Source: Vannielia litorea (GTDB lineage Bacteria > Pseudomonadota > Alphaproteobacteria > Rhodobacterales > Rhodobacteraceae). Taken from it: a stretch of DNA of 64,000 nt. The position numbers were made by a program, and so were the translations under genes. The stretch lies in contig NZ_FSRL01000001.1 of the NCBI RefSeq assembly GCF_900142295.1, forward strand, positions 1,922,001-1,986,000. The letters run 5' to 3'. A model generated the notes under the pieces. It saw only the letters and a list, made by a program, of their open reading frames with translations. It did no database searches and had not been told where the DNA came from. Below are positions 1 through 64,000 of this stretch, piece after piece. Numbering within the stretch: the stretch's first letter is position 1; each line of letters starts with the position of its first letter.

Positions 1-2387
<2,387 letters not shown>

Positions 2388-2481
2388 GTCAGTTCCTTGT
2401 TATTGGCAAGGAGGCACCGGCCCCAACCTGCATCCACAGGCCCATTCGGCAGCCACGGCCTCCTCCGGTCTGCATCTTCAA

Positions 2482-2507
2482 TTGGGGCCTTCTGCCCGCA
2501 ATTCAAG
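2482..2507 (-). promoter_or_regulatory. Predicted RpoH (sigma-32) heat-shock promoter of lon
   Basis: On the reverse strand, CTTGAA (2507-2502) is followed after 14 nt by CCCCAA (2487-2482). This is close to the sigma-32 consensus CTTGAAA-N11-16-CCCCAT. It points toward lon and would give a leader of roughly 90 nt. lon is a classic sigma-32 gene, so position and sequence agree. The assignment is by eye. Confidence 0.6.
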
Positions 2508-2720
2508 CGCAACCGTTCCAGCCCCGCCATCCTGCCCGCGCAGACCGGCAGGCACAAGCGCGGATCAGCCCGGATTTTACCCGTCCGACGGCCCGAAATC
2601 GGGTGCTTTTGGCATATATTTCGACCAAGAGACTGAGATGACGGGATTTGTCATTGATCCGGTCCGCCGTGCTGCACATAGTGTTCCGATATTGATCAAG
2701 TTATTGTTCGAGAGCTTGCC

Positions 2721-3803
2721 ATGCTGAACATGCCTGCGGCCCGGGTGACCGACATTCACGTCTGCCCGATGTGCCCCTCCGGCCCCATCCTGCCCCCTGC
2801 GGCGCTCACCGTCCTTGTCGGCAACCTGCCGCAGGCCCGCGCGACCGACCTCTGCGTCTGCATCCCGCCCCCGCCCTTCGGACCCGGCGACATGATCATC
2901 ACCGGCTCCCCCACCGTGCTGGTGCAGAGCCTGCCCGCCTCCCGCATGACCGACCTCACCGCCAAGGCGGGCGTCATCACCACGGGCTACCCCACCGTGC
3001 TCATCGGCATGATGGGCCTGTCGTTCCCCGACATCTGCGCCGGCCTCGCCGCCCTGCTGATGAAACTGCTCGGCGCCGTGGTCGATGCCGCCATCGAGGT
3101 GGTCGACGGCTTCGACGTGGCAGTGTTCCGCAACGACTGGTTCAAGTTCCTCGAGGTCAAATGGACCCCGACCGCCCAGCGCAAGGGCCTTCTGGGGCGG
3201 CTCGGCGGCAAGCTCGAGTTCACCTGGATGGAGTTCAAGGGCATGGGCCATGTCGAGCTGCCCCTGATCGGCGGCATCGGCATCACCGGGCGGCACACGG
3301 CGGTGCCGATCGTTCTGAGCTTCGAGCAGGGCATCGTCACCGGCGGCGGCTTCGACGCCAACGCCAAGATCGCCGCCTCCAATTCCACCGGCGGCATCAT
3401 CTTCGGCTCCGATCCCAACAACCCGGCCAACGAGATGGGCGTCAACTTCAACTTCCTCCAGGCCGAGGCCCGCGGCCGGAGCACGGTGGGCGACGACGGC
3501 AAGTCCACCGGCATCATTGCCCACGGCAAGGCCTCGGCCGATATCCTCTCGGGCGACATCTACCAGGAGCAGAACACCTTCATCGACGACGACACTACCG
3601 TGCGGACCCAGGCCAAGGTCTCGGGCGCGCTCGGCTCGGCGCCGGGCGGCGAGTTCGGCGGCTGGGGCTACCACGACCAGACCACGGGCCGCACCCACGC
3701 CGGCGGCATCGGCACCATCAAGGCCGGCGGTGGCATCGGCATCGGCGGCGACGTCAGCGTCGGACCCAAGCGCGACAAGCGCGACGACAGCTGGAACTGG
3801 TAA
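2721..3803 (+). CDS. PAAR-domain (DUF4150-like) protein with Gly-rich C-terminal domain
   Basis: Residues 1-95 form a PAAR-like spike domain: MPAARVTDIHVCPMC at the start, then repeated PTVLV/PTVLI strands and 'PAARMTD'-type turns (PASRMTD). PAAR domains sharpen the VgrG tip of type VI secretion systems and deliver fused or bound effectors. Residues 100-140 are hydrophobic. Residues 140-360 are Gly-rich, beta-strand-like and match no toxin family I recognise. The protein is 360 aa. The stop is one base before the start of the next gene (3805), so the two are surely co-expressed. No VgrG, Hcp or T6SS sheath gene is in the window. Function as a T6SS cargo tip is inference; another phage-like injection system is possible. 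Confidence 0.75.
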   Translation: MLNMPAARVTDIHVCPMCPSGPILPPAALTVLVGNLPQARATDLCVCIPPPPFGPGDMIITGSPTVLVQSLPASRMTDLTAKAGVITTGYPTVLIGMMGLSFPDICAGLAALLMKLLGAVVDAAIEVVDGFDVAVFRNDWFKFLEVKWTPTAQRKGLLGRLGGKLEFTWMEFKGMGHVELPLIGGIGITGRHTAVPIVLSFEQGIVTGGGFDANAKIAASNSTGGIIFGSDPNNPANEMGVNFNFLQAEARGRSTVGDDGKSTGIIAHGKASADILSGDIYQEQNTFIDDDTTVRTQAKVSGALGSAPGGEFGGWGYHDQTTGRTHAGGIGTIKAGGGIGIGGDVSVGPKRDKRDDSWNW

Positions 3804-3804
3804 C

Positions 3805-4839
3805 ATGGCCACGACGATCCCCGCCAGGCTGCTCGACCGCCCCAGCCTCGACCCGGCGGCCATCCGCGACGCCATGGGCAGCGTCGAGACCATGTCCACC
3901 GTCGATCCGGCGCTGGATTTCTCGATGAACTTGCCCGAGGGCTGGCATGGCACCTTCGTCCGCGACGCCGATCCCCGGCCCGGCCAGCCGCCCGTGCTGC
4001 TCTTCTACCTCACGCCCCCCGAGGGCGACGTCCTCATGCTGCGCGTCTTCTGCCTGCGCCTGACGCGCGAGATCAACCCGGCCGACTGGCTCGATTTCTG
4101 GAACGCGAGCCTCGGGCGCGGCCTCGTCGAGATCCGCAACCACAAGACCTCCTACGGCATCCTTGTCGATGCCCTCGTGCACGATCTCGACCGCGCGGTG
4201 CCCGGCACCCGCCGTGTGCTCACCGTCAAGGACGGCGACCGCCTCTTCATGATCGAGGCCGCCACCAAGACCGACGACCCCAACCACGTCGAGATGATGC
4301 AGAACGTCTTCCTGCTCTGCTCCACCACCTTCCAGCTGGTGAACCCCACAAGCGAGCGCTTCGCCGAACCCTTCGCCATGGTCCGGCTCGCGGGAGACGC
4401 CCCGCTGGAGTTTCTCGCCCCCGAGAGCTGGCGCCAGATCGCCCAGCCCCCCGAGGACAAGCCCACCGGCGGCGACCTCCTCGTGCTCGACAACGACGAC
4501 GTCGGCGCAATCTTCCTTGCCAGCAAGCCCGGCCATGGCCACTCGGCCATGCTGGAGGGGGCGATGCTCGACGCGGTCGTGGGCACCGGCACCGATATCC
4601 GCGAGATCGACGAGACCCCGATCAAGGTGCCCAATGCCGAGATGGGCGTGCTGGTCCGCTCCGGGCACGGGCTGCGCGGCGAGGCAATGGAGATGCTGGT
4701 CATGTCGGCCCGCATCGAGAGCCCCTCCCACTCCGCCGCCGCCGTGCTGCTCACGCCCTCGGGCCAGACCAGCGCCGAGGCGCTGGCGATGAACCGGCGG
4801 GCCTACGAGGTGCTGCTCGACTCGATCCGCCCGGCCTGA
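3805..4839 (+). CDS. Hypothetical protein, two similar halves; possible DUF1795/EagR-like adaptor
   Basis: 344 aa, no signal peptide or membrane segment. ATG 3805 is chosen because it follows the PAAR gene stop directly; the longer open frame would overlap the PAAR gene. The protein seems to consist of two related halves. About residues 30-180 begin with a 'DFSMNLPEGWHG' strand and about residues 195-344 with 'PLEFLAPESWRQ'. Each has the beta-strand/Trp pattern of the Mog1/PsbP/DUF1795 fold used by EagR adaptors that load PAAR effectors. That fold assignment is tentative and based on pattern and context. If right, this protein would be the chaperone of the upstream PAAR protein. Confidence 0.6.
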   Translation: MATTIPARLLDRPSLDPAAIRDAMGSVETMSTVDPALDFSMNLPEGWHGTFVRDADPRPGQPPVLLFYLTPPEGDVLMLRVFCLRLTREINPADWLDFWNASLGRGLVEIRNHKTSYGILVDALVHDLDRAVPGTRRVLTVKDGDRLFMIEAATKTDDPNHVEMMQNVFLLCSTTFQLVNPTSERFAEPFAMVRLAGDAPLEFLAPESWRQIAQPPEDKPTGGDLLVLDNDDVGAIFLASKPGHGHSAMLEGAMLDAVVGTGTDIREIDETPIKVPNAEMGVLVRSGHGLRGEAMEMLVMSARIESPSHSAAAVLLTPSGQTSAEALAMNRRAYEVLLDSIRPA

Positions 4840-4997
4840 CCCGCCGCCGGTTTCCGCCTTGCCGACAGTCCGCCCGGCCGGTCGCGCATTGTCGCCACGC
4901 GCCACCCTAACTCCACCAAATCCGACCGCGCCTGCCGTCAACTCGCCGCAATCTCCCGCCACCCTGACCGCAAACCAGGAATACGCGGATACTGACA

Positions 4998-6014
4998 ATG
5001 CTCCCTGTCCTCTCGGCCCAGCGCCGCCGGATCGCCTACTTCGCCGTCACCATGGCCATCGGCCTGCTGCTGATCGGCCTGCTGCCAGGCCTGCGCTGGT
5101 ATACCAAGGCCATCTCCTTTCTCTTCGCACCCTTCGTCATGGCCGGCATCGCCGCCGCCGTGCTGGCCTGGGCGCCCTCCAAGCGCGGCTGGCTCGAGTG
5201 CATCGGCACCGGCGTGCTGCTCGGCGGCCTCCTCGGCGCGCTCACCCGCTTCGACGGGCTGGTGGGCCTGCCGCTCGCGGCGCTCCTCTCCGCCGGGCTG
5301 GTCATGGCCCTGCACGAAGCCTGGGCCGACAAGCTGCCCCTCAAGCTCGCCTTCGCCACCTCCGCCTCCGGCCACGTCCGCGCCGACGGAGCCGAGCTCT
5401 GGTCCGCCCTCGTGCCGGGCGCCGGCAGAGGGCTGGTGTCGGAACGGCTGATCGACGTCGAGCGCTGCAAGGACGACCCCGAGCACAAGACCTTCTATTG
5501 CGCGCTCATGGCCTGCGGCGAGCTGGCCGAGGAGGCCACGCTGACCGTGCTCGAGCGCGACAGCTCCGGCGCCGCGCGCATCCACATCGAGGGCGAGGAC
5601 GCGATGGGCAACCTGTCCTCCGGCCTCCTGTCGCTGAAGATCACCGAGATGGACCCCGACACCTCCCATGTCGACCTGCACGAAACCCGCGAGGGCATGC
5701 GCGCGGGCGAGGTGATCGAACGCTGGTTCGACGATGTGCTGGGCGGCGAGCTGCGCCACCTCCAGGCGCATTTCCTCGCGCTGAACCCGCCCGAGCCCTC
5801 CGAACGCGACGCCGAGGAGGCCGCCGCCCTGCCCCGCAGCGCCGCCTCCGCTCCGGCTGCCCCCGCCGCCGGTCCCGCGCGCGGCGACGCCGCCGCCGAG
5901 GCCGCCGCCCAGCTGCGCGCCCGCAACGCCTCGTCCCGGCCCATGAAGAACCTCGCCCAGCTCCCCGAAGATCACCTGACGCTGGAGGCCGTCCGCAAGG
6001 CCGTCGGCGGGTGA
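4998..6014 (+). CDS. Membrane protein with N-terminal TM segments and soluble C-terminal domain
   Basis: 338 aa. Four hydrophobic segments lie in residues 12-115 (two long ones around 15-33 and 38-58, then two around 70-105). After these comes a soluble alpha/beta region to about residue 250, a Pro/Ala-rich linker near 265-305 and a short conserved-looking tail. No known family is recognised. It follows the adaptor-like gene on the same strand after a 158-bp gap and overlaps the next gene by 4 bp (GTGA). It probably functions with the next membrane protein. Possible roles are immunity or an accessory to the PAAR protein, but nothing in the sequence proves this. Confidence 0.6.
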   Translation: MLPVLSAQRRRIAYFAVTMAIGLLLIGLLPGLRWYTKAISFLFAPFVMAGIAAAVLAWAPSKRGWLECIGTGVLLGGLLGALTRFDGLVGLPLAALLSAGLVMALHEAWADKLPLKLAFATSASGHVRADGAELWSALVPGAGRGLVSERLIDVERCKDDPEHKTFYCALMACGELAEEATLTVLERDSSGAARIHIEGEDAMGNLSSGLLSLKITEMDPDTSHVDLHETREGMRAGEVIERWFDDVLGGELRHLQAHFLALNPPEPSERDAEEAAALPRSAASAPAAPAAGPARGDAAAEAAAQLRARNASSRPMKNLAQLPEDHLTLEAVRKAVGG

Positions 6015-6985
6015 GCGACGCGAGCCCGGCCAGCCTCGCCGCGCAGGGGCGCGGCACAGCTGGCCTCCGCAGCCGGGTCGCCGCGCGGCTGATCCGCCTG
6101 CGCCACAGCCGAGGGCGGCTGTTCTACGCGGTCTTTCTCGCCTGGCTCACCGGCCTCGCGCTCAACGGCCCCCTCGATGTGGTCCTGGGCCTGCTCTTCC
6201 TGCTGGCCGACGGGTTCGATGTCTCGTTCCACCTGATCCGCCCCACCGTCGTCTGCCTCGCCTTCACCGCGGTCCTCGGGCTGCTCTACGCCGCGTTCTG
6301 GATGGTAACGACCCTCTTCGCGCTGGCCCTCCGCAGCCTGACCGAATGGCTCGCCACCCTTGTCCTGCTGGGCGCAACGCTCAAGAACTACGCGCCCGGC
6401 GTGATCGAGGCGGTGCCGCACTGGGCCGTCCTGCTCACAAGTACCTGCTGGCTGCTGCACGTCGTCCTCCTCCGGACCGGCCTCGCCTTCCGCCCCCTGC
6501 CCGGCCTCACCCGGCACCGCCGGGCCCGCTTCACCCTGCCGCTCCCGCCGATGCAGGCCTGGGAGCGCCTGCGCGCGCACCCCGACCGCCGCCATTGGGA
6601 TGCAGGCTGGGCGTCCATCACCGAAGTCACGCCGGGCGACGACCGCTGCCTGAAGGTCGAGATCCGCCGCCGTGGCGCCTCCTCCACCCTCTGGCTGCGC
6701 TACAGCGCCGAGGTGCCCGGCGAGCGCTTCACCCTCCAGGCCGCCCCGACGCCCGAGGCCCTCGACGCCCGCCCGCAGGATGGCGAAACCCTGCACCTCG
6801 CGCCCCATGGCGCGCGCGGCACCCTCGTCGAGGTCCGCAGCCGCGAGGCCCACTCGCTCTTCACCCTTTGCAACGACCCGATGGAAGACCGCACCACCGA
6901 CCACTGGGCCCATGCCGCCGCGCAGATCTCGGGCCTGCCCGACGGCACCATGGCCGCCAGCCTGATGCGCCCCGCCAACCGCTGA
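6011..6985 (+). CDS. Membrane protein with C-terminal SRPBCC-like domain
   Basis: 324 aa from GTG 6011, which overlaps the upstream stop as GTGA, the standard sign of translational coupling; longer in-frame starts would run through the previous gene. Residues 35-165 hold four or five membrane segments. Residues 175-324 are soluble, with strands such as 'MQAWERLRAHPDRRHWDAGW' and 'GTLVEVRSREAHS', resembling START/SRPBCC ligand-binding folds. The resemblance is loose. It shares its architecture (membrane part then soluble domain) with the upstream gene product, so the two may be a hetero-oligomer. Function unknown. Confidence 0.6.
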   Translation: MSDASPASLAAQGRGTAGLRSRVAARLIRLRHSRGRLFYAVFLAWLTGLALNGPLDVVLGLLFLLADGFDVSFHLIRPTVVCLAFTAVLGLLYAAFWMVTTLFALALRSLTEWLATLVLLGATLKNYAPGVIEAVPHWAVLLTSTCWLLHVVLLRTGLAFRPLPGLTRHRRARFTLPLPPMQAWERLRAHPDRRHWDAGWASITEVTPGDDRCLKVEIRRRGASSTLWLRYSAEVPGERFTLQAAPTPEALDARPQDGETLHLAPHGARGTLVEVRSREAHSLFTLCNDPMEDRTTDHWAHAAAQISGLPDGTMAASLMRPANR

Positions 6986-7084
6986 GGCCCGCGGCCTGCG
7001 CCCGGCGCCTGCCCTTGCACCACCGGCGCGACCTGTCTAGATTTGTCCACAAGGGAGTCACTCTCGCTACGGGGCAGTAAACAG

Positions 7085-7207
7085 GTGGAATACGGTATCG
7101 CCAGCATCGCGTTGCTTGCCCTGCTCGGCCTGCTCTTCTCCATCGACTTCACCGACGGCGCCGACGATGACCCCGAGCCCGCCAACCGCGATCTCGACAG
7201 CCTCTGA
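7085..7207 (+). CDS. Tiny single-span membrane protein (40 aa)
   Basis: GTG-initiated 40-codon frame: VEYGIASIALLALLGLLFS, then an acidic tail IDFTDGADDDPEPANRDLDSL. One clear membrane helix at residues 4-19 is followed by an Asp/Glu-rich tail. It ends 7 nt before the preferred ATG of the glycosyltransferase-sulfotransferase gene (7215), which has no good ribosome binding site of its own. Translational coupling is therefore plausible. No family is recognised. The hydrophobic/acidic composition is unlike random GC-rich translation, which argues for a real gene, but it could be a leader only. Confidence 0.45.
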   Translation: MEYGIASIALLALLGLLFSIDFTDGADDDPEPANRDLDSL

Positions 7208-7214
7208 CGCGCCG

Positions 7215-9500
7215 ATGAACGCCCCGCGTCGCGGCACCACCCCCGACGCCCTCTCGTCGCAGATCCGCAAGGCTCTCACCGCCGAGGCGCCCGCCCTCAC
7301 GGTCATCCTGCCGTTCTACGACGAAACCGCCTTTCTCGCCGCCGCCCTGCGCTCGATCCGGGCGCAACGGATCGACGGCGTCGAGGTGATCGTGGTCTGC
7401 GACAACCCGGAGCGTTTCACAAAGGCGCAGGTCGCCGCGCTTGCCGCCACCGGCTGGCCCGACGGCCCGGTGCAGGTGCTCCGCCACAAGGTCAACCGCG
7501 GCCTTTCGGCGGCCCGCAACACCGGCCTCGCGGCGGCCCGGGGCGACCTCATCGCCTTCCTCGATTCCGACGACTACTACGTGACCGACGGCCTCGCCGC
7601 CCAGCTCGATCTGGCCCGGCGCAGCGGCGCCGACATCACCCACGCCCCCTGCTACCTCTCCGAACCCGGCAGCCCCCGGCTCTCGCTGCTGCACCGCGAC
7701 GAGGCCCTGCACATGCTGCCCCGCGTGACAGACGGGATGCGCGACGCCGAGGAGGCGCAGTTCATCGTCTCCTCCTGGTCCTCGCTCTACGCCCGCCGCT
7801 TTCTCGAAGGCGAAGGCCTGCGCTTCGACGAGGACCAGCCTCGCTTCGAAGACCGGCTCTTCGTGCTCGAGGCCACCACCCGCGCCCGCAAGATCGCCTA
7901 TCTCGGCCAGCCCGCCCGGGTCTGGCGCCGCCGCGCGGGCTCGATCTCGGTCACCGCCGTCACCCCCGAAACCCTCCGCCTCCAGGTTCAGCTGCTGGAG
8001 AAATGCCTCGCCGTGATCCGCGCCGAGGTCGCCGCCCGGCGCCTGCCGCCCCGCTTCGAGAAGCGCGAGCTCTTCAACTGCGTCTCCCGCCTGATCTGGG
8101 ACATGGAGCTGATCCCCCGCCTCGGCAGCGCGCCCGATACCGAAACCGCCGCCCTCGGGCCGCGGGTGCAGGCGCTCCTGGGCGCAGACAGCTTCGCCAA
8201 CGCCTTCTTCGAAGATCCGATGGTGCAGAAAACCTCCCGCATCGGCATGAAAACCCGGCGTGGCCGGATCACCCGGCTCGACTTCTTCGAGCTGCACCGG
8301 ATGATGCGCGAAGGCGACTGGCCCGGCGCCGCCGCCCTGCTCGCCGCCCGCGCGCCCGTGCCCGCCGCGCCCGCCATGCCCTGCCCGCCCCTGCCGGGCC
8401 GGCTGGTGCTGCACCTCGGCCTGCACAAGACCGGCACGACCTTCCTGCAGCACGCGCTGCTGAGCCGCCGCGACGCGCTGGCCCGGGCCCGCGTGCTCCT
8501 GCCCGACACCGGCCTCGCCCAGCCCGACGCCGCCCGCCCCCGCCCCGGCGGCTTTCCGGGGCACCAGGGCCTGCTCGCCGCCCACCGCGCGGGCGACGAC
8601 ACCACCTGGAAGGCGCTCTACCGCGAGATCATCGCCGCCGGCTGCACCACCACCGTGATCTCCTGCGAGAACATGCTGCTGCCCACCGACCCGGCCCGCG
8701 ACGAGGTGATCCCCGCGCTGATGGCCCGGCTCTCGGGCTTCAGCTCCGTCGACCTCGTCGGCTTCGGCCGCCGCGCCGATGCCTATGCCGAGGCGCTCTA
8801 CAAGGAATGGGTCACCGATGGCGGCCGCGGCGGCGCGCGCACGATCGAGGAGTTTCTCGTCGATCACGCCGCCGCGCTGACCGACTGGCCCGCGCTCTTC
8901 GCCCCCTGGGAGGCCGCCGCGGGCGTGCCGGTCCGGCTCGCCGACTTCGATGCCTGGAAGGCCGAGGGCGGGCTCTGGAAGGGCTTCTGCACCCTCGCCG
9001 GCCTGCCCGACGGCCTGCCGCCCCCCTCCGGCCTGCCGCGCTACCCCTCCCCCGACCGCGAAAGCACCGAGCTGATCCGGCTGGTCAACCTGCTCACCCC
9101 CGACCGCGACACCCGCCGCGAGATCATCCGCGGCTACTTCGCGCTGAACCCGATGCCGAAGGACAGGGCACCGCTCCTGCCGCCCGAGGCGCGCGCCGAG
9201 CTGCTGCGCCGTTTCTCCGCAACCAGCGCCGACTGGGCCGCCGCCCGCGGCTATGCGCCCGACCCCGCCCCCCTGCTCACCGCGCTGGACGCCGAGCGCT
9301 GGCAGCCCCTGCCCCCGTTCGAGCCCGCCCGCCTGGCCGACCTGCTCCACGCCGGCGCCGCCAGCCCCGCGCTGATGACCCAGGGCAGCGCCTCGGCCCC
9401 GCACAGCCCGCCTCGGGCACCCACGCCCGCCCCGCGCGACCCGAAACTGGTCATCCGCCTGCGCCCCTGGGCCCGCCGCCTGCTCTCCCGCTGGCTCTGA
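7215..9500 (+). CDS. Family 2 glycosyltransferase-sulfotransferase fusion
   Basis: 761 aa from ATG 7215 (an alternative ATG at 7167 would add 16 residues). Residues about 20-280 are a GT2 glycosyltransferase: LTVILPFYDE at the start, the NRGLSAARNTGL motif, and LIAFLDSDDYY with the DxD-type metal/nucleotide-sugar site. Residues about 395-680 are a sulfotransferase with the PAPS-binding P-loop LVLHLGLHKTGTTFLQHALL. The C-terminus is Pro/Arg-rich. The combination suggests an enzyme that adds a sugar and a sulfate to a surface polysaccharide or glycolipid; the substrate cannot be told. It stands alone after a tiny membrane ORF, with no polysaccharide export genes nearby. Confidence 0.88.
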   Translation: MNAPRRGTTPDALSSQIRKALTAEAPALTVILPFYDETAFLAAALRSIRAQRIDGVEVIVVCDNPERFTKAQVAALAATGWPDGPVQVLRHKVNRGLSAARNTGLAAARGDLIAFLDSDDYYVTDGLAAQLDLARRSGADITHAPCYLSEPGSPRLSLLHRDEALHMLPRVTDGMRDAEEAQFIVSSWSSLYARRFLEGEGLRFDEDQPRFEDRLFVLEATTRARKIAYLGQPARVWRRRAGSISVTAVTPETLRLQVQLLEKCLAVIRAEVAARRLPPRFEKRELFNCVSRLIWDMELIPRLGSAPDTETAALGPRVQALLGADSFANAFFEDPMVQKTSRIGMKTRRGRITRLDFFELHRMMREGDWPGAAALLAARAPVPAAPAMPCPPLPGRLVLHLGLHKTGTTFLQHALLSRRDALARARVLLPDTGLAQPDAARPRPGGFPGHQGLLAAHRAGDDTTWKALYREIIAAGCTTTVISCENMLLPTDPARDEVIPALMARLSGFSSVDLVGFGRRADAYAEALYKEWVTDGGRGGARTIEEFLVDHAAALTDWPALFAPWEAAAGVPVRLADFDAWKAEGGLWKGFCTLAGLPDGLPPPSGLPRYPSPDRESTELIRLVNLLTPDRDTRREIIRGYFALNPMPKDRAPLLPPEARAELLRRFSATSADWAAARGYAPDPAPLLTALDAERWQPLPPFEPARLADLLHAGAASPALMTQGSASAPHSPPRAPTPAPRDPKLVIRLRPWARRLLSRWL

Positions 9501-9578
9501 GCGCGCAACCCGCAAGCTCCGGGTCGCCCGACCGCCCCGCCCGGCGCATCAAGAGGCCACCCAACCAAGGAGCCTCCC

Positions 9579-10046
9579 ATGACCTTCCGCATCACCGGGC
9601 TCGACCCGGCCCCCTTCCGCCCGCTCTACGGCCTCTCCGAGGCGCAGCTGGCCCGCCATGGCGCGATCCGCATGAGGGTCACGAGCCACCCCGGCTTTCC
9701 CGACCGGATCACCATGGAGGATGTGCCCGAGGGCGAGACCGTGCTGCTGATGAACCACTGCTGCATGGCCAAGGCCTCGCCCTACCGCACCACCCACGCC
9801 ATCTTCATCCGCGAGGGCGCCGAGAGGGCCTTTGACGCCACCGGCGAGGTGCCGCAGGTCATGCACAGCCGCCAGCTCTCGCTGCGCGGCTTCGATGCGC
9901 AGGGCATGATCCTCGAGGCCGCGCTGGCCACCGGCGACGCCATCGCCCCCGCCATCGCGCAGCTCTTCGAGACCCCCGAGATCACCGAGATCCACGCCCA
10001 CAACGCCGCGCGCGGCTGCTTCTCGGGCCGGATCACCCGCGCCTGA
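9579..10046 (+). CDS. DUF1203 family protein
   Basis: 155 aa. Start ATG 9579 has an AAGGAG-like site about 8 nt upstream. The sequence fits the DUF1203 family: MTFRITGLDPAPFRPLYGL at the N-terminus, 'LLMNHCCMAKASPYRTTHAIFI' split over a central strand pair with conserved Cys and His, and 'IHAHNAARGCFSGRI' near the C-terminus. The family is common in Proteobacteria, cytosolic and without a known reaction. The conserved Cys-Cys and His residues could bind a metal. It is convergent with the glutamate dehydrogenase gene. Confidence 0.85.
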   Translation: MTFRITGLDPAPFRPLYGLSEAQLARHGAIRMRVTSHPGFPDRITMEDVPEGETVLLMNHCCMAKASPYRTTHAIFIREGAERAFDATGEVPQVMHSRQLSLRGFDAQGMILEAALATGDAIAPAIAQLFETPEITEIHAHNAARGCFSGRITRA

Positions 10047-10062
10047 CGGCCGCAGCCCCGGA

Positions 10063-10087
10063 GCGGCCGGGACACTGCCCCGGCCGC
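10063..10087. terminator. GC-rich hairpin between convergent genes
   Basis: A perfect 9-bp inverted repeat, GCGGCCGGG (10063-10071) and CCCGGCCGC (10079-10087), with a 7-nt loop. It sits between the stops of DUF1203 (10046) and gdh (10101). It has no T-tract on either side, so it may act as a transcript-stabilising or rho-assisted terminator. Confidence 0.45.
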
Positions 10088-10100
10088 CCCGCCCGAAAGC

Positions 10101-11531
10101 TCAGAGCCCCTTGGCCCGGTAGCTCGCGGCAACCTTCTGGATCGCGCAGATATAGGCCGCCGTCCGCAGGTCGTGCACATCGTCCCGGCCGTGCCACAGC
10201 TCGCGCATGGACTGGTAGGCCGCGCGCATGGTGTCATCCAGCCCCGAGCGCACCAGCTCCAGCTCGTCGGCGCCCCGCAGGTACTTCTCCTTGAAGTCCG
10301 GCCGCATCGACCAGGCATCGCCCAGGTAGCGGTCCAGCCGCTCCAGCTCGGCCACGATCAGCTCGTGCCGCGCCTCCTCCTGCCGCCGCTGCATCCGGCC
10401 GAACCGGATGTGGCTGAGGTTCTTCACCCACTCGAAGTAGGACACCGTCACGCCGCCCGCGTTGGCATACATATCGGGGATCATCACCACGCCCTTCTCG
10501 CGCAGGATCTCGTCGGCCCCCGCCGTGATCGGGCCGTTGGCGGCCTCGATGATGAGCGGCGCCTGGATCCGCGCGGCGTTCTCCATGTTGATCACCCCCT
10601 CCATCGCCGCCGGGATGAGGATGTCGCATGCCTCCTCCAGAACCTGCGCGCCATCGGTGGTGTTGCGGGCGTCCGGATAGCCGGTGACCCCGCCATGCTT
10701 GACGATCCAGGCCCGCACCGCCTCCACGTCGAGCCCGTTCTCGTTGAACAGCGCCCCGTCGTGCTCGATGATCCCGGTGATCTTGCAGCCATCCTCCTTT
10801 TGCAGGAACAGCGCCGCGTGATAGCCCACGTTGCCTAGGCCCTGCACGATCACCCGCTTGCCGTCGAGCTTGCCCTCCAGCTTGGCCTCCTTCACGTCCT
10901 CGGGATGGCGGAAGAACTCGCGCAGGGCATATTGCACGCCCCGCCCGGTGGCCTCGGTCCGGCCCTGGATGCCGCCCGCATTGGTGGGCTTGCCGGTCAC
11001 GCAGGCTGCGCCGTTGATGTCGGTGGTGTGCATCCGCTTGTACTGATCTGCGATCCAGGCCATCTCGCGCTCGCCGGTGCCCATGTCGGGGGCAGGCACG
11101 TTCTGCGCCGGGTTGATCAGGTCGCGCTTGATGAGCTCATAGGCGAACCGCCGGGTGATCCGCTCCAGCTCGTCCTCGTCATAGTCGCGCGGGTTGATGC
11201 AGAGCCCCCCCTTGGAGCCGCCGAAGGGCGCCTCGACCAGGGCGCATTTGTAGGTCATCAGCGCCGCCAGCGCCTCCACCTCGTCCTGGTTGACGCTGAG
11301 CGCGTAGCGGATGCCCCCCTTCACCGGCTCCATGTGCTCAGAATGCACCGAACGATACCCGGTGAAGGTGTGGATCTGCCCGCGCAGCCGCACCCCGAAC
11401 CGCACCGTATAGGTGGCGTTGCACACCCGGATCTTCTCCTCCAGCCCGGGCGGCAGATCCATCAGCGCCACCGCGCGGTTGAACATCATGTCGACGGATT
11501 GGCGGAAAGTGGGTTCGTTCTTGGGTGCCAT
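10101..11531 (-). CDS. gdhA: Glu/Leu/Phe/Val-family dehydrogenase, glutamate dehydrogenase
   Basis: Catalyses reversible oxidative deamination of L-glutamate to 2-oxoglutarate and ammonium with NAD(P). 476 aa from ATG 11531; the longer upstream frame has no family similarity. The dimerisation/catalytic domain contains GGIRY and the substrate site APFGGSKGGLCINP with the catalytic Lys. The Rossmann domain (about 220-400) contains VIVQGLGNVGYHAA (GxGxxG). The C-terminal part includes DMYANAGGVTVSYFEWVKN, typical of the family. Length fits hexameric 45-50 kDa GDHs. It is a single gene divergent from the TadG-like cluster. NAD versus NADP preference is not decided from sequence. Confidence 0.93.
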   Translation of the reverse strand: MAPKNEPTFRQSVDMMFNRAVALMDLPPGLEEKIRVCNATYTVRFGVRLRGQIHTFTGYRSVHSEHMEPVKGGIRYALSVNQDEVEALAALMTYKCALVEAPFGGSKGGLCINPRDYDEDELERITRRFAYELIKRDLINPAQNVPAPDMGTGEREMAWIADQYKRMHTTDINGAACVTGKPTNAGGIQGRTEATGRGVQYALREFFRHPEDVKEAKLEGKLDGKRVIVQGLGNVGYHAALFLQKEDGCKITGIIEHDGALFNENGLDVEAVRAWIVKHGGVTGYPDARNTTDGAQVLEEACDILIPAAMEGVINMENAARIQAPLIIEAANGPITAGADEILREKGVVMIPDMYANAGGVTVSYFEWVKNLSHIRFGRMQRRQEEARHELIVAELERLDRYLGDAWSMRPDFKEKYLRGADELELVRSGLDDTMRAAYQSMRELWHGRDDVHDLRTAAYICAIQKVAASYRAKGL

Positions 11532-11941
11532 GGCACGCCCTCCCTTGTCTTCGACCCGCGCGGCCTCCTGCCCCCCGGAATCGCTGTCGATGCTAACGGA
11601 GCGATGCCACAAGACCCATGAAAACTTCGTGTCGCTGCTCCGGGGCCCGCACCAGCCCCCTTTCCCGAATCAAAATGTGTCGAAACTGCCCGACTTGCGG
11701 CGGTTGACCCTGGGTAATCCGGCCATTCGGGCAGCGGACCCCAAAACAATGGGCGCCCCTTTCCGGCACTGTTTCCATTTCCGGCAGTCAATTTGTCCGG
11801 AACGGGGCGAAATCACCCCGAAATCCCCGCCGAAATCGCAAAAATAGCCAATTCTGCGAAAACCCTCTTCAAATGAGGCACGAATGTGCAGATATTGTTA
11901 CTCAACTCGGGTGGGGACCTGAAACAAGCAGTGCCCGCGCC
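11532..11941. other. Divergent intergenic region, gdh / first TadG-like gene
   Basis: 410 bp of less GC-rich DNA that must hold promoters for both divergent genes. The half next to the TadG-like gene shares blocks with the region before the second TadG-like gene: CTGTTTCCATTTCCG, TGACC(C/T)TGGGTAATC-like and ACTCGGGTGGGGACC. That suggests the upstream control region was duplicated with the gene. No coding frame is supported here. Confidence 0.5.
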
Positions 11942-13336
11942 ATGACCGAGACCCAGAACACCACCCGCACACTCAAGTCCCGCTTCGCCGCGTTTGCCCG
12001 CGAAGAAGACGGCGGCCTGCTCATCTTCTCCCTCTTCCTCTTCGTCTGCATGCTGCTCGCCGTGGGCATCGGCATCGACGTCATGCGCATCGAGATGGCC
12101 CGCACCCGGCTCCAGAACACCGCCGACGCCGCCGTGCTCGCCGCCGCCTCGATGGAGCAGCAGATGGACCCCACCTCCGTGGTCAACGACTACTTCGAGC
12201 GGGCCGGCCTCTCCGCCAACCTGACGGCGGTCACCGTCAACGGCGGCGCCAACTACAAGACCGTCACCGCCGAAACCAACACCCGCCTGCCGATGTACTT
12301 CCTCGGCATGGTCGGCATCGACAAGATGGAGGCCAGGTCGGCCGGCACCGCCACCGCGGGCTACACCGATGTCGAAGTGTCGATGGTGCTCGATATCACC
12401 GGCTCGATGGGCCAGAACAACAAGCTCGCCAACCTCAAGACCGCCGCCAACGATTTCGTCGACACCGTGCTCGACCCGTCCCAGCCCGGCTCCATCTCGC
12501 TCAGCCTGGTGCCCTACTCGGCCCAGGTGAACATCGGCGCCGACATGATCGGCCAGCTGAACGTGCCGCTGAAGCACGGCTACTCGCACTGCGTCGACTT
12601 CGAGGAAGCCGACTTCACCAGCGCCGCGCTCTCGCTGACCAAGCAGTACGAGCACATGCAGCACTTCCAGTATTACAGCTCGGCCACCACGCCCATCGAC
12701 AACCCGGGCTGCGTGCAGCACAGCTACGAGCGGGTCACGCCCTTCAGCCAGAACCCCGCCGCCCTCAAGGCCCAGATCAACCAGTTCCAGGCCCGCGCCA
12801 ATACCGCCATCCACCTCGGCATGAAGTGGGGCGTGGCGCTGCTCGATCCCTCGATGCAGCCGGTCGTCGCCAACCTCGCCGCCGCCGGCAAGGCCGACCC
12901 CTCCTTCTCCGGCCGCCCCTTCGCCTACGAGCGGTCCAACACCGCCAAGGTCGTGGTGCTCATGACCGACGGCGAAAACGTCAACACCACCCGGCTGAAG
13001 TCCCAGTATTACGACAGCACTCAGGAAATCGAGCGCTGGCACCAGACCTCGGTCATCGCCTACGCCAACTCCAAGGGCACCAACTGGGGCAACTACGTCA
13101 CCACCAAATACACCTCCACCAAGGCCGACTCGATGCTGGCCAACATCTGCGACGCCGCCAAGGCCAAGGGCATCATCGTCTACACCATCGGCTTCGAGGT
13201 GAGCACCCACAGCGGCAACGTGATGCGCAACTGCGCCTCCACCCCCTCGCACTACTTCGACGTGCAGGGCACCGAGATCTCCAGCGCCTTCGCCGCCATC
13301 GCCCGCAACATCAGCGCCCTGCGCCTCACCAACTGA
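11942..13336 (+). CDS. TadG-like pilus protein with von Willebrand A domain (copy 1)
   Basis: 464 aa from ATG 11942. A short basic/acidic leader ending FAREEDGG is followed by a membrane helix (about residues 28-48). Then comes the TadE/TadG motif with MEMARTRLQNTADAAVLAAA-like sequence (here IEMARTRLQNTADAAVLAAA). From about residue 140 a vWA domain begins with the MIDAS sequence VLDITGSMG and later VVVLMTDGEN. TadG-type proteins are minor components of tight-adherence (Flp) pili or related surface machinery and are held by the N-terminal helix. It is followed by two paralogues and by TadE- and TadF-like genes. No CpaF/TadB/TadC engine genes are in the window. A hairpin terminator follows. 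Confidence 0.85.
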   Translation: MTETQNTTRTLKSRFAAFAREEDGGLLIFSLFLFVCMLLAVGIGIDVMRIEMARTRLQNTADAAVLAAASMEQQMDPTSVVNDYFERAGLSANLTAVTVNGGANYKTVTAETNTRLPMYFLGMVGIDKMEARSAGTATAGYTDVEVSMVLDITGSMGQNNKLANLKTAANDFVDTVLDPSQPGSISLSLVPYSAQVNIGADMIGQLNVPLKHGYSHCVDFEEADFTSAALSLTKQYEHMQHFQYYSSATTPIDNPGCVQHSYERVTPFSQNPAALKAQINQFQARANTAIHLGMKWGVALLDPSMQPVVANLAAAGKADPSFSGRPFAYERSNTAKVVVLMTDGENVNTTRLKSQYYDSTQEIERWHQTSVIAYANSKGTNWGNYVTTKYTSTKADSMLANICDAAKAKGIIVYTIGFEVSTHSGNVMRNCASTPSHYFDVQGTEISSAFAAIARNISALRLTN

Positions 13337-13357
13337 CCGGCGCAGGATCGGGGGCGG

Positions 13358-13396
13358 AAGGCCCGCGCAGCCAGGGGAGGCCGCGCGGGCCTTCTC
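13358..13396 (+). terminator. Rho-independent-type terminator after TadG-like copy 1
   Basis: Perfect 11-bp inverted repeat, AAGGCCCGCGC (13358-13368) and GCGCGGGCCTT (13383-13393), 14-nt loop, then a short pyrimidine run (CTC). It lies 21 nt after the stop of the first TadG-like gene. It implies that copies 1 and 2 are transcribed as separate units. Confidence 0.65.
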
Positions 13397-13650
13397 ATGT
13401 CCGCGGGCCGGTCTCCGGCACCCCTGATTCCCCTCCCCCGCCACATTTGAAATCAACAATTTCCGCCATTGCGCGAACTGTTTCCAATTCCGAAAAGTGA
13501 CCCAGGGTAATCAAGGCGGTTTTGCCATGATTGTGGCCCGATCATGGGGATTTTGCGCCCTTTCGCCAATTTCCCTGACAAAACATGACCGAATTGGGGC
13601 AATATTGATTCAATACCCGGGTGGGGGCCCGAGTTTCGGCGGTGCATGCC

Positions 13651-15030
13651 ATGAAGAACATCCGGAAGACCACGCGGCTCGGCCGCTTCGCCCAGGAAGA
13701 AGACGGCGGCCTGGTCATCTTCTCCCTCTTCCTTTTCGTCTGCATGTTGCTCGCCGTGGGCATCGGCATCGACGTCATGCGCACCGAGATGGCCCGCACC
13801 CGGCTTCAGAACACCGCCGACGCCGCCGTGCTCGCCGCCGCCGCGATGGAGCAGGATCTCTCCCCCGAGGCCGTCGTGCGGGATTACTTCGAGCGGGCCG
13901 GCCTCAGCGCCAACCTCACCGGCGTCAGCGTGACCGCGGGCGTCAACCACAAGACCGTCACCGCCCAGACCAACACCAACCTGCCGATGTTCTTCCTCGG
14001 CATGGTCGGCATCGACAAGATGGAGGCCAGGTCGGCCGGCACCGCCACCGCGGGCTATACCGACGTGGAGGTCAGCCTGGTGCTCGACATCACCGGCTCG
14101 ATGGGCCGCAACAACAAGCTGCCCAACCTGAAGAACGCCGCCAACGACTTCGTCGACACCATCCTCGACCCCACCCAGCCCGGCTCCATTTCGCTCAGCC
14201 TCGTGCCCTACTCCGCACAGGTCAACATCGGCCCCGAGATGATCGGCCAGCTCAACGTGCCGCTCGCCCACGGCTACTCGCACTGCGTGGATTTCGAGCC
14301 CGAGGACTTCAACAGCGCCGCCGTATCGCTGACCAAGCAATACGCGCACATGCAGCACTTCCAGTATTACAGCTCCGCCACCACGCCGATCGACAACCCC
14401 GGCTGCGTGCAGCAGGAGTTCGAGCGCGTGACCGCCTTCAGCCAGAACGCCACGGCGCTGAAGGCCCAGATCAACCAGTTCGAGGCCCGCGCCAACACCG
14501 CCATCCACCTCGGGATGAAGTGGGGCGTGGCTCTGCTCGATCCCTCCATGCAGCCGGTCGTCGCCAACCTCGCCGCGGCCGGCAAGGCCGACAGCGCCTT
14601 CGTCGGCCAGCCCTACGCCTACGGCCGCTCCAATACCCAGAAGATCGTCGTGCTGATGACCGATGGCGAGAACGTCAACACCACCCGGCTGAAGCCGCAG
14701 TATTACGACTCCGGCGACGAGATCCTGCGCTGGCACCAGCAGTCGGTCAACGCCTACGCCGCCACGCAGGGCCGCAACTACAGCTACTACACCACCACCA
14801 AATACACCTCCACGCTGGCGGACTCGATGCTCGAGGATATCTGCGACGCGGCCAAGGCCCAGGGGATCACGGTCTTCACGGTCGGCTTCGAGGTCACCGC
14901 CCACAGCGGCAACGTGATGCGCAACTGCGCCTCCACCCCCTCGCATTACTTCGATGTCGAAGGCACAGAGATCTCCGACGCCTTCGCCGCCATCGCGCGC
15001 CAGATCAGCACGCTGCGGCTGACCAATTGA
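13651..15030 (+). CDS. TadG-like pilus protein with vWA domain (copy 2)
   Basis: 459 aa from ATG 13651 (MKNIRKTTRLGRFAQEEDGG). A GTG at 13621 would add 10 residues. It is very close to copy 1 along its length: the same membrane helix, RTEMARTRLQNTADAAVLAA, SLVLDITGSMG for the MIDAS site, a GYSHCVDFE segment, KIVVLMTDGENVNTTRL, and an identical ending (ISTLRLTN against ISALRLTN). Differences are scattered substitutions, most in the region after the helix and around residues 345-385. This pattern marks a duplication that is not very recent, not an assembly repeat. It is separated from copy 1 by a terminator and its own upstream region. Confidence 0.85.
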   Translation: MKNIRKTTRLGRFAQEEDGGLVIFSLFLFVCMLLAVGIGIDVMRTEMARTRLQNTADAAVLAAAAMEQDLSPEAVVRDYFERAGLSANLTGVSVTAGVNHKTVTAQTNTNLPMFFLGMVGIDKMEARSAGTATAGYTDVEVSLVLDITGSMGRNNKLPNLKNAANDFVDTILDPTQPGSISLSLVPYSAQVNIGPEMIGQLNVPLAHGYSHCVDFEPEDFNSAAVSLTKQYAHMQHFQYYSSATTPIDNPGCVQQEFERVTAFSQNATALKAQINQFEARANTAIHLGMKWGVALLDPSMQPVVANLAAAGKADSAFVGQPYAYGRSNTQKIVVLMTDGENVNTTRLKPQYYDSGDEILRWHQQSVNAYAATQGRNYSYYTTTKYTSTLADSMLEDICDAAKAQGITVFTVGFEVTAHSGNVMRNCASTPSHYFDVEGTEISDAFAAIARQISTLRLTN

Positions 15031-15254
15031 GCGTGGCCGGGCCATGAATATCCACCCCGCACGCCGGCTTCTCCCGGCGCCGCACGCCCCGCTAACCCGC
15101 TATGGTTGTGGCGAGAAACCTGATTTGGGGCAGGCTTTCGCCCCATTTTCGACACCCTCATCCCGGCAAATGCCAAGGCGCGACCTGCGTCCGGTGCCTG
15201 GCATGATGCCCGTTCCGGATCTGGTCATGCAAACAGTGCAGAGGACCAGCCGGG

Positions 15255-16691
15255 ATGGCACAGATGACCGATCTGAAAACCGCGGGGGCGGACGAAACTC
15301 AGGCCAATGCGGGCTTCCGCAATCGCCTGAAACGCTTCGCGGACGAGAGCGAGGGCAGCTTCGTTGTCTTCTCGCTCTTCCTGCTGGTGTGCATGATGCT
15401 GGCCGTCGGGATCGCGGTTGATGTCATGCGCTTCGAGCTGACCCGCACCAAGCTCCAGAACACCCTCGACCGGGCGGTGCTCGCCGCGGCCGACATGGAC
15501 CAGACGCTCGAACCCGAGGCCGTGGTCGCCGACTACTTCGAGAAGGCCGGCCTGGGCAACTTCAACATCGACATCTCCGTCGACGAGGGCCTGAACTTCC
15601 GCAACGTCTCCGCCTCCACCGAGGCCGAGATCCGCACCCTGCTGATGAGCCTCGTGGGCATCAACAACTTCACCGCCCCCGCCTCCAGCACCGCCGAAGA
15701 GCGGGTGTCGAACGTGGAGATCAGCATGGTGCTCGACATCTCCGGTTCGATGGGCTCCAACGACAAGATCGAAAACCTCCGCGTCGCCGCCAGGGAGTTC
15801 ATCGACTCCGTGGTTGTCGATGACGCCGAGGGCCAGATCTCCCTGTCGCTGGTGCCCTACACCGCCCAGGTCAACGCCGGGCCCAACATCTTCAACCAGC
15901 TGAACAAAAGCAGCAACGGCCGGCACAACTACTCGCACTGCATCGACTTCGACTCGTCGGACTTCAACACCACGACCATCTCGATGACGAAGAGCTATCA
16001 GCAGATGCAGCACTTCGAGTGGTCCTCCGAGGACTACCGCCCGATCAGGAACCCAGGCTGCCCGATGCAGGACTACGAGCGCATCGTGCCCCTGAGCAAG
16101 AACACCACCGAGCTGAAGAACACGATCAACAACTACCGCGCCCGCGCCAACACCGCGATCCACCTCGGCATGAAGTGGGGCACCGCCCTGCTCGACCCCT
16201 CTATGCGCAACATCGTCAACACCCTTGAAGCCAGCGGCGTGGTGGATGACGAGTTCCGCGGCCGCCCGGCCGACTACGACGACGAGGAAACCCTCAAGGT
16301 CGTGGTGCTGATGACCGACGGCGAGAACGTCGATACCTACCGGATCCAGGACTGGGCCTACAACTCCAGCTCCGAGTACCAGCACTGGGACAACTACTCC
16401 CTCTGGTACTACCTCTACCGCTACGTGAACTCGCGCAACCGCGGCCAGTACTACTACCGCAAGTACTCCTCCGAGCAGGCCGACTCGATGCTCGACAACA
16501 TCTGCACCGCGGCCAAGACCGCCGGGATCACGGTGTTCACCATCGGCTTCGAGGTCACCAACTACTCCGCGGGCGTCATGCAGAACTGCGCCTCTTCGCC
16601 GTCGCACTTCTTCCGGGTGGAGGGCACCGAGATTTCCGAGGCTTTCTCCGCGATCGCCCGGCAGATCAACCAGCTGCGTCTGATCAACTGA
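15255..16691 (+). CDS. TadG-like pilus protein with vWA domain (copy 3, diverged)
   Basis: 478 aa from ATG 15255. Same plan as copies 1 and 2: leader, membrane helix near residues 36-56, FELTRTKLQNTLDRAVLAAA, then a vWA domain with the canonical MIDAS sequence MVLDISGSMG (Ser where copies 1 and 2 have Thr). It shares NYSHCIDFD and VVVLMTDGENVDTYR. A Tyr-rich insert lies around residues 385-415. It ends INQLRLIN. Its stop overlaps the next ATG (TGATG at 16689-16693), so it is co-translated with the TadE-like gene, whereas copies 1 and 2 stand alone. This may be the ancestral member of the family. Confidence 0.87.
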   Translation: MAQMTDLKTAGADETQANAGFRNRLKRFADESEGSFVVFSLFLLVCMMLAVGIAVDVMRFELTRTKLQNTLDRAVLAAADMDQTLEPEAVVADYFEKAGLGNFNIDISVDEGLNFRNVSASTEAEIRTLLMSLVGINNFTAPASSTAEERVSNVEISMVLDISGSMGSNDKIENLRVAAREFIDSVVVDDAEGQISLSLVPYTAQVNAGPNIFNQLNKSSNGRHNYSHCIDFDSSDFNTTTISMTKSYQQMQHFEWSSEDYRPIRNPGCPMQDYERIVPLSKNTTELKNTINNYRARANTAIHLGMKWGTALLDPSMRNIVNTLEASGVVDDEFRGRPADYDDEETLKVVVLMTDGENVDTYRIQDWAYNSSSEYQHWDNYSLWYYLYRYVNSRNRGQYYYRKYSSEQADSMLDNICTAAKTAGITVFTIGFEVTNYSAGVMQNCASSPSHFFRVEGTEISEAFSAIARQINQLRLIN

Positions 16692-17278
16692 TGGGGAGCC
16701 CCGAGATGCACGCAGACAGATTCAAAGGGGGGCGGCTGGCACGGCTGGCCGCCCGTCTCCGGCGCTACCGCTCCCGCGAGGACGGCAACGCCACCATCGA
16801 GTTCGTCATCCTCTTTCCGGTCTTCATCATCCTGTTCCTCTCCTGCTTCGAGGTCGGCATGCTGATGACCCGCCAGGTGATGCTGGAGCGTGCGCTCGAT
16901 CTTTCGGTCCGCGGCCTGCGCCTCGGCCACTGGTCGCCGCCCACCCACCAGGAACTCAAGGAGAGCATCTGCGAGCGTGCCGGGATCATCCCCGACTGCA
17001 TGAACTCGCTCCTGATCGAGCTCCAGCCGGTCTCCAAGTCCACCTGGACCCCGCTGCCCGACCAGGCCACCTGCAGCGACAAGTCCGCGCCGGTGCAGCC
17101 GGTCACCACCTTCCATGGCGGCACCGAGAACGAGATGATGCTGGTGCGCGCCTGCGCCGTGATGAAGCCCTTCTTCCGGTCCACCGCCTACGGCATGCGC
17201 CTGCCGCTGATCGACGGCGAGAACTACGCGCTGGTGTCGACCTCGGCTTTCGTCAACGAACCTGGCGCAGGGAGCTGA
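16691..17278 (+). CDS. TadE-like pseudopilin/minor pilin
   Basis: 195 aa from ATG 16691, overlapping the previous stop; an ATG at 16706 (MHADRF) is an alternative start. A basic leader is followed by YRSREDGNATIEFVILFPVF, the TadE motif: a Gly-Asn/Ala-Thr-Ile-Glu-Phe helix start with the conserved Glu at position 5 of the hydrophobic segment (about residues 38-60). The rest is a periplasmic domain with several Cys residues that may form disulfides. TadE-type proteins are processed by TadV-like prepilin peptidases and join Flp pilus assembly at the inner membrane. The next gene starts 4 nt after its stop. Confidence 0.85.
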   Translation: MGSPEMHADRFKGGRLARLAARLRRYRSREDGNATIEFVILFPVFIILFLSCFEVGMLMTRQVMLERALDLSVRGLRLGHWSPPTHQELKESICERAGIIPDCMNSLLIELQPVSKSTWTPLPDQATCSDKSAPVQPVTTFHGGTENEMMLVRACAVMKPFFRSTAYGMRLPLIDGENYALVSTSAFVNEPGAGS

Positions 17279-17282
17279 TGAC

Positions 17283-17858
17283 ATGACCCTGTTCGCAACC
17301 CTCCGCCGCCGCCTCGCCACCTTCGCCGAAGATGCCCGCGGCTCGCTCTCGGTCGAAGCCGCGCTGATCCTGCCGCTGCTCTGCTGGTTCTACGTCTCGG
17401 CCTTCGTCTGGTTCGACGCCTACAAGACCCAGAACGTGAACCTGAAGGCCACCTACACCCTGGCCGACATGCTCTCGCGCGAGACCGACCCGGTCACCGA
17501 GACCTACCTGAAGGGCTTGAAAACGGTCTACGGCTACCTGTCCAACACCCGCCATCCCAGCTGGATGCGGGTAACCACGGTGAACTGCATGTCGAACTGC
17601 GACAGCGACTCGCGCCACCTCCACGTCGACTGGTCCTACGCGACCGACGGCAACGCGGTGCTCGACCACGCCACGATCTCTGGCTACTACGACAAGATCC
17701 CGTTCATGGCCCAGGGCGACACGGTGATCCTGCTCGAGACCTACATGGATTACAAACCGCTGTTCAACGCGGGCATCCCGGCCACCACCTTCGAGAACTA
17801 CGTGGTCACCCGGCCCCGCTTCGCACCGCAGTTGCTCTACGCCGGCGCCGGCAGCTGA
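17283..17858 (+). CDS. TadF/TadE-like pilus assembly protein
   Basis: 191 aa. N-terminus FAEDARGSLSVEAALILPLLC is the TadE/TadF motif (G-S-x-S-V-E-A then a hydrophobic helix, about residues 19-42). The conserved Glu lies just inside the helix start. The remainder is extracytoplasmic with a CMSNCDSD cysteine pair. It is the last gene of a tadG3-tadE-tadF operon with 4-nt spacing and is followed by a strong terminator. Role: minor pilin or assembly factor of a Tad-type or related envelope system; partners must be encoded elsewhere. Confidence 0.83.
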   Translation: MTLFATLRRRLATFAEDARGSLSVEAALILPLLCWFYVSAFVWFDAYKTQNVNLKATYTLADMLSRETDPVTETYLKGLKTVYGYLSNTRHPSWMRVTTVNCMSNCDSDSRHLHVDWSYATDGNAVLDHATISGYYDKIPFMAQGDTVILLETYMDYKPLFNAGIPATTFENYVVTRPRFAPQLLYAGAGS

Positions 17859-17890
17859 CCGGGCCGCCCCCGGCCGAAATCCACGCGCGG

Positions 17891-17921
17891 ACGGACGGTT
17901 AACCCCGTCCGTTTTGCATTT
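17891..17921 (+). terminator. Rho-independent terminator of tadG3-tadE-tadF operon
   Basis: Stem CGGACGG (17892-17898) and CCGTCCG (17905-17911), 6-nt loop TTAACC, then TTTT and a TTTGCATTTCT-type T-rich run. It lies 33 nt after the tadF stop. The flanking A17891/T17912 extend the stem to 8 bp. Confidence 0.75.
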
Positions 17922-17930
17922 CTGCATATG

Positions 17931-17969
17931 TATGGGTTGTGCATGGGTTGTGTACCGGTTGTGTATCAC
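17931..17969 (+). repeat. 11-bp direct-repeat element, copy 1
   Basis: Three tandem 11-bp units: TATGGGTTGTG, CATGGGTTGTG, TACCGGTTGTG, then TATCAC. They are preceded by TTTTGCATTT just after the terminator of the tad operon. A second copy in the opposite genomic orientation is at 49582-49631. The 11-bp period places TTGTG on one face of the helix, as expected for cooperative protein binding. Function unknown. Confidence 0.7.
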
Positions 17970-17980
17970 CTCTTTCGTGG

Positions 17981-18490
17981 TTAACGCCGGTCCGCACCCT
18001 CTTCGTCCGGGGATTTCTGCAAAGCCAATTCGGCCATCGCGGCCTCTATGATCTGCCCCATCGCCTTGCCCGCTGCCGGGTGCACCACACCGCCCACGGC
18101 CACCGTCCGGCCGCGCACCCACCACAGGCCAGGCGCCCAGCCAAACTGCTGTTTTTCCCTCATTTTCAGAACAAACCCGCCTGCCGGTTTCATCGCGAAG
18201 GCGCCGCGCTCCACCCGGTCGATCTGCTCCAGCCGGGCCAGCACGCGCCCGCCCTCGACCACCAGAGCGCCGTCGCGCAGCACCAGCTCGCCCTCGGTCG
18301 CCTGCCACAACCAGACGCCCATCCCTACAACGCCCCCCGCCAGCCCCACCAGAACCACCCGAACCCCAAGCGGCCCGTCCCCGGAAAAACCCATTTTGAA
18401 CAAGACGTAAGCCAGCAAACCGAACATGGCTGCGGCGAAGATCCGGCGCAGCAGCGAGGCGCCGATGCGGAAGTCGGGAAGCTCTGTCAT
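17981..18490 (-). CDS. Two-helix membrane protein with PH-like domain, unknown function
   Basis: 169 aa. Two membrane helices (about residues 17-33 and 43-62) are followed by about 100 residues of short beta strands ('GELVLRDGALVVEGGRVLARL', read as several strands), ending in a charged tail. The layout, two helices then a small beta domain, resembles bacterial PH (bPH2/YdbT-like) membrane proteins, but the match is weak. It is convergent with the tad operon, with the 11-bp repeat element between them. No conserved operon partner. Confidence 0.6.
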   Translation of the reverse strand: MTELPDFRIGASLLRRIFAAAMFGLLAYVLFKMGFSGDGPLGVRVVLVGLAGGVVGMGVWLWQATEGELVLRDGALVVEGGRVLARLEQIDRVERGAFAMKPAGGFVLKMREKQQFGWAPGLWWVRGRTVAVGGVVHPAAGKAMGQIIEAAMAELALQKSPDEEGADRR

Positions 18491-18624
18491 GCCCTCTCAT
18501 AGCAGGCCCGGAGCGCGGCGCAATCCTGTGCGCGAATGCACGCAGGTCAGGCAGGCGGCGCATATCTGCGCTCATTGCTGCAACCCCACCGCCTCCCTAT
18601 CTTCAAGGGCGAAAGGAGACCGCC

Positions 18625-19536
18625 ATGTCCATCCGCCCCGTCACCGAAATCCGCCCCGCCCAGGCCACCCTGGAGGGCGCCGGCGTCAAGCTGCACCGCG
18701 CCTTCGGGTTCCATAACCCCAAGGAACTGAACCCTTTTCTGCTCTTCGACGACTTCCGCAACGAACGGCCCGAGGACTTCATCAAGGGCTTTCCCTGGCA
18801 CCCGCACCGAGGCATCGAGACCATCACCTACGTGCTCGCCGGCACTGTCGAGCACGGTGACAGCCTCGGCAACCGCGGCGTCCTCGGCCCGGGCTCGATC
18901 CAGCTCATGACCGCCGGGTCGGGGATCATGCACCAGGAAATGCCCTCGGGAAACGAGAAGGGCCAGATGCACGGCTTCCAGCTCTGGGGCAACCTGCCCG
19001 CCTCGCTGAAGATGACCGCCCCCCGCTACCAGGACATCGCCGGCACCGAACTGCCTGAAATCCTTGACGATGATGGCACCCGCGTGAAGGTCGTGATCGG
19101 CGATTACCGGGGCTACAAGAGCCCTGTCGACGGCATCGCCGCCGACCCGCAGTACCTCGACATCTTCGTGCCCGCCGGGGTCCGCAAGACCTTCAAGGTC
19201 GACACCTACCGCCGCGCCTTCGCCTATGTCTTCGAGGGCAACGGCCGCTTCGCCGACGCCTCCGCCCCGGGCGGCGTGCTGCTCGAGAAGGAGGTGATGG
19301 GCGAGGAGGTCAACATCCGCGACCTGTCGGGAGACCGCACCCTCGTGCGCTTCGGCACGGGCGACGAAGTGACTGTTCAGGCTGGCGAAAAAGGCATCCG
19401 CTTCCTGCTGATCTCGGGCGCGCCGATCAACGAGCCGGTGGCCTGGCATGGGCCGATCGTGATGAACACGCCCGCCGAGTTGCAACAGGCCATGACAGAC
19501 CTGCGCAACGGCACCTTCGTCAAACCGGCGCATTGA
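18625..19536 (+). CDS. Pirin family protein
   Basis: 303 aa from ATG 18625, with GAAAGGAG 7 nt upstream. It is a bicupin of the pirin family. The N-terminal cupin carries the metal site with His residues in FPWHPHRGIETITYVL, then EHGDS, and the conserved GSGIMHQEMP (His and Glu). The second cupin (about residues 170-290) includes GAPINEPVAWHGPIVMNT, the family signature. Bacterial pirins are iron-binding cytosolic proteins, some with quercetinase activity and some that modulate pyruvate dehydrogenase; which applies here is unknown. Single gene. Confidence 0.92.
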   Translation: MSIRPVTEIRPAQATLEGAGVKLHRAFGFHNPKELNPFLLFDDFRNERPEDFIKGFPWHPHRGIETITYVLAGTVEHGDSLGNRGVLGPGSIQLMTAGSGIMHQEMPSGNEKGQMHGFQLWGNLPASLKMTAPRYQDIAGTELPEILDDDGTRVKVVIGDYRGYKSPVDGIAADPQYLDIFVPAGVRKTFKVDTYRRAFAYVFEGNGRFADASAPGGVLLEKEVMGEEVNIRDLSGDRTLVRFGTGDEVTVQAGEKGIRFLLISGAPINEPVAWHGPIVMNTPAELQQAMTDLRNGTFVKPAH

Positions 19537-19640
19537 AAGACCACGTCATCCTCGGGTCAGGCCCGAGGACGACCGCCCCACCGCGGTGTTAATCCGGATT
19601 TAACCCGCGGCGGAGATACTTGCGGGACCAAACGAAAGGA

Positions 19641-20228
19641 TCACGCCCCCTTCACAGCCCGCCGCACCATGTTCCAGTAGATCCGCTCCACGCGGTCCTG
19701 GCTCAACCGGCCGCCCTCGCGATACCAGGTGTTCACGCCGTTCAGCATGGCGATCACCGCCATCGTCGCCAGCCGCGTGTCGGGGATCTGGAACACGCCT
19801 TTCTCCTGGCCGTCCACCAGCACGGCCTCCACTGCGTCCTCGTAGCGTCGGCGCAGCGCCGAAATCACCTTCCGGTTCTCCGGCTCCAGGTTGCGCAATT
19901 CCATGTAGTTGATGAACACCCCGTCTTTGTGGGTGAGGTTGTAGCCGATGTGATACCGCACGATCCACTCCAGCCTCTCGCCGGGGCTGCCATCGGGCAT
20001 TGCGGCTATCCCGGCCAGCACGTCGCCCATGTGGTCATGCATCAGATCAAATAAAAGAGCCTGTTTATCAGTGGTATAGGTGTAGAGGGCCCCGGCCTGA
20101 ACGCCCACTTCGCGGGCGATCTGGCGCATCGAGACCGCCGCAAACCCGTATTGCGCGAAGAGCCGAAGTGCCGCCTCGCGCACCTTCGGCCCGGTGATTT
20201 CCGCATGAGAGCCCGCCTTCCTCGCCAT
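19641..20228 (-). CDS. TetR-family transcriptional regulator
   Basis: 195 aa from ATG 20228 (a TTG 12 nt upstream is less likely). The N-terminal HTH is VREAALRLFAQYGFAAVSM, then RQIAREVGVQAGALYTYTTD, typical of TetR. The C-terminal ligand domain (about 65-195) is helical and includes YNLTHKDGVFINYMELRNL, a form seen in alphaproteobacterial regulators of acyl-CoA metabolism, though the effector cannot be deduced. A palindrome (20245-20258) 17 nt before the start suggests autoregulation. The gene stands alone, and the divergent lipoprotein gene is the only possible neighbouring target. Confidence 0.9.
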   Translation of the reverse strand: MARKAGSHAEITGPKVREAALRLFAQYGFAAVSMRQIAREVGVQAGALYTYTTDKQALLFDLMHDHMGDVLAGIAAMPDGSPGERLEWIVRYHIGYNLTHKDGVFINYMELRNLEPENRKVISALRRRYEDAVEAVLVDGQEKGVFQIPDTRLATMAVIAMLNGVNTWYREGGRLSQDRVERIYWNMVRRAVKGA

Positions 20229-20244
20229 GCCCGCCACCAAACCC

Positions 20245-20258
20245 TGAACGTGCGTTCA
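20245..20258. promoter_or_regulatory. Probable TetR operator palindrome
   Basis: TGAACG-TG-CGTTCA, 6-bp arms with a 2-nt centre, lies 17 nt upstream of the regulator ATG and 70 nt before the divergent lipoprotein start. Position and symmetry fit an autoregulatory TetR site. Confidence 0.6.
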
Positions 20259-20327
20259 ATTCAAGCGTGGATGTCAGCCCTCATATCGCGCTTCCCTCCT
20301 CCCGCGCCGTTGGCTACCCTCGCCGCC

Positions 20328-20633
20328 ATGACCCGCGCCGCCCTCCTCCTCTGCCTCGCCCTCGCCGGCTGCACCCAGTTTCCCGAGCTCGACGCGGTCA
20401 CCAGCGCCTCGGCCAAGTCCGCCGCCTACCCGCGCCTCGTGCCGATCGACGGCATCCTCGCCCGGGCAGGCAGCTCCGGCACGGACCCGGTGGCCCTGCG
20501 CAGTTCGCTCGAGGCCCGGGTCGCCGGCCTGCGCACCCGCGCCGCCCGGATGCGCGGCCCGATCATCGAGCCGCCCGTGCGCGCCCGGATGAACGACGCC
20601 CTGCGCCGCCACGCCGCCCTCCATTCCGGTTGA
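20328..20633 (+). CDS. Small predicted lipoprotein
   Basis: 101 aa. MTRAALLLCLALAGCTQ is a short lipoprotein signal with lipobox LAGC (Cys15). The mature part is Ala/Arg-rich with no recognised domain: FPELDAVTSASAKSAAYPRL, then a helix predicted over about residues 50-75. The longer upstream frame lacks a signal and is not used. It is probably a cell-envelope lipoprotein of unknown function. Similar 'PRLVPID' lipoproteins are common in Rhodobacterales as I recall them; not verified. Confidence 0.7.
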   Translation: MTRAALLLCLALAGCTQFPELDAVTSASAKSAAYPRLVPIDGILARAGSSGTDPVALRSSLEARVAGLRTRAARMRGPIIEPPVRARMNDALRRHAALHSG

Positions 20634-20690
20634 GCCCGGTTTCGCAACCGGCTATGCCCGCGCAGGAATTTCACCCGATGGAGGCTTGCC

Positions 20691-21977
20691 ATGTCTGACC
20701 CGCTTCGCCTTGGAATCGCCGGGCTCGGCACCGTCGGCACCGGGGTCGTCAAGATCGTCCGCCGCCACGCCGATCTGCTCACCGCCCGCACCGGACGGCC
20801 CATCACCATCTCGGCCGTCTCGGCCCGCTCGCGCGACAAGGACCGGGGCGTGCCGCTCAAGGATTACGCGTGGGAAGACAACGCGGTAGAGCTCGCCCAG
20901 CGCGATGACGTCGATGTCTTCGTCGAGCTGATGGGCGGCGAGGATGGCCCGGCCAAGGCCGCCACCGAGGCCGCCATCGCCGCCGGCAAGCAGGTTGTCA
21001 CCGCCAACAAGGCCATGCTGGCGATCCACGGTCAGAACCTCGCGGAGGCCGCCGAAGCCTCGGGCACCCAGATCCGCTACGAGGCCGCCGTCGCAGGGGG
21101 TATCCCGGTCATCAAGGCGCTCACCGAGGGGCTCGCGGGCAACGAGATCACCCGCGTCATGGGGGTGATGAACGGCACCTGCAACTACATCCTCACCAAG
21201 ATGGAAGCCACCGGCCAGGGCTACAACGCGCTCTTCGAGGAATGCGCCAAGCTGGGCTATCTCGAGGCCGACCCCAACCTCGACGTGGGGGGCATCGACG
21301 CCGCCCACAAGCTGGCGATCCTCTCCTCCATCGCCTTCGGCACGCAGGTCAACTTCGACGGCATCGAGATCGAGGGCATCCAGCGGATCACCCTCTCCGA
21401 CATCCGCCACGCCGCCGACATGGGCTTCCGCATCAAGCTGCTGGGCGTCGCGCAGATGACAGGCCGCGGGCTGGAGCAGCGGATGACCCCCTGCCTCGTG
21501 CCCTATGACTCGCCCCTCGGCCAGCTCGAGGGCGGCACCAACATGGTGGTGATCGAGGGCGACTCGGTCGAGCAGATCGTGCTGCGCGGCCCCGGCGCAG
21601 GTGAGGGCCCCACCGCCTCCGCCGTCATGGCCGACATCTGCGACATCGCCCGTGGCACGCGGCTGCCGGTCTTCGGTACACCCTCGAACACGCTCACCAA
21701 AGCGCCCGCCGCACGCTCGGCCTCGGCCGCGCCCTACTACCTGCGGATGGACCTGCACGACAAGCCGGGCGCCATGGCAAAGGTGGCCGCAGCCCTCGGC
21801 GAGGCCGGCGTCAGCATCGACCGGATGCGCCAGTACGGCCACGACAACGAGGCCGCCCCGGTGCTCTTCGTCACCCACAAGACCACGCACGCCTCGCTGG
21901 CCGCCGCCCTCGAGGCCATCGGCAAGACAAGCGTGGTGCTGGGCGAGCCCGTGGCGCTGCGGATCGAGCATCTCTGA
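20691..21977 (+). CDS. hom: Homoserine dehydrogenase
   Basis: NAD(P)-dependent reduction of aspartate semialdehyde to homoserine, the branch point to threonine and methionine. 428 aa from ATG 20691 with GATGGAGG-type site upstream. N-terminal Rossmann fold LGIAGLGTVGTGVVKI; central catalytic domain with VVTANKAMLA, YEAAVAGGIPVI and VMGVMNGTCNYILTKME, including the catalytic Lys and Asp region; C-terminal ACT domain from about residue 350 (YYLRMDLHDKPGAMAKVAA), which gives feedback control by threonine. It has the standard length for monofunctional enzymes. No threonine genes adjoin. Confidence 0.96.
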   Translation: MSDPLRLGIAGLGTVGTGVVKIVRRHADLLTARTGRPITISAVSARSRDKDRGVPLKDYAWEDNAVELAQRDDVDVFVELMGGEDGPAKAATEAAIAAGKQVVTANKAMLAIHGQNLAEAAEASGTQIRYEAAVAGGIPVIKALTEGLAGNEITRVMGVMNGTCNYILTKMEATGQGYNALFEECAKLGYLEADPNLDVGGIDAAHKLAILSSIAFGTQVNFDGIEIEGIQRITLSDIRHAADMGFRIKLLGVAQMTGRGLEQRMTPCLVPYDSPLGQLEGGTNMVVIEGDSVEQIVLRGPGAGEGPTASAVMADICDIARGTRLPVFGTPSNTLTKAPAARSASAAPYYLRMDLHDKPGAMAKVAAALGEAGVSIDRMRQYGHDNEAAPVLFVTHKTTHASLAAALEAIGKTSVVLGEPVALRIEHL

Positions 21978-22025
21978 CCGGCTTTGTCACTTGAGCCGTG
22001 GCGCGCAGATGGCCATGCTGCGGCC

Positions 22026-23636
22026 ATGTTGCGGCTCGCCCTGATCCTCGCCCTCCTTGCGCTCCCCGCCCAGGCGCAAAGCCTCTCCGACCGCGCCTTT
22101 CAGGCCGCGCAATGGGCCATGTTGTCCTCCGCCGGCAGCGCGATCCGTCAGGCCGGAGTTCGCAGGTCGGCAGGCGACGGCGCCCTGGCCGCCCTGCTCA
22201 AGGCCCGTCAGCAAGTGGCCGACCGCCGGGCCAGGGCCGAGGCCGATCTGGGCGCTCTGGGGCGCGACGGCACCGCCGCCACCGCCGAGGCCACGCGACT
22301 CTCGGGCGAGATCGAGGGCTATTCCGTCGAGATCGCCAGGCTCGACCGACAGATCGAGGCCGACTTTCCCCGGTTTCACGAGCTGACCCGCCCACAGCCG
22401 CTGACCCTCTCCGAGGTGCAGGGCCTGCTTGGTGCCGACGAGGCGCTGCTCTTCCTCTACTCGGGCGCCCGCGAAACTCACATCTGGGCCGTCACCCCCG
22501 GCGGCAGTGCTTGGCAGCGCATCTCGATCGGCCGCGACCAGCTTGCCGACGATGTCGCAACCCTGCGCCGTTCGCTCACGGCCGCCAACAACGCACGCGG
22601 GGCCGAGGCGCTGAAGACATTGGGGAAATCCCGCCAGATCGCGCCTTTCGACAGGCTGACGGCCCATCTGGTCTACACAGACCTCCTGCGCGACGTGCTG
22701 GAGCTGATCCCGCCGGGCACGCGAGTGTATACCGTCACCCAGGGCCCGCTCTCCGGCCTGCCTCTGGCGCTGCTGGTCACCGCATTTCCGCAGACCAGCC
22801 CCGAGATGGATGGCGACCCCGACACGTTGCGCGCCACGCCTTGGCTCTTCCAGCGGCACCCGCTTGTCACCCTGCCCACCGTCGAGAGCCTGCGCAGCGT
22901 GGCCCAACCTGGCCCCGCGCGACCGCCAGGTGCACAGGCCTTTCTCGGCATCGGTGCGCCCACGCTCACCGGCGGGGCTGCCGGGTTGCGCGGCGTCGCC
23001 TTCACCGATGCGGGCGCAGATCCCGAGAGCATCCGCGCGCTCGCCCCCCTGCCCGGCACCCTGCGCGAACTCCGGGCGATCGCGGCCACCTTCGGGGCCG
23101 GTCCCGAACGCCTGCTGACCGGCGATGCCGCGCGCGAGCCCGCCCTGCGCGCGGCCGGCCTCGAGACGGCCGAGGTGGTGGTCTTTGCCACCCATGGGTT
23201 GCTCTCCGGAGATCTGACCGGACTTGCAGAGCCCGCCCTGGTGCTCACCCCGCCCGATGCCGCCAGCCCCCAGGACGATGGGCTTCTGACCGCCTCCGAG
23301 ATCGCCGACATGAGCCTTGTCGCCGACTGGATCGTGCTTTCGGCCTGCAACACGGCAGGCGGCGACGGACGGCCCGATGCCGATGGCCTTTCCGGCCTCG
23401 CCCGGGCCTTCCTCGTGGCCGGGGCGCGCAGCATCATGGTCAGCCACTGGCCGGTGCGCGATGACGCCGCCGCCCGCCTCACCTCCGACAGCTTCGCCGG
23501 CCTGAAGGCCGGACTCCCGAGCAAGGCCAAGGCGTTGCAGGCGGCCATGCAGGCAATGCTCCAGGATCCGGGCGACCCCACGATGGCCCACCCCGCCGCC
23601 TGGGCGCCATTCATCCTTGTCGGAGACGGCAGATGA
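22026..23636 (+). CDS. Secreted CHAT-domain (caspase-like) protease
   Basis: 536 aa. ATG 22026 is chosen because it begins a signal peptide (MLRLALILALLALPAQAQS, cleavage after AQA); the earlier in-frame start would hide it. Residues 20-130 are helical. Residues about 140-536 form a CHAT domain of clan CD peptidases: strand VVVFATHGLL with catalytic His390 and WIVLSACNTAGG with catalytic Cys441, then ARAFLVAGARSIMVSHWPV, all typical. CHAT proteins usually carry TPR repeats in the same chain. Here the TPR-like protein is the next gene, overlapping by 4 bp (ATGA). The site of action would be the periplasm. Confidence 0.9.
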   Translation: MLRLALILALLALPAQAQSLSDRAFQAAQWAMLSSAGSAIRQAGVRRSAGDGALAALLKARQQVADRRARAEADLGALGRDGTAATAEATRLSGEIEGYSVEIARLDRQIEADFPRFHELTRPQPLTLSEVQGLLGADEALLFLYSGARETHIWAVTPGGSAWQRISIGRDQLADDVATLRRSLTAANNARGAEALKTLGKSRQIAPFDRLTAHLVYTDLLRDVLELIPPGTRVYTVTQGPLSGLPLALLVTAFPQTSPEMDGDPDTLRATPWLFQRHPLVTLPTVESLRSVAQPGPARPPGAQAFLGIGAPTLTGGAAGLRGVAFTDAGADPESIRALAPLPGTLRELRAIAATFGAGPERLLTGDAAREPALRAAGLETAEVVVFATHGLLSGDLTGLAEPALVLTPPDAASPQDDGLLTASEIADMSLVADWIVLSACNTAGGDGRPDADGLSGLARAFLVAGARSIMVSHWPVRDDAAARLTSDSFAGLKAGLPSKAKALQAAMQAMLQDPGDPTMAHPAAWAPFILVGDGR

Positions 23637-25099
23637 AGCGCCTCGCCCTTGTGCTCCTTCTCGCGCTCTTCCCGGCGCTCACCGCAGCTCAGGGCATCGA
23701 GTCCGACGGCCCCGCCTTCGACGAGATGCTCTCCCGGATCAACGAGGCCATGGCCACGGGCGATGATGACGCCATCTATGCCACGCTCAATGCCGGTATC
23801 CGCGAGGCCCGCGAGAAGGGCCACCTGACCCCCGGCTGGTCGATCTTCTATGCCATGCTCACCGATGCCGCGCGGCTTCAGAAGAACAACCCCGCCTACG
23901 CCCTGCAACTGGCCGAGGACGGCCTCGCTCTCGTGGCGCAGTCCGATGGCAGCTACGAGGAGGTGGGCTGGGTGCTGATGGTGTCGCGTGCCTATGCGCT
24001 GGCCGACCTGGGGCGCCACGCCGAGGCGGTGGAGGTCGGGCGATCCGCGTTGCCGCCCTTCCGCAAGGCCTTTGGCGACGAAGACGCCGACGAGTTTGCC
24101 GGCTATGTCGACCAATGGGAGCGTGGCGAACTGGGCGACTTCAACCGATCCTCCCTCGACGTCGCCCAGGACAGGGTGAACCAGGCCGAAACAGCCTTCG
24201 GCAAGGGAGAATACGGCCGCGCGATCGAACTCGCGCAATCCGCCCGCATCCCGGCGATTGCCGGAGCCAGCCCCGATGCCCTCCTGGCCGCTGGGCTGAA
24301 CTTTCGGGCCGAGCACATCGTGGGGCAGGCCCAGGCCAGCCTGAACCGGCCACGGGACGCCTGCGCCAGCTTCCTCTCCGCCCTGCGCCACATAGCCGAG
24401 CCCTGGGAGGGCAGCGGCCGGGTCACTTGGCGCTTCACGCCGGAACTGGAGCAGGACCGGCAAATGCTCTACCGGCACATGAGCCGGCTGAGCGCCTGCG
24501 CGGCGACGCTGGGCAACGCCGATCTCGCCAATGCCGCCCTGGTGGAAGCCGAGGCACTGGCCGACCCGCCGGACTGGCGCGCCGACGCCATGGTCACCCG
24601 CGCGTCCCTGCTGGCCAGCACCGGAAGCTGGATCGAAGCCCATGAGCTGCTGCAAGAGGCCGTAGCCGTTGCCGAAACCTCGCAGAACAGCGCCATCATC
24701 AGCTCCACGGCCTTCTATGCCGCGCTCGTTGCGGTCAAGACCGCCTCGCTCCGCGAGGTCGCCGTTCCCTCCCAGGCCCTCATCGCCTCGGCCGAAGCCA
24801 TCCTGCATCAGCCCGACCCGCCACTGGGCCACGCCTTCGTGCTGCGCGAGACCGCCCAGACCCTGCTGGCGGTCGGCCAGACAGATGTGGCGGTCGGGTT
24901 TGCCGAACGCTCTGTCATGATCCAGCGCGAGTGGGTGCAGCAATCCACCGACAGCGAGTTCGGCACCGACCAGGCCCGCATCGGCATGGCGACAGCGGTC
25001 GAGACCTTTCTGTCCGCCGCCCATGGCGTTGCCGAAGCCACGGCCCCTGCGGAGGCCTGCCCGGAGCCCGAATACCGCCACTGCGTCATCGTCGAGTGA
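23633..25099 (+). CDS. Secreted TPR-like repeat protein, partner of CHAT protease
   Basis: 488 aa. Signal peptide MKRLALVLLLALFPALTAAQ. The rest is entirely helical with degenerate TPR-like pairs, for example NPAYALQLAEDGLALVAQ, RAYALADLGRHAEAVEVGR, and later SWIEAHELLQEAVAVAE and LGQ-type repeats. Two C-terminal Cys residues occur (EACPEPEYRHC). It starts inside the last codons of the CHAT gene (ATGA overlap at 23633-23636), so the two products are made together and both exported. It likely presents substrates or regulates the CHAT enzyme, by analogy with TPR-CHAT single-chain proteins. No other gene overlaps this pair. Confidence 0.75.
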   Translation: MKRLALVLLLALFPALTAAQGIESDGPAFDEMLSRINEAMATGDDDAIYATLNAGIREAREKGHLTPGWSIFYAMLTDAARLQKNNPAYALQLAEDGLALVAQSDGSYEEVGWVLMVSRAYALADLGRHAEAVEVGRSALPPFRKAFGDEDADEFAGYVDQWERGELGDFNRSSLDVAQDRVNQAETAFGKGEYGRAIELAQSARIPAIAGASPDALLAAGLNFRAEHIVGQAQASLNRPRDACASFLSALRHIAEPWEGSGRVTWRFTPELEQDRQMLYRHMSRLSACAATLGNADLANAALVEAEALADPPDWRADAMVTRASLLASTGSWIEAHELLQEAVAVAETSQNSAIISSTAFYAALVAVKTASLREVAVPSQALIASAEAILHQPDPPLGHAFVLRETAQTLLAVGQTDVAVGFAERSVMIQREWVQQSTDSEFGTDQARIGMATAVETFLSAAHGVAEATAPAEACPEPEYRHCVIVE

Positions 25100-25188
25100 T
25101 CGCTTGCGCTAACACGCCGCGCAAGGGTTGCACCGCCCATGGCGGAAGGCTACCCAAGCGTCAAACAGCCAGCCACGAGGGGCACCCG

Positions 25189-26160
25189 ATGACCAAGAAG
25201 CCTGAATTCCACGACCGGATGCTCTCGCTGGGCCTCGCCCGCGTGTCGGAGGCCGCCGCGCTGGCCTCGGCCAAGCTGATCGGCCGCGGCGACGAAAAGG
25301 CCGCCGACCAGGCGGCCGTGAACGCCATGCGCGACCAGCTCAACAAGCTCGACATCAAGGGCGTGGTGGTGATCGGCGAAGGCGAGCGCGACGAGGCCCC
25401 GATGCTCTACATCGGCGAGGAGGTGGGCACCGGCACCGGGCCGGAGGTGGATATCGCGCTTGACCCGCTCGAGGGCACCACGCTGACTGCCAAGGACATG
25501 CCCAATGCGCTGACCGTCATCGCCATGGCGCCGCGCGGCTCCATGCTGCACGCCCCGGATGTCTACATGGAAAAGCTCGCCATCGGCCCCGGCTACCCCG
25601 AGGGGATCGTCAGCCTCAGCCAGTCCCCTTCCGAGCGCGTCCGCCTTCTGGCCGCCTCCAAGCAGGCCACGCCGGCTGATATCACCGTCTGCATCCTCGA
25701 ACGCCCCCGCCACGAGGAGCTGATCGCCGAGGTCCGCTCGACCGGTGCCGCGATCCGCCTCATCACCGATGGCGACGTGGCCGGCGTCATGCATTGCGCC
25801 GAGCCCGAGAAGACCGGGATCGACATGTACATGGGCCTCGGCGGGGCGCCTGAAGGCGTGCTCGCGGCTGCCGCGCTCAAGTGCATGGGTGGCCAGATGT
25901 GGGGCAAGCTCACCTTCCGCAACGACGACGAGCGCGGCCGTGCCGCCAAGGCCGGGATCGAAGATCTCGACAAGATCTACAGCCGCGACGAGATGGTCCA
26001 GGCCGACGTGATCTTCGCCGCCACCGGCGTGACCGATGGCTCGATTCTGTCGGGCATCAAGCGCGAGGTCGGCTATCTCACCGCCGAAACCCTGCTGATG
26101 CGCTCCAAGACCGGCTCAGTACGTCGAATGCAGTACCGCAACCCGACCTCCGCGATGTAA
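25189..26160 (+). CDS. glpX: Class II fructose-1,6-bisphosphatase (GlpX)
   Basis: Gluconeogenic hydrolysis of fructose-1,6-bisphosphate to fructose-6-phosphate; the enzyme may also act on sedoheptulose-1,7-bisphosphate. 323 aa from ATG 25189 with ACGAGGGGC upstream. It carries VVIGEGERDEAPMLYIGEE and IALDPLEGTTLTAKD, the metal-binding Asp/Glu cluster of the GlpX/Li-sensitive phosphatase fold, then DGDVAGVM and GIDMYMGLGGAPEGVLAA. Length matches E. coli GlpX (336). Its TAA overlaps the ATG of recJ (TAATG), a common alphaproteobacterial order after hom as well. Confidence 0.96.
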   Translation: MTKKPEFHDRMLSLGLARVSEAAALASAKLIGRGDEKAADQAAVNAMRDQLNKLDIKGVVVIGEGERDEAPMLYIGEEVGTGTGPEVDIALDPLEGTTLTAKDMPNALTVIAMAPRGSMLHAPDVYMEKLAIGPGYPEGIVSLSQSPSERVRLLAASKQATPADITVCILERPRHEELIAEVRSTGAAIRLITDGDVAGVMHCAEPEKTGIDMYMGLGGAPEGVLAAAALKCMGGQMWGKLTFRNDDERGRAAKAGIEDLDKIYSRDEMVQADVIFAATGVTDGSILSGIKREVGYLTAETLLMRSKTGSVRRMQYRNPTSAM

Positions 26161-27905
26161 TGCCAGCCTTCCTCGGCGTCGAAGAGTCCCTGACAGGGCG
26201 GCGCTGGGTTGGCCCCGCGCCCGAGGAAGACCGGCTGGCCGAGGCCATGGCCCAGGCCACCGGCCTCCCTGCCCCTCTGGCCCGCCTGCTGGTGCAGCGT
26301 GGCGTGCCTCAGGAAGACGCCGCGGCCTTCCTCGCCCCGTCGCTGCGCGATCTCCTCCCCGACCCGCGCAAGCTGCGCGACATGGAGATCGCGGCCGCAC
26401 GGCTGAACCGCGCCGTGGAGCGCACCGAGAAGATCGCGATCTTCGCCGATTACGACGTCGACGGCGGCACTTCCGCCGCCCTCCTCATTCGCTGGCTCCG
26501 GGCCCTGGAGCGCGATGCCACGCTCTACGTGCCCGACCGTGTGGGCGAAGGCTATGGCCCGAACGCACCCGCGATTTCCGAGCTGTCCCGGTCTCACAGC
26601 CTCATCATCTGCGTCGATTGCGGCACGCTCTCGCACGACGCCCTTGCCGCCGCCGGAGGCACCGACGTGGTGGTGCTCGATCATCACCTGGGGGGCGAAA
26701 CGCTTCCGCCTGCAGTCGCCGTGGTCAACCCCAACCGCCAGGACGAAACCGGCGAGCTGGGTCATCTCTGCGCCGCCGCCGTGGTGTTTCTTTGCCTCGT
26801 CGAAGCCAACCGGCAGCGCCGCGAGGCTGGAAGCGCGCCCCTGCCCGACCTGATGGGGCTGCTCGATCTCGTGGCCCTCGCCACCGTTGCAGACGTGGCG
26901 CCGCTCGTCGGCGTCAACCGCGCTCTCGTGCGGCAGGGCCTCAAGATCATGGCGCACCGCGCCCACCCCGGGCTTGCCGCCCTGGCCGACGTGGCCGGTG
27001 TGGACCGTGCGCCCACGCCCTATCATCTGGGCTACCTGCTCGGCCCCCGGATCAACGCGGGCGGCCGCGTGGGCCGCGCCGATCTGGGCGCGCGCCTTCT
27101 GGCCACCGACGATCCGCTCGAGGCCCGCGAGCTGGCAGAACGCCTCGACACGCTCAACAAGGAGCGCCGCGACATCGAGGCCGCCGTGCAGCAGGCCGCG
27201 ATGGAACAGGCCGAGGCCCGCGGGATGGAAGCTCCCCTCGTCTGGGCCGCCGGAGAGGGTTGGCATCCCGGCGTTGTCGGCATTGTCGCATCACGCCTGA
27301 AAGAGGCCACGGGCCGACCCGCCGTGGTGATCGGCCTGGAGGACGGCGAAGGCAAGGGCTCGGGCCGCTCCATTTCCGGGGTCGATCTGGGCGGATGCGT
27401 GCACCGTCTGGAGGATGAGGGGCTGATCCTTCGGGGTGGCGGGCACAAGATGGCGGCCGGGCTTTCGCTCACGATCGACCAGCTTGAACCCGCGATGGCG
27501 CGCCTCTCGGAGCTACTTGCCCGGCAGGGCGCCGGTGCCGACGGCCCGCGTGACTTGCGGCTGGACGGGCTGATCCTGCCCACCGCCGCCACGGTCGATC
27601 TGATTGAGGCGCTCGAACAGGCAGGCCCTTTCGGCGCCTCGGCCCCGGCCCCACGCTTCGCCCTGCCGGAGGCAGCCCTGGCCGATGCGCGCGTGGTCGG
27701 AGAAGACCACCTCAAGATATCGGTGCGCACAGCCATGGGCCAACGACTTGACGCCATCGGCTTCCGCCTTGCCGACACGCCCCTGGGCCGGGCCATGCTG
27801 GAGTCGCGCGGCGGCGCCTGGCATCTGGCCGGGCGGCTCGAGGTGAATCACTGGCAAGGCCGATCGCGCCCGCAACTGCGCCTCGAAGACGCCGCGCGCG
27901 CCTGA
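26160..27905 (+). CDS. recJ: Single-stranded-DNA-specific exonuclease RecJ
   Basis: 5'-3' exonuclease on single-stranded DNA, acting in RecF-pathway recombination, mismatch and base-excision repair. 581 aa from ATG 26160, which overlaps the glpX stop by one base. The DHH domain (about 90-240) has motif I FADYDVDGGTSA, IICVDCGT and VVLDHHLGG (the DHH motif). The DHHA1 domain (about 360-470) contains GEGWHPGVVGIVASRLKE and LRGGGHKMAAGLS (GGH motif). The C-terminal OB-like domain follows. All metal-binding residues of the family appear present. The end is 126 bp before tRNA-Glu. Confidence 0.96.
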   Translation: MPAFLGVEESLTGRRWVGPAPEEDRLAEAMAQATGLPAPLARLLVQRGVPQEDAAAFLAPSLRDLLPDPRKLRDMEIAAARLNRAVERTEKIAIFADYDVDGGTSAALLIRWLRALERDATLYVPDRVGEGYGPNAPAISELSRSHSLIICVDCGTLSHDALAAAGGTDVVVLDHHLGGETLPPAVAVVNPNRQDETGELGHLCAAAVVFLCLVEANRQRREAGSAPLPDLMGLLDLVALATVADVAPLVGVNRALVRQGLKIMAHRAHPGLAALADVAGVDRAPTPYHLGYLLGPRINAGGRVGRADLGARLLATDDPLEARELAERLDTLNKERRDIEAAVQQAAMEQAEARGMEAPLVWAAGEGWHPGVVGIVASRLKEATGRPAVVIGLEDGEGKGSGRSISGVDLGGCVHRLEDEGLILRGGGHKMAAGLSLTIDQLEPAMARLSELLARQGAGADGPRDLRLDGLILPTAATVDLIEALEQAGPFGASAPAPRFALPEAALADARVVGEDHLKISVRTAMGQRLDAIGFRLADTPLGRAMLESRGGAWHLAGRLEVNHWQGRSRPQLRLEDAARA

Positions 27906-27982
27906 ACCGCCCCGCCGGGCGCCTTGTTTCAAAGGCCCCAAGCCGCATCGCAAAAATCGTGACCTCGGGCGCAAAAATCTTC

Positions 27983-28011
27983 TTGCGCTCACTCGGGGCT
28001 TTGCCTAAACA
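27983..28011 (+). promoter_or_regulatory. Promoter of tRNA-Glu
   Basis: TTGCGC (27983-27988), 17-nt spacer, TAAACA (28006-28011), about 20 bp before the mature tRNA 5' end. It is a housekeeping sigma-70 promoter in the form common before stable RNA genes in this group. Confidence 0.6.
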
Positions 28012-28031
28012 CCCCCCCACGGCTGGACCCT

Positions 28032-28106
28032 GCCCCGTTCGTCTATCGGTTAGGACGCCAGGTTTTCAACCTGGAAAGAGGGGTTCGATTCCCCTACGGG
28101 GTACCA
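28032..28106 (+). tRNA. tRNA-Glu (anticodon TTC)
   Basis: 75 nt including encoded CCA. Acceptor GCCCCGT pairs with ACGGGGT (first pair G-T); D-arm has GGTTAGGAC; anticodon stem CCAGG/CCTGG with loop TTTTCAA gives anticodon TTC; T-arm AGGGG-TTCGATT-CCCCT; discriminator A, then CCA. Its 3' part (from 28090) is the attachment core of the element integrated downstream, which leaves a complete tRNA. Confidence 0.97.
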
Positions 28107-28110
28107 GCCG
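28090..28110 (+). repeat. attL core
   Basis: 21 bp starting TCCCCTACGGGG and ending ACCAGCCG. It spans the 3' T-arm/acceptor half of tRNA-Glu, the CCA and 4 bases beyond. It is identical to 40198-40218 at the far end of the element. Confidence 0.93.
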
Positions 28111-28151
28111 ATTTTTTGTGCCCATGTTTTCAGGCACTTAAAGGCCAAGAT

Positions 28152-28193
28152 TGTCCCACCGGTTAAAACCCGACCGAAAAGTGGGACACTTTT
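28152..28193. repeat. Left-end inverted repeats, possible integrase arm or excisionase sites
   Basis: TGTCCCAC (28152-28159) and GTGGGACACTTTT (28181-28193) are inverted copies of one motif. The second also forms a local palindrome AAAAGTG-GGA-CACTTTT. The same motif, again as an inverted pair, occurs just inside attR (40105-40117 and 40152-40160). It is placed between attL and the integrase stop. Confidence 0.65.
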
Positions 28194-28196
28194 GGA

Positions 28197-29261
28197 CTAC
28201 TTACGTTCTCCCCCCATCTTGGTCAGAGCGGCCTCCGCGCGGACCTTTTGACTGGCGGCTTTCGTGTACCGCGTCACCTCTTTCGAGGTCTGGTGTCCGG
28301 TGATCGCCATGATCTCAAACTCGCTGCATCCAAGCTCGGCCAGTCGAGCGGCCGCGGCCTTCCTCAAACCATGCACAGAACAGTGCGGAAGCCCGGCTTC
28401 ATCGCACCATTTTCGGAAGCGGTTGCCGAAACCGGCGTTGGTGTAGGACCGCCCGTAACCGTTCACCAGAAAGGTCATGTCGCCGGTCGTCGTGGCGGCG
28501 ATGATCCGCTGCAACTCGGGCACCACGGGGATCTCCAGGCGGACCGGGTTGCGGCCCTTTCCCTTTTGCTGCGTGAAGGTCAACCACCCGCCGCGGAGGT
28601 GCTGCTTGCCCAGTAGTACGAGGTCGGAACGGCGCTGCCCGGTGTAGAGCGCGAGGGCCAGCGCCAGCCGGGCAGTCGTGCCAACCGGGTGTTTTTTCTC
28701 ATACGTCTCGATTTCCTCTATCGTCCACGAATGGAAGCCTTCGGGGTTGGAGCGCAGAAATTCCACATCCTTTGCCGGGTTGGCGTCGGCCAGATCATAG
28801 GTCACACCGAAACGGTAAAGCTGGCGGAGCGCCTTCACCATGCTATTGGCAGCCTCGGGCCGGTCGGCCAGCGCATCGCGGCGGGCGCGGATATGGCGGG
28901 GGAGTAGTAGCGCGAAGGGCTTGTCTCCGTCGCCCTTGTTCTCGCAGAACCGCTCCAGGATCGACCGGCGGACTTTCTGTGTCCGAGGGTCGAGTTCCCG
29001 AAACATCGAGGATTTGTAGTACTGAACGCAAAGCCATTTCACGCTGCGTGGCACCACGCTGCCCGGACTCGAGGACCGCTGTTTGGGGGCCTTCGGGCCT
29101 TCCGCTGCCCGGCGGTAGTCGGTCAGAAATTCAGGCGAGCCCAGGGGGCCGCGCAGCCGGACTTTCTGCCCGTGGCGGCGGTAGTAAAGGCGGACGGTCC
29201 CGTGGCGGTCGGTATCCTCCACCACGTATTTCAATCGCATCTTCATAGAGTCCTCGGGCAT
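28197..29261 (-). CDS. int: Tyrosine site-specific recombinase (integrase)
   Basis: 354 aa. Catalyses integration and excision at the tRNA-Glu att core. The N-terminal part (1-90) is basic with an arm-binding-like beta region (HGTVRLYYRRHGQKVRLRG). A SAM-like core-binding domain covers about 85-170. The catalytic domain has Arg I in LYTGQRRSDLV, the HxxR box HGLRKAAAARL, GHQTSKEV, and the nucleophile Tyr in TRYTKAA. It starts immediately after the stop of the AlpA-like gene with no gap, so it is last in the leftward transcript. Its stop lies 87 bp from attL, the usual position. Confidence 0.95.
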   Translation of the reverse strand: MPEDSMKMRLKYVVEDTDRHGTVRLYYRRHGQKVRLRGPLGSPEFLTDYRRAAEGPKAPKQRSSSPGSVVPRSVKWLCVQYYKSSMFRELDPRTQKVRRSILERFCENKGDGDKPFALLLPRHIRARRDALADRPEAANSMVKALRQLYRFGVTYDLADANPAKDVEFLRSNPEGFHSWTIEEIETYEKKHPVGTTARLALALALYTGQRRSDLVLLGKQHLRGGWLTFTQQKGKGRNPVRLEIPVVPELQRIIAATTTGDMTFLVNGYGRSYTNAGFGNRFRKWCDEAGLPHCSVHGLRKAAAARLAELGCSEFEIMAITGHQTSKEVTRYTKAASQKVRAEAALTKMGGERK

Positions 29262-29516
29262 CTATTCGTCCCAAGGATTGTGGTCTGAGTCGTCACCACC
29301 GGGCAAGGCGTCGAAAAATCTGTCCAGAGAACGCACGTCCCAGACGCGCCGCCCGTCGATTTTCTTGGGTTTGGGCATCCGGCCATCCGTGACCAGCGCG
29401 TCGAATTTGGAGGCCCCGACACCGATGTAGGCCGCCGCCTCCACTCGCGACAGGCCGCGCCGCGTGGGCGGCGGCAGAAGGTCGCGGTGGGACGTGGAGG
29501 CGGCGGCTAGGGTCAC
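29262..29516 (-). CDS. AlpA/excisionase-like helix-turn-helix protein
   Basis: 84 aa. Residues 20-70 form a MerR/AlpA-type winged helix: GLSRVEAAAYIGVGASKFD, LVTDGRMPKPKKI, then GRRVWDVRSLDRFF. AlpA-like proteins activate or assist excision of satellites and prophages and often adjoin int. It directly precedes int (0-nt gap) and starts 4 nt after the DUF2190 gene. It is probably the recombination directionality factor or element activator. Confidence 0.85.
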   Translation of the reverse strand: MTLAAASTSHRDLLPPPTRRGLSRVEAAAYIGVGASKFDALVTDGRMPKPKKIDGRRVWDVRSLDRFFDALPGGDDSDHNPWDE

Positions 29517-29520
29517 TGGT

Positions 29521-29844
29521 TTAAACGCTCAGTCGAACCCGGGCAGTGCCCGAAGGGTTGCCCGCCGCTGCGACGGCATGGCCGATGAAGGTGTTATCAG
29601 TGGCCGTCACGGTCACTTCGCCTTCGGTGGCATCCCAATAGACGGCAGCACCCACGGTCACGACATCGGTGCTGGCCTTCGGAAGCTCGAAGACTCCCAG
29701 CGTCTGGATGGTCACATCTTCACCAGAGGCAGCATCGCCGGAGGCTACGCCAAAGAGGGCGCCGACCAGGACACCCTCCCCGGACGCCACGGCAGCCGGG
29801 GCGGCAACGGTGATTGCCTCGCCCTTTTGCACAAAGTTCTTCAT
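29521..29844 (-). CDS. DUF2190 family phage protein (capsid-associated)
   Basis: 107 aa from ATG 29844 with GGGACC-type spacing after the gpW-like stop; longer frames overlap that gene. Starts MKNFVQKGEAITVAAPAA and continues GVLVGALFGVASGDA, VGAAVYWDATEGEVT and FIGHAVAAAGNPSGTARVRL, the DUF2190 pattern. DUF2190 proteins are small beta proteins found beside major capsid genes of lambda- and Mu-like phages, probably capsid decoration or stabilisation. Here it ends the head gene module. Confidence 0.88.
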   Translation of the reverse strand: MKNFVQKGEAITVAAPAAVASGEGVLVGALFGVASGDAASGEDVTIQTLGVFELPKASTDVVTVGAAVYWDATEGEVTVTATDNTFIGHAVAAAGNPSGTARVRLSV

Positions 29845-29845
29845 T

Positions 29846-30076
29846 TCAGGTCCCTTTCGAGGTCTGGAAGGTGATGGTTGCCGGGCGGGATTGCCCGGCA
29901 ACCTGCCGTTCGAGGTCGGCAATATAGGCGGCGAGACGGGGTGCGGAGGCTCGGGTGTATTCGATCCGCTCGCCGTTCTGATCGACGTAGACCAGGGCGG
30001 CCTCACCGATCATGAGGCGGTGATAGGCGGCCCGTGCCTCCGCAAGCTGTTCAGCCGTGGTCGCCGTGGTCGCCAT
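29846..30076 (-). CDS. gpW-like head-tail connector protein
   Basis: 76 aa from ATG 30076, overlapping the capsid gene stop by one base (TGATG). It is helical with AEARAAYHRLMIGEAALVYV and TRASAPRLAAYIADLERQV, the size and helix-strand-helix layout of lambda gpW/Phage_head_tail families. gpW closes the portal after packaging and provides the interface for tails. Retention of a connector but no tail gene in this element is what a tail-hijacking satellite needs. Confidence 0.8.
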   Translation of the reverse strand: MATTATTAEQLAEARAAYHRLMIGEAALVYVDQNGERIEYTRASAPRLAAYIADLERQVAGQSRPATITFQTSKGT

Positions 30077-31986
30077 CAGGCGGCGCCCTCGTTGAAGTAG
30101 GCCCCGCGCCAGTCGAGCCATCCGGCACCGAAGTCGAGGAATGCCCGATACTTCATGCCGAGGGTGTCCCATGCTTCCGTCCGCTGAATCTGGACACCTT
30201 GCGCGGCGGAAAGGTATCCGAACTGGAGCGCCGGCAGTCGGGCCGGATCAGCGAAGATGAACCACCGATCATCGGTGATGCGAGGCTCCACCAGGAGCGT
30301 CAGCTTGCCTGTGAAGGGATTCACATCGTCCACGGACGCCGCATAGATCGACGCCAACAGCGACTCTGCAGCCGTCTCCAATTCCGGCCCGACCAGAAGG
30401 TATTTGGGCTTGGAGTTGATGAGAGTCTTCCCGTCGAGCCCTTTGAAGCCCCGCATCGCTTTGCGGGCCAGGTCCAGCGTGGTAACGGAGGGGTCGGCTC
30501 CGGTATCGGCGAGGTTGCCCCGGGTGCTGTGGAAGACGGCGGTGCCGTCCGACAGGCTCGGATTGCTGGTGAGCAGGTCCACCAGAATGTCGGCCTCGGT
30601 CTGCGCGGCGGCCTCGCCAAAGGCGGCGGTCATGTCGCCCAGAAGGCCCAGATCGTCGTCGATCAGAAGTTGCCGGGATACGGTGAGACCACGCGCATAG
30701 GTCTTGAGGCGCATGGTCTCGCCGTTCTCGGCGCGGCTGGTGTGGGTGATTTCGCCGTGTTCGTCGATCTCCTCCAAGCGGCCCATCTCGCCAAGCCGGA
30801 TCGAGGTCGACTCCTTGAAGTTGGAAAGCGTGCGCTGGCGGCACAGGCTCTTGAGGGGCGACTCGGCTGCCTTGTAGGTGTCCAGGGCAACCTTGTTCAT
30901 GGCGTTGGAAACCACCAGGGGGAAATCGCTGGTGCCGTGGGCGGCCCGCTGGAACGTCTCATCGGCGGACATGCCCCGATGCGACACGCCAGCCCGGGAA
31001 AGAGCCGAGCGGGCCAAGTCGAGCATCGAGTCGCCCAGATATTGGCGAGACACTTCCGGGCATTCGCCACCGGCCATACGCGTTGCCACGGCGTCCGCTT
31101 GGCGCCGCGTGATGACCGCCGGATCGTCGTTCTGGGGCGCGGTCGTGCGAATGACCGGCGTGGAGCGGGTCTGCATGTGATCGAAGATCGCGGCCTTGGC
31201 GGCGTCCACCGTGGCCTCTTGGTCGATCAGATCGTCAGCGATTTCCGCGCCGAGGCCAGCCGAGCGGACCAGGGTGCGGATCTCGGACCGGCGGGTGCGC
31301 TCGGCATCCTCCGGCGGGGTTACGGTTTGGGTGTTGGGCATGGTGCCTCCTGTCGCGGCGCGGTTACTAGGGTTACCGCCCAGCCGCGCCGTTGCGCTGG
31401 GGGCTGTTTCGGAGCGGACTCGCGCGGCCCTGTCAGCCGGGTCCGGGGTCAAGCTGATCTCTCGAAGGGTCCAAGATGCGGGGCGGCGAACACGTTGGCC
31501 GTTCTCGTGCGTTTCACGCCACGCGGCGACCGCGTAACCGATGCTCACCCCTGTCAGGGTGCCTTCGGCGACCCGTTCAACAATGGGAGCGGCGTCTTCG
31601 GCTGCGGACAGGCGCAGAGTGGCCAAGAGCTTGTCGCCGTCCACCCGAAGGCTCTGAACAATCCCAACCACATCACGGGCGCTCGCACCCCGATGGGAGT
31701 CATAGACCGGCAGATCAGTCACCGCGGAGAGGTCCAGCGTGGCCATGTCCAACGTCTCGGCGTAGGCCACGCCGCGCGCATCCTTGCGCATCACCGGGGC
31801 CTGGGTGGCCGCGATCACCTCAACCGTCATCGTGTCGGGGTCCCAGGTCGTGGGTGCTGTCGTTGCAGCCCGGGTGACGTGGGTGGCGTCGGCCCACAGG
31901 TCAGGCGGGTTCGCGTGACTATCGTCAAAGATCGCTGCGGGCGGACCGTAGGTTTTGACGCTGGTGGCATACCGATCGAGGCTCAT
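30076..31986 (-). CDS. Prohead protease-major capsid protein fusion
   Basis: 636 aa from ATG 31986, which overlaps the portal stop (ATGA). Residues about 55-200 are a caudovirus prohead protease (S78-like): catalytic His in LPVYDSHRG and Ser in LTGVSIGYAV. After a Pro/Arg-rich linker and a helical delta-like region (about 230-330), residues 330-636 form an HK97-type major capsid protein with RLGEMGRLEEIDEHGE, RLKTYARGLTVSRQLL and KYLLVGPELE. In many phages these are two genes. The fusion would couple maturation to assembly, with the protease acting as N-terminal scaffold to be cut off. Confidence 0.9.
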   Translation of the reverse strand: MSLDRYATSVKTYGPPAAIFDDSHANPPDLWADATHVTRAATTAPTTWDPDTMTVEVIAATQAPVMRKDARGVAYAETLDMATLDLSAVTDLPVYDSHRGASARDVVGIVQSLRVDGDKLLATLRLSAAEDAAPIVERVAEGTLTGVSIGYAVAAWRETHENGQRVRRPASWTLREISLTPDPADRAARVRSETAPSATARLGGNPSNRAATGGTMPNTQTVTPPEDAERTRRSEIRTLVRSAGLGAEIADDLIDQEATVDAAKAAIFDHMQTRSTPVIRTTAPQNDDPAVITRRQADAVATRMAGGECPEVSRQYLGDSMLDLARSALSRAGVSHRGMSADETFQRAAHGTSDFPLVVSNAMNKVALDTYKAAESPLKSLCRQRTLSNFKESTSIRLGEMGRLEEIDEHGEITHTSRAENGETMRLKTYARGLTVSRQLLIDDDLGLLGDMTAAFGEAAAQTEADILVDLLTSNPSLSDGTAVFHSTRGNLADTGADPSVTTLDLARKAMRGFKGLDGKTLINSKPKYLLVGPELETAAESLLASIYAASVDDVNPFTGKLTLLVEPRITDDRWFIFADPARLPALQFGYLSAAQGVQIQRTEAWDTLGMKYRAFLDFGAGWLDWRGAYFNEGAA

Positions 31987-33365
31987 TCGACAAACTCCTT
32001 TTCGGGGTTGGAGAAGTTCAGGCCAAGGGCGGCCTCGCGTTCCCGGTCTGCTGCGATCTCGGCGTCGAGGTCGGCGATGTTCCAGCCAAGGCTTGCTACG
32101 GCTTGGCGGCGCGAGGTCAGCCCGGCACCAAGCATTTCCTTGAGGGCGGCCACATCCTTTGCCGGGTCTACTTGCATCGGGCGGGGCGCCAGCCATTCGG
32201 CTTTGAGTGCGGGCTCCAGATCGGCAACGTCCAGCCGCCCCGAGATGTATTCGTGGGCGATGACCCTGCGGAACGCGGGGGCGAGAAACTGCGGGACCAA
32301 GGCGTGATACTGGAATTGCTCCACCTTCGCGCGAAAAGGCAGAAGCCCAGCCCGCAGGCTCGAATAGTTCGCGCCGCTCAGATCGCCGTCCAAGAGGTGC
32401 TGAGGGACACCTAGGCCAGCGGCAATCTGCCCAAGGGTCAGCTTGGCGAAGGCAATGGAGTCCTTGGCTTCGGTGGGCGAATTGAACTTGATGTCTGTGC
32501 CTGCGGGAAGGACCCGAACCACGCCGGGCTCTAAGCTGAGGTCCGCCAGTCCATCGGCGTCGGGGAAGGCACCGCCACCGTTCAGGTTGTTTTGGTCGGT
32601 GACGAACCCGGCGTGCATCGCGGCAATCTTCGCACCGACCAGGAGCGCGTCTTGCAGTTGGTCGAACTCGTTGACCGTCAAGAGGATTGGGGCCAGCCAC
32701 GAGACCCCGCGCACCTGTCCGGCACCAAGGGGCTTGAAGATGTGGAGCATGTCTTCGGCGGGCACGCGCACAGGCTGCCCGGCGGTCGGGAATAGCTCGG
32801 TCGGGCGATGCGGCTGGACATGATAGGCCACACGGCGGCCCAATTGGTCGAACTCCACACCCGCCGCGATGTAGCCGCCATTACCGAGGTCCCGAGTGAT
32901 CGACTCGTCCACCATTTCTGCCGGGATAAGGCGAAGCCGGACGCCTTCGGGCCCTTCCTCAATCATGGCGAAGGCTTCGCCATCCACGATCACAGCTTCC
33001 ACCACTGCGGCGGTCATGCCCCGAAAATCAGTCCGACCCTCGGCGTCAATCTCGGCGGCCCGGGCATTGAAGTGCGAGTCGATTACCGGGCGGAGGTCGG
33101 TGTCGGGGTGACTCGAGTTTGCTTCGATACCTGCCCCCACTGTCTCCGCCACCCATGCACCTACGGCGTTCCTCAGGTAGCCGTTGTTGGCGTAGGCATG
33201 GCGAGCCCTAGCGCGGATCGGTGCGGCAGCGGCGATGGTCTCAGCACCGACCGGCCCGGACGCACGGAACCCATGTGCCCGGCGTCCGCCAGTTTCTGCA
33301 TCGAAGCTACGGCGGATCGGTGCGGGGGCGGCTTGGCGGCGAAAGATGCGGTCAATGAGGCTCAT
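31983..33365 (-). CDS. Phage portal protein, lambda family
   Basis: 460 aa from ATG 33365 (MSLIDRIFRR), overlapping the upstream gene by 4 bp; upstream frames are not phage-like. Forms the dodecameric ring at one capsid vertex through which DNA is packaged. It shows lambda gpB-family features: ARARHAYANNGYLRNAVGAWV near the N-terminus, FRGMTAAVVEAVIVDGEAFAM (shown in part), EDMLHIFKPLGAGQVRGVSWL, and TLGQIAAGLGVPQHLLDGDLSGANYSS. Length is near the family norm (about 500). It is the first structural gene after two small proteins. Confidence 0.93.
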   Translation of the reverse strand: MSLIDRIFRRQAAPAPIRRSFDAETGGRRAHGFRASGPVGAETIAAAAPIRARARHAYANNGYLRNAVGAWVAETVGAGIEANSSHPDTDLRPVIDSHFNARAAEIDAEGRTDFRGMTAAVVEAVIVDGEAFAMIEEGPEGVRLRLIPAEMVDESITRDLGNGGYIAAGVEFDQLGRRVAYHVQPHRPTELFPTAGQPVRVPAEDMLHIFKPLGAGQVRGVSWLAPILLTVNEFDQLQDALLVGAKIAAMHAGFVTDQNNLNGGGAFPDADGLADLSLEPGVVRVLPAGTDIKFNSPTEAKDSIAFAKLTLGQIAAGLGVPQHLLDGDLSGANYSSLRAGLLPFRAKVEQFQYHALVPQFLAPAFRRVIAHEYISGRLDVADLEPALKAEWLAPRPMQVDPAKDVAALKEMLGAGLTSRRQAVASLGWNIADLDAEIAADREREAALGLNFSNPEKEFVE

Positions 33366-33895
33366 TGGTCGTCGGGCTCCAGACAATGCAGGAAGGGGCA
33401 CAGGGTGGCCGAGATGGGCCACCGCGCGACAAAGGCGGTGTGAACATTGCCAAGCGCCGGGCGGCCCCGTGTCTCGGGCTCATAAGGCGACCAGTCGGGC
33501 AATGTGATCGGGCGGCACCAGGCAGCCCGGATACCCGCTCGCACGGGTTGCCCAGGCGCGATGATGTGAACGAAGGCCAGCGCCAGGTCGAAATCCTCGC
33601 CCTCACGGATTGCGGCCAGAGTTTCCGGCAGCGCCGCAACGTGGAAGCCCGGGCGTATCTCCATCGCGGGGCCACGCTCCACGCCATAGTCGCGCAGGAC
33701 TTGGAGACAACAGGCAAACGCCGCTTCGCCAAGTTCTAGGCGACGGGGTCTGCCCGCCCCCGGTGTCGCTGCATGGCCGAGAAGTCCAGTTTGGGCGGCG
33801 CCCTTCACCCGGGCGAATATAGCGTCGGCAGCCGGACCACTTTGGCCGAATGAAGCCGCGATTGCATCTGAGATTTGGCGGACTGTGAAACTCAT
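33362..33895 (-). CDS. Element protein with N-terminal winged-helix-like region
   Basis: 177 aa from ATG 33895, overlapping both neighbours by 4 bp (ATGA). Residues 1-65 (VRQISDAIAASF, IFARVKGAAQTGLLG, GRPRRLELGEAAFAC) look like a winged helix that reads DNA, as in MerR-like or packaging-control proteins. The remainder, with FHVAALPETLAAIREGEDFD and a Cys/Trp-rich end, is not recognised. It might regulate the head operon or redirect helper functions; this is inference from position between the operon start and the portal gene. Confidence 0.6.
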   Translation of the reverse strand: MSFTVRQISDAIAASFGQSGPAADAIFARVKGAAQTGLLGHAATPGAGRPRRLELGEAAFACCLQVLRDYGVERGPAMEIRPGFHVAALPETLAAIREGEDFDLALAFVHIIAPGQPVRAGIRAAWCRPITLPDWSPYEPETRGRPALGNVHTAFVARWPISATLCPFLHCLEPDDQ

Positions 33896-34161
33896 GCGAA
33901 TTTTCCCAGAGGACTCCCGGGAATTTTGAAGCGCATGATCCATCCGGGAATTTCCCGATATTCCGGCACATCTGAGTCTCGAAGGCGGCCATTCGTCATA
34001 AAGGCGAACCAGTCTTTTGGAATGCCATAGCCGAGTTGCCGAAATGCCCTTTCAAGGATGCCGTGCAGCACCTCGGGGCGTTCATTCGCGTAGGCGGCAG
34101 TGATAGCTCTCGCGAGATCAAGTGGCGTCATAGACTTTATTTTTCTCTCAATCTCGCTCAT
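33892..34161 (-). CDS. Small element protein of unknown function
   Basis: 89 aa from ATG 34161 (MSEIERKIKSMTPLDLARAI) with an AGGGAGTGAC-type ribosome site just upstream. Helical N-terminal half, then LGYGIPKDWFAFMTNGRL and GWIMRFKIPGSPLGKF. Unrecognised family. First gene of the leftward head operon, divergent from the cargo gene region. Confidence 0.6.
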   Translation of the reverse strand: MSEIERKIKSMTPLDLARAITAAYANERPEVLHGILERAFRQLGYGIPKDWFAFMTNGRLRDSDVPEYREIPGWIMRFKIPGSPLGKFA

Positions 34162-34535
34162 GTCACTCCCTCTCTGGTGTGGTTGGTCGGCGGGGTGGAC
34201 CTCACCCCTGAAATCTTCCCCCGCCGACCGGCGTGCTGAAAGGACACCCCAGAAATATATCATCGGCATTTAGGATGCCGCGAGTAATTTGTTTGTCTCA
34301 TATCGTCTCAGCGAACCCAAAACCGAGGAAATAATTTTATGTTGGGGCAATATGGTCCCATCTGCGTTCCGGGATTCACTCTCCGTGTGAAACTAAATGA
34401 ATCAAATCCCGAGGTTGAAGGGCAAGGTGCGAATCGGAGCCCCCTAATCTTCCCTCTGAGTCAAAGTGCGTTTTGGCCTTCTCGCCATGAAACGTTCTGC
34501 GGAAATCTAAGAAGTGCGGACGCTGGAAGATTCTG
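34162..34535. other. Divergent control region inside the satellite
   Basis: 374 bp, visibly richer in A/T than the rest of the element. It must carry the promoter of the leftward head operon and that of the forward cargo gene. A 65-codon forward frame (34339-34536) ends in TGATG overlapping the cargo ATG. It could be a leader peptide, but its composition gives no support. Confidence 0.5.
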
Positions 34536-35378
34536 ATGGAAACCTCCGCCAAACTTCGGCAGCCTCAGCATGACCTAAGCTGGACTAGGGGTAGAAAGTT
34601 GGACCGTCGAACAGAGAGATTTTTTGAAGCATATGATGACTGCGCTCGACGCGTAATATATGCAAGAAGCGAAGACTTCACTAGATACCTGAGGATGTGG
34701 TTCGCTTGCTTTGATGACGCGCCACTCTTGATCCTGAATGAAGTGAACCGGTTGCAGAGCCTCTCCGATTGGGAGGACGTGGAGAAAAACGTAGTGCGGG
34801 AGCCTGGGAGCTTTGTTGGTTCGGGCGAATTGAACTGGCCAGATAGGTCGGAAGATCGCCTAAGCAATCAACTGGCGACCTTGAGGGAGCTAGCGAACGG
34901 AAACCTGGTTCCTCACGACTTCGCCTTCAACTACTTTTATTCTGGCGACAACAACATTGATCGCACTGTTCAGGAGATGGCCGCCAACCTGTTCGAGCCT
35001 CACGCAGAGGAACTGCGGCGCCGGTTATACAATCTAGCCGAAGATGCAGCCGAGTTGGCTGAGGCCGCTCCAGCTTCAGACAGAATGGTTGCTTTGGATC
35101 ACAACTCTGCGCAGTTCACCCAGGCGATTGAGAGATTGGGTGAAGTCCAAGTGAAACTCCGAGAAAACAATCAAATTGACCCGGATGACAAAGCAAGAAT
35201 TCAGGTTGAAATTGTGTCTGGAATCGAAATCCTCAAGGCTCCCAAAACTCGCGTTGAAGCCGCAAAGGTGATGCTGTTGGGGGCCTTGGGATGGTTGGCG
35301 CTGGAGTTCGCCTCTTCCGGGCTTGGTATGGCTGCGGAAGCGGCATATCGGGCTGTTTCAACGCTGTTGGGGTTCTAA
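34536..35378 (+). CDS. Lower-GC cargo gene, unknown; candidate defence or superinfection function
   Basis: 280 aa, the only forward-strand gene in the element, inserted between the head operon and terL. Residues 1-235 are soluble and helical, with YDDCARRVIYARSEDFTRYLR (in part), a FNYFYSGDNNIDRTVQEM region and an acidic helix; no motif of known enzymes is seen. Residues about 240-278 hold one or two hydrophobic segments (VMLLGALGWLALEFASS). Codon use and GC are clearly lower than in flanking genes, which marks a recent, independent acquisition. Position and soluble-sensor plus membrane-tail layout resemble accessory anti-phage genes of satellites, but this is a hypothesis. Confidence 0.65.
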   Translation: METSAKLRQPQHDLSWTRGRKLDRRTERFFEAYDDCARRVIYARSEDFTRYLRMWFACFDDAPLLILNEVNRLQSLSDWEDVEKNVVREPGSFVGSGELNWPDRSEDRLSNQLATLRELANGNLVPHDFAFNYFYSGDNNIDRTVQEMAANLFEPHAEELRRRLYNLAEDAAELAEAAPASDRMVALDHNSAQFTQAIERLGEVQVKLRENNQIDPDDKARIQVEIVSGIEILKAPKTRVEAAKVMLLGALGWLALEFASSGLGMAAEAAYRAVSTLLGF

Positions 35379-35397
35379 GTAGTTGCCTCCTGACGGG

Positions 35398-37170
35398 CTA
35401 GCCCGAGAGCCACTTTGAGCGGACTACGTTCTGTCTGGAAGTTGCGTTGGGGCGGCGGCTGGAAAGTTCGGCTTCCCTGACCTCCAAGTTCACGCCGACC
35501 AGATTGCGGACCGCAAGCGCATAGACGACGCAATCGAGCGACTCGGCGCGGCGGCCCGGAATCCTTTCCCAAGAGGCTGACGGGGCACCACGCCTGTAGC
35601 GAACCACGCGACGTTCGCTTGCAAGCTCCTCAAAGAACCTTCCCTCCAGCGTGTTGGAGAACCGGACCGAAGTGCCGCGTTTCAGTCGCTCGGTTAGGTT
35701 GGCCTTTATTCCGTCCACCCCGACAATGAAAAGGCGCTGCCCCTTGGTCGCGCTTGCCCGGATTGCAGGGCGGTTTCCTTCGGCCCCTTTGATCGCCACC
35801 ACGCGGCGAGACAGCCTTGCGTGACAGAAGGCCAGCACCCGGTCCATCGTGGCGCCGTCTGAGGCGTCCACGGCGGTCGCGTCGATCCGCAGCAACCCGC
35901 CCGCCGGGTGGGCATGGTGGGCCGCCAGATAGCCGTCCAGTTCGCTCCAGGGGGCTTCGTCGTCGTTTACCCTGCCCCAGAATACCTGTTGATCCACGAT
36001 GAAGGTTTCGGACCGCCCGTGCGCCAGGGTGACGGCCTCCAGCCGGTCATGCTGGACATCCACGCCGCAGGTCAGAATAAGCGTCTCGGATGGGAGTGCC
36101 TCAAGGCTGAAGTTCTCGGCGCGACTGGCGAGCGCCGTGTCGTCCAGTTCGTCGCCCGTCGAGCGCCAGCCTTCCGCCATCAGGGTATTGGTCCACGATT
36201 GGAGAAGGTCAGGGTGTTCCTTTGCCACCAGGAACTCTTGCGCGATCTTTCCCCACGCGGCAGCGGGCAGAGTCGAAACCAACACATTGGTTCGGAAACC
36301 GGCATGGCCTTTGACCTCGGGACGGGTGATCCGCCAGCGCCCATGCTCGACCATCTCGGCCTTGCGGTCCTCCGGCTGAACGACGCCGCACTCGGGGCAT
36401 ATATAGGCTGCGTCTTCCGGCTTGCCGTCCGGCCATTGAATGTCGGCCCATGTTGGCGCGTGGAAGGCGCCACAGTCCGGGCATCGGATCTCATAGACCC
36501 GCTGATCGCTTTGCCGGTAGAGACGGAGAATATGGCTTGTGTCCTCCCAGGTCGGTGTTGAGCCCGCCACCAGCTTGCGGTCGGGAAAGCTGATAGTGCG
36601 CCGCTCCGCCAGGGTGATCGGGCTGCCCTCTGTCCCGGATTCCATCGCGTCGATTTCGTCCAGGAGAAGGACGCGGGCGTTGTGACGGCGGAGGTTGCGC
36701 GGTGACTTGGCCGATACGATTTTGAGAGAGCCGCCAGGAAAACGGCGGGACATTAGCGTAGATCTGCCAGAGGGGTCGGCATCGAGCGACAGGAGGCCTC
36801 TTAGATCGGGGCTGGCGGCAAAAATCGGCTCCACATCGTCCACCATCCAGCCCCGGCAATCGGACTCAGTCGGCAGAACGCTCAGGATAGGTGAAGGGTC
36901 GTTTTGGCAATAGTAACCCACCACGGCGGAAAGTAGGGAGGTGTAGCCTAGCCGTACCGGCTTGACCACAGACACGCGCTCAATGGACGGGTCACCCATC
37001 GCTTCGGCGATGCCGCGTTGAACAGGCGTGAGGGCCATTGGGCCGGATTGCGCGGACACATCGGACGGCAGCCGGACATTGGCCTCAATCCAGTCGGGGA
37101 GGTCTAGCTTCTTGGGCGGGCGGAGAGCGGCATAGGTCTCGGCGCGGATTTCTGAAAGTCGTTCAGTCAT
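35398..37170 (-). CDS. terL: Phage terminase large subunit, GpA family
   Basis: 590 aa. The ATP-driven packaging motor and nuclease. N-terminal ATPase: deviant Walker A in VVKPVRLGYTSLLS and Walker B ARVLLLDEIDAM. A zinc ribbon with CPDC and CPEC lies in the middle (about 230-260). The nuclease domain has TCGVDVQHDRLEA, DATAVDASDGATMD and ESLDCVVYALAV with the metal-binding Asp residues. The start overlaps the terS stop by 8 bp. It is convergent with the cargo gene (19 bp between stops). Length is close to lambda gpA (641). Confidence 0.95.
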   Translation of the reverse strand: MTERLSEIRAETYAALRPPKKLDLPDWIEANVRLPSDVSAQSGPMALTPVQRGIAEAMGDPSIERVSVVKPVRLGYTSLLSAVVGYYCQNDPSPILSVLPTESDCRGWMVDDVEPIFAASPDLRGLLSLDADPSGRSTLMSRRFPGGSLKIVSAKSPRNLRRHNARVLLLDEIDAMESGTEGSPITLAERRTISFPDRKLVAGSTPTWEDTSHILRLYRQSDQRVYEIRCPDCGAFHAPTWADIQWPDGKPEDAAYICPECGVVQPEDRKAEMVEHGRWRITRPEVKGHAGFRTNVLVSTLPAAAWGKIAQEFLVAKEHPDLLQSWTNTLMAEGWRSTGDELDDTALASRAENFSLEALPSETLILTCGVDVQHDRLEAVTLAHGRSETFIVDQQVFWGRVNDDEAPWSELDGYLAAHHAHPAGGLLRIDATAVDASDGATMDRVLAFCHARLSRRVVAIKGAEGNRPAIRASATKGQRLFIVGVDGIKANLTERLKRGTSVRFSNTLEGRFFEELASERRVVRYRRGAPSASWERIPGRRAESLDCVVYALAVRNLVGVNLEVREAELSSRRPNATSRQNVVRSKWLSG

Positions 37171-37684
37171 TGGCTTCTGTCTCCGCTAGGTCGGACATTG
37201 CCCGTCTCAGTTCGATGTCGAGCGCGGCTGCGGCGGGCCGATTAAGCCCCACGGTGGCGGCCACGCGAGCGGGCACAGCTAGAAGTCGTGCGCGGAGGTC
37301 GGCTGCCACAGAAAGCCATTCGGCCCGCACGGCAGTTGCGTCGAGCAAGTCGCCTCGGGCCCGGGCGTTTTGAAGGGCAATCTTGTCCGCTTGTTCTGCG
37401 GCCAGACGCTTTTTGTGGTCGGCCAGTTCGGGGTCAGCCGTTCGCGACCTTGCTGCGGCCCTTGTGTGTTCGCAGTAGGCGCGGACGCTCGCCCGGAGAG
37501 GGAACTTGTGGCCCTTGAGGCCGGTGGTCTCTCGGGGGAGGACGCCATCGCGGGCAAGCTGGTTCAACCGCCCCGTGGACAGGCCAAGCCATTCGGCCAG
37601 TTCCGCCGATGTCACCAGTTCGCCGTCGCTCGGGGGCTCGGCATCCGGGGACATATCCAGAAGGTCTTCGATCTCAGCTTCCAT
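37163..37684 (-). CDS. terS: Terminase small subunit, Nu1-like
   Basis: 173 aa. Residues 22-70 are a MerR/Nu1-type winged helix: VTSAELAEWLGLSTGRLNQL, then GVLPRETTGLKGHKFPLRAS. This is followed by a long coiled-coil-like helix (HKKRLAAEQADKIALQNARA) and a C-terminal domain that would contact TerL. TerS recognises the packaging (cos or pac) site of its own genome. A satellite-encoded TerS/TerL pair means that the element can package its own DNA. First gene of the terS-terL pair, downstream of the repeat-rich region. Confidence 0.88.
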   Translation of the reverse strand: MEAEIEDLLDMSPDAEPPSDGELVTSAELAEWLGLSTGRLNQLARDGVLPRETTGLKGHKFPLRASVRAYCEHTRAAARSRTADPELADHKKRLAAEQADKIALQNARARGDLLDATAVRAEWLSVAADLRARLLAVPARVAATVGLNRPAAAALDIELRRAMSDLAETEAND

Positions 37685-37839
37685 GGCTCTGCCTCACTTT
37701 TCTCGTTTTCATTGAACCGGGGATTTCAACATTCGCGAGATTGCAGCGGGTCTGTTTCCGCGCTCCGCGCCCCCCGCGGCTTCCAATCCCCCAGAGGGAC
37801 CCTTTCCACTCGGTTGTGACTGTCTGCCCTTCTTCACAT

Positions 37840-37995
37840 CTGCCGTGAAAGTGGTGGTCCGGGGCATCGGAGCGGACCGGACAGCCGGACACCCCTAAAG
37901 GGGTGTGTCCGGTCCGTCCGGGTCTCCGACTCGCTTTGCCCCCCCGGACAGCCCGGACTTGTCCGGGTTTGGTCCGGTCCGTCCGGTTACTCGTC
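37840..37995. repeat. GTCCGG iteron-like cluster, candidate replication origin (or cos/pac site)
   Basis: About ten copies of GTCCGG/CCGGAC in both orientations lie between the replication gene stop (37987) and terS. They include a long near-perfect hairpin GGACACCCCT-AA-AGGGGTGTGTCC (37897-37920). Copies recur at short intervals (for example GGTCCGGTCCGTCCGG at 37971-37986). Satellites of the PICI class carry their origin as repeats next to the primase/rep gene, so an ori is the first guess. A TerS-binding packaging site is the alternative because terS is next. Confidence 0.6.
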
Positions 37996-39990
37996 GGCAT
38001 GGTCGGCCTCGTCTTCTTCAAGGTCGTCAAACCAATCGTCGCCACCGATTTGCGTCAGGCGAATGTGCCCGTCCGAAATGGTGACGTGCTCCTTGTCTGC
38101 CAGGCGGCCCAGGATACGCCGCGCCGCCCTCCGCCGGTTGTCCGCGTCTTCCGCCGTGGTGACTCTCAGTTCGTCTGGCGATGCAGCCCGGGCCAACCAT
38201 TCGTCACGGCTGACGCTCTCGCCTTCCCCCACCATCTCCATGATGAGGCCCAGCGCCGCCGCTTCGGTTGGTTTGAGCCGTGGCGTTGATCCGCCAGGCG
38301 CAGGGTCGCACGGGTCGCAAAGCGCCGTTGTGATCGGGTCGCCGTCTTCATCGGTGCCGATTTCTTCACCCCGAATGCGGAACGCCAAGTCACCGTCGCA
38401 AGAGCCGTTGCGGTTCTTGGTGAGTCGACCAGTGACTACCCCGGACTCGCCTTTGCGAAGGTGGATCGAAACATCGAGGGCACCGTTCAATAGGCTGTGG
38501 CCTCGGGGCAAGCCCTGTTGCCCGTCCTTTGTGTCGTGGTGGACCAGGATGACGGCGGCGCCCCATTTGGTCAGCGCCCGGGCAACGGCCACCACCCGGC
38601 CCATGCCTTCGGCGGAGTTTTCTTCGAGTCCCGGGAAGGCCATTGCCAGGGTGTCAATCACGATTAGCGTTGGGCGCTTCTCCTTCACTGCCTTGGCCAG
38701 CGTTCTGACCTGGGCGGCCCATTTTGCGCCCGCCTCCGGGTTGAGTAGATCGGACACCCCGCCAACCAAGGTGAAGTTGGGCGCGTCCCCATGCTCTGCC
38801 TTGAGGGCGGTGACCCGCCCCCGCATCCCGTGTTCATCCTCCGCGGCGACGTAGAAGACGCCACCGGCCTTTGTCCGGCGCCCGTGAGCCTCGCGACCTT
38901 GCGCCACGGCGTAGCCAAGAGCCGGAGCCAAGACTGACTTGCCCACGCCCGGGGCACCCACAATGCAGCCCACGTCGCGCTTCGCGATCAGTCCCTTGAT
39001 GACATAGGGCCGCGGGTTTGAGGCGGCGCAGTCTGCGGGCGAAAGGAAGGTCAGCCCATCTTTGGCGGCTGGTTTCTCGGGGGTCATGTCGAGCAAGGCT
39101 GCGATCTCATCTGACGGCGCTTCGACCTCATCAGGCAGATCGTCAAAGTCGTCGGCGTCCACCCCCTGCCAGCCGTGCCGCTTAGCTTCGGCGAAAAGGG
39201 AGTCTGCGGTGACCAGGAGGCCGTCCGCCTTCCCGAAAGACCGCCACTTTTCCCGCACCTCGGCGTGCGAAAACCCAGGGTGCCCGGCTGACCAGCCCAA
39301 CGCGAGCGCGAGCCCGTCCGGCGATCCGGCGGAGCCGTGGTGGAGCGCCATCAGCGTCGATACCCATTCGTCGTAGGAGCCGTTATTGGGGATGAAGCGG
39401 AGGGCATCCCGAAGCTCGGCGATGTCGTGCCCGCCCGCAGGGGCGGAGGGTTCATCAGCGGGGCGAGCACGGCGCCTTAAGGCGGATGGGAATGGGGACA
39501 GCCCCAGAAGCCGAGCAGCGCCCAGGCTGCCCCGCTCACAGCGATATTCGCCTGACCGACTAACCGCGCCCGGGGCGATCACATAGCCGCCCTCGCCGCG
39601 CACGTCGAGGCCTTCGGCGGACGCAGAATTGGTCACGCCTTCGACATGCTCGAAGAACAGGTGAAGCCCGCCGCCGCCGGTCCGCACAACCAGGTCGGCG
39701 TCTCCAGGGGTGATGCCGATTGCCCGCGCAGCGGCAAGCCCATCCTTGCCTTTGCCCACGTCGAGATCCACGACGCTCAAGCCGTTGGCCTCGCCGGTCG
39801 GCAGACCCGGCATGGCGTCCGGCCATTTGGACCACCAGCGGGCAACCTTGACGGGATCGTCGGTGGCCTTGTCCCGCCACCTCACCAGGGGCCGCTTGGT
39901 GGCCGGGTCGCAAGGAAAAATCTTGAAGCCGTCCCGGGCCAGTTTCCGCGCGGTTTCGGGGTTCTGCGTTCGCGTTCTTGCCTGTTCCAT
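37987..39990 (-). CDS. Primase-polymerase/RepA-like helicase replication protein
   Basis: 667 aa from ATG 39990 with a strong GGAGGT ribosome site 8 nt upstream. Residues about 10-170 are a Prim-Pol domain: SVVDLDVGKGKDGL supplies the metal-binding Asp pair and LVVRTGGGGLHLFFEH the conserved His. A primase C-terminal-like region follows (about 190-270). Residues about 315-520 are a RecA-fold helicase (AAA_25/RepA type) with Walker A GAPGVGKS, Walker B TLIVIDTLAMAF and VILVHHDTKDG. The C-terminus is an acidic tail after a winged helix. It primes and unwinds satellite DNA at the nearby repeats. First gene of the leftward transcript, 207 bp inside attR. Confidence 0.93.
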   Translation of the reverse strand: MEQARTRTQNPETARKLARDGFKIFPCDPATKRPLVRWRDKATDDPVKVARWWSKWPDAMPGLPTGEANGLSVVDLDVGKGKDGLAAARAIGITPGDADLVVRTGGGGLHLFFEHVEGVTNSASAEGLDVRGEGGYVIAPGAVSRSGEYRCERGSLGAARLLGLSPFPSALRRRARPADEPSAPAGGHDIAELRDALRFIPNNGSYDEWVSTLMALHHGSAGSPDGLALALGWSAGHPGFSHAEVREKWRSFGKADGLLVTADSLFAEAKRHGWQGVDADDFDDLPDEVEAPSDEIAALLDMTPEKPAAKDGLTFLSPADCAASNPRPYVIKGLIAKRDVGCIVGAPGVGKSVLAPALGYAVAQGREAHGRRTKAGGVFYVAAEDEHGMRGRVTALKAEHGDAPNFTLVGGVSDLLNPEAGAKWAAQVRTLAKAVKEKRPTLIVIDTLAMAFPGLEENSAEGMGRVVAVARALTKWGAAVILVHHDTKDGQQGLPRGHSLLNGALDVSIHLRKGESGVVTGRLTKNRNGSCDGDLAFRIRGEEIGTDEDGDPITTALCDPCDPAPGGSTPRLKPTEAAALGLIMEMVGEGESVSRDEWLARAASPDELRVTTAEDADNRRRAARRILGRLADKEHVTISDGHIRLTQIGGDDWFDDLEEDEADHADE

Positions 39991-40104
39991 GTTAGGTTAC
40001 CTCCAAAGGTGTTGTGGCCCTTTTCTTCGTCCCCGGCCCTCGGTCTGTCGCGCAGGCCGAGGGCTTCTTTTTGGTTGGATTCTGAGAGCTAGATGCACAA
40101 GCCG

Positions 40105-40160
40105 GTGGGACACTTTTCCCAAAAAACCTAATAAAATCATGGGAAAACAGAGTGTCCCAC
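40105..40160. repeat. Right-end inverted repeats matching the left end
   Basis: GTGGGACACTTTT (40105-40117) and GTGTCCCAC (40152-40160) form an inverted pair just inside attR. They are the same motif as at 28152-28193. They flank an A/T-rich stretch. Likely integrase arm-type or Xis-binding sites. Confidence 0.65.
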
Positions 40161-40197
40161 TTTTTCTTAAGTCTTTGAGTTCAAACGGTTATTGGAC

Positions 40198-40218
40198 TCC
40201 CCTACGGGGTACCAGCCG
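40198..40218 (+). repeat. attR core
   Basis: Identical 21-bp copy of attL. The stop codon (TAG) of the M50 peptidase gene, read on the reverse strand, lies inside the core at 40204-40202. In the empty chromosome this gene therefore overlapped the 3' end of tRNA-Glu antisense. Confidence 0.93.
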
Positions 40219-40912
40219 TCCTCTCCCCCTCAGCGCTGCTCCGCCGAAAGGCGATGTTGCTCGCCGGCCCCAGACCGTGCCGGAGGCAGAGCCAGATCAC
40301 GGCGAGGCCGAGCAACAGCCACAGTCCGCCCCACATCACCGTTGCCCCGCCGAACTCCTCCGCCAGCATTCGCGCATCCGACTGCAATGCGCTGCGCCGG
40401 AGCGTGTCGTCGAAGATGTCATAGGGCACGTAGATCAGGCTCGTCAGCCCGATCACGCGCAAGGCCAAGTCGGCCACCTGGTGCGGCAGATAGCGGGCCA
40501 TGGCGAGCATGACCGCTCCGGTGACAAGGCAGAAGGCCAGGGCAAAGGGCGTGCGGATCCAGAAAACCGTGACGACCAGCAAGGTCAGCCCGCAGAGCGC
40601 CAGCGCCGCGCGATCCGCCCGCGAGCGCAAGGCGGTCAGAAAGAGCATTGCCCCGAGGATCAGTGAGCCCAGATATCCCGCCGACAGCGTGACAAACCGG
40701 TTGCCGCCCCGGATCAGCGCGTGCCCGCCCTCACCCGGGTCGAGCGAGATCTCAACTATGCTCCCGCCCGTGGCGATGCCCGCAAGCCCGTGCGAAAGCT
40801 CATGCAGAAAGATGACGAATATCCGCAGCGGGTAGATCACCGGCGTCCGCCACAGGGAAAAAACCAGCGCGATGATAAGCAGTAGTTGCCAATGGCCTCT
40901 GAGGTAGGACAT
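40202..40912 (-). CDS. M50-family membrane metalloprotease
   Basis: 236 aa. About six membrane helices. The zinc motif HExxH is seen as FLHELSHGLAG in the second helix (about residues 37-41). Site-2-protease relatives use a distal Asp; a PYDIFDDT segment near residue 182 is one candidate but is not proven. It resembles the 'M50B-like'/YwmF-type small peptidases of unknown substrate. Its last codons and stop are provided by the att core; since the core is identical before and after integration, the protein is not altered by the element. Monocistronic, convergent with tRNA-Glu in the empty site. Confidence 0.82.
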   Translation of the reverse strand: MSYLRGHWQLLLIIALVFSLWRTPVIYPLRIFVIFLHELSHGLAGIATGGSIVEISLDPGEGGHALIRGGNRFVTLSAGYLGSLILGAMLFLTALRSRADRAALALCGLTLLVVTVFWIRTPFALAFCLVTGAVMLAMARYLPHQVADLALRVIGLTSLIYVPYDIFDDTLRRSALQSDARMLAEEFGGATVMWGGLWLLLGLAVIWLCLRHGLGPASNIAFRRSSAEGERTAGTP

Positions 40913-40942
40913 GCCACATGGGGCCGCGTCCCGCGTGGCTTG

Positions 40943-42004
40943 TCAATTGTCCTGACCGGGCCCTCCGCCATGCAGATCGGGCGAATAGACCGTCACCCGC
41001 CCTCGTCCGCCGCGCTTGGAGGCATAGAGCGCGGTATCGGCATGCTGCATCATCTCCTCGGGGTCGGTCGCGGTGTAGAAGTCGCTCACCGTCAGCCCGA
41101 TGGACCCGGAGATCCGGCAGACGTCTCCCTCGAAGGGAATGGGCTCCTCGAGCCGGGCGATGATCCGGCGGCCAAGACGGGCCAGCCGCTCGGGATTGGA
41201 GAGGCCCGCGAAGATCAGCACGAACTCGTCGCCTCCGGCCCGCACGACCACATCGGCCGACCGGGTCTCGGCGCGCAGGATATCGGCCACGCGGCGCAGC
41301 ACGTGATCGCCCGCCGCATGGCCCTGCGTGTCATTGACCGATTTGAAGAAGTCGAGATCGAGGTTCATCAGTCCGAAGCTCGCCTTGGCCCTGGTCAGCC
41401 GGGTCAGCACCTCCTCCATCGCCCGGCGATTGGCGAGGCCGGTGAGCATGTCGGAGGAGGCCTGCCGCTCGGCCACCGTCATCGCGCCTTGAAGCCGCTG
41501 GTTGAGCGCCTTCCACTCGTGGAGTGCGGCGGTCTTGGCTTCGACCAGATAGAGCATCTCTACCGCGAGATCGGTGGCGGCAAAATCGGCGCTCGTCAGC
41601 TCGTGATCCTTCACCGCTTCGATGATGTTGAACCCGAAGGAGAGATTGACGATCAATCCCCGATCCGGCGGATAAGGGGCGACCAGCCCCACAAGCCCCG
41701 TTCGCGGCGCCTCCCGGAACGCCAACTTGAGCCGGCCGCCTTCAGCGCGGGCAAGATCGCTGACCCGGGTCAAGCCGCTCGGGCGCTTCAGTTCGAACAC
41801 CTCGAGAAACCGCCTTCCGACCAGGGGCGTATCGGGTCTCAACTTCTGCAGGCTGGGCCCGGCGTGGGCAATGTGACCCGTGGGTTGCAACTGCAGGTGC
41901 ATCGGCATGAGCAGGTCGAGCGCAGCGGTTTCCGTTGCGCTGCCGGTGTCGCTGCCAGGGCCGGCCTGTGCCGCCAGGGCTTCGCGCCCGATCTCCGCGC
42001 TCAT
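40943..42004 (-). CDS. HNOBA-GGDEF diguanylate cyclase
   Basis: 353 aa. The N-terminal 170 residues resemble the haem-NO-binding-associated (HNOBA) domain: ALDLLMPMHLQLQPTGHIAHAGPS (in part), VGRRFLEVFELKRP and VNLSFGFNIIEAV. A coiled coil lies about 150-180. The GGDEF domain has the active site VVRAGGDEFVLIF and an inhibitory I-site RSAD five residues before it. It makes c-di-GMP from GTP. The start overlaps the H-NOX gene stop (ATGA), the usual NO-sensing pair in which H-NOX binds and controls the HNOBA cyclase. Confidence 0.92.
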   Translation of the reverse strand: MSAEIGREALAAQAGPGSDTGSATETAALDLLMPMHLQLQPTGHIAHAGPSLQKLRPDTPLVGRRFLEVFELKRPSGLTRVSDLARAEGGRLKLAFREAPRTGLVGLVAPYPPDRGLIVNLSFGFNIIEAVKDHELTSADFAATDLAVEMLYLVEAKTAALHEWKALNQRLQGAMTVAERQASSDMLTGLANRRAMEEVLTRLTRAKASFGLMNLDLDFFKSVNDTQGHAAGDHVLRRVADILRAETRSADVVVRAGGDEFVLIFAGLSNPERLARLGRRIIARLEEPIPFEGDVCRISGSIGLTVSDFYTATDPEEMMQHADTALYASKRGGRGRVTVYSPDLHGGGPGQDN

Positions 42005-42609
42005 CGCCCGTCGCTCTGCCGCTGTGTCAGCGCAGTCCCGAGATAGAATTGCTTGGCCTCGGAAAAGTCGGCATCGAGGAGGTCGATCATGATCTCCTCC
42101 CGCGGTCCCATGGCGCCCTGCAACTCGACAAAGGCCAGAGCCCCGTAATCGTCGGCGAGGGCACGCAGGATGCCGGTCAGCACGGCCCCGAACCCTCCTT
42201 CGCTCGCCCTGACCACGATCTTGAACCGGCCTGGCTGAAGCTCGACCAGATGCAAGGCCGGAAAATCGAGTTCGGGCACTGCAAGGCGTGCCCGGTCGGG
42301 CAGGTCATCGAGCGAGTAGAGCAGATCCTGAAAGCTCTGGCCGCCGAAGCGCAAGAGCCGCCGGATGGCGCCGGTGTTCGGATGGGTGACCAGATATGTC
42401 CCGAGGTCCTCGAGAATGTCCTCGATCGGTTGCCCACGCATCCGCGACAGGGTGTTGAGCAGTTCGGTCGTGACCGCGTCTTCATAGGTGAGCATGGCCT
42501 CGAATCCGGCCGTGCCGACGCCCACGGCCGCACCGAGCTCTGCCCATGTGTCGGGCCCGTAAATGTCGCGCACGAAGCACTGCACCGCGCGATTGATCAG
42601 ACCATGCAT
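42001..42609 (-). CDS. H-NOX-fold protein lacking the proximal haem histidine
   Basis: 202 aa from ATG 42609. The N-terminus MHGLINRAVQCFVRDIYG and the helical core through RRLLRFGGQSFQDLLYSLDD are H-NOX-like. In canonical H-NOX the helix LDxxH gives the proximal haem ligand at residue 102-105; here the aligned residue is Pro104 (SLDDLPDRARL). The downstream YxSxR propionate motif is also absent (VVRASE near 132-137). It overlaps the HNOBA-GGDEF gene and surely controls it. Loss of both haem motifs predicts a protein that either does not bind haem or does so differently. The rest of the fold seems complete, so this is not a decayed gene. Confidence 0.85.
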   Translation of the reverse strand: MHGLINRAVQCFVRDIYGPDTWAELGAAVGVGTAGFEAMLTYEDAVTTELLNTLSRMRGQPIEDILEDLGTYLVTHPNTGAIRRLLRFGGQSFQDLLYSLDDLPDRARLAVPELDFPALHLVELQPGRFKIVVRASEGGFGAVLTGILRALADDYGALAFVELQGAMGPREEIMIDLLDADFSEAKQFYLGTALTQRQSDGR

Positions 42610-42695
42610 GCCTGTACCCGCTTGACCTGCCGCGCAGGCTAACCCTTGCGAGTTAACAAAGGCCAAAGCGCCAAGGGCCAGCTGCGCAACAGAGC

Positions 42696-44255
42696 TCAGA
42701 AGTCGGTGGGCGCGCCGCCTTCCCGCTTGCGCCGGTCGACAAAGGCCTCGAGCTCTTCGCGGATGCCCTCGTCCATCGGCGGCGGCACGAACCCGTCGAT
42801 GATCTGCTTGTAGATCAAGTGCGCGCGTTCCGCTGTCCAGACTCCGCCCTTGGCCTGCCAGGCCTCGAAATTGGACCAGTCCGAGACGATCGGCTGATAA
42901 AAGGCGGTCTCGTAGCGAGCCTGGGTATGGTCGATCCCGAAGAAGTGGCCGTAGTGCCCAACTTCGGCTATGGCTTCCACGGCGATCTCGTCGGGGCCGG
43001 TCGCCACCACTTCGGGCTCGAAATAGCGCTGGATCATCTGGAGCATTTCGCAATCCATGATGAACTTCTCCGGCGACGCGATCAGCCCGCCCTCGAGCCA
43101 ACCCGCGGCGTGGTAGACGATGTTGGTGCCCGACTGCACGGCCGACCAGAGCGAATTGGAGGTCTCCCACATCGCCTGGCCGTCGGGCACGTTGGCGGTG
43201 CAGGCTCCCGAGGCGCGCAGCGGCAGCCCGTAGTAGCGGGCCATCTGGCCGGTCATCTGCGTGGCGCGCATGTACTCGGGCGTTCCAAAGGCAGGCGCAC
43301 CCGACTTCATGTCGACATTCGAGGTGAAGGTGCCGATCACGCAGGGGCACCCCGGCCGCACGTATTGAAAGAGCGCAATGGCAGAGAGCGCCTCGGCGAT
43401 CGACTGGGCCACCGCGCCCGCCATCGTGACCGGCGCCATCGCCCCGGCCAGGGTGAAGGGCGAGACGATCACCGCCTGGCCACGCCGGATGCAGCGCAGG
43501 CAGCCGTCGATCATCGGCCAGTCGTGCTTGAGCGGCGAGGTGGAGTTGATGTTGGTATACATGTGCGGCTTGGCCTCGAACTCCTCGTCCGTCAGCCCGC
43601 AGGAGATCCGCACCATGTCCATCACGTCTTCCACTCGCTCCGGCCCGAGTGAATAGGCATGGGCGACCTTGTCGGTCAGGGTGAGCTTGTCGAAGAGCAC
43701 GTCGAGGTGACGGACGGATGGGTGAAGGTCGACCGGCTCCACAGGGTAGCCGCCGGCGAAGTGGATGCAGTTGAAATACTGGGTGAGTTTCAGCAGGTTC
43801 GCGCATTGCTCGCGGTTGCCCGGCACCTTGGAACCGAGCGAGAGGTCCCAATAGTTGGGTGGCGAAGAGACGTTGCCGAAGAGAATGGCCCTGCCGCCGA
43901 TCGGCAGCGCCTTGGCCGGGTTGCGCGGCGTGATGGTGAACTCGCGGGGCGCCTTGCCCACCATCTCCATCACCCAGTCGCGCCCCATCCGCACCACCTG
44001 GTCTTCGACGGTGCACCCCGCCTCGGCAAAGATCGCGCAGGCCTCCTCGTTCAGGAAGACGATACCGATTTCCTCCAGGATCCGCATCGCACCCTCATGA
44101 ATCGCTGCAACGCCTTCCTCGGTGAGCGGTTCGATCGGCCTGTCGGTGTTGATCGGTATCCGCCAGGGCATCTGGTCGAGCACCTCGCCCCGATTACGCC
44201 GTGGGTTGGCGGCGCGTCCTCCGGCACGGCGGCGTTTGGGGGCAATGTCGTCCAT
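42696..44255 (-). CDS. Trimethylamine methyltransferase (MttB) superfamily protein, non-pyrrolysine
   Basis: 519 aa from ATG 44255 (MDDIAPKRRRAGGRA); a longer frame adds 25 unlikely residues. It covers the whole MttB fold: NRGEVLDQMPWRIPINTDRP near the start, then IGIVFLNEEAC, FAGGYPVEPVDLHPSVRHL, SPLKHDWPMIDGCL and SGACTANVPDGQAMWET. No in-frame TAG is present, so it is of the non-Pyl kind (MtgB-like) that demethylates quaternary amines such as glycine betaine onto a corrinoid protein. No MttC-type corrinoid protein or reductive activator is next to it, so the methyl acceptor must be encoded elsewhere. The substrate is not known. Confidence 0.88.
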   Translation of the reverse strand: MDDIAPKRRRAGGRAANPRRNRGEVLDQMPWRIPINTDRPIEPLTEEGVAAIHEGAMRILEEIGIVFLNEEACAIFAEAGCTVEDQVVRMGRDWVMEMVGKAPREFTITPRNPAKALPIGGRAILFGNVSSPPNYWDLSLGSKVPGNREQCANLLKLTQYFNCIHFAGGYPVEPVDLHPSVRHLDVLFDKLTLTDKVAHAYSLGPERVEDVMDMVRISCGLTDEEFEAKPHMYTNINSTSPLKHDWPMIDGCLRCIRRGQAVIVSPFTLAGAMAPVTMAGAVAQSIAEALSAIALFQYVRPGCPCVIGTFTSNVDMKSGAPAFGTPEYMRATQMTGQMARYYGLPLRASGACTANVPDGQAMWETSNSLWSAVQSGTNIVYHAAGWLEGGLIASPEKFIMDCEMLQMIQRYFEPEVVATGPDEIAVEAIAEVGHYGHFFGIDHTQARYETAFYQPIVSDWSNFEAWQAKGGVWTAERAHLIYKQIIDGFVPPPMDEGIREELEAFVDRRKREGGAPTDF

Positions 44256-44363
44256 GGCGGCGCTCCTGGCTGTATGACCCCAAGTTGCGCCCGTCGCGGC
44301 TGACGCAGTTTGCCCGATGCGACGCATCATGTCGCAAACGCTCGCTTCAGAGGCGATTCCGGG

Positions 44364-45056
44364 TCAGCGGCCGGTGAGCCAGCCGGGGATGTGCCCGATA
44401 TCGGGCAGAACAACATCGGCGAAGGGCGCAAACTCCTTGGCAGGTGCGATCCCGGTGCAGACAGCAATGCAGACCATGCCCGCAGCGCGGCCCGCGGTCA
44501 GGTCATGCAGGCTGTCTCCGATCATCGCGCAATCGCCCGGATTCAGGTTCGTCGCACGGGCGAAGGCAAGGCACATGCCGGGGTCCGGCTTTGCCCCGTG
44601 GCCGGAATCGTATCCGGCAAGAAAGTCGAAAGCGCCGCCAATTCCGGCTGCCTCGATGTGCTCCCGCGCCGCGACCTCGGCGTCATTGGTGGCGACGCCG
44701 AGCGCAAACCCCTTGTTGCGAAGGTCGCAGAGCAGCGGAGCAAGTTCGGTGGCCGGCACCTGCGGAGCCTTGGCGGCAGCCGCGTTGAGCCGGTCGGTCA
44801 ATGCCTGCGCGCTCCAACCCGGCATGAACGGCAAGACAGTGCACATCACCTCTTCGGGGGTGCCCGCCACGATGGGGCTGTCAGGCGCAAACCGGGCGGT
44901 GCCCGGGTCGATCCCCATGGCAGCGGCCAATCGCCGGGCCAGCACGGCATCGCCACTTGCCAGGTCGTCGATGAAACCAAGGGTGAAGCTGCCCCAGCTC
45001 TTCTGGTAGTCGAAGAGCGTGCCGTCCTTGTCGAAGAGAAGGCCCTTGAGGTTCAT
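44364..45056 (-). CDS. HAD-superfamily hydrolase, phosphoglycolate-phosphatase-like
   Basis: 230 aa from ATG 45056. HAD motif I GLLFDKDGTLFDY with nucleophile Asp and acid Asp; motif II in FALGVATNDAE; motif III Lys in GAKPDPGM; motif IV CAMIGDSLHDL. A helical cap occupies about residues 15-80, so it is a subclass IA phosphatase like Gph. Substrate assignment to 2-phosphoglycolate is by family only. The start overlaps the DUF3572 gene stop (ATGA-type), forming a two-gene operon. Confidence 0.9.
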   Translation of the reverse strand: MNLKGLLFDKDGTLFDYQKSWGSFTLGFIDDLASGDAVLARRLAAAMGIDPGTARFAPDSPIVAGTPEEVMCTVLPFMPGWSAQALTDRLNAAAAKAPQVPATELAPLLCDLRNKGFALGVATNDAEVAAREHIEAAGIGGAFDFLAGYDSGHGAKPDPGMCLAFARATNLNPGDCAMIGDSLHDLTAGRAAGMVCIAVCTGIAPAKEFAPFADVVLPDIGHIPGWLTGR

Positions 45057-45331
45057 GTCCAATTCGGCAGGTCGCCGCCCGGAAGCGCCATGCGGGCGCG
45101 CATCGGCTGGGTATAGTCCAACCCCGCCGCATCGCAGAACCCGGTGACCCAAGCATCATCCATGGTAAGAAAATCCAACACGGAGGCAAGAAACTCGGGG
45201 TCTGCCGCCCGCGCCCGCACTTCGGCCTCCGATACACCCGTCGAGCCGAGAAAAACTGGCAGAAGCTCGTCATTGCCCGCCAGCCAACCGAGAGCGCGCA
45301 GGGCGACGGTCTCGGCGGTTTCACGATTCAT
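45053..45331 (-). CDS. DUF3572 family protein
   Basis: 92 aa. ATG 45331, MNRETAETVALRALGWLAGN, then DELLPVFLGSTGVSEAEVRARA and LDFLTMDDAWVTGFCDAAGL: the DUF3572 pattern, an all-helical cytosolic protein found almost only in Alphaproteobacteria, next to or divergent from pleD-like genes. The longer reverse frame that contains it is an artefact of GC skew. Function unknown. The last codons overlap the HAD phosphatase start. Confidence 0.85.
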   Translation of the reverse strand: MNRETAETVALRALGWLAGNDELLPVFLGSTGVSEAEVRARAADPEFLASVLDFLTMDDAWVTGFCDAAGLDYTQPMRARMALPGGDLPNWT

Positions 45332-45430
45332 GCACGACCTCGTTAACACTTGGAAAGGTTTTCTTAACCATCTCCATACAGACTGGACAGCATGGGGAAA
45401 AGGCGCGGTCATGCGCGGAAGGAAGCGACG

Positions 45431-46852
45431 ATGCCAGGAAAGATCCTGATCGTGGACGACGTGCCAGCCAATCGCGTCGTGCTCAAGGCCAAGCTCGCTT
45501 CGGCCTGCTACGACGTCGTGGCAAGCGGCACCGGGCAAGATATCGTCAATCTCGCCCGGACGATCCGCCCCCGGCTGGTGATCCTCGATGCAGACAGCGC
45601 CGATGCGCCGGGCCTGGCGGCCTGCCGTGCCCTGCGGGCCGACGAAGACGTGGGGAGCCTGCCCCTGATCGTCACGGGCACGCCCGTGGCAGGCACCCAT
45701 GCCGCCGAACTCATGCTGGCTGCGCTCGAGGCCGGCGCCGATGCTTTCCACCCGAAACCGATGGAAGAAACGACGCTCCTGGCGCGGCTCCGCAACCTGA
45801 TGCGTGCACGCGAGATCTCCGAAGAACTGCGCCTGCGCGACACCACCAGCCGGGCGCTCGGATTTGCCGAGGAGTCCGAAGCCTTCAGCCGTCCGGCGCG
45901 GATCGCCCTGGTGGGGGGCGACCTCGCGACCGCCCGGCGATGGCGGGATGCCCTTGGCGACCGCTTGCCGCACCGCGTGACCGTGCTCGACCGCCATGCC
46001 GCGCTCAACGGGACCACGCCGGCCCTTCAGGATATCTACGTCATCGCCGCCAATCTGCGCGGCAGTGGCGACGGGCTGCACCTGATGAGCGAGCTTCGGT
46101 CTCGCAAGTGGTCGCGCCACGCCTCGACCCTCGTCGTCATGCCCGGCGACAATCCGACCCTGGCGGCAATGGCGCTCGACCTGGGGGCCTCCGATCTCAT
46201 CGAGGAGCCTCTCGATGGCCGCGAACTCGCGGTGCGGCTGACGACCCTCGTGGCGCGCAAGCGCGAAAGCGACAAGTTGCGCCGCCGCGTGCGCGACGGG
46301 CTCAGGCTGGCGGTGACCGACCCGCTCACGGGGCTCTACAACCGCCGTTACGCCCTCTCTCACCTTGCCCGCATCCGCGAGCGCTCGGCCAAGGCGCAAA
46401 CGACCTTTGCCGTCATGATACTCGACCTCGACCGCTTCAAGCAGGTCAACGACCGTCATGGTCATGCGGCGGGGGACGCGGTGCTCCGGGCCGTGGCAAA
46501 CCGGATCGCCCAGAACCTGCGCAGCGTGGATATGGTGGCCCGCATCGGAGGTGAGGAGTTCATGGTGGCCATGCCCGACACCACCGAAGACGAGGCTCGC
46601 GGCGCGGCGCAAAGGCTGTGCCGGCTGGTCGAGGCCGAACCGATCGCCCTGCCCGCGCCCTCCGGGGCAACCGTGCGCCAGACCGTCTCCATCGGTGTGG
46701 CCGTGGGCGGCCAGGAGAGCGCCGATGAATGGCCCGAGGGAGATGGCACCGAGACCTTGCTCGAGGCGCTGATCGACCAGGCCGACAAGGCGCTGCTCTC
46801 GTCCAAGGCGCAGGGCCGGAACACCGTCACGATCGGGCGGCACGCGGCATAG
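45431..46852 (+). CDS. pleD: PleD-type response regulator with GGEEF domain
   Basis: 473 aa from ATG 45431. Receiver 1 (1-120): ILIVDDVPANR acidic pair, phospho-acceptor Asp in LVILDADSAD, conserved Lys in HPKPMEE. Receiver 2 (about 150-270) is degenerate: the position of the acceptor reads VIAANLRG without Asp, as in PleD, where it serves as a dimerisation adaptor. The GGDEF domain starts DPLTGLYNRRY; active site MVARIGGEEFMVAMP; I-site RSVD five residues before. It produces c-di-GMP on phosphorylation. Divergent from the DUF3572-HAD pair, an arrangement usual in Alphaproteobacteria. Together with the H-NOX pair it makes two cyclases within 6 kb. Confidence 0.93.
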   Translation: MPGKILIVDDVPANRVVLKAKLASACYDVVASGTGQDIVNLARTIRPRLVILDADSADAPGLAACRALRADEDVGSLPLIVTGTPVAGTHAAELMLAALEAGADAFHPKPMEETTLLARLRNLMRAREISEELRLRDTTSRALGFAEESEAFSRPARIALVGGDLATARRWRDALGDRLPHRVTVLDRHAALNGTTPALQDIYVIAANLRGSGDGLHLMSELRSRKWSRHASTLVVMPGDNPTLAAMALDLGASDLIEEPLDGRELAVRLTTLVARKRESDKLRRRVRDGLRLAVTDPLTGLYNRRYALSHLARIRERSAKAQTTFAVMILDLDRFKQVNDRHGHAAGDAVLRAVANRIAQNLRSVDMVARIGGEEFMVAMPDTTEDEARGAAQRLCRLVEAEPIALPAPSGATVRQTVSIGVAVGGQESADEWPEGDGTETLLEALIDQADKALLSSKAQGRNTVTIGRHAA

Positions 46853-47207
46853 CTTCACCGACGCGAGGCCAGAGCCTTGGCCATCCATGGCGCCAGCCAG
46901 AGTGGGCGAGAACCGGCCCCGGATGATCCCGCGCATCACCAGCACGAAGAGCACGATCATTTCGCCCGTGCGCCTCATTCCGTGCCAGCGCTCGGCCCGG
47001 CCATAGCCTGGCCGAACAGGCCCGGTGGCCGCCGGTCGCTTCTGCGCGGCCCACGAAGGCTGCTGCGAGGCCTTCCTGCGCGCCCGTCTTGCCTGCCATC
47101 GCAGGTTGGTTCACTCTTGAAATCATCACCGTACCCCTAGCGACAGACCGGTTTGACAGGCCAAGGCCCGAATTGTAGCTGGAGGAAAACCGACCGGTGG
47201 GGGCAGC
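46853..47207. other. Gene-free stretch between pleD and marR
   Basis: 355 bp with no frame I can support. The reverse strand holds short hydrophobic fragments in different frames (such as GEMIVLFVLVMRGII), compatible with a decayed small membrane gene, but no family is recognised. The last 60 bp should contain the marR promoter. Confidence 0.4.
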
Positions 47208-47684
47208 ATGGACAGCACCAGCGACGACATGCCGACGGTGGAGCTGACGCTCGGGCCGCTCGCGCGCGACCTCTCCTTCGTCTCCCGCGCCCTGAGCGCA
47301 CACCTGCGGGGCCATACCGCCAGGGTGTTCGAGGATCATCATGTGCCATCGGGCGGTATCGCCCTCATCAGCCTGATCGGCCTCAACCCCGGCGTCTCGC
47401 AGAAGGATCTGGCGGGCGCCGTGGCCCTGAAGAAGTCGGCGCTTACCAAGCTGGTGAACGCGCTGGAGAGCACCGGGTTCATCGAGCGGCGCAAGGGAGA
47501 GGGCGACCGGCGTTACAACGCGGTGCGCCTGACCGCAGCCGGTCAGAAGCTCCATGACGAGGTGATGACGGAGATCACCGCGATACAGGAAGAGCTGCTG
47601 GCCCCGCTCTCCCGCGAAGAGCGCGACACCTATTTTGCGCTTACTTGGCGCCTCATCGCCCATCTCGCAGCGCAGCCGTCTTGA
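47208..47684 (+). CDS. MarR-family transcriptional regulator
   Basis: 158 aa. The winged-helix core (about 45-125) reads GIALISLIGLNPGVSQKDLA, VALKKSALTKLVNALESTGF, then IERRKGEGDRRYNAVRLTAAGQ: recognition helix and D-R-R wing of MarR. Dimerisation helices at both ends. The GGAG site lies 10 nt upstream of ATG 47208. It precedes a CoA-transferase remnant on the same strand, which suggests that it once regulated an acyl-CoA or aromatic-acid pathway there. The current target is unclear. Confidence 0.9.
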   Translation: MDSTSDDMPTVELTLGPLARDLSFVSRALSAHLRGHTARVFEDHHVPSGGIALISLIGLNPGVSQKDLAGAVALKKSALTKLVNALESTGFIERRKGEGDRRYNAVRLTAAGQKLHDEVMTEITAIQEELLAPLSREERDTYFALTWRLIAHLAAQPS

Positions 47685-47710
47685 TCGTCACAGCCAGCCA
47701 GGTTCCAAAA

Positions 47711-47770
47711 TTAACCATGTTGCCACCCGCCCTGCCGGACCGGCTCGGGACTGGAGCAGGGCATGGTTAA
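47711..47770. repeat. Inverted repeat TTAACCATG / CATGGTTAA
   Basis: Perfect 9-bp arms at 47711-47719 and 47762-47770, 42 bp apart, between marR and the CoA-transferase remnant. It could be the paired operator half-sites of MarR or the scar of a small insertion; no target duplication is evident. Confidence 0.4.
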
Positions 47771-47782
47771 CCACTGGCCGGG

Positions 47783-48142
47783 TTGCGGATTGCCGGCTCC
47801 GGCCATGTGACTGCGAAAGCGCCGGCGACACGTTGCCTGCGCCTGCTCGGCGCCGAGATCATCAAGGTGGCGCCGCCGCAGGGCGATGCAATGCGCTACT
47901 ACACCCGCGATCCGGAGCGGAGGGGTATGGCCGAGCCTTTCATCGGCGCCAGCGCTGGCAAGAAATCTGTCATCCGCGACTTAAGATCCGGTAAAGGGCG
48001 CGAAGCGGCGCAGGCGATGCTCGCCCAAGCGGATGTGTTTGTTGAGGCCTTTCGCCCCGCCGTAGCAGAGCGGCCTGGTCTGGGCGTGGAGGCGCTCGTG
48101 ACGGCCCATCCGTGCCTTATGACGCTGACCGAAAGCCCCTGA
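47783..48142 (+). pseudogene. Remnant of a class III (CaiB/BaiF) CoA-transferase
   Basis: About 110 codons matching the N-terminal part of family III CoA-transferases: LRLLGAEIIKVAPPQGDAMR, then GMAEPFIGASAGKKSVIRDL (the conserved 'AGKKS..LDL' box), LAQADVFVEAFRPAVAERPG and LGVEALVTAHPCLM. The normal protein is about 400 aa with the catalytic Asp just past this point; here the frame ends TLTESP and the stop at 48142. The first 20 codons also deviate, and no ATG with a ribosome site precedes them. It is therefore broken at both ends. Confidence 0.8.
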
Positions 48143-48254
48143 AAGGAATGGCCCATGACGCGACCTTGCAGGAGACGCTGCTGCCCTGTTCTGCACAACG
48201 GGGGAGGCGCTGGCGGCGCGCGGCGGGCAGGATGCGCCCGGCGGCCGACGTGGC

Positions 48255-49409
48255 TCAGGGCCGGGGGCCCAGCCGCTCCAGCATGGCAAGGCATTGCGAA
48301 AGCTGCGAAATGTCGAGGTATTCATCGGGCTTGTGGGCCTGCTCGATGGAGCCCGGGCCGCAGATCACCACGTCGATCCCGAGCTTCTGAAAGATGCCGG
48401 CCTCGGTGTTGAAGGGCACCAGCGCGCCGCCGTTGGAGCCGGTGAGGGCGCAGGCCAGTGCCGCCGCCTCGCCCTCGGTCGCGGGCATCAGGCCCGGCGT
48501 GTCACCGATGGTTTCGGTGGTGATGGTGGCCTCGGGCGCCACGGCCTGCATCTCGGGCAGGAGTATCTCGCTGATATAGCTCTGCATTTCCGCGCGCACG
48601 AAGGCGGCGTCGGCATCGACGACCGGACGCATCTCCCATTGCACCTCGGCCTCGGCGGGGATGACGTTGTGGGCGAACCCCCCGATGAGGCTGCCGGTGT
48701 TGATGGTGGTCCAGGGCGGTTCGAAGCGGCTCTGGGGCGGGGTGCGGGCCTTGAGGGCCTCGCGCAGCTCCATGAGGCGGGCGATGTAGCGGGCGGCGTA
48801 TTCGACCGCGTTGACGCCGGCTGCCGGGTTGGAGCCGTGGCCGCCGCGGCCCTGGAAACGTGTGGTGTATTCGCAGCAGCCCTTGTGGCCTTCGACGACG
48901 CGCATGGAGGTGGGCTCTCCGATGATAGCGACGGAGGGCAGGATCTCGCGGGATTTCAGCTGCTCGGCCAGGGACTTGGCGCCGATGCAGCCGGTCTCTT
49001 CATCATGGGTGAAGGCAAAGTGGAGCGGGCGCGTCGTGATCCGGGCGGCGAGCGCGGGGGCCATGGCGACGCAGGCGGCGATGAAGCCCTTCATGTCGCA
49101 GGTGCCGCGGCCGTAGAGACGACCTTCGCGCTCGGTCATGGCGAAGGGATCGGCAGACCAGTTCTGGCCCTCGACAGGGACCACGTCGGAGTGGCCGGAA
49201 AGCAGGATGCCGCCGTGAACTTCGGGCCCCAAGGTTGCGTAAAGATTGGCCTTTTCACCGCTTTCGCTCTTCATCACCTCGACCCGCGCACCGGCGCTCT
49301 CGAGCCGGTCGGCCAGAGCCTCGATGCATGCGAGATTGCTGTCGGCGGAGACGGTGGGATAGGCCACCAGCTCGCCGAGGAGCGCTATCGTTTCATCCAG
49401 CGTGGTCAT
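48255..49409 (-). CDS. argE: Acetylornithine deacetylase (ArgE), M20 family
   Basis: 384 aa. Zinc-dependent hydrolysis of N-acetylornithine to ornithine and acetate in arginine synthesis. M20 motifs in order: GGILLSGHSDVVPVEGQNW (metal His/Asp), LYGRGTCDMKGF (bridging Asp), FTHDEETGCIGAKSL (general-base Glu and metal Glu), and the C-terminal metal His in IEQAHKPDEYLDI. The dimerisation domain about 180-290 has GRGGHGSNPAAGVNA. Full length for the family. Alone on the reverse strand, downstream of iolB by 273 bp that holds the 11-bp repeat element. Confidence 0.94.
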   Translation of the reverse strand: MTTLDETIALLGELVAYPTVSADSNLACIEALADRLESAGARVEVMKSESGEKANLYATLGPEVHGGILLSGHSDVVPVEGQNWSADPFAMTEREGRLYGRGTCDMKGFIAACVAMAPALAARITTRPLHFAFTHDEETGCIGAKSLAEQLKSREILPSVAIIGEPTSMRVVEGHKGCCEYTTRFQGRGGHGSNPAAGVNAVEYAARYIARLMELREALKARTPPQSRFEPPWTTINTGSLIGGFAHNVIPAEAEVQWEMRPVVDADAAFVRAEMQSYISEILLPEMQAVAPEATITTETIGDTPGLMPATEGEAAALACALTGSNGGALVPFNTEAGIFQKLGIDVVICGPGSIEQAHKPDEYLDISQLSQCLAMLERLGPRP

Positions 49410-49581
49410 GGCGCGAGACTACGCCTCCGGGCCGGCCCCCGCCAGCCCGAACGGAGGCGCAGCGGCCGGCAGGGGCGCGTTTCGGCGGCCGATATCGGGC
49501 CTCGGGCGGCCCACCGGCGGCGGGGCGCACGGTGGCGCAACCTTTTTGCGAAATGCGAAACTGTGGCAGAAACTTCACGGG

Positions 49582-49631
49582 CACAACCGATACACAACCC
49601 ATGCACAACCCATGCATACCCAAAATGCAAA
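49582..49631 (-). repeat. 11-bp direct-repeat element, copy 2
   Basis: Read on the reverse strand: TTTGCATTTTGGGTATG, then CATGGGTTGTG twice and TATCGGTTGTG. This repeats the layout of copy 1 at 17916-17969 (T-rich TGCATTT block followed by three 11-bp units). It lies about 50 bp downstream of the iolB stop and upstream of argE. In both copies the element follows a gene's 3' end in the same orientation as that gene. Confidence 0.7.
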
Positions 49632-49682
49632 GCCCCCAGGGACCGAGCCGTTAAGAGGGCCGGACGGTGGGGCAAGGAATCG

Positions 49683-50501
49683 TCAGGCGTCGCGCCGGGC
49701 GATCCAGTCGTGGTCGGGGTGGTTTCTGAACCGCCACTTGCGCAGCGGCCCGGCCATGACGTTGAGGTAATACATCTCGTAGCCATGGGGCGCGCCGCAG
49801 GGGTGGTGGCCGCGCGGCACGAGCACCACGTCATGCGAGTTGACGCTCATCGTCTCGTCGAGAGAGCCGTCCTCGGTGAACACCCGCTGATGGCCGTAGC
49901 CCTGCCCCGGATCGAGCCGGTGATAATAGGTCTCTTCGAGATAGGTCATCGCGGGGAAATCATCCTGGTCATGCCGGTGCGGCGGGTAGGACGACCAGTT
50001 GCCGGCGGGGGTGAAGACCTCGGTGACCAGCAGCGCATCGGCCACGTCGGACTCCTCCATCGCGATCGGGAAGATGTAGCGGGTGTTGGCACCCTTTCCG
50101 CGCGTCACCTTCTCGGGGCGCGGCAACACGCGGGCCTTGTGGCCGCCCTGCCCTGGCGCGGTGCAGAGGCCGAAGGTGCAATCGGTGGTGGCCACGGCCT
50201 GCCAGTCGGTGCCGTTGGGGAGGTAGACGGCATGCGGCGGGCTCTGCTCGAAGACATCCATCCGCTCGCCCTGCTCGCCAAAGTCCTCGCCGGCGGCGGT
50301 GATGGTGGCCTTGCCCTCGACCATGACGAGGATCGCCTCCAGCTCGCCGGTGGCCTCGCCCACGCGCTCGCCCGCCTTCAGCCGGTAGCAGGAAAAGCCG
50401 ACATAGCTCCAGTCGGGGGATTTCGGCGTTTTCGCATTGGCGATGGTGATCTCGTGGATCTTGCCGGTCTCGCCCACGGGCTTGCGGAGAAGGTCGGACA
50501 T
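49683..50501 (-). CDS. iolB: 5-deoxy-glucuronate isomerase (IolB)
   Basis: 272 aa. Converts 5-deoxy-D-glucuronate to 2-deoxy-5-keto-gluconate in myo-inositol catabolism. Bicupin family KduI/IolB: an N-terminal cupin around WSYVGFSCYRLKAGERV and the metal-binding cupin with SSYPPHRHDQDDFPAMTYLEE (His, His, Glu; given in part) and VLVPRGHHPCGAPHGYEMYYLNVMAG-type ending (His). Standard length. It forms a reverse-strand run with iolE and a small membrane protein, but the upstream iolD is broken, so the operon has probably lost its promoter. Confidence 0.94.
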   Translation of the reverse strand: MSDLLRKPVGETGKIHEITIANAKTPKSPDWSYVGFSCYRLKAGERVGEATGELEAILVMVEGKATITAAGEDFGEQGERMDVFEQSPPHAVYLPNGTDWQAVATTDCTFGLCTAPGQGGHKARVLPRPEKVTRGKGANTRYIFPIAMEESDVADALLVTEVFTPAGNWSSYPPHRHDQDDFPAMTYLEETYYHRLDPGQGYGHQRVFTEDGSLDETMSVNSHDVVLVPRGHHPCGAPHGYEMYYLNVMAGPLRKWRFRNHPDHDWIARRDA

Positions 50502-50544
50502 GGCGCGCTCCTTTCAGGGCAGGCGGGCCGTGGGGCGGGGCGCC

Positions 50545-50748
50545 TCACCCGTCGCCCTCGCCGGGATCCTCCCAGACCACGAAGAACTGGTAGCCGCACC
50601 AGGCGCCGGCGGCGGCGAAGAGCAGCGCCCAGCCCGGTGAGCCCATCGCCAGCTCGAAGGCGGCCCAGGCGAAGCACAGCGCCGTGACCAGCACGCGCCG
50701 CCAGAGCGGGCCGAACCAGGGATGCTGGAGATTGAAGAAATTGTTCAT
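50545..50748 (-). CDS. Small two-helix membrane protein (DUF3329-like)
   Basis: 67 aa. ATG 50748 overlaps the iolE stop (ATGA). Begins MNNFFNLQHPWFGPLWRRVL, then two hydrophobic helices (about 20-37 and 39-55) and FVVWEDPGEGDG. The pattern 'HPxFxPLWRR...W..FE' fits DUF3329, small inner-membrane proteins of unknown role often seen in Rhodobacterales catabolic operons. It lies between iolE and iolB and is translationally coupled to iolE. Confidence 0.75.
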   Translation of the reverse strand: MNNFFNLQHPWFGPLWRRVLVTALCFAWAAFELAMGSPGWALLFAAAGAWCGYQFFVVWEDPGEGDG

Positions 50749-51650
50749 CTGATGATGTCGAGCCCCGCGTTCCGGCAGGCGGCGGTGATCGTCTCGTATC
50801 CGAGCCTGGAACACTCGTAGGGCGGCGCCTTGGCCGGGTCCTGCTCGGCCTCAACGACGATCCAGCCTGCATAGTTCATTGCGACGAGTTTCCGCGTGAT
50901 CGTGGCGAAGTCAATGCAGCCTTCCGGGTCGCCGGGCACGGTGAAGGCCCCGGCGATGACGGCATCGAGGAAGGAGCAATCGCTGGCGCGGATCTGATCG
51001 ACGATTTTTGGGCGCACGTCCTTGTAGTGGACGTGGAGCACCCGGTCGGGCCAGCGGTCGAGCACGGCGAGTTCGTCGGCGCCGCCGAAGCGCAGGTGGC
51101 CGGTGTCGTAGAGCAGGTGCACCTCGCGGGGGCTGGCCTCCATGAGCCAGTTCACCTCGTCCTCGTTCTCGATGATCGAGCCCATGTGGTGATGATAGGC
51201 CAGCTGCATGCCCTGCCCCGCCATCCACCTGGCCAGCTCACCCAGTCTGGCGGCATAGGCATGGATCTCGTCGCGCGAGAGCCGGGGGCGGCGGGAGACC
51301 GGCGTGCCGCTCTGGCCCTGCACGGTGTTGGAGAACTCGGCGTAGACGATACAGGGCGCGCCGAGGGCGACGAACTGCTCGACCTGGGCGGCGACGGCCC
51401 GTTTTTCATCCTCCAGGTCGTTGACCAGCAGGTTGCCCGAGCACCAGCCGCCGCAGAGGGCGATGTCGTTGGCCTCGAGGGCGCGGCGCAGGCCGGGCGT
51501 GTCATGGGGCATGCGCTGGCCGCGCTCGACGCCGGTGTAGCCGATCGCGCGGCTCTCCCGGAGGGCCTGCTCCATGGTGTAGGCGGCGGTGAGGTCGGGC
51601 AGGTCGTCGTTCTGCCAGGCGATGGGGGAGATGCCGATCCTGACGGGCAT
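50745..51650 (-). CDS. iolE: myo-Inosose-2 dehydratase (IolE)
   Basis: 301 aa from ATG 51650. Dehydrates scyllo-inosose to the diketone that IolD hydrolyses. TIM-barrel of the xylose-isomerase-like (AP endonuclease 2) family: PVRIGISPIAWQNDDLPDL at strand 1, IGYTGVERGQRMPHD, AYHHHMGSIIENEDEV (His/Glu metal ligands), VHLLYDTGHLRFGG, and HVHYKDVRP; the metal Glu in VVEAEQDPAKAP. Intact. Because of a frameshift upstream, the iolD remnant is now in the same open frame, but ATG 51650 with its own leader remains the natural start. Confidence 0.94.
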   Translation of the reverse strand: MPVRIGISPIAWQNDDLPDLTAAYTMEQALRESRAIGYTGVERGQRMPHDTPGLRRALEANDIALCGGWCSGNLLVNDLEDEKRAVAAQVEQFVALGAPCIVYAEFSNTVQGQSGTPVSRRPRLSRDEIHAYAARLGELARWMAGQGMQLAYHHHMGSIIENEDEVNWLMEASPREVHLLYDTGHLRFGGADELAVLDRWPDRVLHVHYKDVRPKIVDQIRASDCSFLDAVIAGAFTVPGDPEGCIDFATITRKLVAMNYAGWIVVEAEQDPAKAPPYECSRLGYETITAACRNAGLDIIR

Positions 51651-51655
51651 GGGAT

Positions 51656-52213
51656 TTATCCTGCGATCCGGGATTCGCGGGCGGTCTCGTAGGCCTTGCG
51701 AGCCTCGTTGACCTCGTCGCGGGTGGAGGTTTCGGGCACCGCCACATCCCACCAGTGGCCGCCGTCGCTCGCGGCGGGCGAGGGCGGCCTCGAGCTCCTC
51801 GATGCCCGAGACCTTCACCGCCTCGGCGCCCATCGCGGCGGCGTGCGCGGCAAAGTCGATGCGGGACGGCTGGCCGTGGATCGTGTGCTCCAGCAGGTTG
51901 TTGAACTCGGCGCCGCCGGTGCTCATCTGCAGCCGGTTGATGCAGCCGAAACCGCGGTTGTCGGTGAGCACGACGGTGAAGGGCACGCGCATCATGGCGG
52001 CGGTGGCCATCTCGGAGTTGGCCATCATGTAGGCGCCGTCACCGACCATGCAGATCACGTCGCGCTCGGGTTCGGCCATCTTGATGCCCAGGGCACCGGC
52101 GATCTCGTAGCCCATGCAGAAAAAGCCGTATTCCATGTGGTAGGCGCCGGGGCGCGGGGCCTTCCAGAGCTTGTGCAGCTCGCCGGGCATGGTGCCCGCC
52201 GCGCACATGAGGG
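51656..52213 (-). pseudogene. iolD: Truncated, frameshifted iolD (THcHDO hydrolase) remnant
   Basis: C-terminal third of the thiamine-diphosphate-dependent IolD. The TPP-binding region is well preserved: [58 protein letters not shown] (GDG...N motif), and [19 protein letters not shown]. Near 51765-51780 the frame shifts: the other frame continues [20 protein letters not shown] and ends ESRIAG at TAA 51658-51656, just before iolE. Upstream, similarity ends abruptly at about 52213, where an unrelated gene fragment begins on the opposite strand. At least 380 N-terminal residues are missing. Confidence 0.88.
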
Positions 52214-52466
52214 CGAGAAGGCCGAGCAGGGCTTCAGGACCATCCTCACCGGCCCGCAGCACCCGCCCTATGCCGCCTTCTGCCCGGCGCCGGGCCATCA
52301 GATCGGGTTCAACGCGCCGAAGGTGCTGGAGGCGGCGGAGGTGGTGGAGACGATCGCCGGGCGCCACAAGGCCTGGCCCGACTTCGGCGAGGCGCTGGAG
52401 ATCGAGCGGGTGATCCATGCGATTGCCGAGAGCGCGGCCCGGGACGCGCGGGTTTCGCTGGTGTGA
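52213..52466 (+). pseudogene. C-terminal remnant of a Gfo/Idh/MocA-family oxidoreductase
   Basis: About 84 codons in one frame: [40 protein letters not shown], then [20 protein letters not shown] and a natural stop. This is the C-terminal end of inositol/sugar dehydrogenase-like proteins of the Gfo/Idh/MocA family (about 370 aa). The N-terminal NAD-binding half is absent; the fragment starts exactly where the iolD remnant stops. Deletion across the shared divergent promoter of iolD and this gene explains both truncations. Confidence 0.82.
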
Positions 52467-52511
52467 GGCGCGCGGCTGCGCGAGGCTCGGGCGCGGCAGA
52501 GGGAGGCGGGC

Positions 52512-52925
52512 ATGGAGAGTGACGGGCGGTTCATCGCGGCGCGGCTTGGGCCGGGCGAGGACCTCGTGGCCGGGCTGCGCGGGCTGTTTGCCCGGAGCGG
52601 CGCGGAGGCGATGGCCGTGGTGAGCTGCGTGGGCAGCCTGCGGGCGGTGCGGTTGCGCCACGCGGGCGCGGAGGCGGCGACGGCGCATGCCGGGCCGCTG
52701 GAGATCGTCTCGCTGGTGGGCACGGTGGACGGGCGCAGGCAGCATCTGCACATGGCGGTCTCCGACCGGGAGGGCCGGGTGGCCGGCGGGCATCTGATGG
52801 CGGAGGGGGCGGAGGTGTTCACCACCGCGGAGATCGTGGTGGTGGCGCTCGACGGGCTGCGGTTTGACCGGGCCCCCTGCCCGGCCTCGGGATATGACGA
52901 GCTGGTTGTGCGCAGGCGCGGGTAG
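52512..52925 (+). CDS. PPC/DUF296 domain protein (PD1-like)
   Basis: 137 aa from ATG 52512 with GAGGCGGGC upstream. Single PCC/DUF296 domain: FIAARLGPGEDLVAGLRGLF, VVSCVGSLRAVRLRHAG, IVSLVGTVDGRRQHLHMAVS and GRVAGGHLMAEGAEVFTTAEI with the conserved His residues of the trimeric fold. Bacterial members are cytosolic and often bind metal or nucleotides; some are called DNA-binding. It follows the oxidoreductase remnant by 45 bp on the same strand and was probably its operon partner; its promoter may have gone with the deletion. Confidence 0.85.
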   Translation: MESDGRFIAARLGPGEDLVAGLRGLFARSGAEAMAVVSCVGSLRAVRLRHAGAEAATAHAGPLEIVSLVGTVDGRRQHLHMAVSDREGRVAGGHLMAEGAEVFTTAEIVVVALDGLRFDRAPCPASGYDELVVRRRG

Positions 52926-53048
52926 GCCGGGGGAGACCCTGAGGTCGGCGCTTCGCTCGGCCCTGGCCGGGCATGGCGCGGGGGGCTCATCGCGGACCTT
53001 TGGCCGCTCATCGACGGGCGAAGACACCTCGAAGGGCGGATGAGCCGC

Positions 53049-53771
53049 TCAGGCGGTGGCGCGGGTGCGGTCGTGGCCCTCGGTGATGACCTTCAGCATG
53101 GCGGTATGGGCGGCCTCGGGGAGGCCCGAGGCAATGGCGCGGGCGATGGCGCGGTGGTTCTGGGCCACCTCGGCCTTGACCTCCTGGAACTTCTCGCCGG
53201 TCTCGATCAGGAAGAGCGAGTAGAGCGCCGTCTGCACCATGTCGCCCAGGGACTGCAGGAAGCGGTTGCCCGAGAGTTTCAGCACATGGTGGTGAAACTC
53301 GTAGTCAGCCACGGCGAAATCGGCGCGGCTGGCGGCGCTTGCGAGGCTGTCGCAGAGGGCGAAGAGCCTGTCGCAGTCGACCTCGTTGGCGCGGCGGGCG
53401 GCAGAGGCGGCGGCGGCGGGCTCGAAGATCAGGCGGATCTCGAAGAGCTCGTCGTAGAACCGGCCCGGCGACTTGACCGAAGTGTGCCAGCGCAGCACGT
53501 CCTCGTCGAACATGTTCCACTCGTCGGAGGGGCGCACATGGGTGCCGACCTTGGCCTTGGAGGCGATCATGCCCTTGGCTGCGAGGGTCTTCTTGGCTTC
53601 GCGGACCACGGTGCGCGACACGTCGAACATCTCGCAGAGGTCCGGGTCGAGCGGGATCATCGTGTCGGGCGGATACTCCCCGGCCACGATGGCACGCCCC
53701 ATCTGGTCCACCACGAAATGCGTGTGGTTCGAGGCCCGCGCGGAGGGCGAGCCCGAGGCAACGATCGTCAT
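53049..53771 (-). CDS. FadR-type GntR-family regulator of sugar uptake
   Basis: 240 aa from ATG 53771, which overlaps the permease stop as ATGA; a start at 53822 would overlap it by 55 bp. The N-terminal winged helix reads GRAIVAGEYPPDTMIPLDPD, LCEMFDVSRTVVREAKKTLA, KVGTHVRP. The FCD ligand domain (about 90-235) carries the metal/ligand His and Asp pattern (FEIRLIFEPAAAASAARRA, DYEFHHHVLKLSGN, NHRAIARAI). Last gene of the ytfQRT-yjfF operon, so it likely controls it in response to a galactose- or galacturonate-derived ligand. A palindrome upstream of ytfQ is the candidate target. Confidence 0.9.
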   Translation of the reverse strand: MTIVASGSPSARASNHTHFVVDQMGRAIVAGEYPPDTMIPLDPDLCEMFDVSRTVVREAKKTLAAKGMIASKAKVGTHVRPSDEWNMFDEDVLRWHTSVKSPGRFYDELFEIRLIFEPAAAASAARRANEVDCDRLFALCDSLASAASRADFAVADYEFHHHVLKLSGNRFLQSLGDMVQTALYSLFLIETGEKFQEVKAEVAQNHRAIARAIASGLPEAAHTAMLKVITEGHDRTRATA

Positions 53772-54760
53772 GATGGCTGTGCGGAGCCAGTCGCTCTTTT
53801 TCGTCGGGTGGTCGTCGCCCAAGTGAGGCCTTTCTGAAGCAGGATGAATGCGAAGAGCAGCGCGCCGATGACGATCTTAGTCCACCAGCTCGAGAGTGTC
53901 CCGTCAAAGACGATATAGGTCTGGATCAGCCCCATGATGAGGATGCCGAAGAAGGTGCCCGCCACGAAGCCGTAGCCGCCGGAGAGCAGCGTGCCGCCGA
54001 TCACCACGGCGGCGATGGCGTCGAGTTCGACGCCGACGGTGGCGAGGCTGTATCCGGCGGAGGTGTAGAGCGAGAAGGTGATGCCCGCGAGCCCGGCGAG
54101 GCCGCCGGAGATGGCATAGATGCCGACGGTGGTGGAGGCGAGCGGCACGCCCATGAGCCGGGCCGTCTGCGCCCCGCCGCCGAGGGCATAGACGTTCTGC
54201 CCGAAGCGGGTGCGGTGGGCCACCAGTGCGCCCGCGATGAAGGTGAGCAGCATCAGCCCGCCGATGAGCCGGAAGCGCCCGCCGCCGGGGGCTTTCCAGA
54301 AGATGTCTTGCAGGGTGTCGTAGAACGCGTGGGTGATCGGCACGCTCTCGGTGGAGAGCACATAGGCCGCGCCACGGGCGAGGAACATGCCCGCCAGCGT
54401 GACGATGAAGGGGGGCATCTCGAGGTAGTGGATGGTGGCGCCCATGGCTGCGCCGAAGCCGGTTGTGAGCGCCAGCACCAGCGCGAAGGCGGCGAGCGGA
54501 TGGATCGAGGTGTCGCGCAGGATGACGGCGAGGAAGACGCCGGTGAAGGCGATGACGGAGCCCACCGAGAGGTCGATGCCGCCCGAGAGGATCACGAAGG
54601 TCATCCCCACGGCGACGATACCGAGAAAGGCGTTGTCGGTCAGCAGGTTGGCGACCACGCGGGTGGAGAGCATGGCCGGATACTGCGATGCGCAGAGGGC
54701 ATAGGCCAGCACGAAGGTGGCGAGCGTGACCATCAGCGGCAGGTGGGTTGAGCGGATCAC
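53768..54760 (-). CDS. yjfF: Sugar ABC transporter permease, YjfF-like
   Basis: 330 aa, about nine membrane helices of the BPD_transp_2 (RbsC-like) family. It contains MTFVILSGGIDLSVGSVIAF, the permease signature, and GVPLASTTVGIYAISGGLAG. It overlaps ytfT (54757-54760, ATGA) and the regulator gene. With YtfT it forms the membrane heterodimer of a galactofuranose-type importer. Confidence 0.9.
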   Translation of the reverse strand: MIRSTHLPLMVTLATFVLAYALCASQYPAMLSTRVVANLLTDNAFLGIVAVGMTFVILSGGIDLSVGSVIAFTGVFLAVILRDTSIHPLAAFALVLALTTGFGAAMGATIHYLEMPPFIVTLAGMFLARGAAYVLSTESVPITHAFYDTLQDIFWKAPGGGRFRLIGGLMLLTFIAGALVAHRTRFGQNVYALGGGAQTARLMGVPLASTTVGIYAISGGLAGLAGITFSLYTSAGYSLATVGVELDAIAAVVIGGTLLSGGYGFVAGTFFGILIMGLIQTYIVFDGTLSSWWTKIVIGALLFAFILLQKGLTWATTTRRKRATGSAQPS

Positions 54761-55806
54761 GGGGCATCCTCCCTGGGGGTCGTGGAGGGCCGCTGTCTCT
54801 CGGGCAGGCTCTCGGGGCCGGAGGCGCGGAGCATGTAGATGAGGTGGCCGATCTTCGGCGACTGGATCACCAGGATCGCCAGGATCAGCAGGGCCTTGAT
54901 GACGAGGTTGAACTCGGGCGGCATGCCCGAGAGCAGGATGACCGAGTTGACCGACTGGATGATGAGCGCCCCGAGCAGCGAGGCGACGATGGAGAAGCGC
55001 CCGCCGAGCAGGGAGTTGCCGCCGATGACCACGGCGAGGATGGCATCGAGCTCGAGCCAGAGGCCGGCGTTGTTGGCATCGGCCCCCTTGATGTCGGCGG
55101 CGACGATCACGCCGGCGAGGGCGGCGCAGAGGCCCGAGGCGAGGTAGACGCAGATCAGCAGCACGCGGGAGTTGATGCCGGCGAGGCGCGAGCTGGCCTC
55201 GTTGACGCCGATGGCCTCGATCAGCATGCCGAGCGCGGTGCGGCGGACGGCCAGCGTGGCCAGCGTGCCGAGGCCGAGCCAGAGGACGATGGGCGTGGGG
55301 ATGCCGAGCACGGTGCCCGCGCCCAGGCGGATCAGGCCCTCGTTGTTGAAGGTGAGGATCGTGCCCTCGGTGATGAGCTGTGCGATGCCGCGCCCGGCGA
55401 CCATCAGCACCAGGGTGGCGACGATGGGCTGGATGCGCAGGACCGCGACCAGAAGCCCGTTCCAGAGGCCGCAGAGCGCGCCGGTGGCGAGCGCGCCGAT
55501 GAGCGCTGTGCCCCAGCCGTGGCCCTCTGTGACGAGACTGGCGGCGGTGGCCCCGGCGATGGCCATGACCGCGCCCACCGAAAGGTCGATGCCGCGGGTG
55601 GCGATGACCAGGGTCATGCCGATGCAGAGCAGCGCCACAGGGGCACCGCGGTTGAAGACATCGACGAGGTTGCCGAAGATCCGGCCGTTGCGGAAGGAGA
55701 CATCGAGGAAATCGGGGAAGACCAGGAGGTTGAGGCCGAGTACAACGGCCAGGATCATCAGCTGGGGCGTGATCCGCTTGAGGAGCGAAGGCGTGGAGGC
55801 AGACAT
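54757..55806 (-). CDS. ytfT: Sugar ABC transporter permease, YtfT-like
   Basis: 349 aa RbsC-type permease with GMTLVIATRGIDLSVGAVMA as the conserved cytoplasmic-loop motif and roughly nine to ten helices. LLGGRFSIVASLLGALIIQS near the end matches the family. Starts immediately after the ytfR stop (55807), so there is no gap. Partner of YjfF. The short charged C-terminus (PESLPERQRPSTTPREDAP) is soluble. Confidence 0.9.
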   Translation of the reverse strand: MSASTPSLLKRITPQLMILAVVLGLNLLVFPDFLDVSFRNGRIFGNLVDVFNRGAPVALLCIGMTLVIATRGIDLSVGAVMAIAGATAASLVTEGHGWGTALIGALATGALCGLWNGLLVAVLRIQPIVATLVLMVAGRGIAQLITEGTILTFNNEGLIRLGAGTVLGIPTPIVLWLGLGTLATLAVRRTALGMLIEAIGVNEASSRLAGINSRVLLICVYLASGLCAALAGVIVAADIKGADANNAGLWLELDAILAVVIGGNSLLGGRFSIVASLLGALIIQSVNSVILLSGMPPEFNLVIKALLILAILVIQSPKIGHLIYMLRASGPESLPERQRPSTTPREDAP

Positions 55807-57333
55807 TCAGGCGGCCCCCTGCTGCTCGTCGGCGATGGCGTGGACGATGTTTTCGGCGGTGATTTCGGCGCCCGTCAGTTCGCGCAGTTGCCGCCGGTCG
55901 CGCAGCACGACGACGCGGGTGGAATAGGCGACGAGTTCCTCCAGCTCGGAGGAGGCGACGAGCAGGGCCATGCCGTTCTCGCGCAGCTTTTCGATCAGGG
56001 CGATGATCTCGGCGTGGGCACCCACGTCGATGCCGCGGGTGGGCTCGTCGAGGATGAAGACTTCGGGTTCGGTTGCGAGCCAGCGGGCGAGCAGCGCCTT
56101 CTGCTGGTTGCCGCCCGAGAGCAGGCGGATCGGCATGTCGAGCGAGGCGAGGCGGATATCGAGAGCCTTTACATAGTGTTCGGCGATTTCGTTCACCTTG
56201 CTGCGGGGGATGGGGCGCATCCAGCCCTGGCGAGCCTGGAGGGCGAGGAGGATGTTGTCGCGCACCGAGAGGTCGCCGACGATGCCCTGGGACTTGCGGT
56301 CTTCGGGGCAGAGGGCGAAGCGATGGGCGATGGCCTCGCGCGGGCTGGTGATGCGGGCCTCGCGGCCCTTGAGCAGGATGCGCCCCTGGTCGGCCTGCAC
56401 CGCGCCGAAGAGAAGGTTGGCGGTCTCTGTCCGGCCCGAGCCGAGGAGACCGGCGAGGCCCACCACCTCGCCCCGGTGCAGGTTCAGCGAGAAGGGCTCG
56501 ATCATGCCGCGCTTGGCGAGGTCGTTCACCTGCAGGAGCAATTCGCCCGGCGCGCCGCCCTTGCGCTCGGCCACGCGGGCCTCAAGCTGACGGCCGAGCA
56601 TGAGGGTGATGATGTCGTGCCGGGAAACCTCCGCGAGCAGGCGCTCACCCACCACGCGGCCATTGCGCAGCACGGTGGCGCGGTCGGATATCTCGAAGAC
56701 CTGATCCAGGAAATGGGTAATGAAAACAATCGCCAGGCCGCCCTCCTTCAACTGGCGGATCACCCCGAACAGCAGCTCCACCTCGTCGCGGTCGAGCGAG
56801 GCGGTGGGCTCGTCGAGGATGAGCACCCTGCCCGAGAGCGCGACGGCGCGGGCGATGGCGACCACCTGCTGCACGGCGACGGAGAAGCTGGTGAGCGGCT
56901 CGCCCGGGTCGATGTGGAGCCCGTAGCCCTCCAGCACCGCGCGGGCCTCGCGGGTCATCGCGCGGCGGTCGACCAGCCCGAAGCGGGTGGGCTCGTGGCC
57001 CAGGAAGAGGTTCTCGGCCACGGTCAGGTTGGGCAGCAGGTTGACCTCCTGGTAGACGGTGCCGATGCCCAGGCCCTGCGCCTCGGCGGTGCTCCTCGGG
57101 TCGACCTCGGCCCCGGCAAGCCGGATCACCCCGCCGTCGCGGCGGTAGGCGCCGGTGAGGCACTTGATCAGGGTGGACTTGCCCGCCCCGTTCTCGCCCA
57201 GGAGCGCGTGCACCTCGCCCGCGTAGAGCTTGAGCTCCACCTCGTCGAGCGCCACCGCGCCGGGAAAGAACTTGGAGATGCCGCTGGCGTGCAGCAGCGG
57301 GGGCTGGTCGGTCATCTTGCGCCTGTGTCTCAT
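55807..57333 (-). CDS. ytfR: Sugar ABC transporter ATPase, YtfR-like
   Basis: 508 aa with two ABC cassettes. ATG 57333 is preferred for its good GGAGGGG site 7 nt upstream; ATG 57315 (MTDQPPLL) has none. Cassette 1: Walker A LLGENGAGKSTLIKCL, signature region FSVAVQQVVAIARAVA (the usual SxGQ is replaced by SVAVQQ), Walker B RVLILDEPTASLD. Cassette 2: degenerate Walker A GLLGSGRTETANLL, signature LLSGGNQQKALLARWLA, Walker B VFILDEPTRGIDVG. This is the usual layout for RbsA/MglA-type ATPases. Powers sugar import through YtfT/YjfF. Confidence 0.93.
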   Translation of the reverse strand: MRHRRKMTDQPPLLHASGISKFFPGAVALDEVELKLYAGEVHALLGENGAGKSTLIKCLTGAYRRDGGVIRLAGAEVDPRSTAEAQGLGIGTVYQEVNLLPNLTVAENLFLGHEPTRFGLVDRRAMTREARAVLEGYGLHIDPGEPLTSFSVAVQQVVAIARAVALSGRVLILDEPTASLDRDEVELLFGVIRQLKEGGLAIVFITHFLDQVFEISDRATVLRNGRVVGERLLAEVSRHDIITLMLGRQLEARVAERKGGAPGELLLQVNDLAKRGMIEPFSLNLHRGEVVGLAGLLGSGRTETANLLFGAVQADQGRILLKGREARITSPREAIAHRFALCPEDRKSQGIVGDLSVRDNILLALQARQGWMRPIPRSKVNEIAEHYVKALDIRLASLDMPIRLLSGGNQQKALLARWLATEPEVFILDEPTRGIDVGAHAEIIALIEKLRENGMALLVASSELEELVAYSTRVVVLRDRRQLRELTGAEITAENIVHAIADEQQGAA

Positions 57334-57384
57334 GGATTTTCCCCTCCCCGCGCCACCCTAGCAGCGGGCAGGCAGGGAGAGAAC

Positions 57385-57410
57385 GGGCCGGGGCAGAGGC
57401 TCCGGCCCGG
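57385..57410 (-). promoter_or_regulatory. Intercistronic hairpin between ytfQ and ytfR
   Basis: Inverted repeat CGGGCCGG (57385-57392) and CCGGCCCG (57403-57410), followed on the reverse strand by TTCTCT. Such hairpins after binding-protein genes stabilise or attenuate the transcript, so that the binding protein is made in excess over the ATPase and permeases. Confidence 0.55.
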
Positions 57411-57419
57411 GGAAGGCCG

Positions 57420-58373
57420 TCAGTAGCCGAGGCCCTTTTTCTCTTCGTAGACCGCCTGGTTGTCATCGGCGGCGGTGTAGAGCTTGCTCTCGGTCTGGAT
57501 CCACTTTGCGGGCATCGTGCCGTCGGCGAGATAGGCCTCGAGCGCGTCGAGTGCGGGGCCGGCCATGTTGGGCGTCAGCTCGATGGTGGCGTTCATCTCG
57601 CCGTTGGCGATCGCGAGGTGGGCATCGGGCACCGCGTCGATGGCGACGATCCTGATGTCTTCGCCGGGTTTGAGGCCCGCTTCCTTGATCGCCTGGATCG
57701 CGCCCACGGCCATGTCGTCGTTGTGGGCGTAGAGCGCGCAGATGTTCTCGCCGCCCTCGGCCTTGAGGAAGCTCTCCATCACCACCTTGCCCTGGCTGCG
57801 GGTGAAGTCGCCGGTCTGGCTACGGACGATCTCGAGACCCTCGGCCCCGGCGATGCCCTCTTCGAAGCCCTTCTTGCGGTCGATCGCGGGCGAGGAGCCG
57901 GTGGTGCCCTGCAGCTCGACGATGCGGCAGGGTTGGCCCGCCATCTCTTCGGCCAGCCACTGCCCGGCCACCCGGCCCTCGTGCACGAGGTCGGAGGTGA
58001 CGGCGGTGAGGTAGAGCTCGTCGGAGGCATCCACGGTGCGGTCGAGCAGGACCACGGGGATCTCGGCATCGGCGGCCTCTTCAAGCACCTCGTCCCAGCC
58101 GGTGGCGACCACGGGGGCGAGCAGGATGGCATCGACGCCCTGGGCGATGAAGCCGCGGATCGCCTTGATCTGGTTTTCCTGCTTCTGCTGGGCATCGGCG
58201 AACTTGAGGTCGATTCCGCGCTTCTCGGCTTCCTGCCGGGTCACGGTGGTTTCGGCGGCGCGCCAGCCGGACTCGGAGCCGATCTGGCTGAAGCCGACGG
58301 TCAGATCGGCGCCCATGGCAGCGAAGGGCGCAAGGGTGATCGCGCTCGCAAGGAGCGTGGCTTTGACGTTCAT
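57420..58373 (-). CDS. ytfQ: Galactofuranose-type sugar-binding protein, YtfQ-like
   Basis: 317 aa from ATG 58373 with GGAGG 6 nt upstream (the longer frame lacks a signal start). Signal peptide MNVKATLLASAITLAPFAAMGA. Mature periplasmic type I fold: LTVGFSQIGSESGWRAAETT, AIRGFIAQGVDAILLAPVVA, VVLLDRTVDASDELYLTA, and YAHNDDMAVGAIQAIKEAGL, close to E. coli YtfQ. It binds galactofuranose or a related hexose; specificity within the family can vary. First gene of the ytfQRT-yjfF-gntR operon. Confidence 0.93.
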   Translation of the reverse strand: MNVKATLLASAITLAPFAAMGADLTVGFSQIGSESGWRAAETTVTRQEAEKRGIDLKFADAQQKQENQIKAIRGFIAQGVDAILLAPVVATGWDEVLEEAADAEIPVVLLDRTVDASDELYLTAVTSDLVHEGRVAGQWLAEEMAGQPCRIVELQGTTGSSPAIDRKKGFEEGIAGAEGLEIVRSQTGDFTRSQGKVVMESFLKAEGGENICALYAHNDDMAVGAIQAIKEAGLKPGEDIRIVAIDAVPDAHLAIANGEMNATIELTPNMAGPALDALEAYLADGTMPAKWIQTESKLYTAADDNQAVYEEKKGLGY

Positions 58374-58380
58374 GATTTCC

Positions 58381-58408
58381 TCCCATGGAACGTTTCTCGT
58401 TCGTGGGA
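58381..58408. promoter_or_regulatory. Candidate operator upstream of ytfQ
   Basis: Imperfect palindrome with core GAACG-TTTCT-CGTTC (58388-58402) extended by TCCCA/TGGGA arms. It lies 8 nt before ytfQ ATG in the leader, next to an A/T-rich stretch (58410-58440) that should be the promoter. Likely bound by the GntR-type regulator encoded at the operon end. Confidence 0.5.
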
Positions 58409-58517
58409 TCAATTAAGTATTACTTTATTATTTTTGGCAATGGGGTTTGTCACGGCACCGTGAGTTCTTGGGTTTTGTCGAATATTGTCAGGTGGTTGCG
58501 AGAAGAGGATCATGCAG

Positions 58518-58547
58518 AAAAAAGGCCGCGCAAGGGGATGCGCGGCC
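58518..58547 (-). terminator. Rho-independent terminator of rhaD-rhaI
   Basis: Reverse strand: GGCCGCGCA stem (58547-58539), 6-nt loop, TGCGCGGCC (58532-58524), then TTTTTT (58523-58518). Nine perfect base pairs, about 29 nt after the rhaI stop. A textbook terminator. Confidence 0.9.
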
Positions 58548-58575
58548 AGTGGGTAGAGCGGCAGGCGCGGGGCGG

Positions 58576-59850
58576 TCAGACGATTCCGCCGCCTGCGCCG
58601 GAGACCGCGGGCCGCTCGGCGGCGACCTGTGCGCGGTACCCCGAGGCGCGGTAGGTGGCGAGCGGGTCGATCGCCCCGCCGGCCTCGCTGCGGGCCATGG
58701 CGAGGATCGGCTCCACATCGGTGCGGAAGGCCTCGCGCAGGCACTGGGCGGCCATCAGCGCATCGCCCGCGTCCTGGTGGCCGCGCAGGCTCTCGCGGTC
58801 GACCAGCAGGGCCTGGGCATAGGCGCGGCGCACGTCGGAGGCCGACAGCATCAGGCTCTCGATCGGGTCGGTCACGTTGTGGCTCTGGTCGAGCATGTGG
58901 GCCGGGTCGAAGCCGGGACGGCCCTCGGCCTCGACCAGTTCGTTGAACACCAGAAAGAGGCGGAACGGGTCGATGGCGCCGGTGTCGAGGTCGTCATCGC
59001 CATATTTGCTGTCGTTGAAGTGGAAGCCGCCGAGACGGCCCGCGCGGATGAGCCGGGCCACGATCATCTCGATGTTCACGGTGGGCGCGTGGTGGCCGAG
59101 ATCGACAAGGCAATGGGCCTTGGGCCCCAGCTCCTGCGCGATCATCAGGTTGGTGCCCCAGTCCTGCACCACGGTGGAGTAGAAGGCGGGCTCGAAGATC
59201 TTGTGCTCGGTGAAGAGGCGCCAGTCGTCCGGCAGGGCGGCGTAGATCTCGGCCATGGCGCAGAGGTAGCGGTCGAACTGGCGCGACAGGTCGGTCTGGC
59301 CCGGAAAGTTGGAGCCGTCGCCGACCCAGACGGTGAGGGCGCGCGAGCCGATGGCCCGGCCGATCTCGATGCACTCGATGTTGTGGGCCACGGCCTGGGC
59401 GCGGATCTCGGCGGAGGGGTTGGAGAGCGAGCCGTGCTTGTAGGAGAGCGACTGACCGGGGCTGTCCTGGAAGGTGTTGGAGTTCATCGCGTCGAAGGCG
59501 AGGCCGGTCTGCCCGGCCTTGGCGACGAGATCGGCGGCGGGCGCCTTGTCCCAGGGGATGTGAAGCGAAACGGTGGGCGTGGCACGGGTGAGCTGGTGGA
59601 TCACGGCGCAGTCGTCGAGCTTGTCGAAGATGCCGCGCGGCTCGCCGGGGCCGGGAAAGCGGGCAAAGCGGGTGCCGCCCGTCCCCACGCCCCAGGAGGG
59701 CACGGCGACGTGATAGGCAGCGACCTTTGCCTTGATGGCGTCGATCGAGAGGCCGCGGCGGGCGAGCCGGGCGCCCAGCGCTTCGTAATCGGCGGCGAGG
59801 TCGGCAGCGCGGGCCGCGTTCTGGGCCTCGATGGTGGTGGGGTCGATCAT
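58576..59850 (-). CDS. rhaI: L-rhamnose isomerase, RhaI type
   Basis: 424 aa from ATG 59850 (MIDPTTIEAQNAARAADLAA) with GGAGGACCCC upstream; the longer frame is not coding. Isomerises L-rhamnose to L-rhamnulose. TIM barrel of the xylose-isomerase-like superfamily, the RhaI class of Rhizobium and Pseudomonas, not RhaA. Metal/substrate residues: WVGDGSNFPGQ, TEHKIFEPAFYSTVVQDWG, HCLVDLGHHAPTVNIEMI and GFHFNDSKYGDDDLDTG. Lies 53 bp downstream of rhaD, last gene before the terminator. Confidence 0.94.
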   Translation of the reverse strand: MIDPTTIEAQNAARAADLAADYEALGARLARRGLSIDAIKAKVAAYHVAVPSWGVGTGGTRFARFPGPGEPRGIFDKLDDCAVIHQLTRATPTVSLHIPWDKAPAADLVAKAGQTGLAFDAMNSNTFQDSPGQSLSYKHGSLSNPSAEIRAQAVAHNIECIEIGRAIGSRALTVWVGDGSNFPGQTDLSRQFDRYLCAMAEIYAALPDDWRLFTEHKIFEPAFYSTVVQDWGTNLMIAQELGPKAHCLVDLGHHAPTVNIEMIVARLIRAGRLGGFHFNDSKYGDDDLDTGAIDPFRLFLVFNELVEAEGRPGFDPAHMLDQSHNVTDPIESLMLSASDVRRAYAQALLVDRESLRGHQDAGDALMAAQCLREAFRTDVEPILAMARSEAGGAIDPLATYRASGYRAQVAAERPAVSGAGGGIV

Positions 59851-59903
59851 GGGGTCCTCCCAGGGTGGCGCAGCGGGCGGCGCGCCGTGCGGGTTTGGCG
59901 CGG

Positions 59904-62003
59904 TCAGCGGGTGAAGGCTTCCTTGTTGCCTGCGTCCACGTTGAGGATGTTGCCGGTGGATTTGGCCGAGGCGTCGGAGGCCAGGAAATAGGCGGCCTCG
60001 GCGATATCCTCGGGCAGCACGGAGCGCTTGAGCAGGGAGCGGTTGCGATACATCTCCTCCAGCCCCTCCTTGTCGGTGCCATATGTGGCGGCGCGCTGGT
60101 CGAGCCATTCGCCCTGCCAGATCCTGGAGCCGCGCAGCACCGCATCGGGGTTGACCACGTTGACCCGGATCCCGGCCTCGGCGCCTTCGAGCGCGAGGCA
60201 GCGGGCGAGGTGGATCTCGGAGGCCTTGGCGGTGCAGTAGGCGGAGGCGTTGGGGCTGGCGGCGAGGCCGTTCTTGGAGGCCACGAAGACCACGCTGCCG
60301 CCCATCTCCTGCGCGCGGAACAGCCGGAAGGCCTCGCGGCTGACGAGGAAGTAGCCGGTGGAGAGGATATCCATGTTCTTCTGCCAGAGCGCGAGGGAGG
60401 TTTCCTCGACGGGCGCGGAGCTGGCGATTCCGGCGTTGCTCACCAGGATGTCGACGCCACCGTATTCCACCGCCAGCTCGGCGAAGGCGGCGGTGACGGC
60501 CTCCTCGCTGGTCACATTCATCACCACGCGGCGCACCGCATCGGCCCCGTGGCGGGCGGCCAGGGCCTCGGCGGTGCCGGCGAGCGCCTCGGCGTCGATG
60601 TCGGCCAGCATCACGCAGGCCCCCTCGGCGAGGTAGCGGGCCGCCGTGGCCGAGCCGATGCCCCCTGCCCCGCCGGTCACCAGCGCGACCCGCCCGGCAA
60701 GCGACCTGGGGCGCGGCATCCGTTGCAGCTTGGCCTCCTCGAGCAGCCAGTATTCGATGTCGAAGGCCTCCTGCTCCGGCAGGCCCTGGTAGGTGCTCAC
60801 GGCGGAGGCCCCGCGCATGACGTTGATGGCGTTGACGTAGAACTCGGCCGAGATGCGCGCGGTCGCCTTGTCGCGGGCGAAGGTGATCATGCCGACGCCG
60901 GGCACCAGGTAGACAACGGCGTTGGGGTCGCGCAGGGCCGGGCTGTCGTGGTGCTTGCAGCGGGCGTAATAGGCGGCGTAGTCGTCGCGGTAGGCGGCGA
61001 CCTGCTGCGGCAGGCCTTGCAGCACCTCGTCGAGATTGCCCCGGGCGGGATCGAAGTCGATCACCAGCGGCCGGATCTTGGTGCGCAGGAAGTGGTCGGG
61101 GCAGGAGGTGCCCAGCGCGGCGAGCGGCTCCATCTGCTGCGCGTTGACGAACTCCAGCACGGCATCGCTGTCGTCGAAATGGCCGACCATGTGCTGGTTG
61201 CCGGAGACGAAGCCGCGGATCGCGGGCATCAGCCGGGCCGCCACGGCGCGGCGGGCCTCGGGCGCGAGGCTTTCATGGCGGGCGCCGCCGAAGGCGGGGG
61301 TGCCGGCGGTGCGCTCGGCGAACCAGTCCATCGCGGTCTGGATCACCTCGAGCGTCAGCTCGTAGCAGGCCTTGGCGTCGTCATCCCAGGTGAAGAGGCC
61401 GTGGCTTTCGAGCACGACGCCCTTGGCCTCGGGGTTCTCGGCGCAGAATTTCTCGAGCCAGAGGCCCAACTCGTAGCCCGGGCGTCTCCAGGGCAGCCAG
61501 CCGATGCTGTCGCCGAAGATCTCGCGGGTCAGGGCGCGGCTGTCCTTGGCGGCGGCGATGGCGATGATCGCGTCGGGGTGCATGTGGTCGACGTGGCGGC
61601 GCGGCACATAGGCGTGCAGCGGCGTGTCGATGGAGGCGGCGCGGGGGTTGAGGTTGAAGGTGCAGTGCGGCAGGTAGCCCACCATCTCGTCTTCATGCCC
61701 GGGCCCGCGGTAGACCCCTTTCAGGGCGCGCAGCTTGTCCATGTAGAGGGTGGCGAAGCCGTCCATCCGGATCGAGCCCACGTCGCCGCCGGAGCCCTTG
61801 ACCCAGAGCACCTCGACCGGCGCGCCGGTGAGCGGATCGCGTTCGGTGTCCTTGGCCGAGGTGTTGCCGCCGCCGTAGTTGGTGATTCGCTTGTCGGAGC
61901 CCAGGAGGTTGGAGCGGTAGAGCAGCTTCTCTGGCTCGGACATGGCGGAGGCGCGGGTGTCATCCCACAGGTTTTCAAGCCGGTTTTCAGCGCGGTTGAG
62001 CAT
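59904..62003 (-). CDS. rhaD: Bifunctional rhamnulose-1-phosphate aldolase / short-chain dehydrogenase
   Basis: 699 aa from ATG 62003 (MLNRAENRLENLWDD). Residues 1-410 are a class II aldolase domain: RITNYGGGNTSAKD, VLWVKGSGGDVGSI, the zinc His pair in DHMHPDAIIAIAAA and VVLESHGLFTW. Residues 430-699 are an SDR: ALVTGGAGGIGSATA nucleotide loop, DILVSNAGIASSAPV, catalytic YCTAK (Tyr-x3-Lys). It cleaves rhamnulose-1-P to DHAP and L-lactaldehyde and oxidises the lactaldehyde. First gene of rhaDI, divergent from rhaR. Confidence 0.95.
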   Translation of the reverse strand: MLNRAENRLENLWDDTRASAMSEPEKLLYRSNLLGSDKRITNYGGGNTSAKDTERDPLTGAPVEVLWVKGSGGDVGSIRMDGFATLYMDKLRALKGVYRGPGHEDEMVGYLPHCTFNLNPRAASIDTPLHAYVPRRHVDHMHPDAIIAIAAAKDSRALTREIFGDSIGWLPWRRPGYELGLWLEKFCAENPEAKGVVLESHGLFTWDDDAKACYELTLEVIQTAMDWFAERTAGTPAFGGARHESLAPEARRAVAARLMPAIRGFVSGNQHMVGHFDDSDAVLEFVNAQQMEPLAALGTSCPDHFLRTKIRPLVIDFDPARGNLDEVLQGLPQQVAAYRDDYAAYYARCKHHDSPALRDPNAVVYLVPGVGMITFARDKATARISAEFYVNAINVMRGASAVSTYQGLPEQEAFDIEYWLLEEAKLQRMPRPRSLAGRVALVTGGAGGIGSATAARYLAEGACVMLADIDAEALAGTAEALAARHGADAVRRVVMNVTSEEAVTAAFAELAVEYGGVDILVSNAGIASSAPVEETSLALWQKNMDILSTGYFLVSREAFRLFRAQEMGGSVVFVASKNGLAASPNASAYCTAKASEIHLARCLALEGAEAGIRVNVVNPDAVLRGSRIWQGEWLDQRAATYGTDKEGLEEMYRNRSLLKRSVLPEDIAEAAYFLASDASAKSTGNILNVDAGNKEAFTR

Positions 62004-62095
62004 GGTGTCCTCCCCAGGTTGCGGCCCTGCGGCGCGCGTCACTCGAGGCAAGGCTGCGGCTTTCATCGGCCCAAGTCAACCAACTTCAGTCATTA

Positions 62096-62144
62096 TCAAT
62101 CATTCTGCGGTGCAGCGTGATTGCTTTTGAAAGTTTATGATTGA
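62096..62144. promoter_or_regulatory. Candidate RhaR operator in the rhaD/rhaR divergent region
   Basis: TCAATCAT (62096-62103) and ATGATTGA (62137-62144) form an inverted repeat 33 bp apart, with a further TGATTG at 62118-62123. The region is A/T-rich between two divergent starts (62003 and 62192). DeoR-family regulators bind such repeated hexamers and loop DNA. Confidence 0.5.
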
Positions 62145-62191
62145 CTAGACGCGAGAATCGGCCAAGCGTGGAGCATCAGGGAGGATCAGCG

Positions 62192-62992
62192 ATGCACGAG
62201 AAGGAGCGTCACCGGGTCATACTGTCGGCGGTCCAGGACCGGCCGGTGGCGACGGTGAGCGAACTGGTCGCGCTGACCGGCTCGTCGGAGGCGACGATCC
62301 GGCGCGACATTGCCACGCTGCACATGGCCAAGCGGCTGCGCCGGGTGCGCGGCGGCGCCGAGGCGGTGGGCCCCTCGCCCCTGCCCGGCCTCGCGGGGCG
62401 GCCCTACTCGGTGAACCAGACGATGAACATCGCCCAGAAGCAGGCGATCGCCCGCGAAGCGGTGGCGCTCTGCGAGGAGGGCGAGCCGGTCATCATCAAC
62501 GGCGGCACCACCACCTTTCAGATGGTGCATCCGCTGGCGTCGCGCCGGGTGCAGGTGCTGACCAACAGCTTTCCCATCGCGGAGCATCTGCTGAAGCATT
62601 CCAAGAACACGGTGATGGTGCCGGGCGGCGCGCTCTACCGCGAGCAGAACATCATCCTCAGCCCCTTCGACGGCGACCTCACCCGCAACTTCTATGCCCG
62701 CCGGATGTTCATGGGCGCCCAGGGGATCGGGCCGCTGGGCCTGATGGAGGCCGATCCGCTGCTGATCCAGGCCGAGGAAAAGCTGATCGGCCGGGCGGAG
62801 GAGCTGGTGGTGCTGGTCGACAGCAGCAAGTTTGCCAACCGCTCGAGCCTGGTGCTCTGCCCGCTGGAGCGGATCGACGTGCTGATCACCGACGAGGGAA
62901 TTTCGGACCGCACCGCCTCGATGCTGGAGGCGGCGGACATACGGCTGATCGTGGCGCAGGCCAGTGCCGCGGCGGAAACCGGCTCGGCCTGA
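62192..62992 (+). CDS. rhaR: DeoR-family regulator of rhamnose genes
   Basis: 266 aa from ATG 62192 with CAGGGAGG 7 nt upstream. N-terminal DeoR HTH: RHRVILSAVQDRPVATVSEL, LTGSSEATIRRDIATLHMAK, LRRVRGGAE. The C-terminal sugar-phosphate-binding domain (DeoRC, about 75-250) includes VIINGGTTTFQMVHPLASRR and MEADPLLIQAEEKLIGRAEE, and VDSSKF. It represses rha genes until a rhamnose metabolite binds. Same order as rhaR-rhaS in Rhizobium leguminosarum. Confidence 0.93.
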   Translation: MHEKERHRVILSAVQDRPVATVSELVALTGSSEATIRRDIATLHMAKRLRRVRGGAEAVGPSPLPGLAGRPYSVNQTMNIAQKQAIAREAVALCEEGEPVIINGGTTTFQMVHPLASRRVQVLTNSFPIAEHLLKHSKNTVMVPGGALYREQNIILSPFDGDLTRNFYARRMFMGAQGIGPLGLMEADPLLIQAEEKLIGRAEELVVLVDSSKFANRSSLVLCPLERIDVLITDEGISDRTASMLEAADIRLIVAQASAAAETGSA

Positions 62993-63036
62993 GAACGGCC
63001 GCGCCACAACGACGACACAACCTGGGAGGAACTGAC

Positions 63037-64000
63037 ATGAAACTGACACGGAGACTGTTCGGAGGGGCCGCTGTGGCGGCGCTGATGATGGCGGGCGGCG
63101 CGGCGAGCGCGCAGGACAACGTGCGCATCGCGCTGGTGGTGAAGGCGCTCGGCATCGGCTTCTTCGAGGCGGCGGCCAAGGGTGCCGAGGAGGCGGCGGC
63201 GGAGTTGGGCAACGTGGAGATCATCTACACCGGCCCGACCGACACCACCGCCGAGGGCCAGATCGAGGTGATCAACGCGCTGATCGCGCAGAACGTGGAT
63301 GCCATCGCGATCTCGGCCAACGACCCCGACGCGGTTGCCCCGGCGTTGAAGAAGGCGATGGACCGCGGGATCACCGTGATCTCCTGGGACAGCGGCGTGG
63401 CCCCGGAAGGGCGCGAGCTGCATCTCAACCCCTCGTCCAACCCGCTGATCGGCAACATGATCATCAAGCTCGCCGCCGACCAGCTGCCCGAGGGCGGCAA
63501 GGTGGCGGTTCTGAGCGCCACCACTACCTCGACCAACCAGAACACCTGGATTGCCGAGATGGAAAAGGTGCTGCCCAACTACCCCGGCATCGAGGTGGTG
63601 GGCACCGTCTATGGCGATGACCTGGCCGACAAGAGCTACCGCGAGGCGCAGGGCCTGATGCAGAGCTACCCCGACCTCGACGCGATCATCGCGCCGACCA
63701 GTGTGGGCATCGTCGCCGCGGCGCAGGCCGTGGCCGATGCGGGCAAGATCGGCCAGGTCAACGTGACCGGCCTCGGCCTGCCCTCGGAGATGGCGGGCGC
63801 GATCGAGAGCGGGGCCAGCAAGTCCTTTGCGATCTGGAACCCGATCGACCTGGGCTACTCGGCGGCCTATCTCAGCTACCAGCTGGCCACCGATGCGGCC
63901 GAGGCCGGCCCCGGCGCCGAGATCCCGATGGGCCGGATGGGCACGCTGACGCTGGACGACAACAGCGAGGGCGCGATGGCCGATCCCTTCGTCTACGACG
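63037..64000 (+). CDS. rhaS: Rhamnose ABC transporter substrate-binding protein, 3' end beyond window
   Basis: 321 codons visible of about 330. GGGAGGAACTGAC ribosome site before ATG 63037. Signal peptide MKLTRRLFGGAAVAALMMAG ending near ASA. Periplasmic type I fold with VRIALVVKALGIGFFEAAAK, EVINALIAQNVDAIAISAND, VISWDSGVAPEGRELHL and DLDAIIAPTSVGIVAAAQAV. RhaS binds L-rhamnose and delivers it to RhaT/P/Q, which should follow outside the window with the kinase RhaK and mutarotase RhaU. 44 bp after rhaR, same transcript. Confidence 0.93.
   Translation, partial: MKLTRRLFGGAAVAALMMAGGAASAQDNVRIALVVKALGIGFFEAAAKGAEEAAAELGNVEIIYTGPTDTTAEGQIEVINALIAQNVDAIAISANDPDAVAPALKKAMDRGITVISWDSGVAPEGRELHLNPSSNPLIGNMIIKLAADQLPEGGKVAVLSATTTSTNQNTWIAEMEKVLPNYPGIEVVGTVYGDDLADKSYREAQGLMQSYPDLDAIIAPTSVGIVAAAQAVADAGKIGQVNVTGLGLPSEMAGAIESGASKSFAIWNPIDLGYSAAYLSYQLATDAAEAGPGAEIPMGRMGTLTLDDNSEGAMADPFVYD

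What the first reader, a model, noticed from the sequence alone, without database searches (positions are those of the whole stretch)
28090..40218. A 12.1-kb capsid-forming phage satellite (cf-PICI-like) in an alphaproteobacterial tRNA-Glu gene
Seen: precise 21-bp att repeats, integrase and AlpA-like HTH at one end, Prim-Pol/helicase at the other, and a full lambda-like head and packaging set (terS, terL, portal, protease-capsid, gpW-like, DUF2190), all intact and mostly overlapping. No tail, lysis or repressor genes. Known: capsid-forming PICIs carry this set and use helper tails. Inference: this is a satellite lineage that packages itself in its own capsid and depends on a resident or infecting tailed phage. 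Its gene order (head genes next to int/alpA) and host group may represent an undescribed branch.
Basis: partly seen in the sequence, partly recalled or inferred. Interest (0 to 1): 0.92.

Follow-up and report, generated by a model that had tools for sequence, protein, structure and literature searches.

The report
Phage satellite carrying its own head
This 12-kb mobile element encodes its own virus head and DNA-packing motor but no tail, so it very probably borrows tails from another phage, and it belongs to a widespread family in alphaproteobacteria that looks separate from the known head-making satellites.

Summary
Confirmed and extended. Window 28090-40218 is a 12.1-kb element between exact 21-bp repeats at tRNA-Glu; the site is empty in 5 of 5 other same-genus genomes holding the flanking M50B gene. 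Head and packaging genes are intact; no tail or lysis family matched. A sibling sits in tRNA-Trp of the same genome. Of 53 loci with a capsid match, 23 have accepted repeats: units of 9.9-13.7 kb sharing one gene order. Tailed cousins carry tail genes after the cement gene; these units do not. The 28 type-I TerLs form one clade (100/100, 103). New: a lambda-type cos 90 bp before terS (nick 37775/37774), present in 19 of 23 units against 1.5% of random stretches. An ORF beside the portal gene folds like the MerR-type regulator CvkR, so 'no repressor' is doubtful. It works like a capsid-forming PICI but differs in capsid family, gene order and apparent origin. Packaging, helper and tail use are inferred; no particle or circle was seen. 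A relative with a similar capsid does carry tail genes. Novelty is provisional: the founding cf-PICI papers were not readable.

The parts
28032..28106 (+). tRNA-Glu (anticodon ttc), integration site, intact
   Evidence: ARAGORN
28090..28110 (.). att repeat, tRNA side (21 bp)
   Evidence: exact match to 40198-40218; one copy in each of five empty sites
28197..29261 (-). tyrosine integrase
   Evidence: PF00589 4.2e-15; phrog_1 1.1e-37
29262..29516 (-). AlpA/excisionase-like HTH protein
   Evidence: phrog_25900 2e-14, phrog_66 7.9e-6, HTH_17 0.0072 under cut-off
29521..29844 (-). head cement/decoration protein (DUF2190)
   Evidence: PF09956 5.8e-30; boundaries
29846..30076 (-). gpW-like head-completion protein (Ad1)
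   Evidence: PF02831 2.1e-15, phrog_75 4.4e-21; boundaries
30076..31986 (-). prohead protease / major capsid fusion
   Evidence: phrog_4523 6.5e-164, PF25209 1.4e-49, NF045541 669 bits; boundaries
31983..33365 (-). portal protein, lambda family
   Evidence: PF05136 9.2e-82; boundaries
33362..33943 (-). p200 (193 aa; start uncertain): fast-evolving protein with MerR/CvkR-like fold, candidate regulator
34536..35378 (+). cargo gene, 280 aa, helical, opposite strand, no known family
   Evidence: no family over cut-off in Pfam, none in PHROGs or PADLOC; homologues; model pLDDT 86.3, no PDB match at E <= 0.001
35398..37170 (-). terminase large subunit, GpA type
   Evidence: PF05876 1.3e-82, PF20454 9.6e-73
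37163..37684 (-). terminase small subunit
   Evidence: phrog_57 3.5e-21
37764..37802 (-). predicted cos: cosQ-like 37802-37793, nick between 37775 and 37774, 5' overhang 37774-37764 if 11 nt long
   Evidence: compared with lambda ends and RcKemmy ends
37987..39990 (-). Prim-Pol / PriCT_2 / AAA_25 replication protein
   Evidence: PF09250 1.1e-28, PriCT_2 1e-13, PF13481 4.1e-32
40198..40218 (.). att repeat, distal side

Best explanation
An integrated, probably functional phage satellite. When a tailed helper phage infects or is induced, control by the MerR-like p200 and/or the AlpA-like protein changes (inferred). Integrase excises the element at the tRNA-Glu att site (sites shown, act inferred). 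The Prim-Pol/helicase replicates it (inferred from domains). Its own portal, protease-capsid fusion and cement proteins build a head, and its own TerS/TerL cut at its own lambda-type cos upstream of terS and pack unit-length 12.1-kb DNA, or a cos-skipping dimer or trimer if the shell is phage-sized (site shown by sequence, act inferred). Head completion stops at gpW; tail, head-tail attachment protein and lysis come from the helper (inferred from their absence). It is one of a lineage spread over Alphaproteobacteria.
For: Repeats and empty sites. Head/packaging set with open frames. 23 of 53 loci with accepted repeats, 9.85-13.67 kb apart (median 11.78), with the order prim or other replication gene-terS-terL-cargo-ORF beside portal-portal-capsid-gpW-cement-(alpA)-int where the genes could be called. 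No tail family among 47 cargo ORFs of 22 elements (one 'virion structural protein') nor among the 25 of 48 families shown for 42 other ORFs, while the same PHROGs search on 19 ORFs of five tailed cousins finds tail terminator, minor tail and tape measure. Seven queries from the tail region of RcKemmy and prophages: 1 hit in 23 elements (head-tail attachment-like ORF in L085), 0 in 80 IMG/VR loci, hits in each of L089-L093. TerL clade of 28 of 28 type-I rows at 100/100 (103). cos in 19 of 23 elements against 92 of 6309 random stretches. Two such elements in two tRNA genes of one genome.
Against: No induction, particle, circle or transfer data. None of 80 IMG/VR loci has an exact terminal repeat of 15-399 bp. 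No tailed prophage was found in this genome with the families tried; the only PF04860, PF03237 and PF06199 matches lie in one RcGTA-type cluster, so no resident helper is known. L222, inside the capsid clade at weak support (93/45), has tail genes; L079 has a 65-aa minor-tail match beside a fragmentary portal. 30 of 53 loci gave no accepted repeat, a number of them cut by contig ends; the 53 contain at least one duplicate (L036 is part of the contig of L055). The cos motif was found in the same 23 elements on which it was counted, and the window's cosQ has 2 mismatches.
Confidence: 0.84

Rival explanations
1. A canonical capsid-forming PICI that shares descent with the known Enterobacterial/Firmicute cf-PICIs and only colonised a new host class.
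For: Same logic: integrase, AlpA-like protein, replication gene, own head and terminase, no tail; 12 kb against an average of 14 kb quoted for cf-PICIs (PMC10803314). Gram-negative PICIs use AlpA or MerR regulators (PMC6092414 figure legend).
Against: No PF05065 capsid or HNH match at E <= 0.1, both present in the cf-PICI set described in PMC13230959. Two enterobacterial capsid-bearing elements that I fetched group with Escherichia phage LLS (100/100), apart from the alphaproteobacterial clade. The published cf-PICIs themselves were not compared.
Confidence: 0.08
2. A remnant of a tailed prophage that lost its tail and lysis genes by deletion.
For: Head genes are of phage kind; tailed cousins exist at about 27-37% capsid identity; one tail-bearing relative (L222) lies in the capsid clade (98, 99).
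Against: Precise att ends, no broken core genes, the same tail-less unit in 23 loci with accepted repeats, gpW after the capsid instead of before the portal as in RcKemmy, p200 and cargo between terL and portal, cos retained.
Confidence: 0.03
3. A host-domesticated particle maker (GTA-like or other) rather than a selfish satellite.
For: Intact structural genes kept without tails; the host also has an RcGTA-type cluster (91).
Against: Mobile: different tRNA sites, empty sites in the same genus, patchy distribution (82 of 295 family genomes with any capsid match, phages included), own integrase, replication gene and cos.
Confidence: 0.03

Closest known systems
Capsid-forming PICIs (cf-PICIs; Alqurainy et al. 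2023, recalled; paper not held)
   Same: int, AlpA-like regulator, replication gene, own terminase, portal, protease, capsid and connector; no tail or lysis; 10-15 kb
   Different: lambda-type GpA TerL, PF25209 protease-capsid fusion and gpW/DUF2190, where a described set has PF05065 and HNH (PMC13230959); one co-directional run from prim to int with alpA/int last; Alphaproteobacteria
cf-PISP satellite plasmids of Vibrio (PMC13230959, passages seen)
   Same: own head, tails thought to be taken from a helper
   Different: episomal, PF05065 capsid, a distinct tyrosine recombinase instead of the integrase
Rhodobacter capsulatus RcC phages (RcKemmy etc.; PMC8601537, passages seen)
   Same: GpA-type TerL, portal, protease-capsid fusion, gpW-like protein and a small protein after the capsid; cohesive ends whose sequence resembles the satellite cos
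   Different: about 41 kb complete siphoviruses, gpW before portal, head-tail attachment and tail genes after the capsid region; capsid 30% identical
P4-like satellites, PICIs, PICMIs, PLEs (partly recalled; PMC10803314 passages)
   Same: phage-dependent elements of similar size
   Different: not known to encode a whole head of their own, as this element does

Membership tests
capsid-forming PICI | integrase and att sites | tested here: met
capsid-forming PICI | AlpA- or MerR-type regulator | tested here: inconclusive
   AlpA-like HTH, weak in Pfam; MerR-like fold of p200; a shared fold shows no function
capsid-forming PICI | own terminase, portal, protease, capsid and connector | tested here: met
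capsid-forming PICI | no tail and no lysis genes | tested here: met
   no such family for the window; 62, 65 (25 of 48 families shown) and 96 for relatives
capsid-forming PICI | PF05065 capsid and HNH nuclease, as in the set described in PMC13230959 (whether all cf-PICIs have them was not seen) | tested here: not met
   no PF05065 or HNH match at E <= 0.1
capsid-forming PICI | common descent of core genes with known cf-PICIs | tested here: inconclusive
   two enterobacterial capsid-bearing elements fall elsewhere in the capsid trees; published cf-PICI sequences not compared
capsid-forming PICI | induced by a helper and packaged in own heads with helper tails | not testable with these tools
   needs induction and particle DNA
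lambda-type cos packaging | cosQ followed at about 28-30 nt by CG^GG upstream of terS, with GpA-type TerL | tested here: met
   by sequence only, the nick is not shown
complete tailed prophage | tail tube, tape measure and lysis genes within the att sites | tested here: not met
   control

The most novel reading that the evidence does not exclude
An independently evolved, class-wide lineage of tail-stealing satellites whose self-packed heads dock at gpW on foreign tails, which in hosts without a tailed prophage (as this genome appears to be, with the families tried) could include the tails of the host's own RcGTA, so that a selfish element would ride on a domesticated gene transfer agent.
Probability: 0.06. 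Interest if true: 0.95.

Novelty: new variant of a known kind. Interest (0 to 1): 0.73.

Why it matters
It would mean that carrying one's own head while stealing tails arose more than once, and that Alphaproteobacteria (named loci: Rhodobacteraceae, Sinorhizobium, Asticcacaulis, Novacetimonas, Aureimonas) hold a satellite family that is catalogued as small viruses in IMG/VR and may be missed by finders built on other capsid families (inference). Two elements in one genome, a base-level cos prediction, empty sites in sister species and a candidate regulator make induction, packaging and tail use directly testable.

Tried and rejected
Protein search with p200 gave no homologue at E <= 0.001 among 769 candidates, so it was aligned by place and weak similarity. 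The cargo protein found 8 proteins, one of them from the window's own contig, the rest unnamed or hypothetical; its model gave no PDB match at E <= 0.001 (122). PADLOC on 47 cargo ORFs (25 of 43 families shown): nothing for the window's cargo; Orf5, HEC-06, SspE and type IV restriction models each in one member, possibly the same one or two proteins; Pfam GmrSD in one (50). Viral structure library for p200: nothing at E <= 0.001 (59). Terminal repeats of IMG/VR loci: none in 80 (60). GTA as general tail donor: among tail-less carriers of the class draw, RcGTA-tape matches are strong in G000, G075 and G574, weak in G335, and none is listed for G359, so GTA is not needed everywhere.

Rows dropped or chosen: of 75 early/late ORFs, 33 that I took by position for primases, integrases or their antisense frames (not each verified; L058 and L063 have large frames there that the window's primase does not hit) were left out of the 42 searched. 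Five rows were left out between the capsid trees (L072, L078, L082, L091, L093); L063 was left out of both because its capsid lies in two frames; the trees use a selection of the loci. Where several ORFs stood beside the portal gene one was kept by hand as p200. The gene caller misses genes in several elements. The 23 accepted repeats include weak ones: L085 and L086 (13 bp), L055 (14 bp), L069 (15 bp, with a longer chance repeat); L088 is not at a tRNA, and in L056 the repeat is like tRNA-Cys but ARAGORN called no tRNA. Status of L226 and L229 is unclear: no hit of the seven tail queries, a weak distal-tail and a head-tail adaptor family in L226.

Literature: searches (117 for cosQ); listings and cited passages were seen, no whole paper. 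The cf-PICI founding paper and the SatelliteFinder paper are not held, so novelty is provisional. The seven-base lambda cosQ sequence is recalled; that GGGTCCT lies 30 nt before lambda's right end was checked. Labels of the seven tail-region queries are mine.
Full report
The observation. The element spans window 28090-40218. An exact 21-bp repeat lies at 28090-28110 and 40198-40218; the first copy overlaps the 3' end of an intact tRNA-Glu at 28032-28106. G+C is 62.7% against 67.9% and 67.6% in the rest of the window to the left and right. The M50B protein beside attR was matched in 7 of 31 genomes searched: this one, five of six other same-genus genomes and one of another genus. In all five same-genus ones recJ, tRNA-Glu, M50B and GGDEF lie together without an element, and the printed sites each show the 21-bp core once. 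The insertion is precise.

Gene content. From the right end, minus strand unless stated: Prim-Pol/PriCT_2/AAA_25; TerS (phrog_57); GpA-type TerL; a 280-aa cargo gene on the plus strand; p200; lambda-type portal; protease-capsid fusion; gpW; cement protein; AlpA-like HTH; integrase (boundaries). No gene matches a tail or lysis family.

It is one of many. The own genome holds a second unit at tRNA-Trp (L003), 45-bp repeats 12,482 bp apart, same order, capsid 61-64% identical; these two are the only PF05876 TerL places in the genome. A capsid search matched 82 of 295 family genomes, many with more distant capsids that include phages and prophages. A primase search of genome contigs gave 18 loci; L036-L041, L043-L046, L048 and L049 show the same run of genes or its visible part, the other six only the primase or a piece of it. 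Named hosts include Sediminimonas, Rhodobacter, Rhodovulum, Gemmobacter, Sinorhizobium, Asticcacaulis, Novacetimonas and Aureimonas. I searched 53 loci with a capsid match (window included) for repeats; 23 were accepted, spans 9,851-13,673 bp, median 11,782, in tRNA genes for Glu, Trp, Arg, Tyr, Val, Gly, Ser, Cys, Phe and Met. L036 and L055 come from one contig, so the 53 are not all independent. L054 sits in the same tRNA-Glu next to recJ as the window's element, with a diverged element (capsid 63%): the site was used twice or the element is old there.

Tails. In tailed cousins (L089-L093) a PHROGs search of 19 ORFs downstream of the cement gene finds tail terminator (4), minor tail (4) and tape measure (2). 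In the 23 elements, 47 ORFs of the terL-portal interval (22 elements; L048 gave none) matched no tail family in Pfam or PHROGs, one matched 'virion structural protein'; 42 further ORFs gave none among the 25 of 48 families shown. Seven tail-region queries from RcKemmy and prophages hit 1 of 23 elements (a head-tail attachment-like ORF between terS and terL of L085) and 0 of 80 IMG/VR loci; they hit each of L089-L093 and several loci, and once L079, a 65-aa minor-tail match beside a fragmentary portal. L079 is not among the 23.

Descent. In the 56-row capsid tree the 35 satellite rows are one side of a branch (100/95) with none of 16 tailed rows among them. Two ungrouped rows fall in that clade: the Rhodovastum plasmid L094 and L222. 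L222 carries a tape-measure and a minor tail protein beside its cement gene, so the capsid clade is not purely tail-less; its place is weak (93/45) and its TerL is a very long branch. In the 46-row TerL tree all 28 type-I rows, the window's included, form one clade (100/100) on a long stem; the five type-II rows group with L226 (100/99), whose status is unclear, so type II has a different packaging ancestry; all 33 satellite rows together against the tailed rows get only 68/93. In the capsid trees type I is not one clade: seven rows join type II. Two enterobacterial capsid-bearing elements (L095, L200) group with Escherichia phage LLS (100/100), which suggests a separate origin.

A different gene order. 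In RcKemmy gpW precedes the portal gene, and head-tail attachment and tail genes follow the capsid region. In the satellites gpW, where found, follows the capsid, cargo and the p200 place stand between terL and portal, and alpA/int or int follow the cement gene.

cos. Upstream of terS the elements share GGGTCCTTCC (12 of 23 exactly). Lambda's genome ends read GGGTCCT 30 nt before CG^GGGC; RcKemmy's ends, with an 11-base 5' overhang reported in PMC8601537 (passages), read AGGTTCTTCC 28 nt before CG^GGGG. A cosQ-like 10-mer with up to two mismatches and CG^GG 25-30 nt after its start is present in 19 of 23 elements, against 92 of 6309 random stretches on the same strand and 26 of 2300 on the other. 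In IMG/VR loci 28 of 47 have the 10-mer with at most one mismatch against 3.7% of random stretches; that set includes copies of elements already used, the window's and its sibling's among them. In the window the site is 37802-37764, predicted nick 37775/37774, 90 bp before terS. PMC4669245 (passages) calls cosQ essential for recognising and nicking the downstream cos at termination and the CG pairs at the nicks highly conserved.

Helper. PF04860, PF03237 and PF06199 each give one place in the own genome, all in C1 about 1.250-1.264 Mb, an RcGTA-type cluster by the RcGTA_tape and GTA megatron models; PF10145 gave none. Other tail and terminase families were not tried. A resident tailed helper is thus not known; an infecting phage is the simplest donor. 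GTA tails are a bold alternative, weakened by a tail-less carrier (G359) with no RcGTA-tape match. In the class draw 14 of 385 genomes had a capsid match at E <= 1e-60, and several of these are tail-bearing prophages.

IMG/VR. 322 relatives were confirmed and 80 kept; 79 of these contigs are at most 17.2 kb, one is 31.9 kb. The window's element and, by its cos region, its sibling are there as UViG_2698536701_000003 and _000001: catalogued as viral; whether anyone has called them satellites was not seen.

Known or new. PMC10803314 lists the main cf-PICI hosts without Alphaproteobacteria and an average of 14 kb (passages). PMC13230959 describes a cf-PICI set with PF05065 capsid and HNH gene (passages); neither is met here. 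So it works like a cf-PICI but is not filed as one. Searches listed no paper that I recognised as describing such a family in Alphaproteobacteria; the founding papers could not be read.

Noticed in passing
L096 (Paracoccus pNSM5TCa) 290-17272: A second, type-II unit of about 16.9 kb with 47-bp tRNA-Met repeats, integrase at the other end, DNA methyltransferase and HNH genes between terL and portal, no tail gene annotated.
   Followed up: partly
L095 (E. coli, 10.8 kb circular) and L200 (Klebsiella aerogenes, 10.5 kb circular): Plasmid records with int, AlpA, primase-type gene, protease-capsid fusion and DUF1441 (TerS-like, recalled) but no TerL or portal annotated (gene tables may be incomplete): perhaps excised satellites that use a helper's motor.
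   Followed up: partly
L094 (Rhodovastum plasmid RHOAph, 10.7 kb): Protease-capsid fusion with ParA, Phd/RelE and DUF3987 genes and no annotated portal or terminase: possible episomal satellite.
   Followed up: partly
L085 12751-13074: One satellite carries a head-tail attachment-like ORF between terS and terL (32% to RcKemmy, 46.6 bits; PHROGs gives phrog_7787, unknown function).
   Followed up: partly
L222 (G618:C6:1-16000): Relative with a satellite-clade capsid but a tape-measure and minor tail gene directly after the cement gene; possible link between phages and satellites.
   Followed up: partly
L218 (G000:C1:1248000-1267999): RcGTA-type gene transfer agent cluster, the only other portal/terminase/major-tail place found in this genome with the families tried.
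   Followed up: partly
L103, L134, L136: IMG/VR contigs in which primase and/or terminase genes lie on the opposite strand from the head genes.
   Followed up: no
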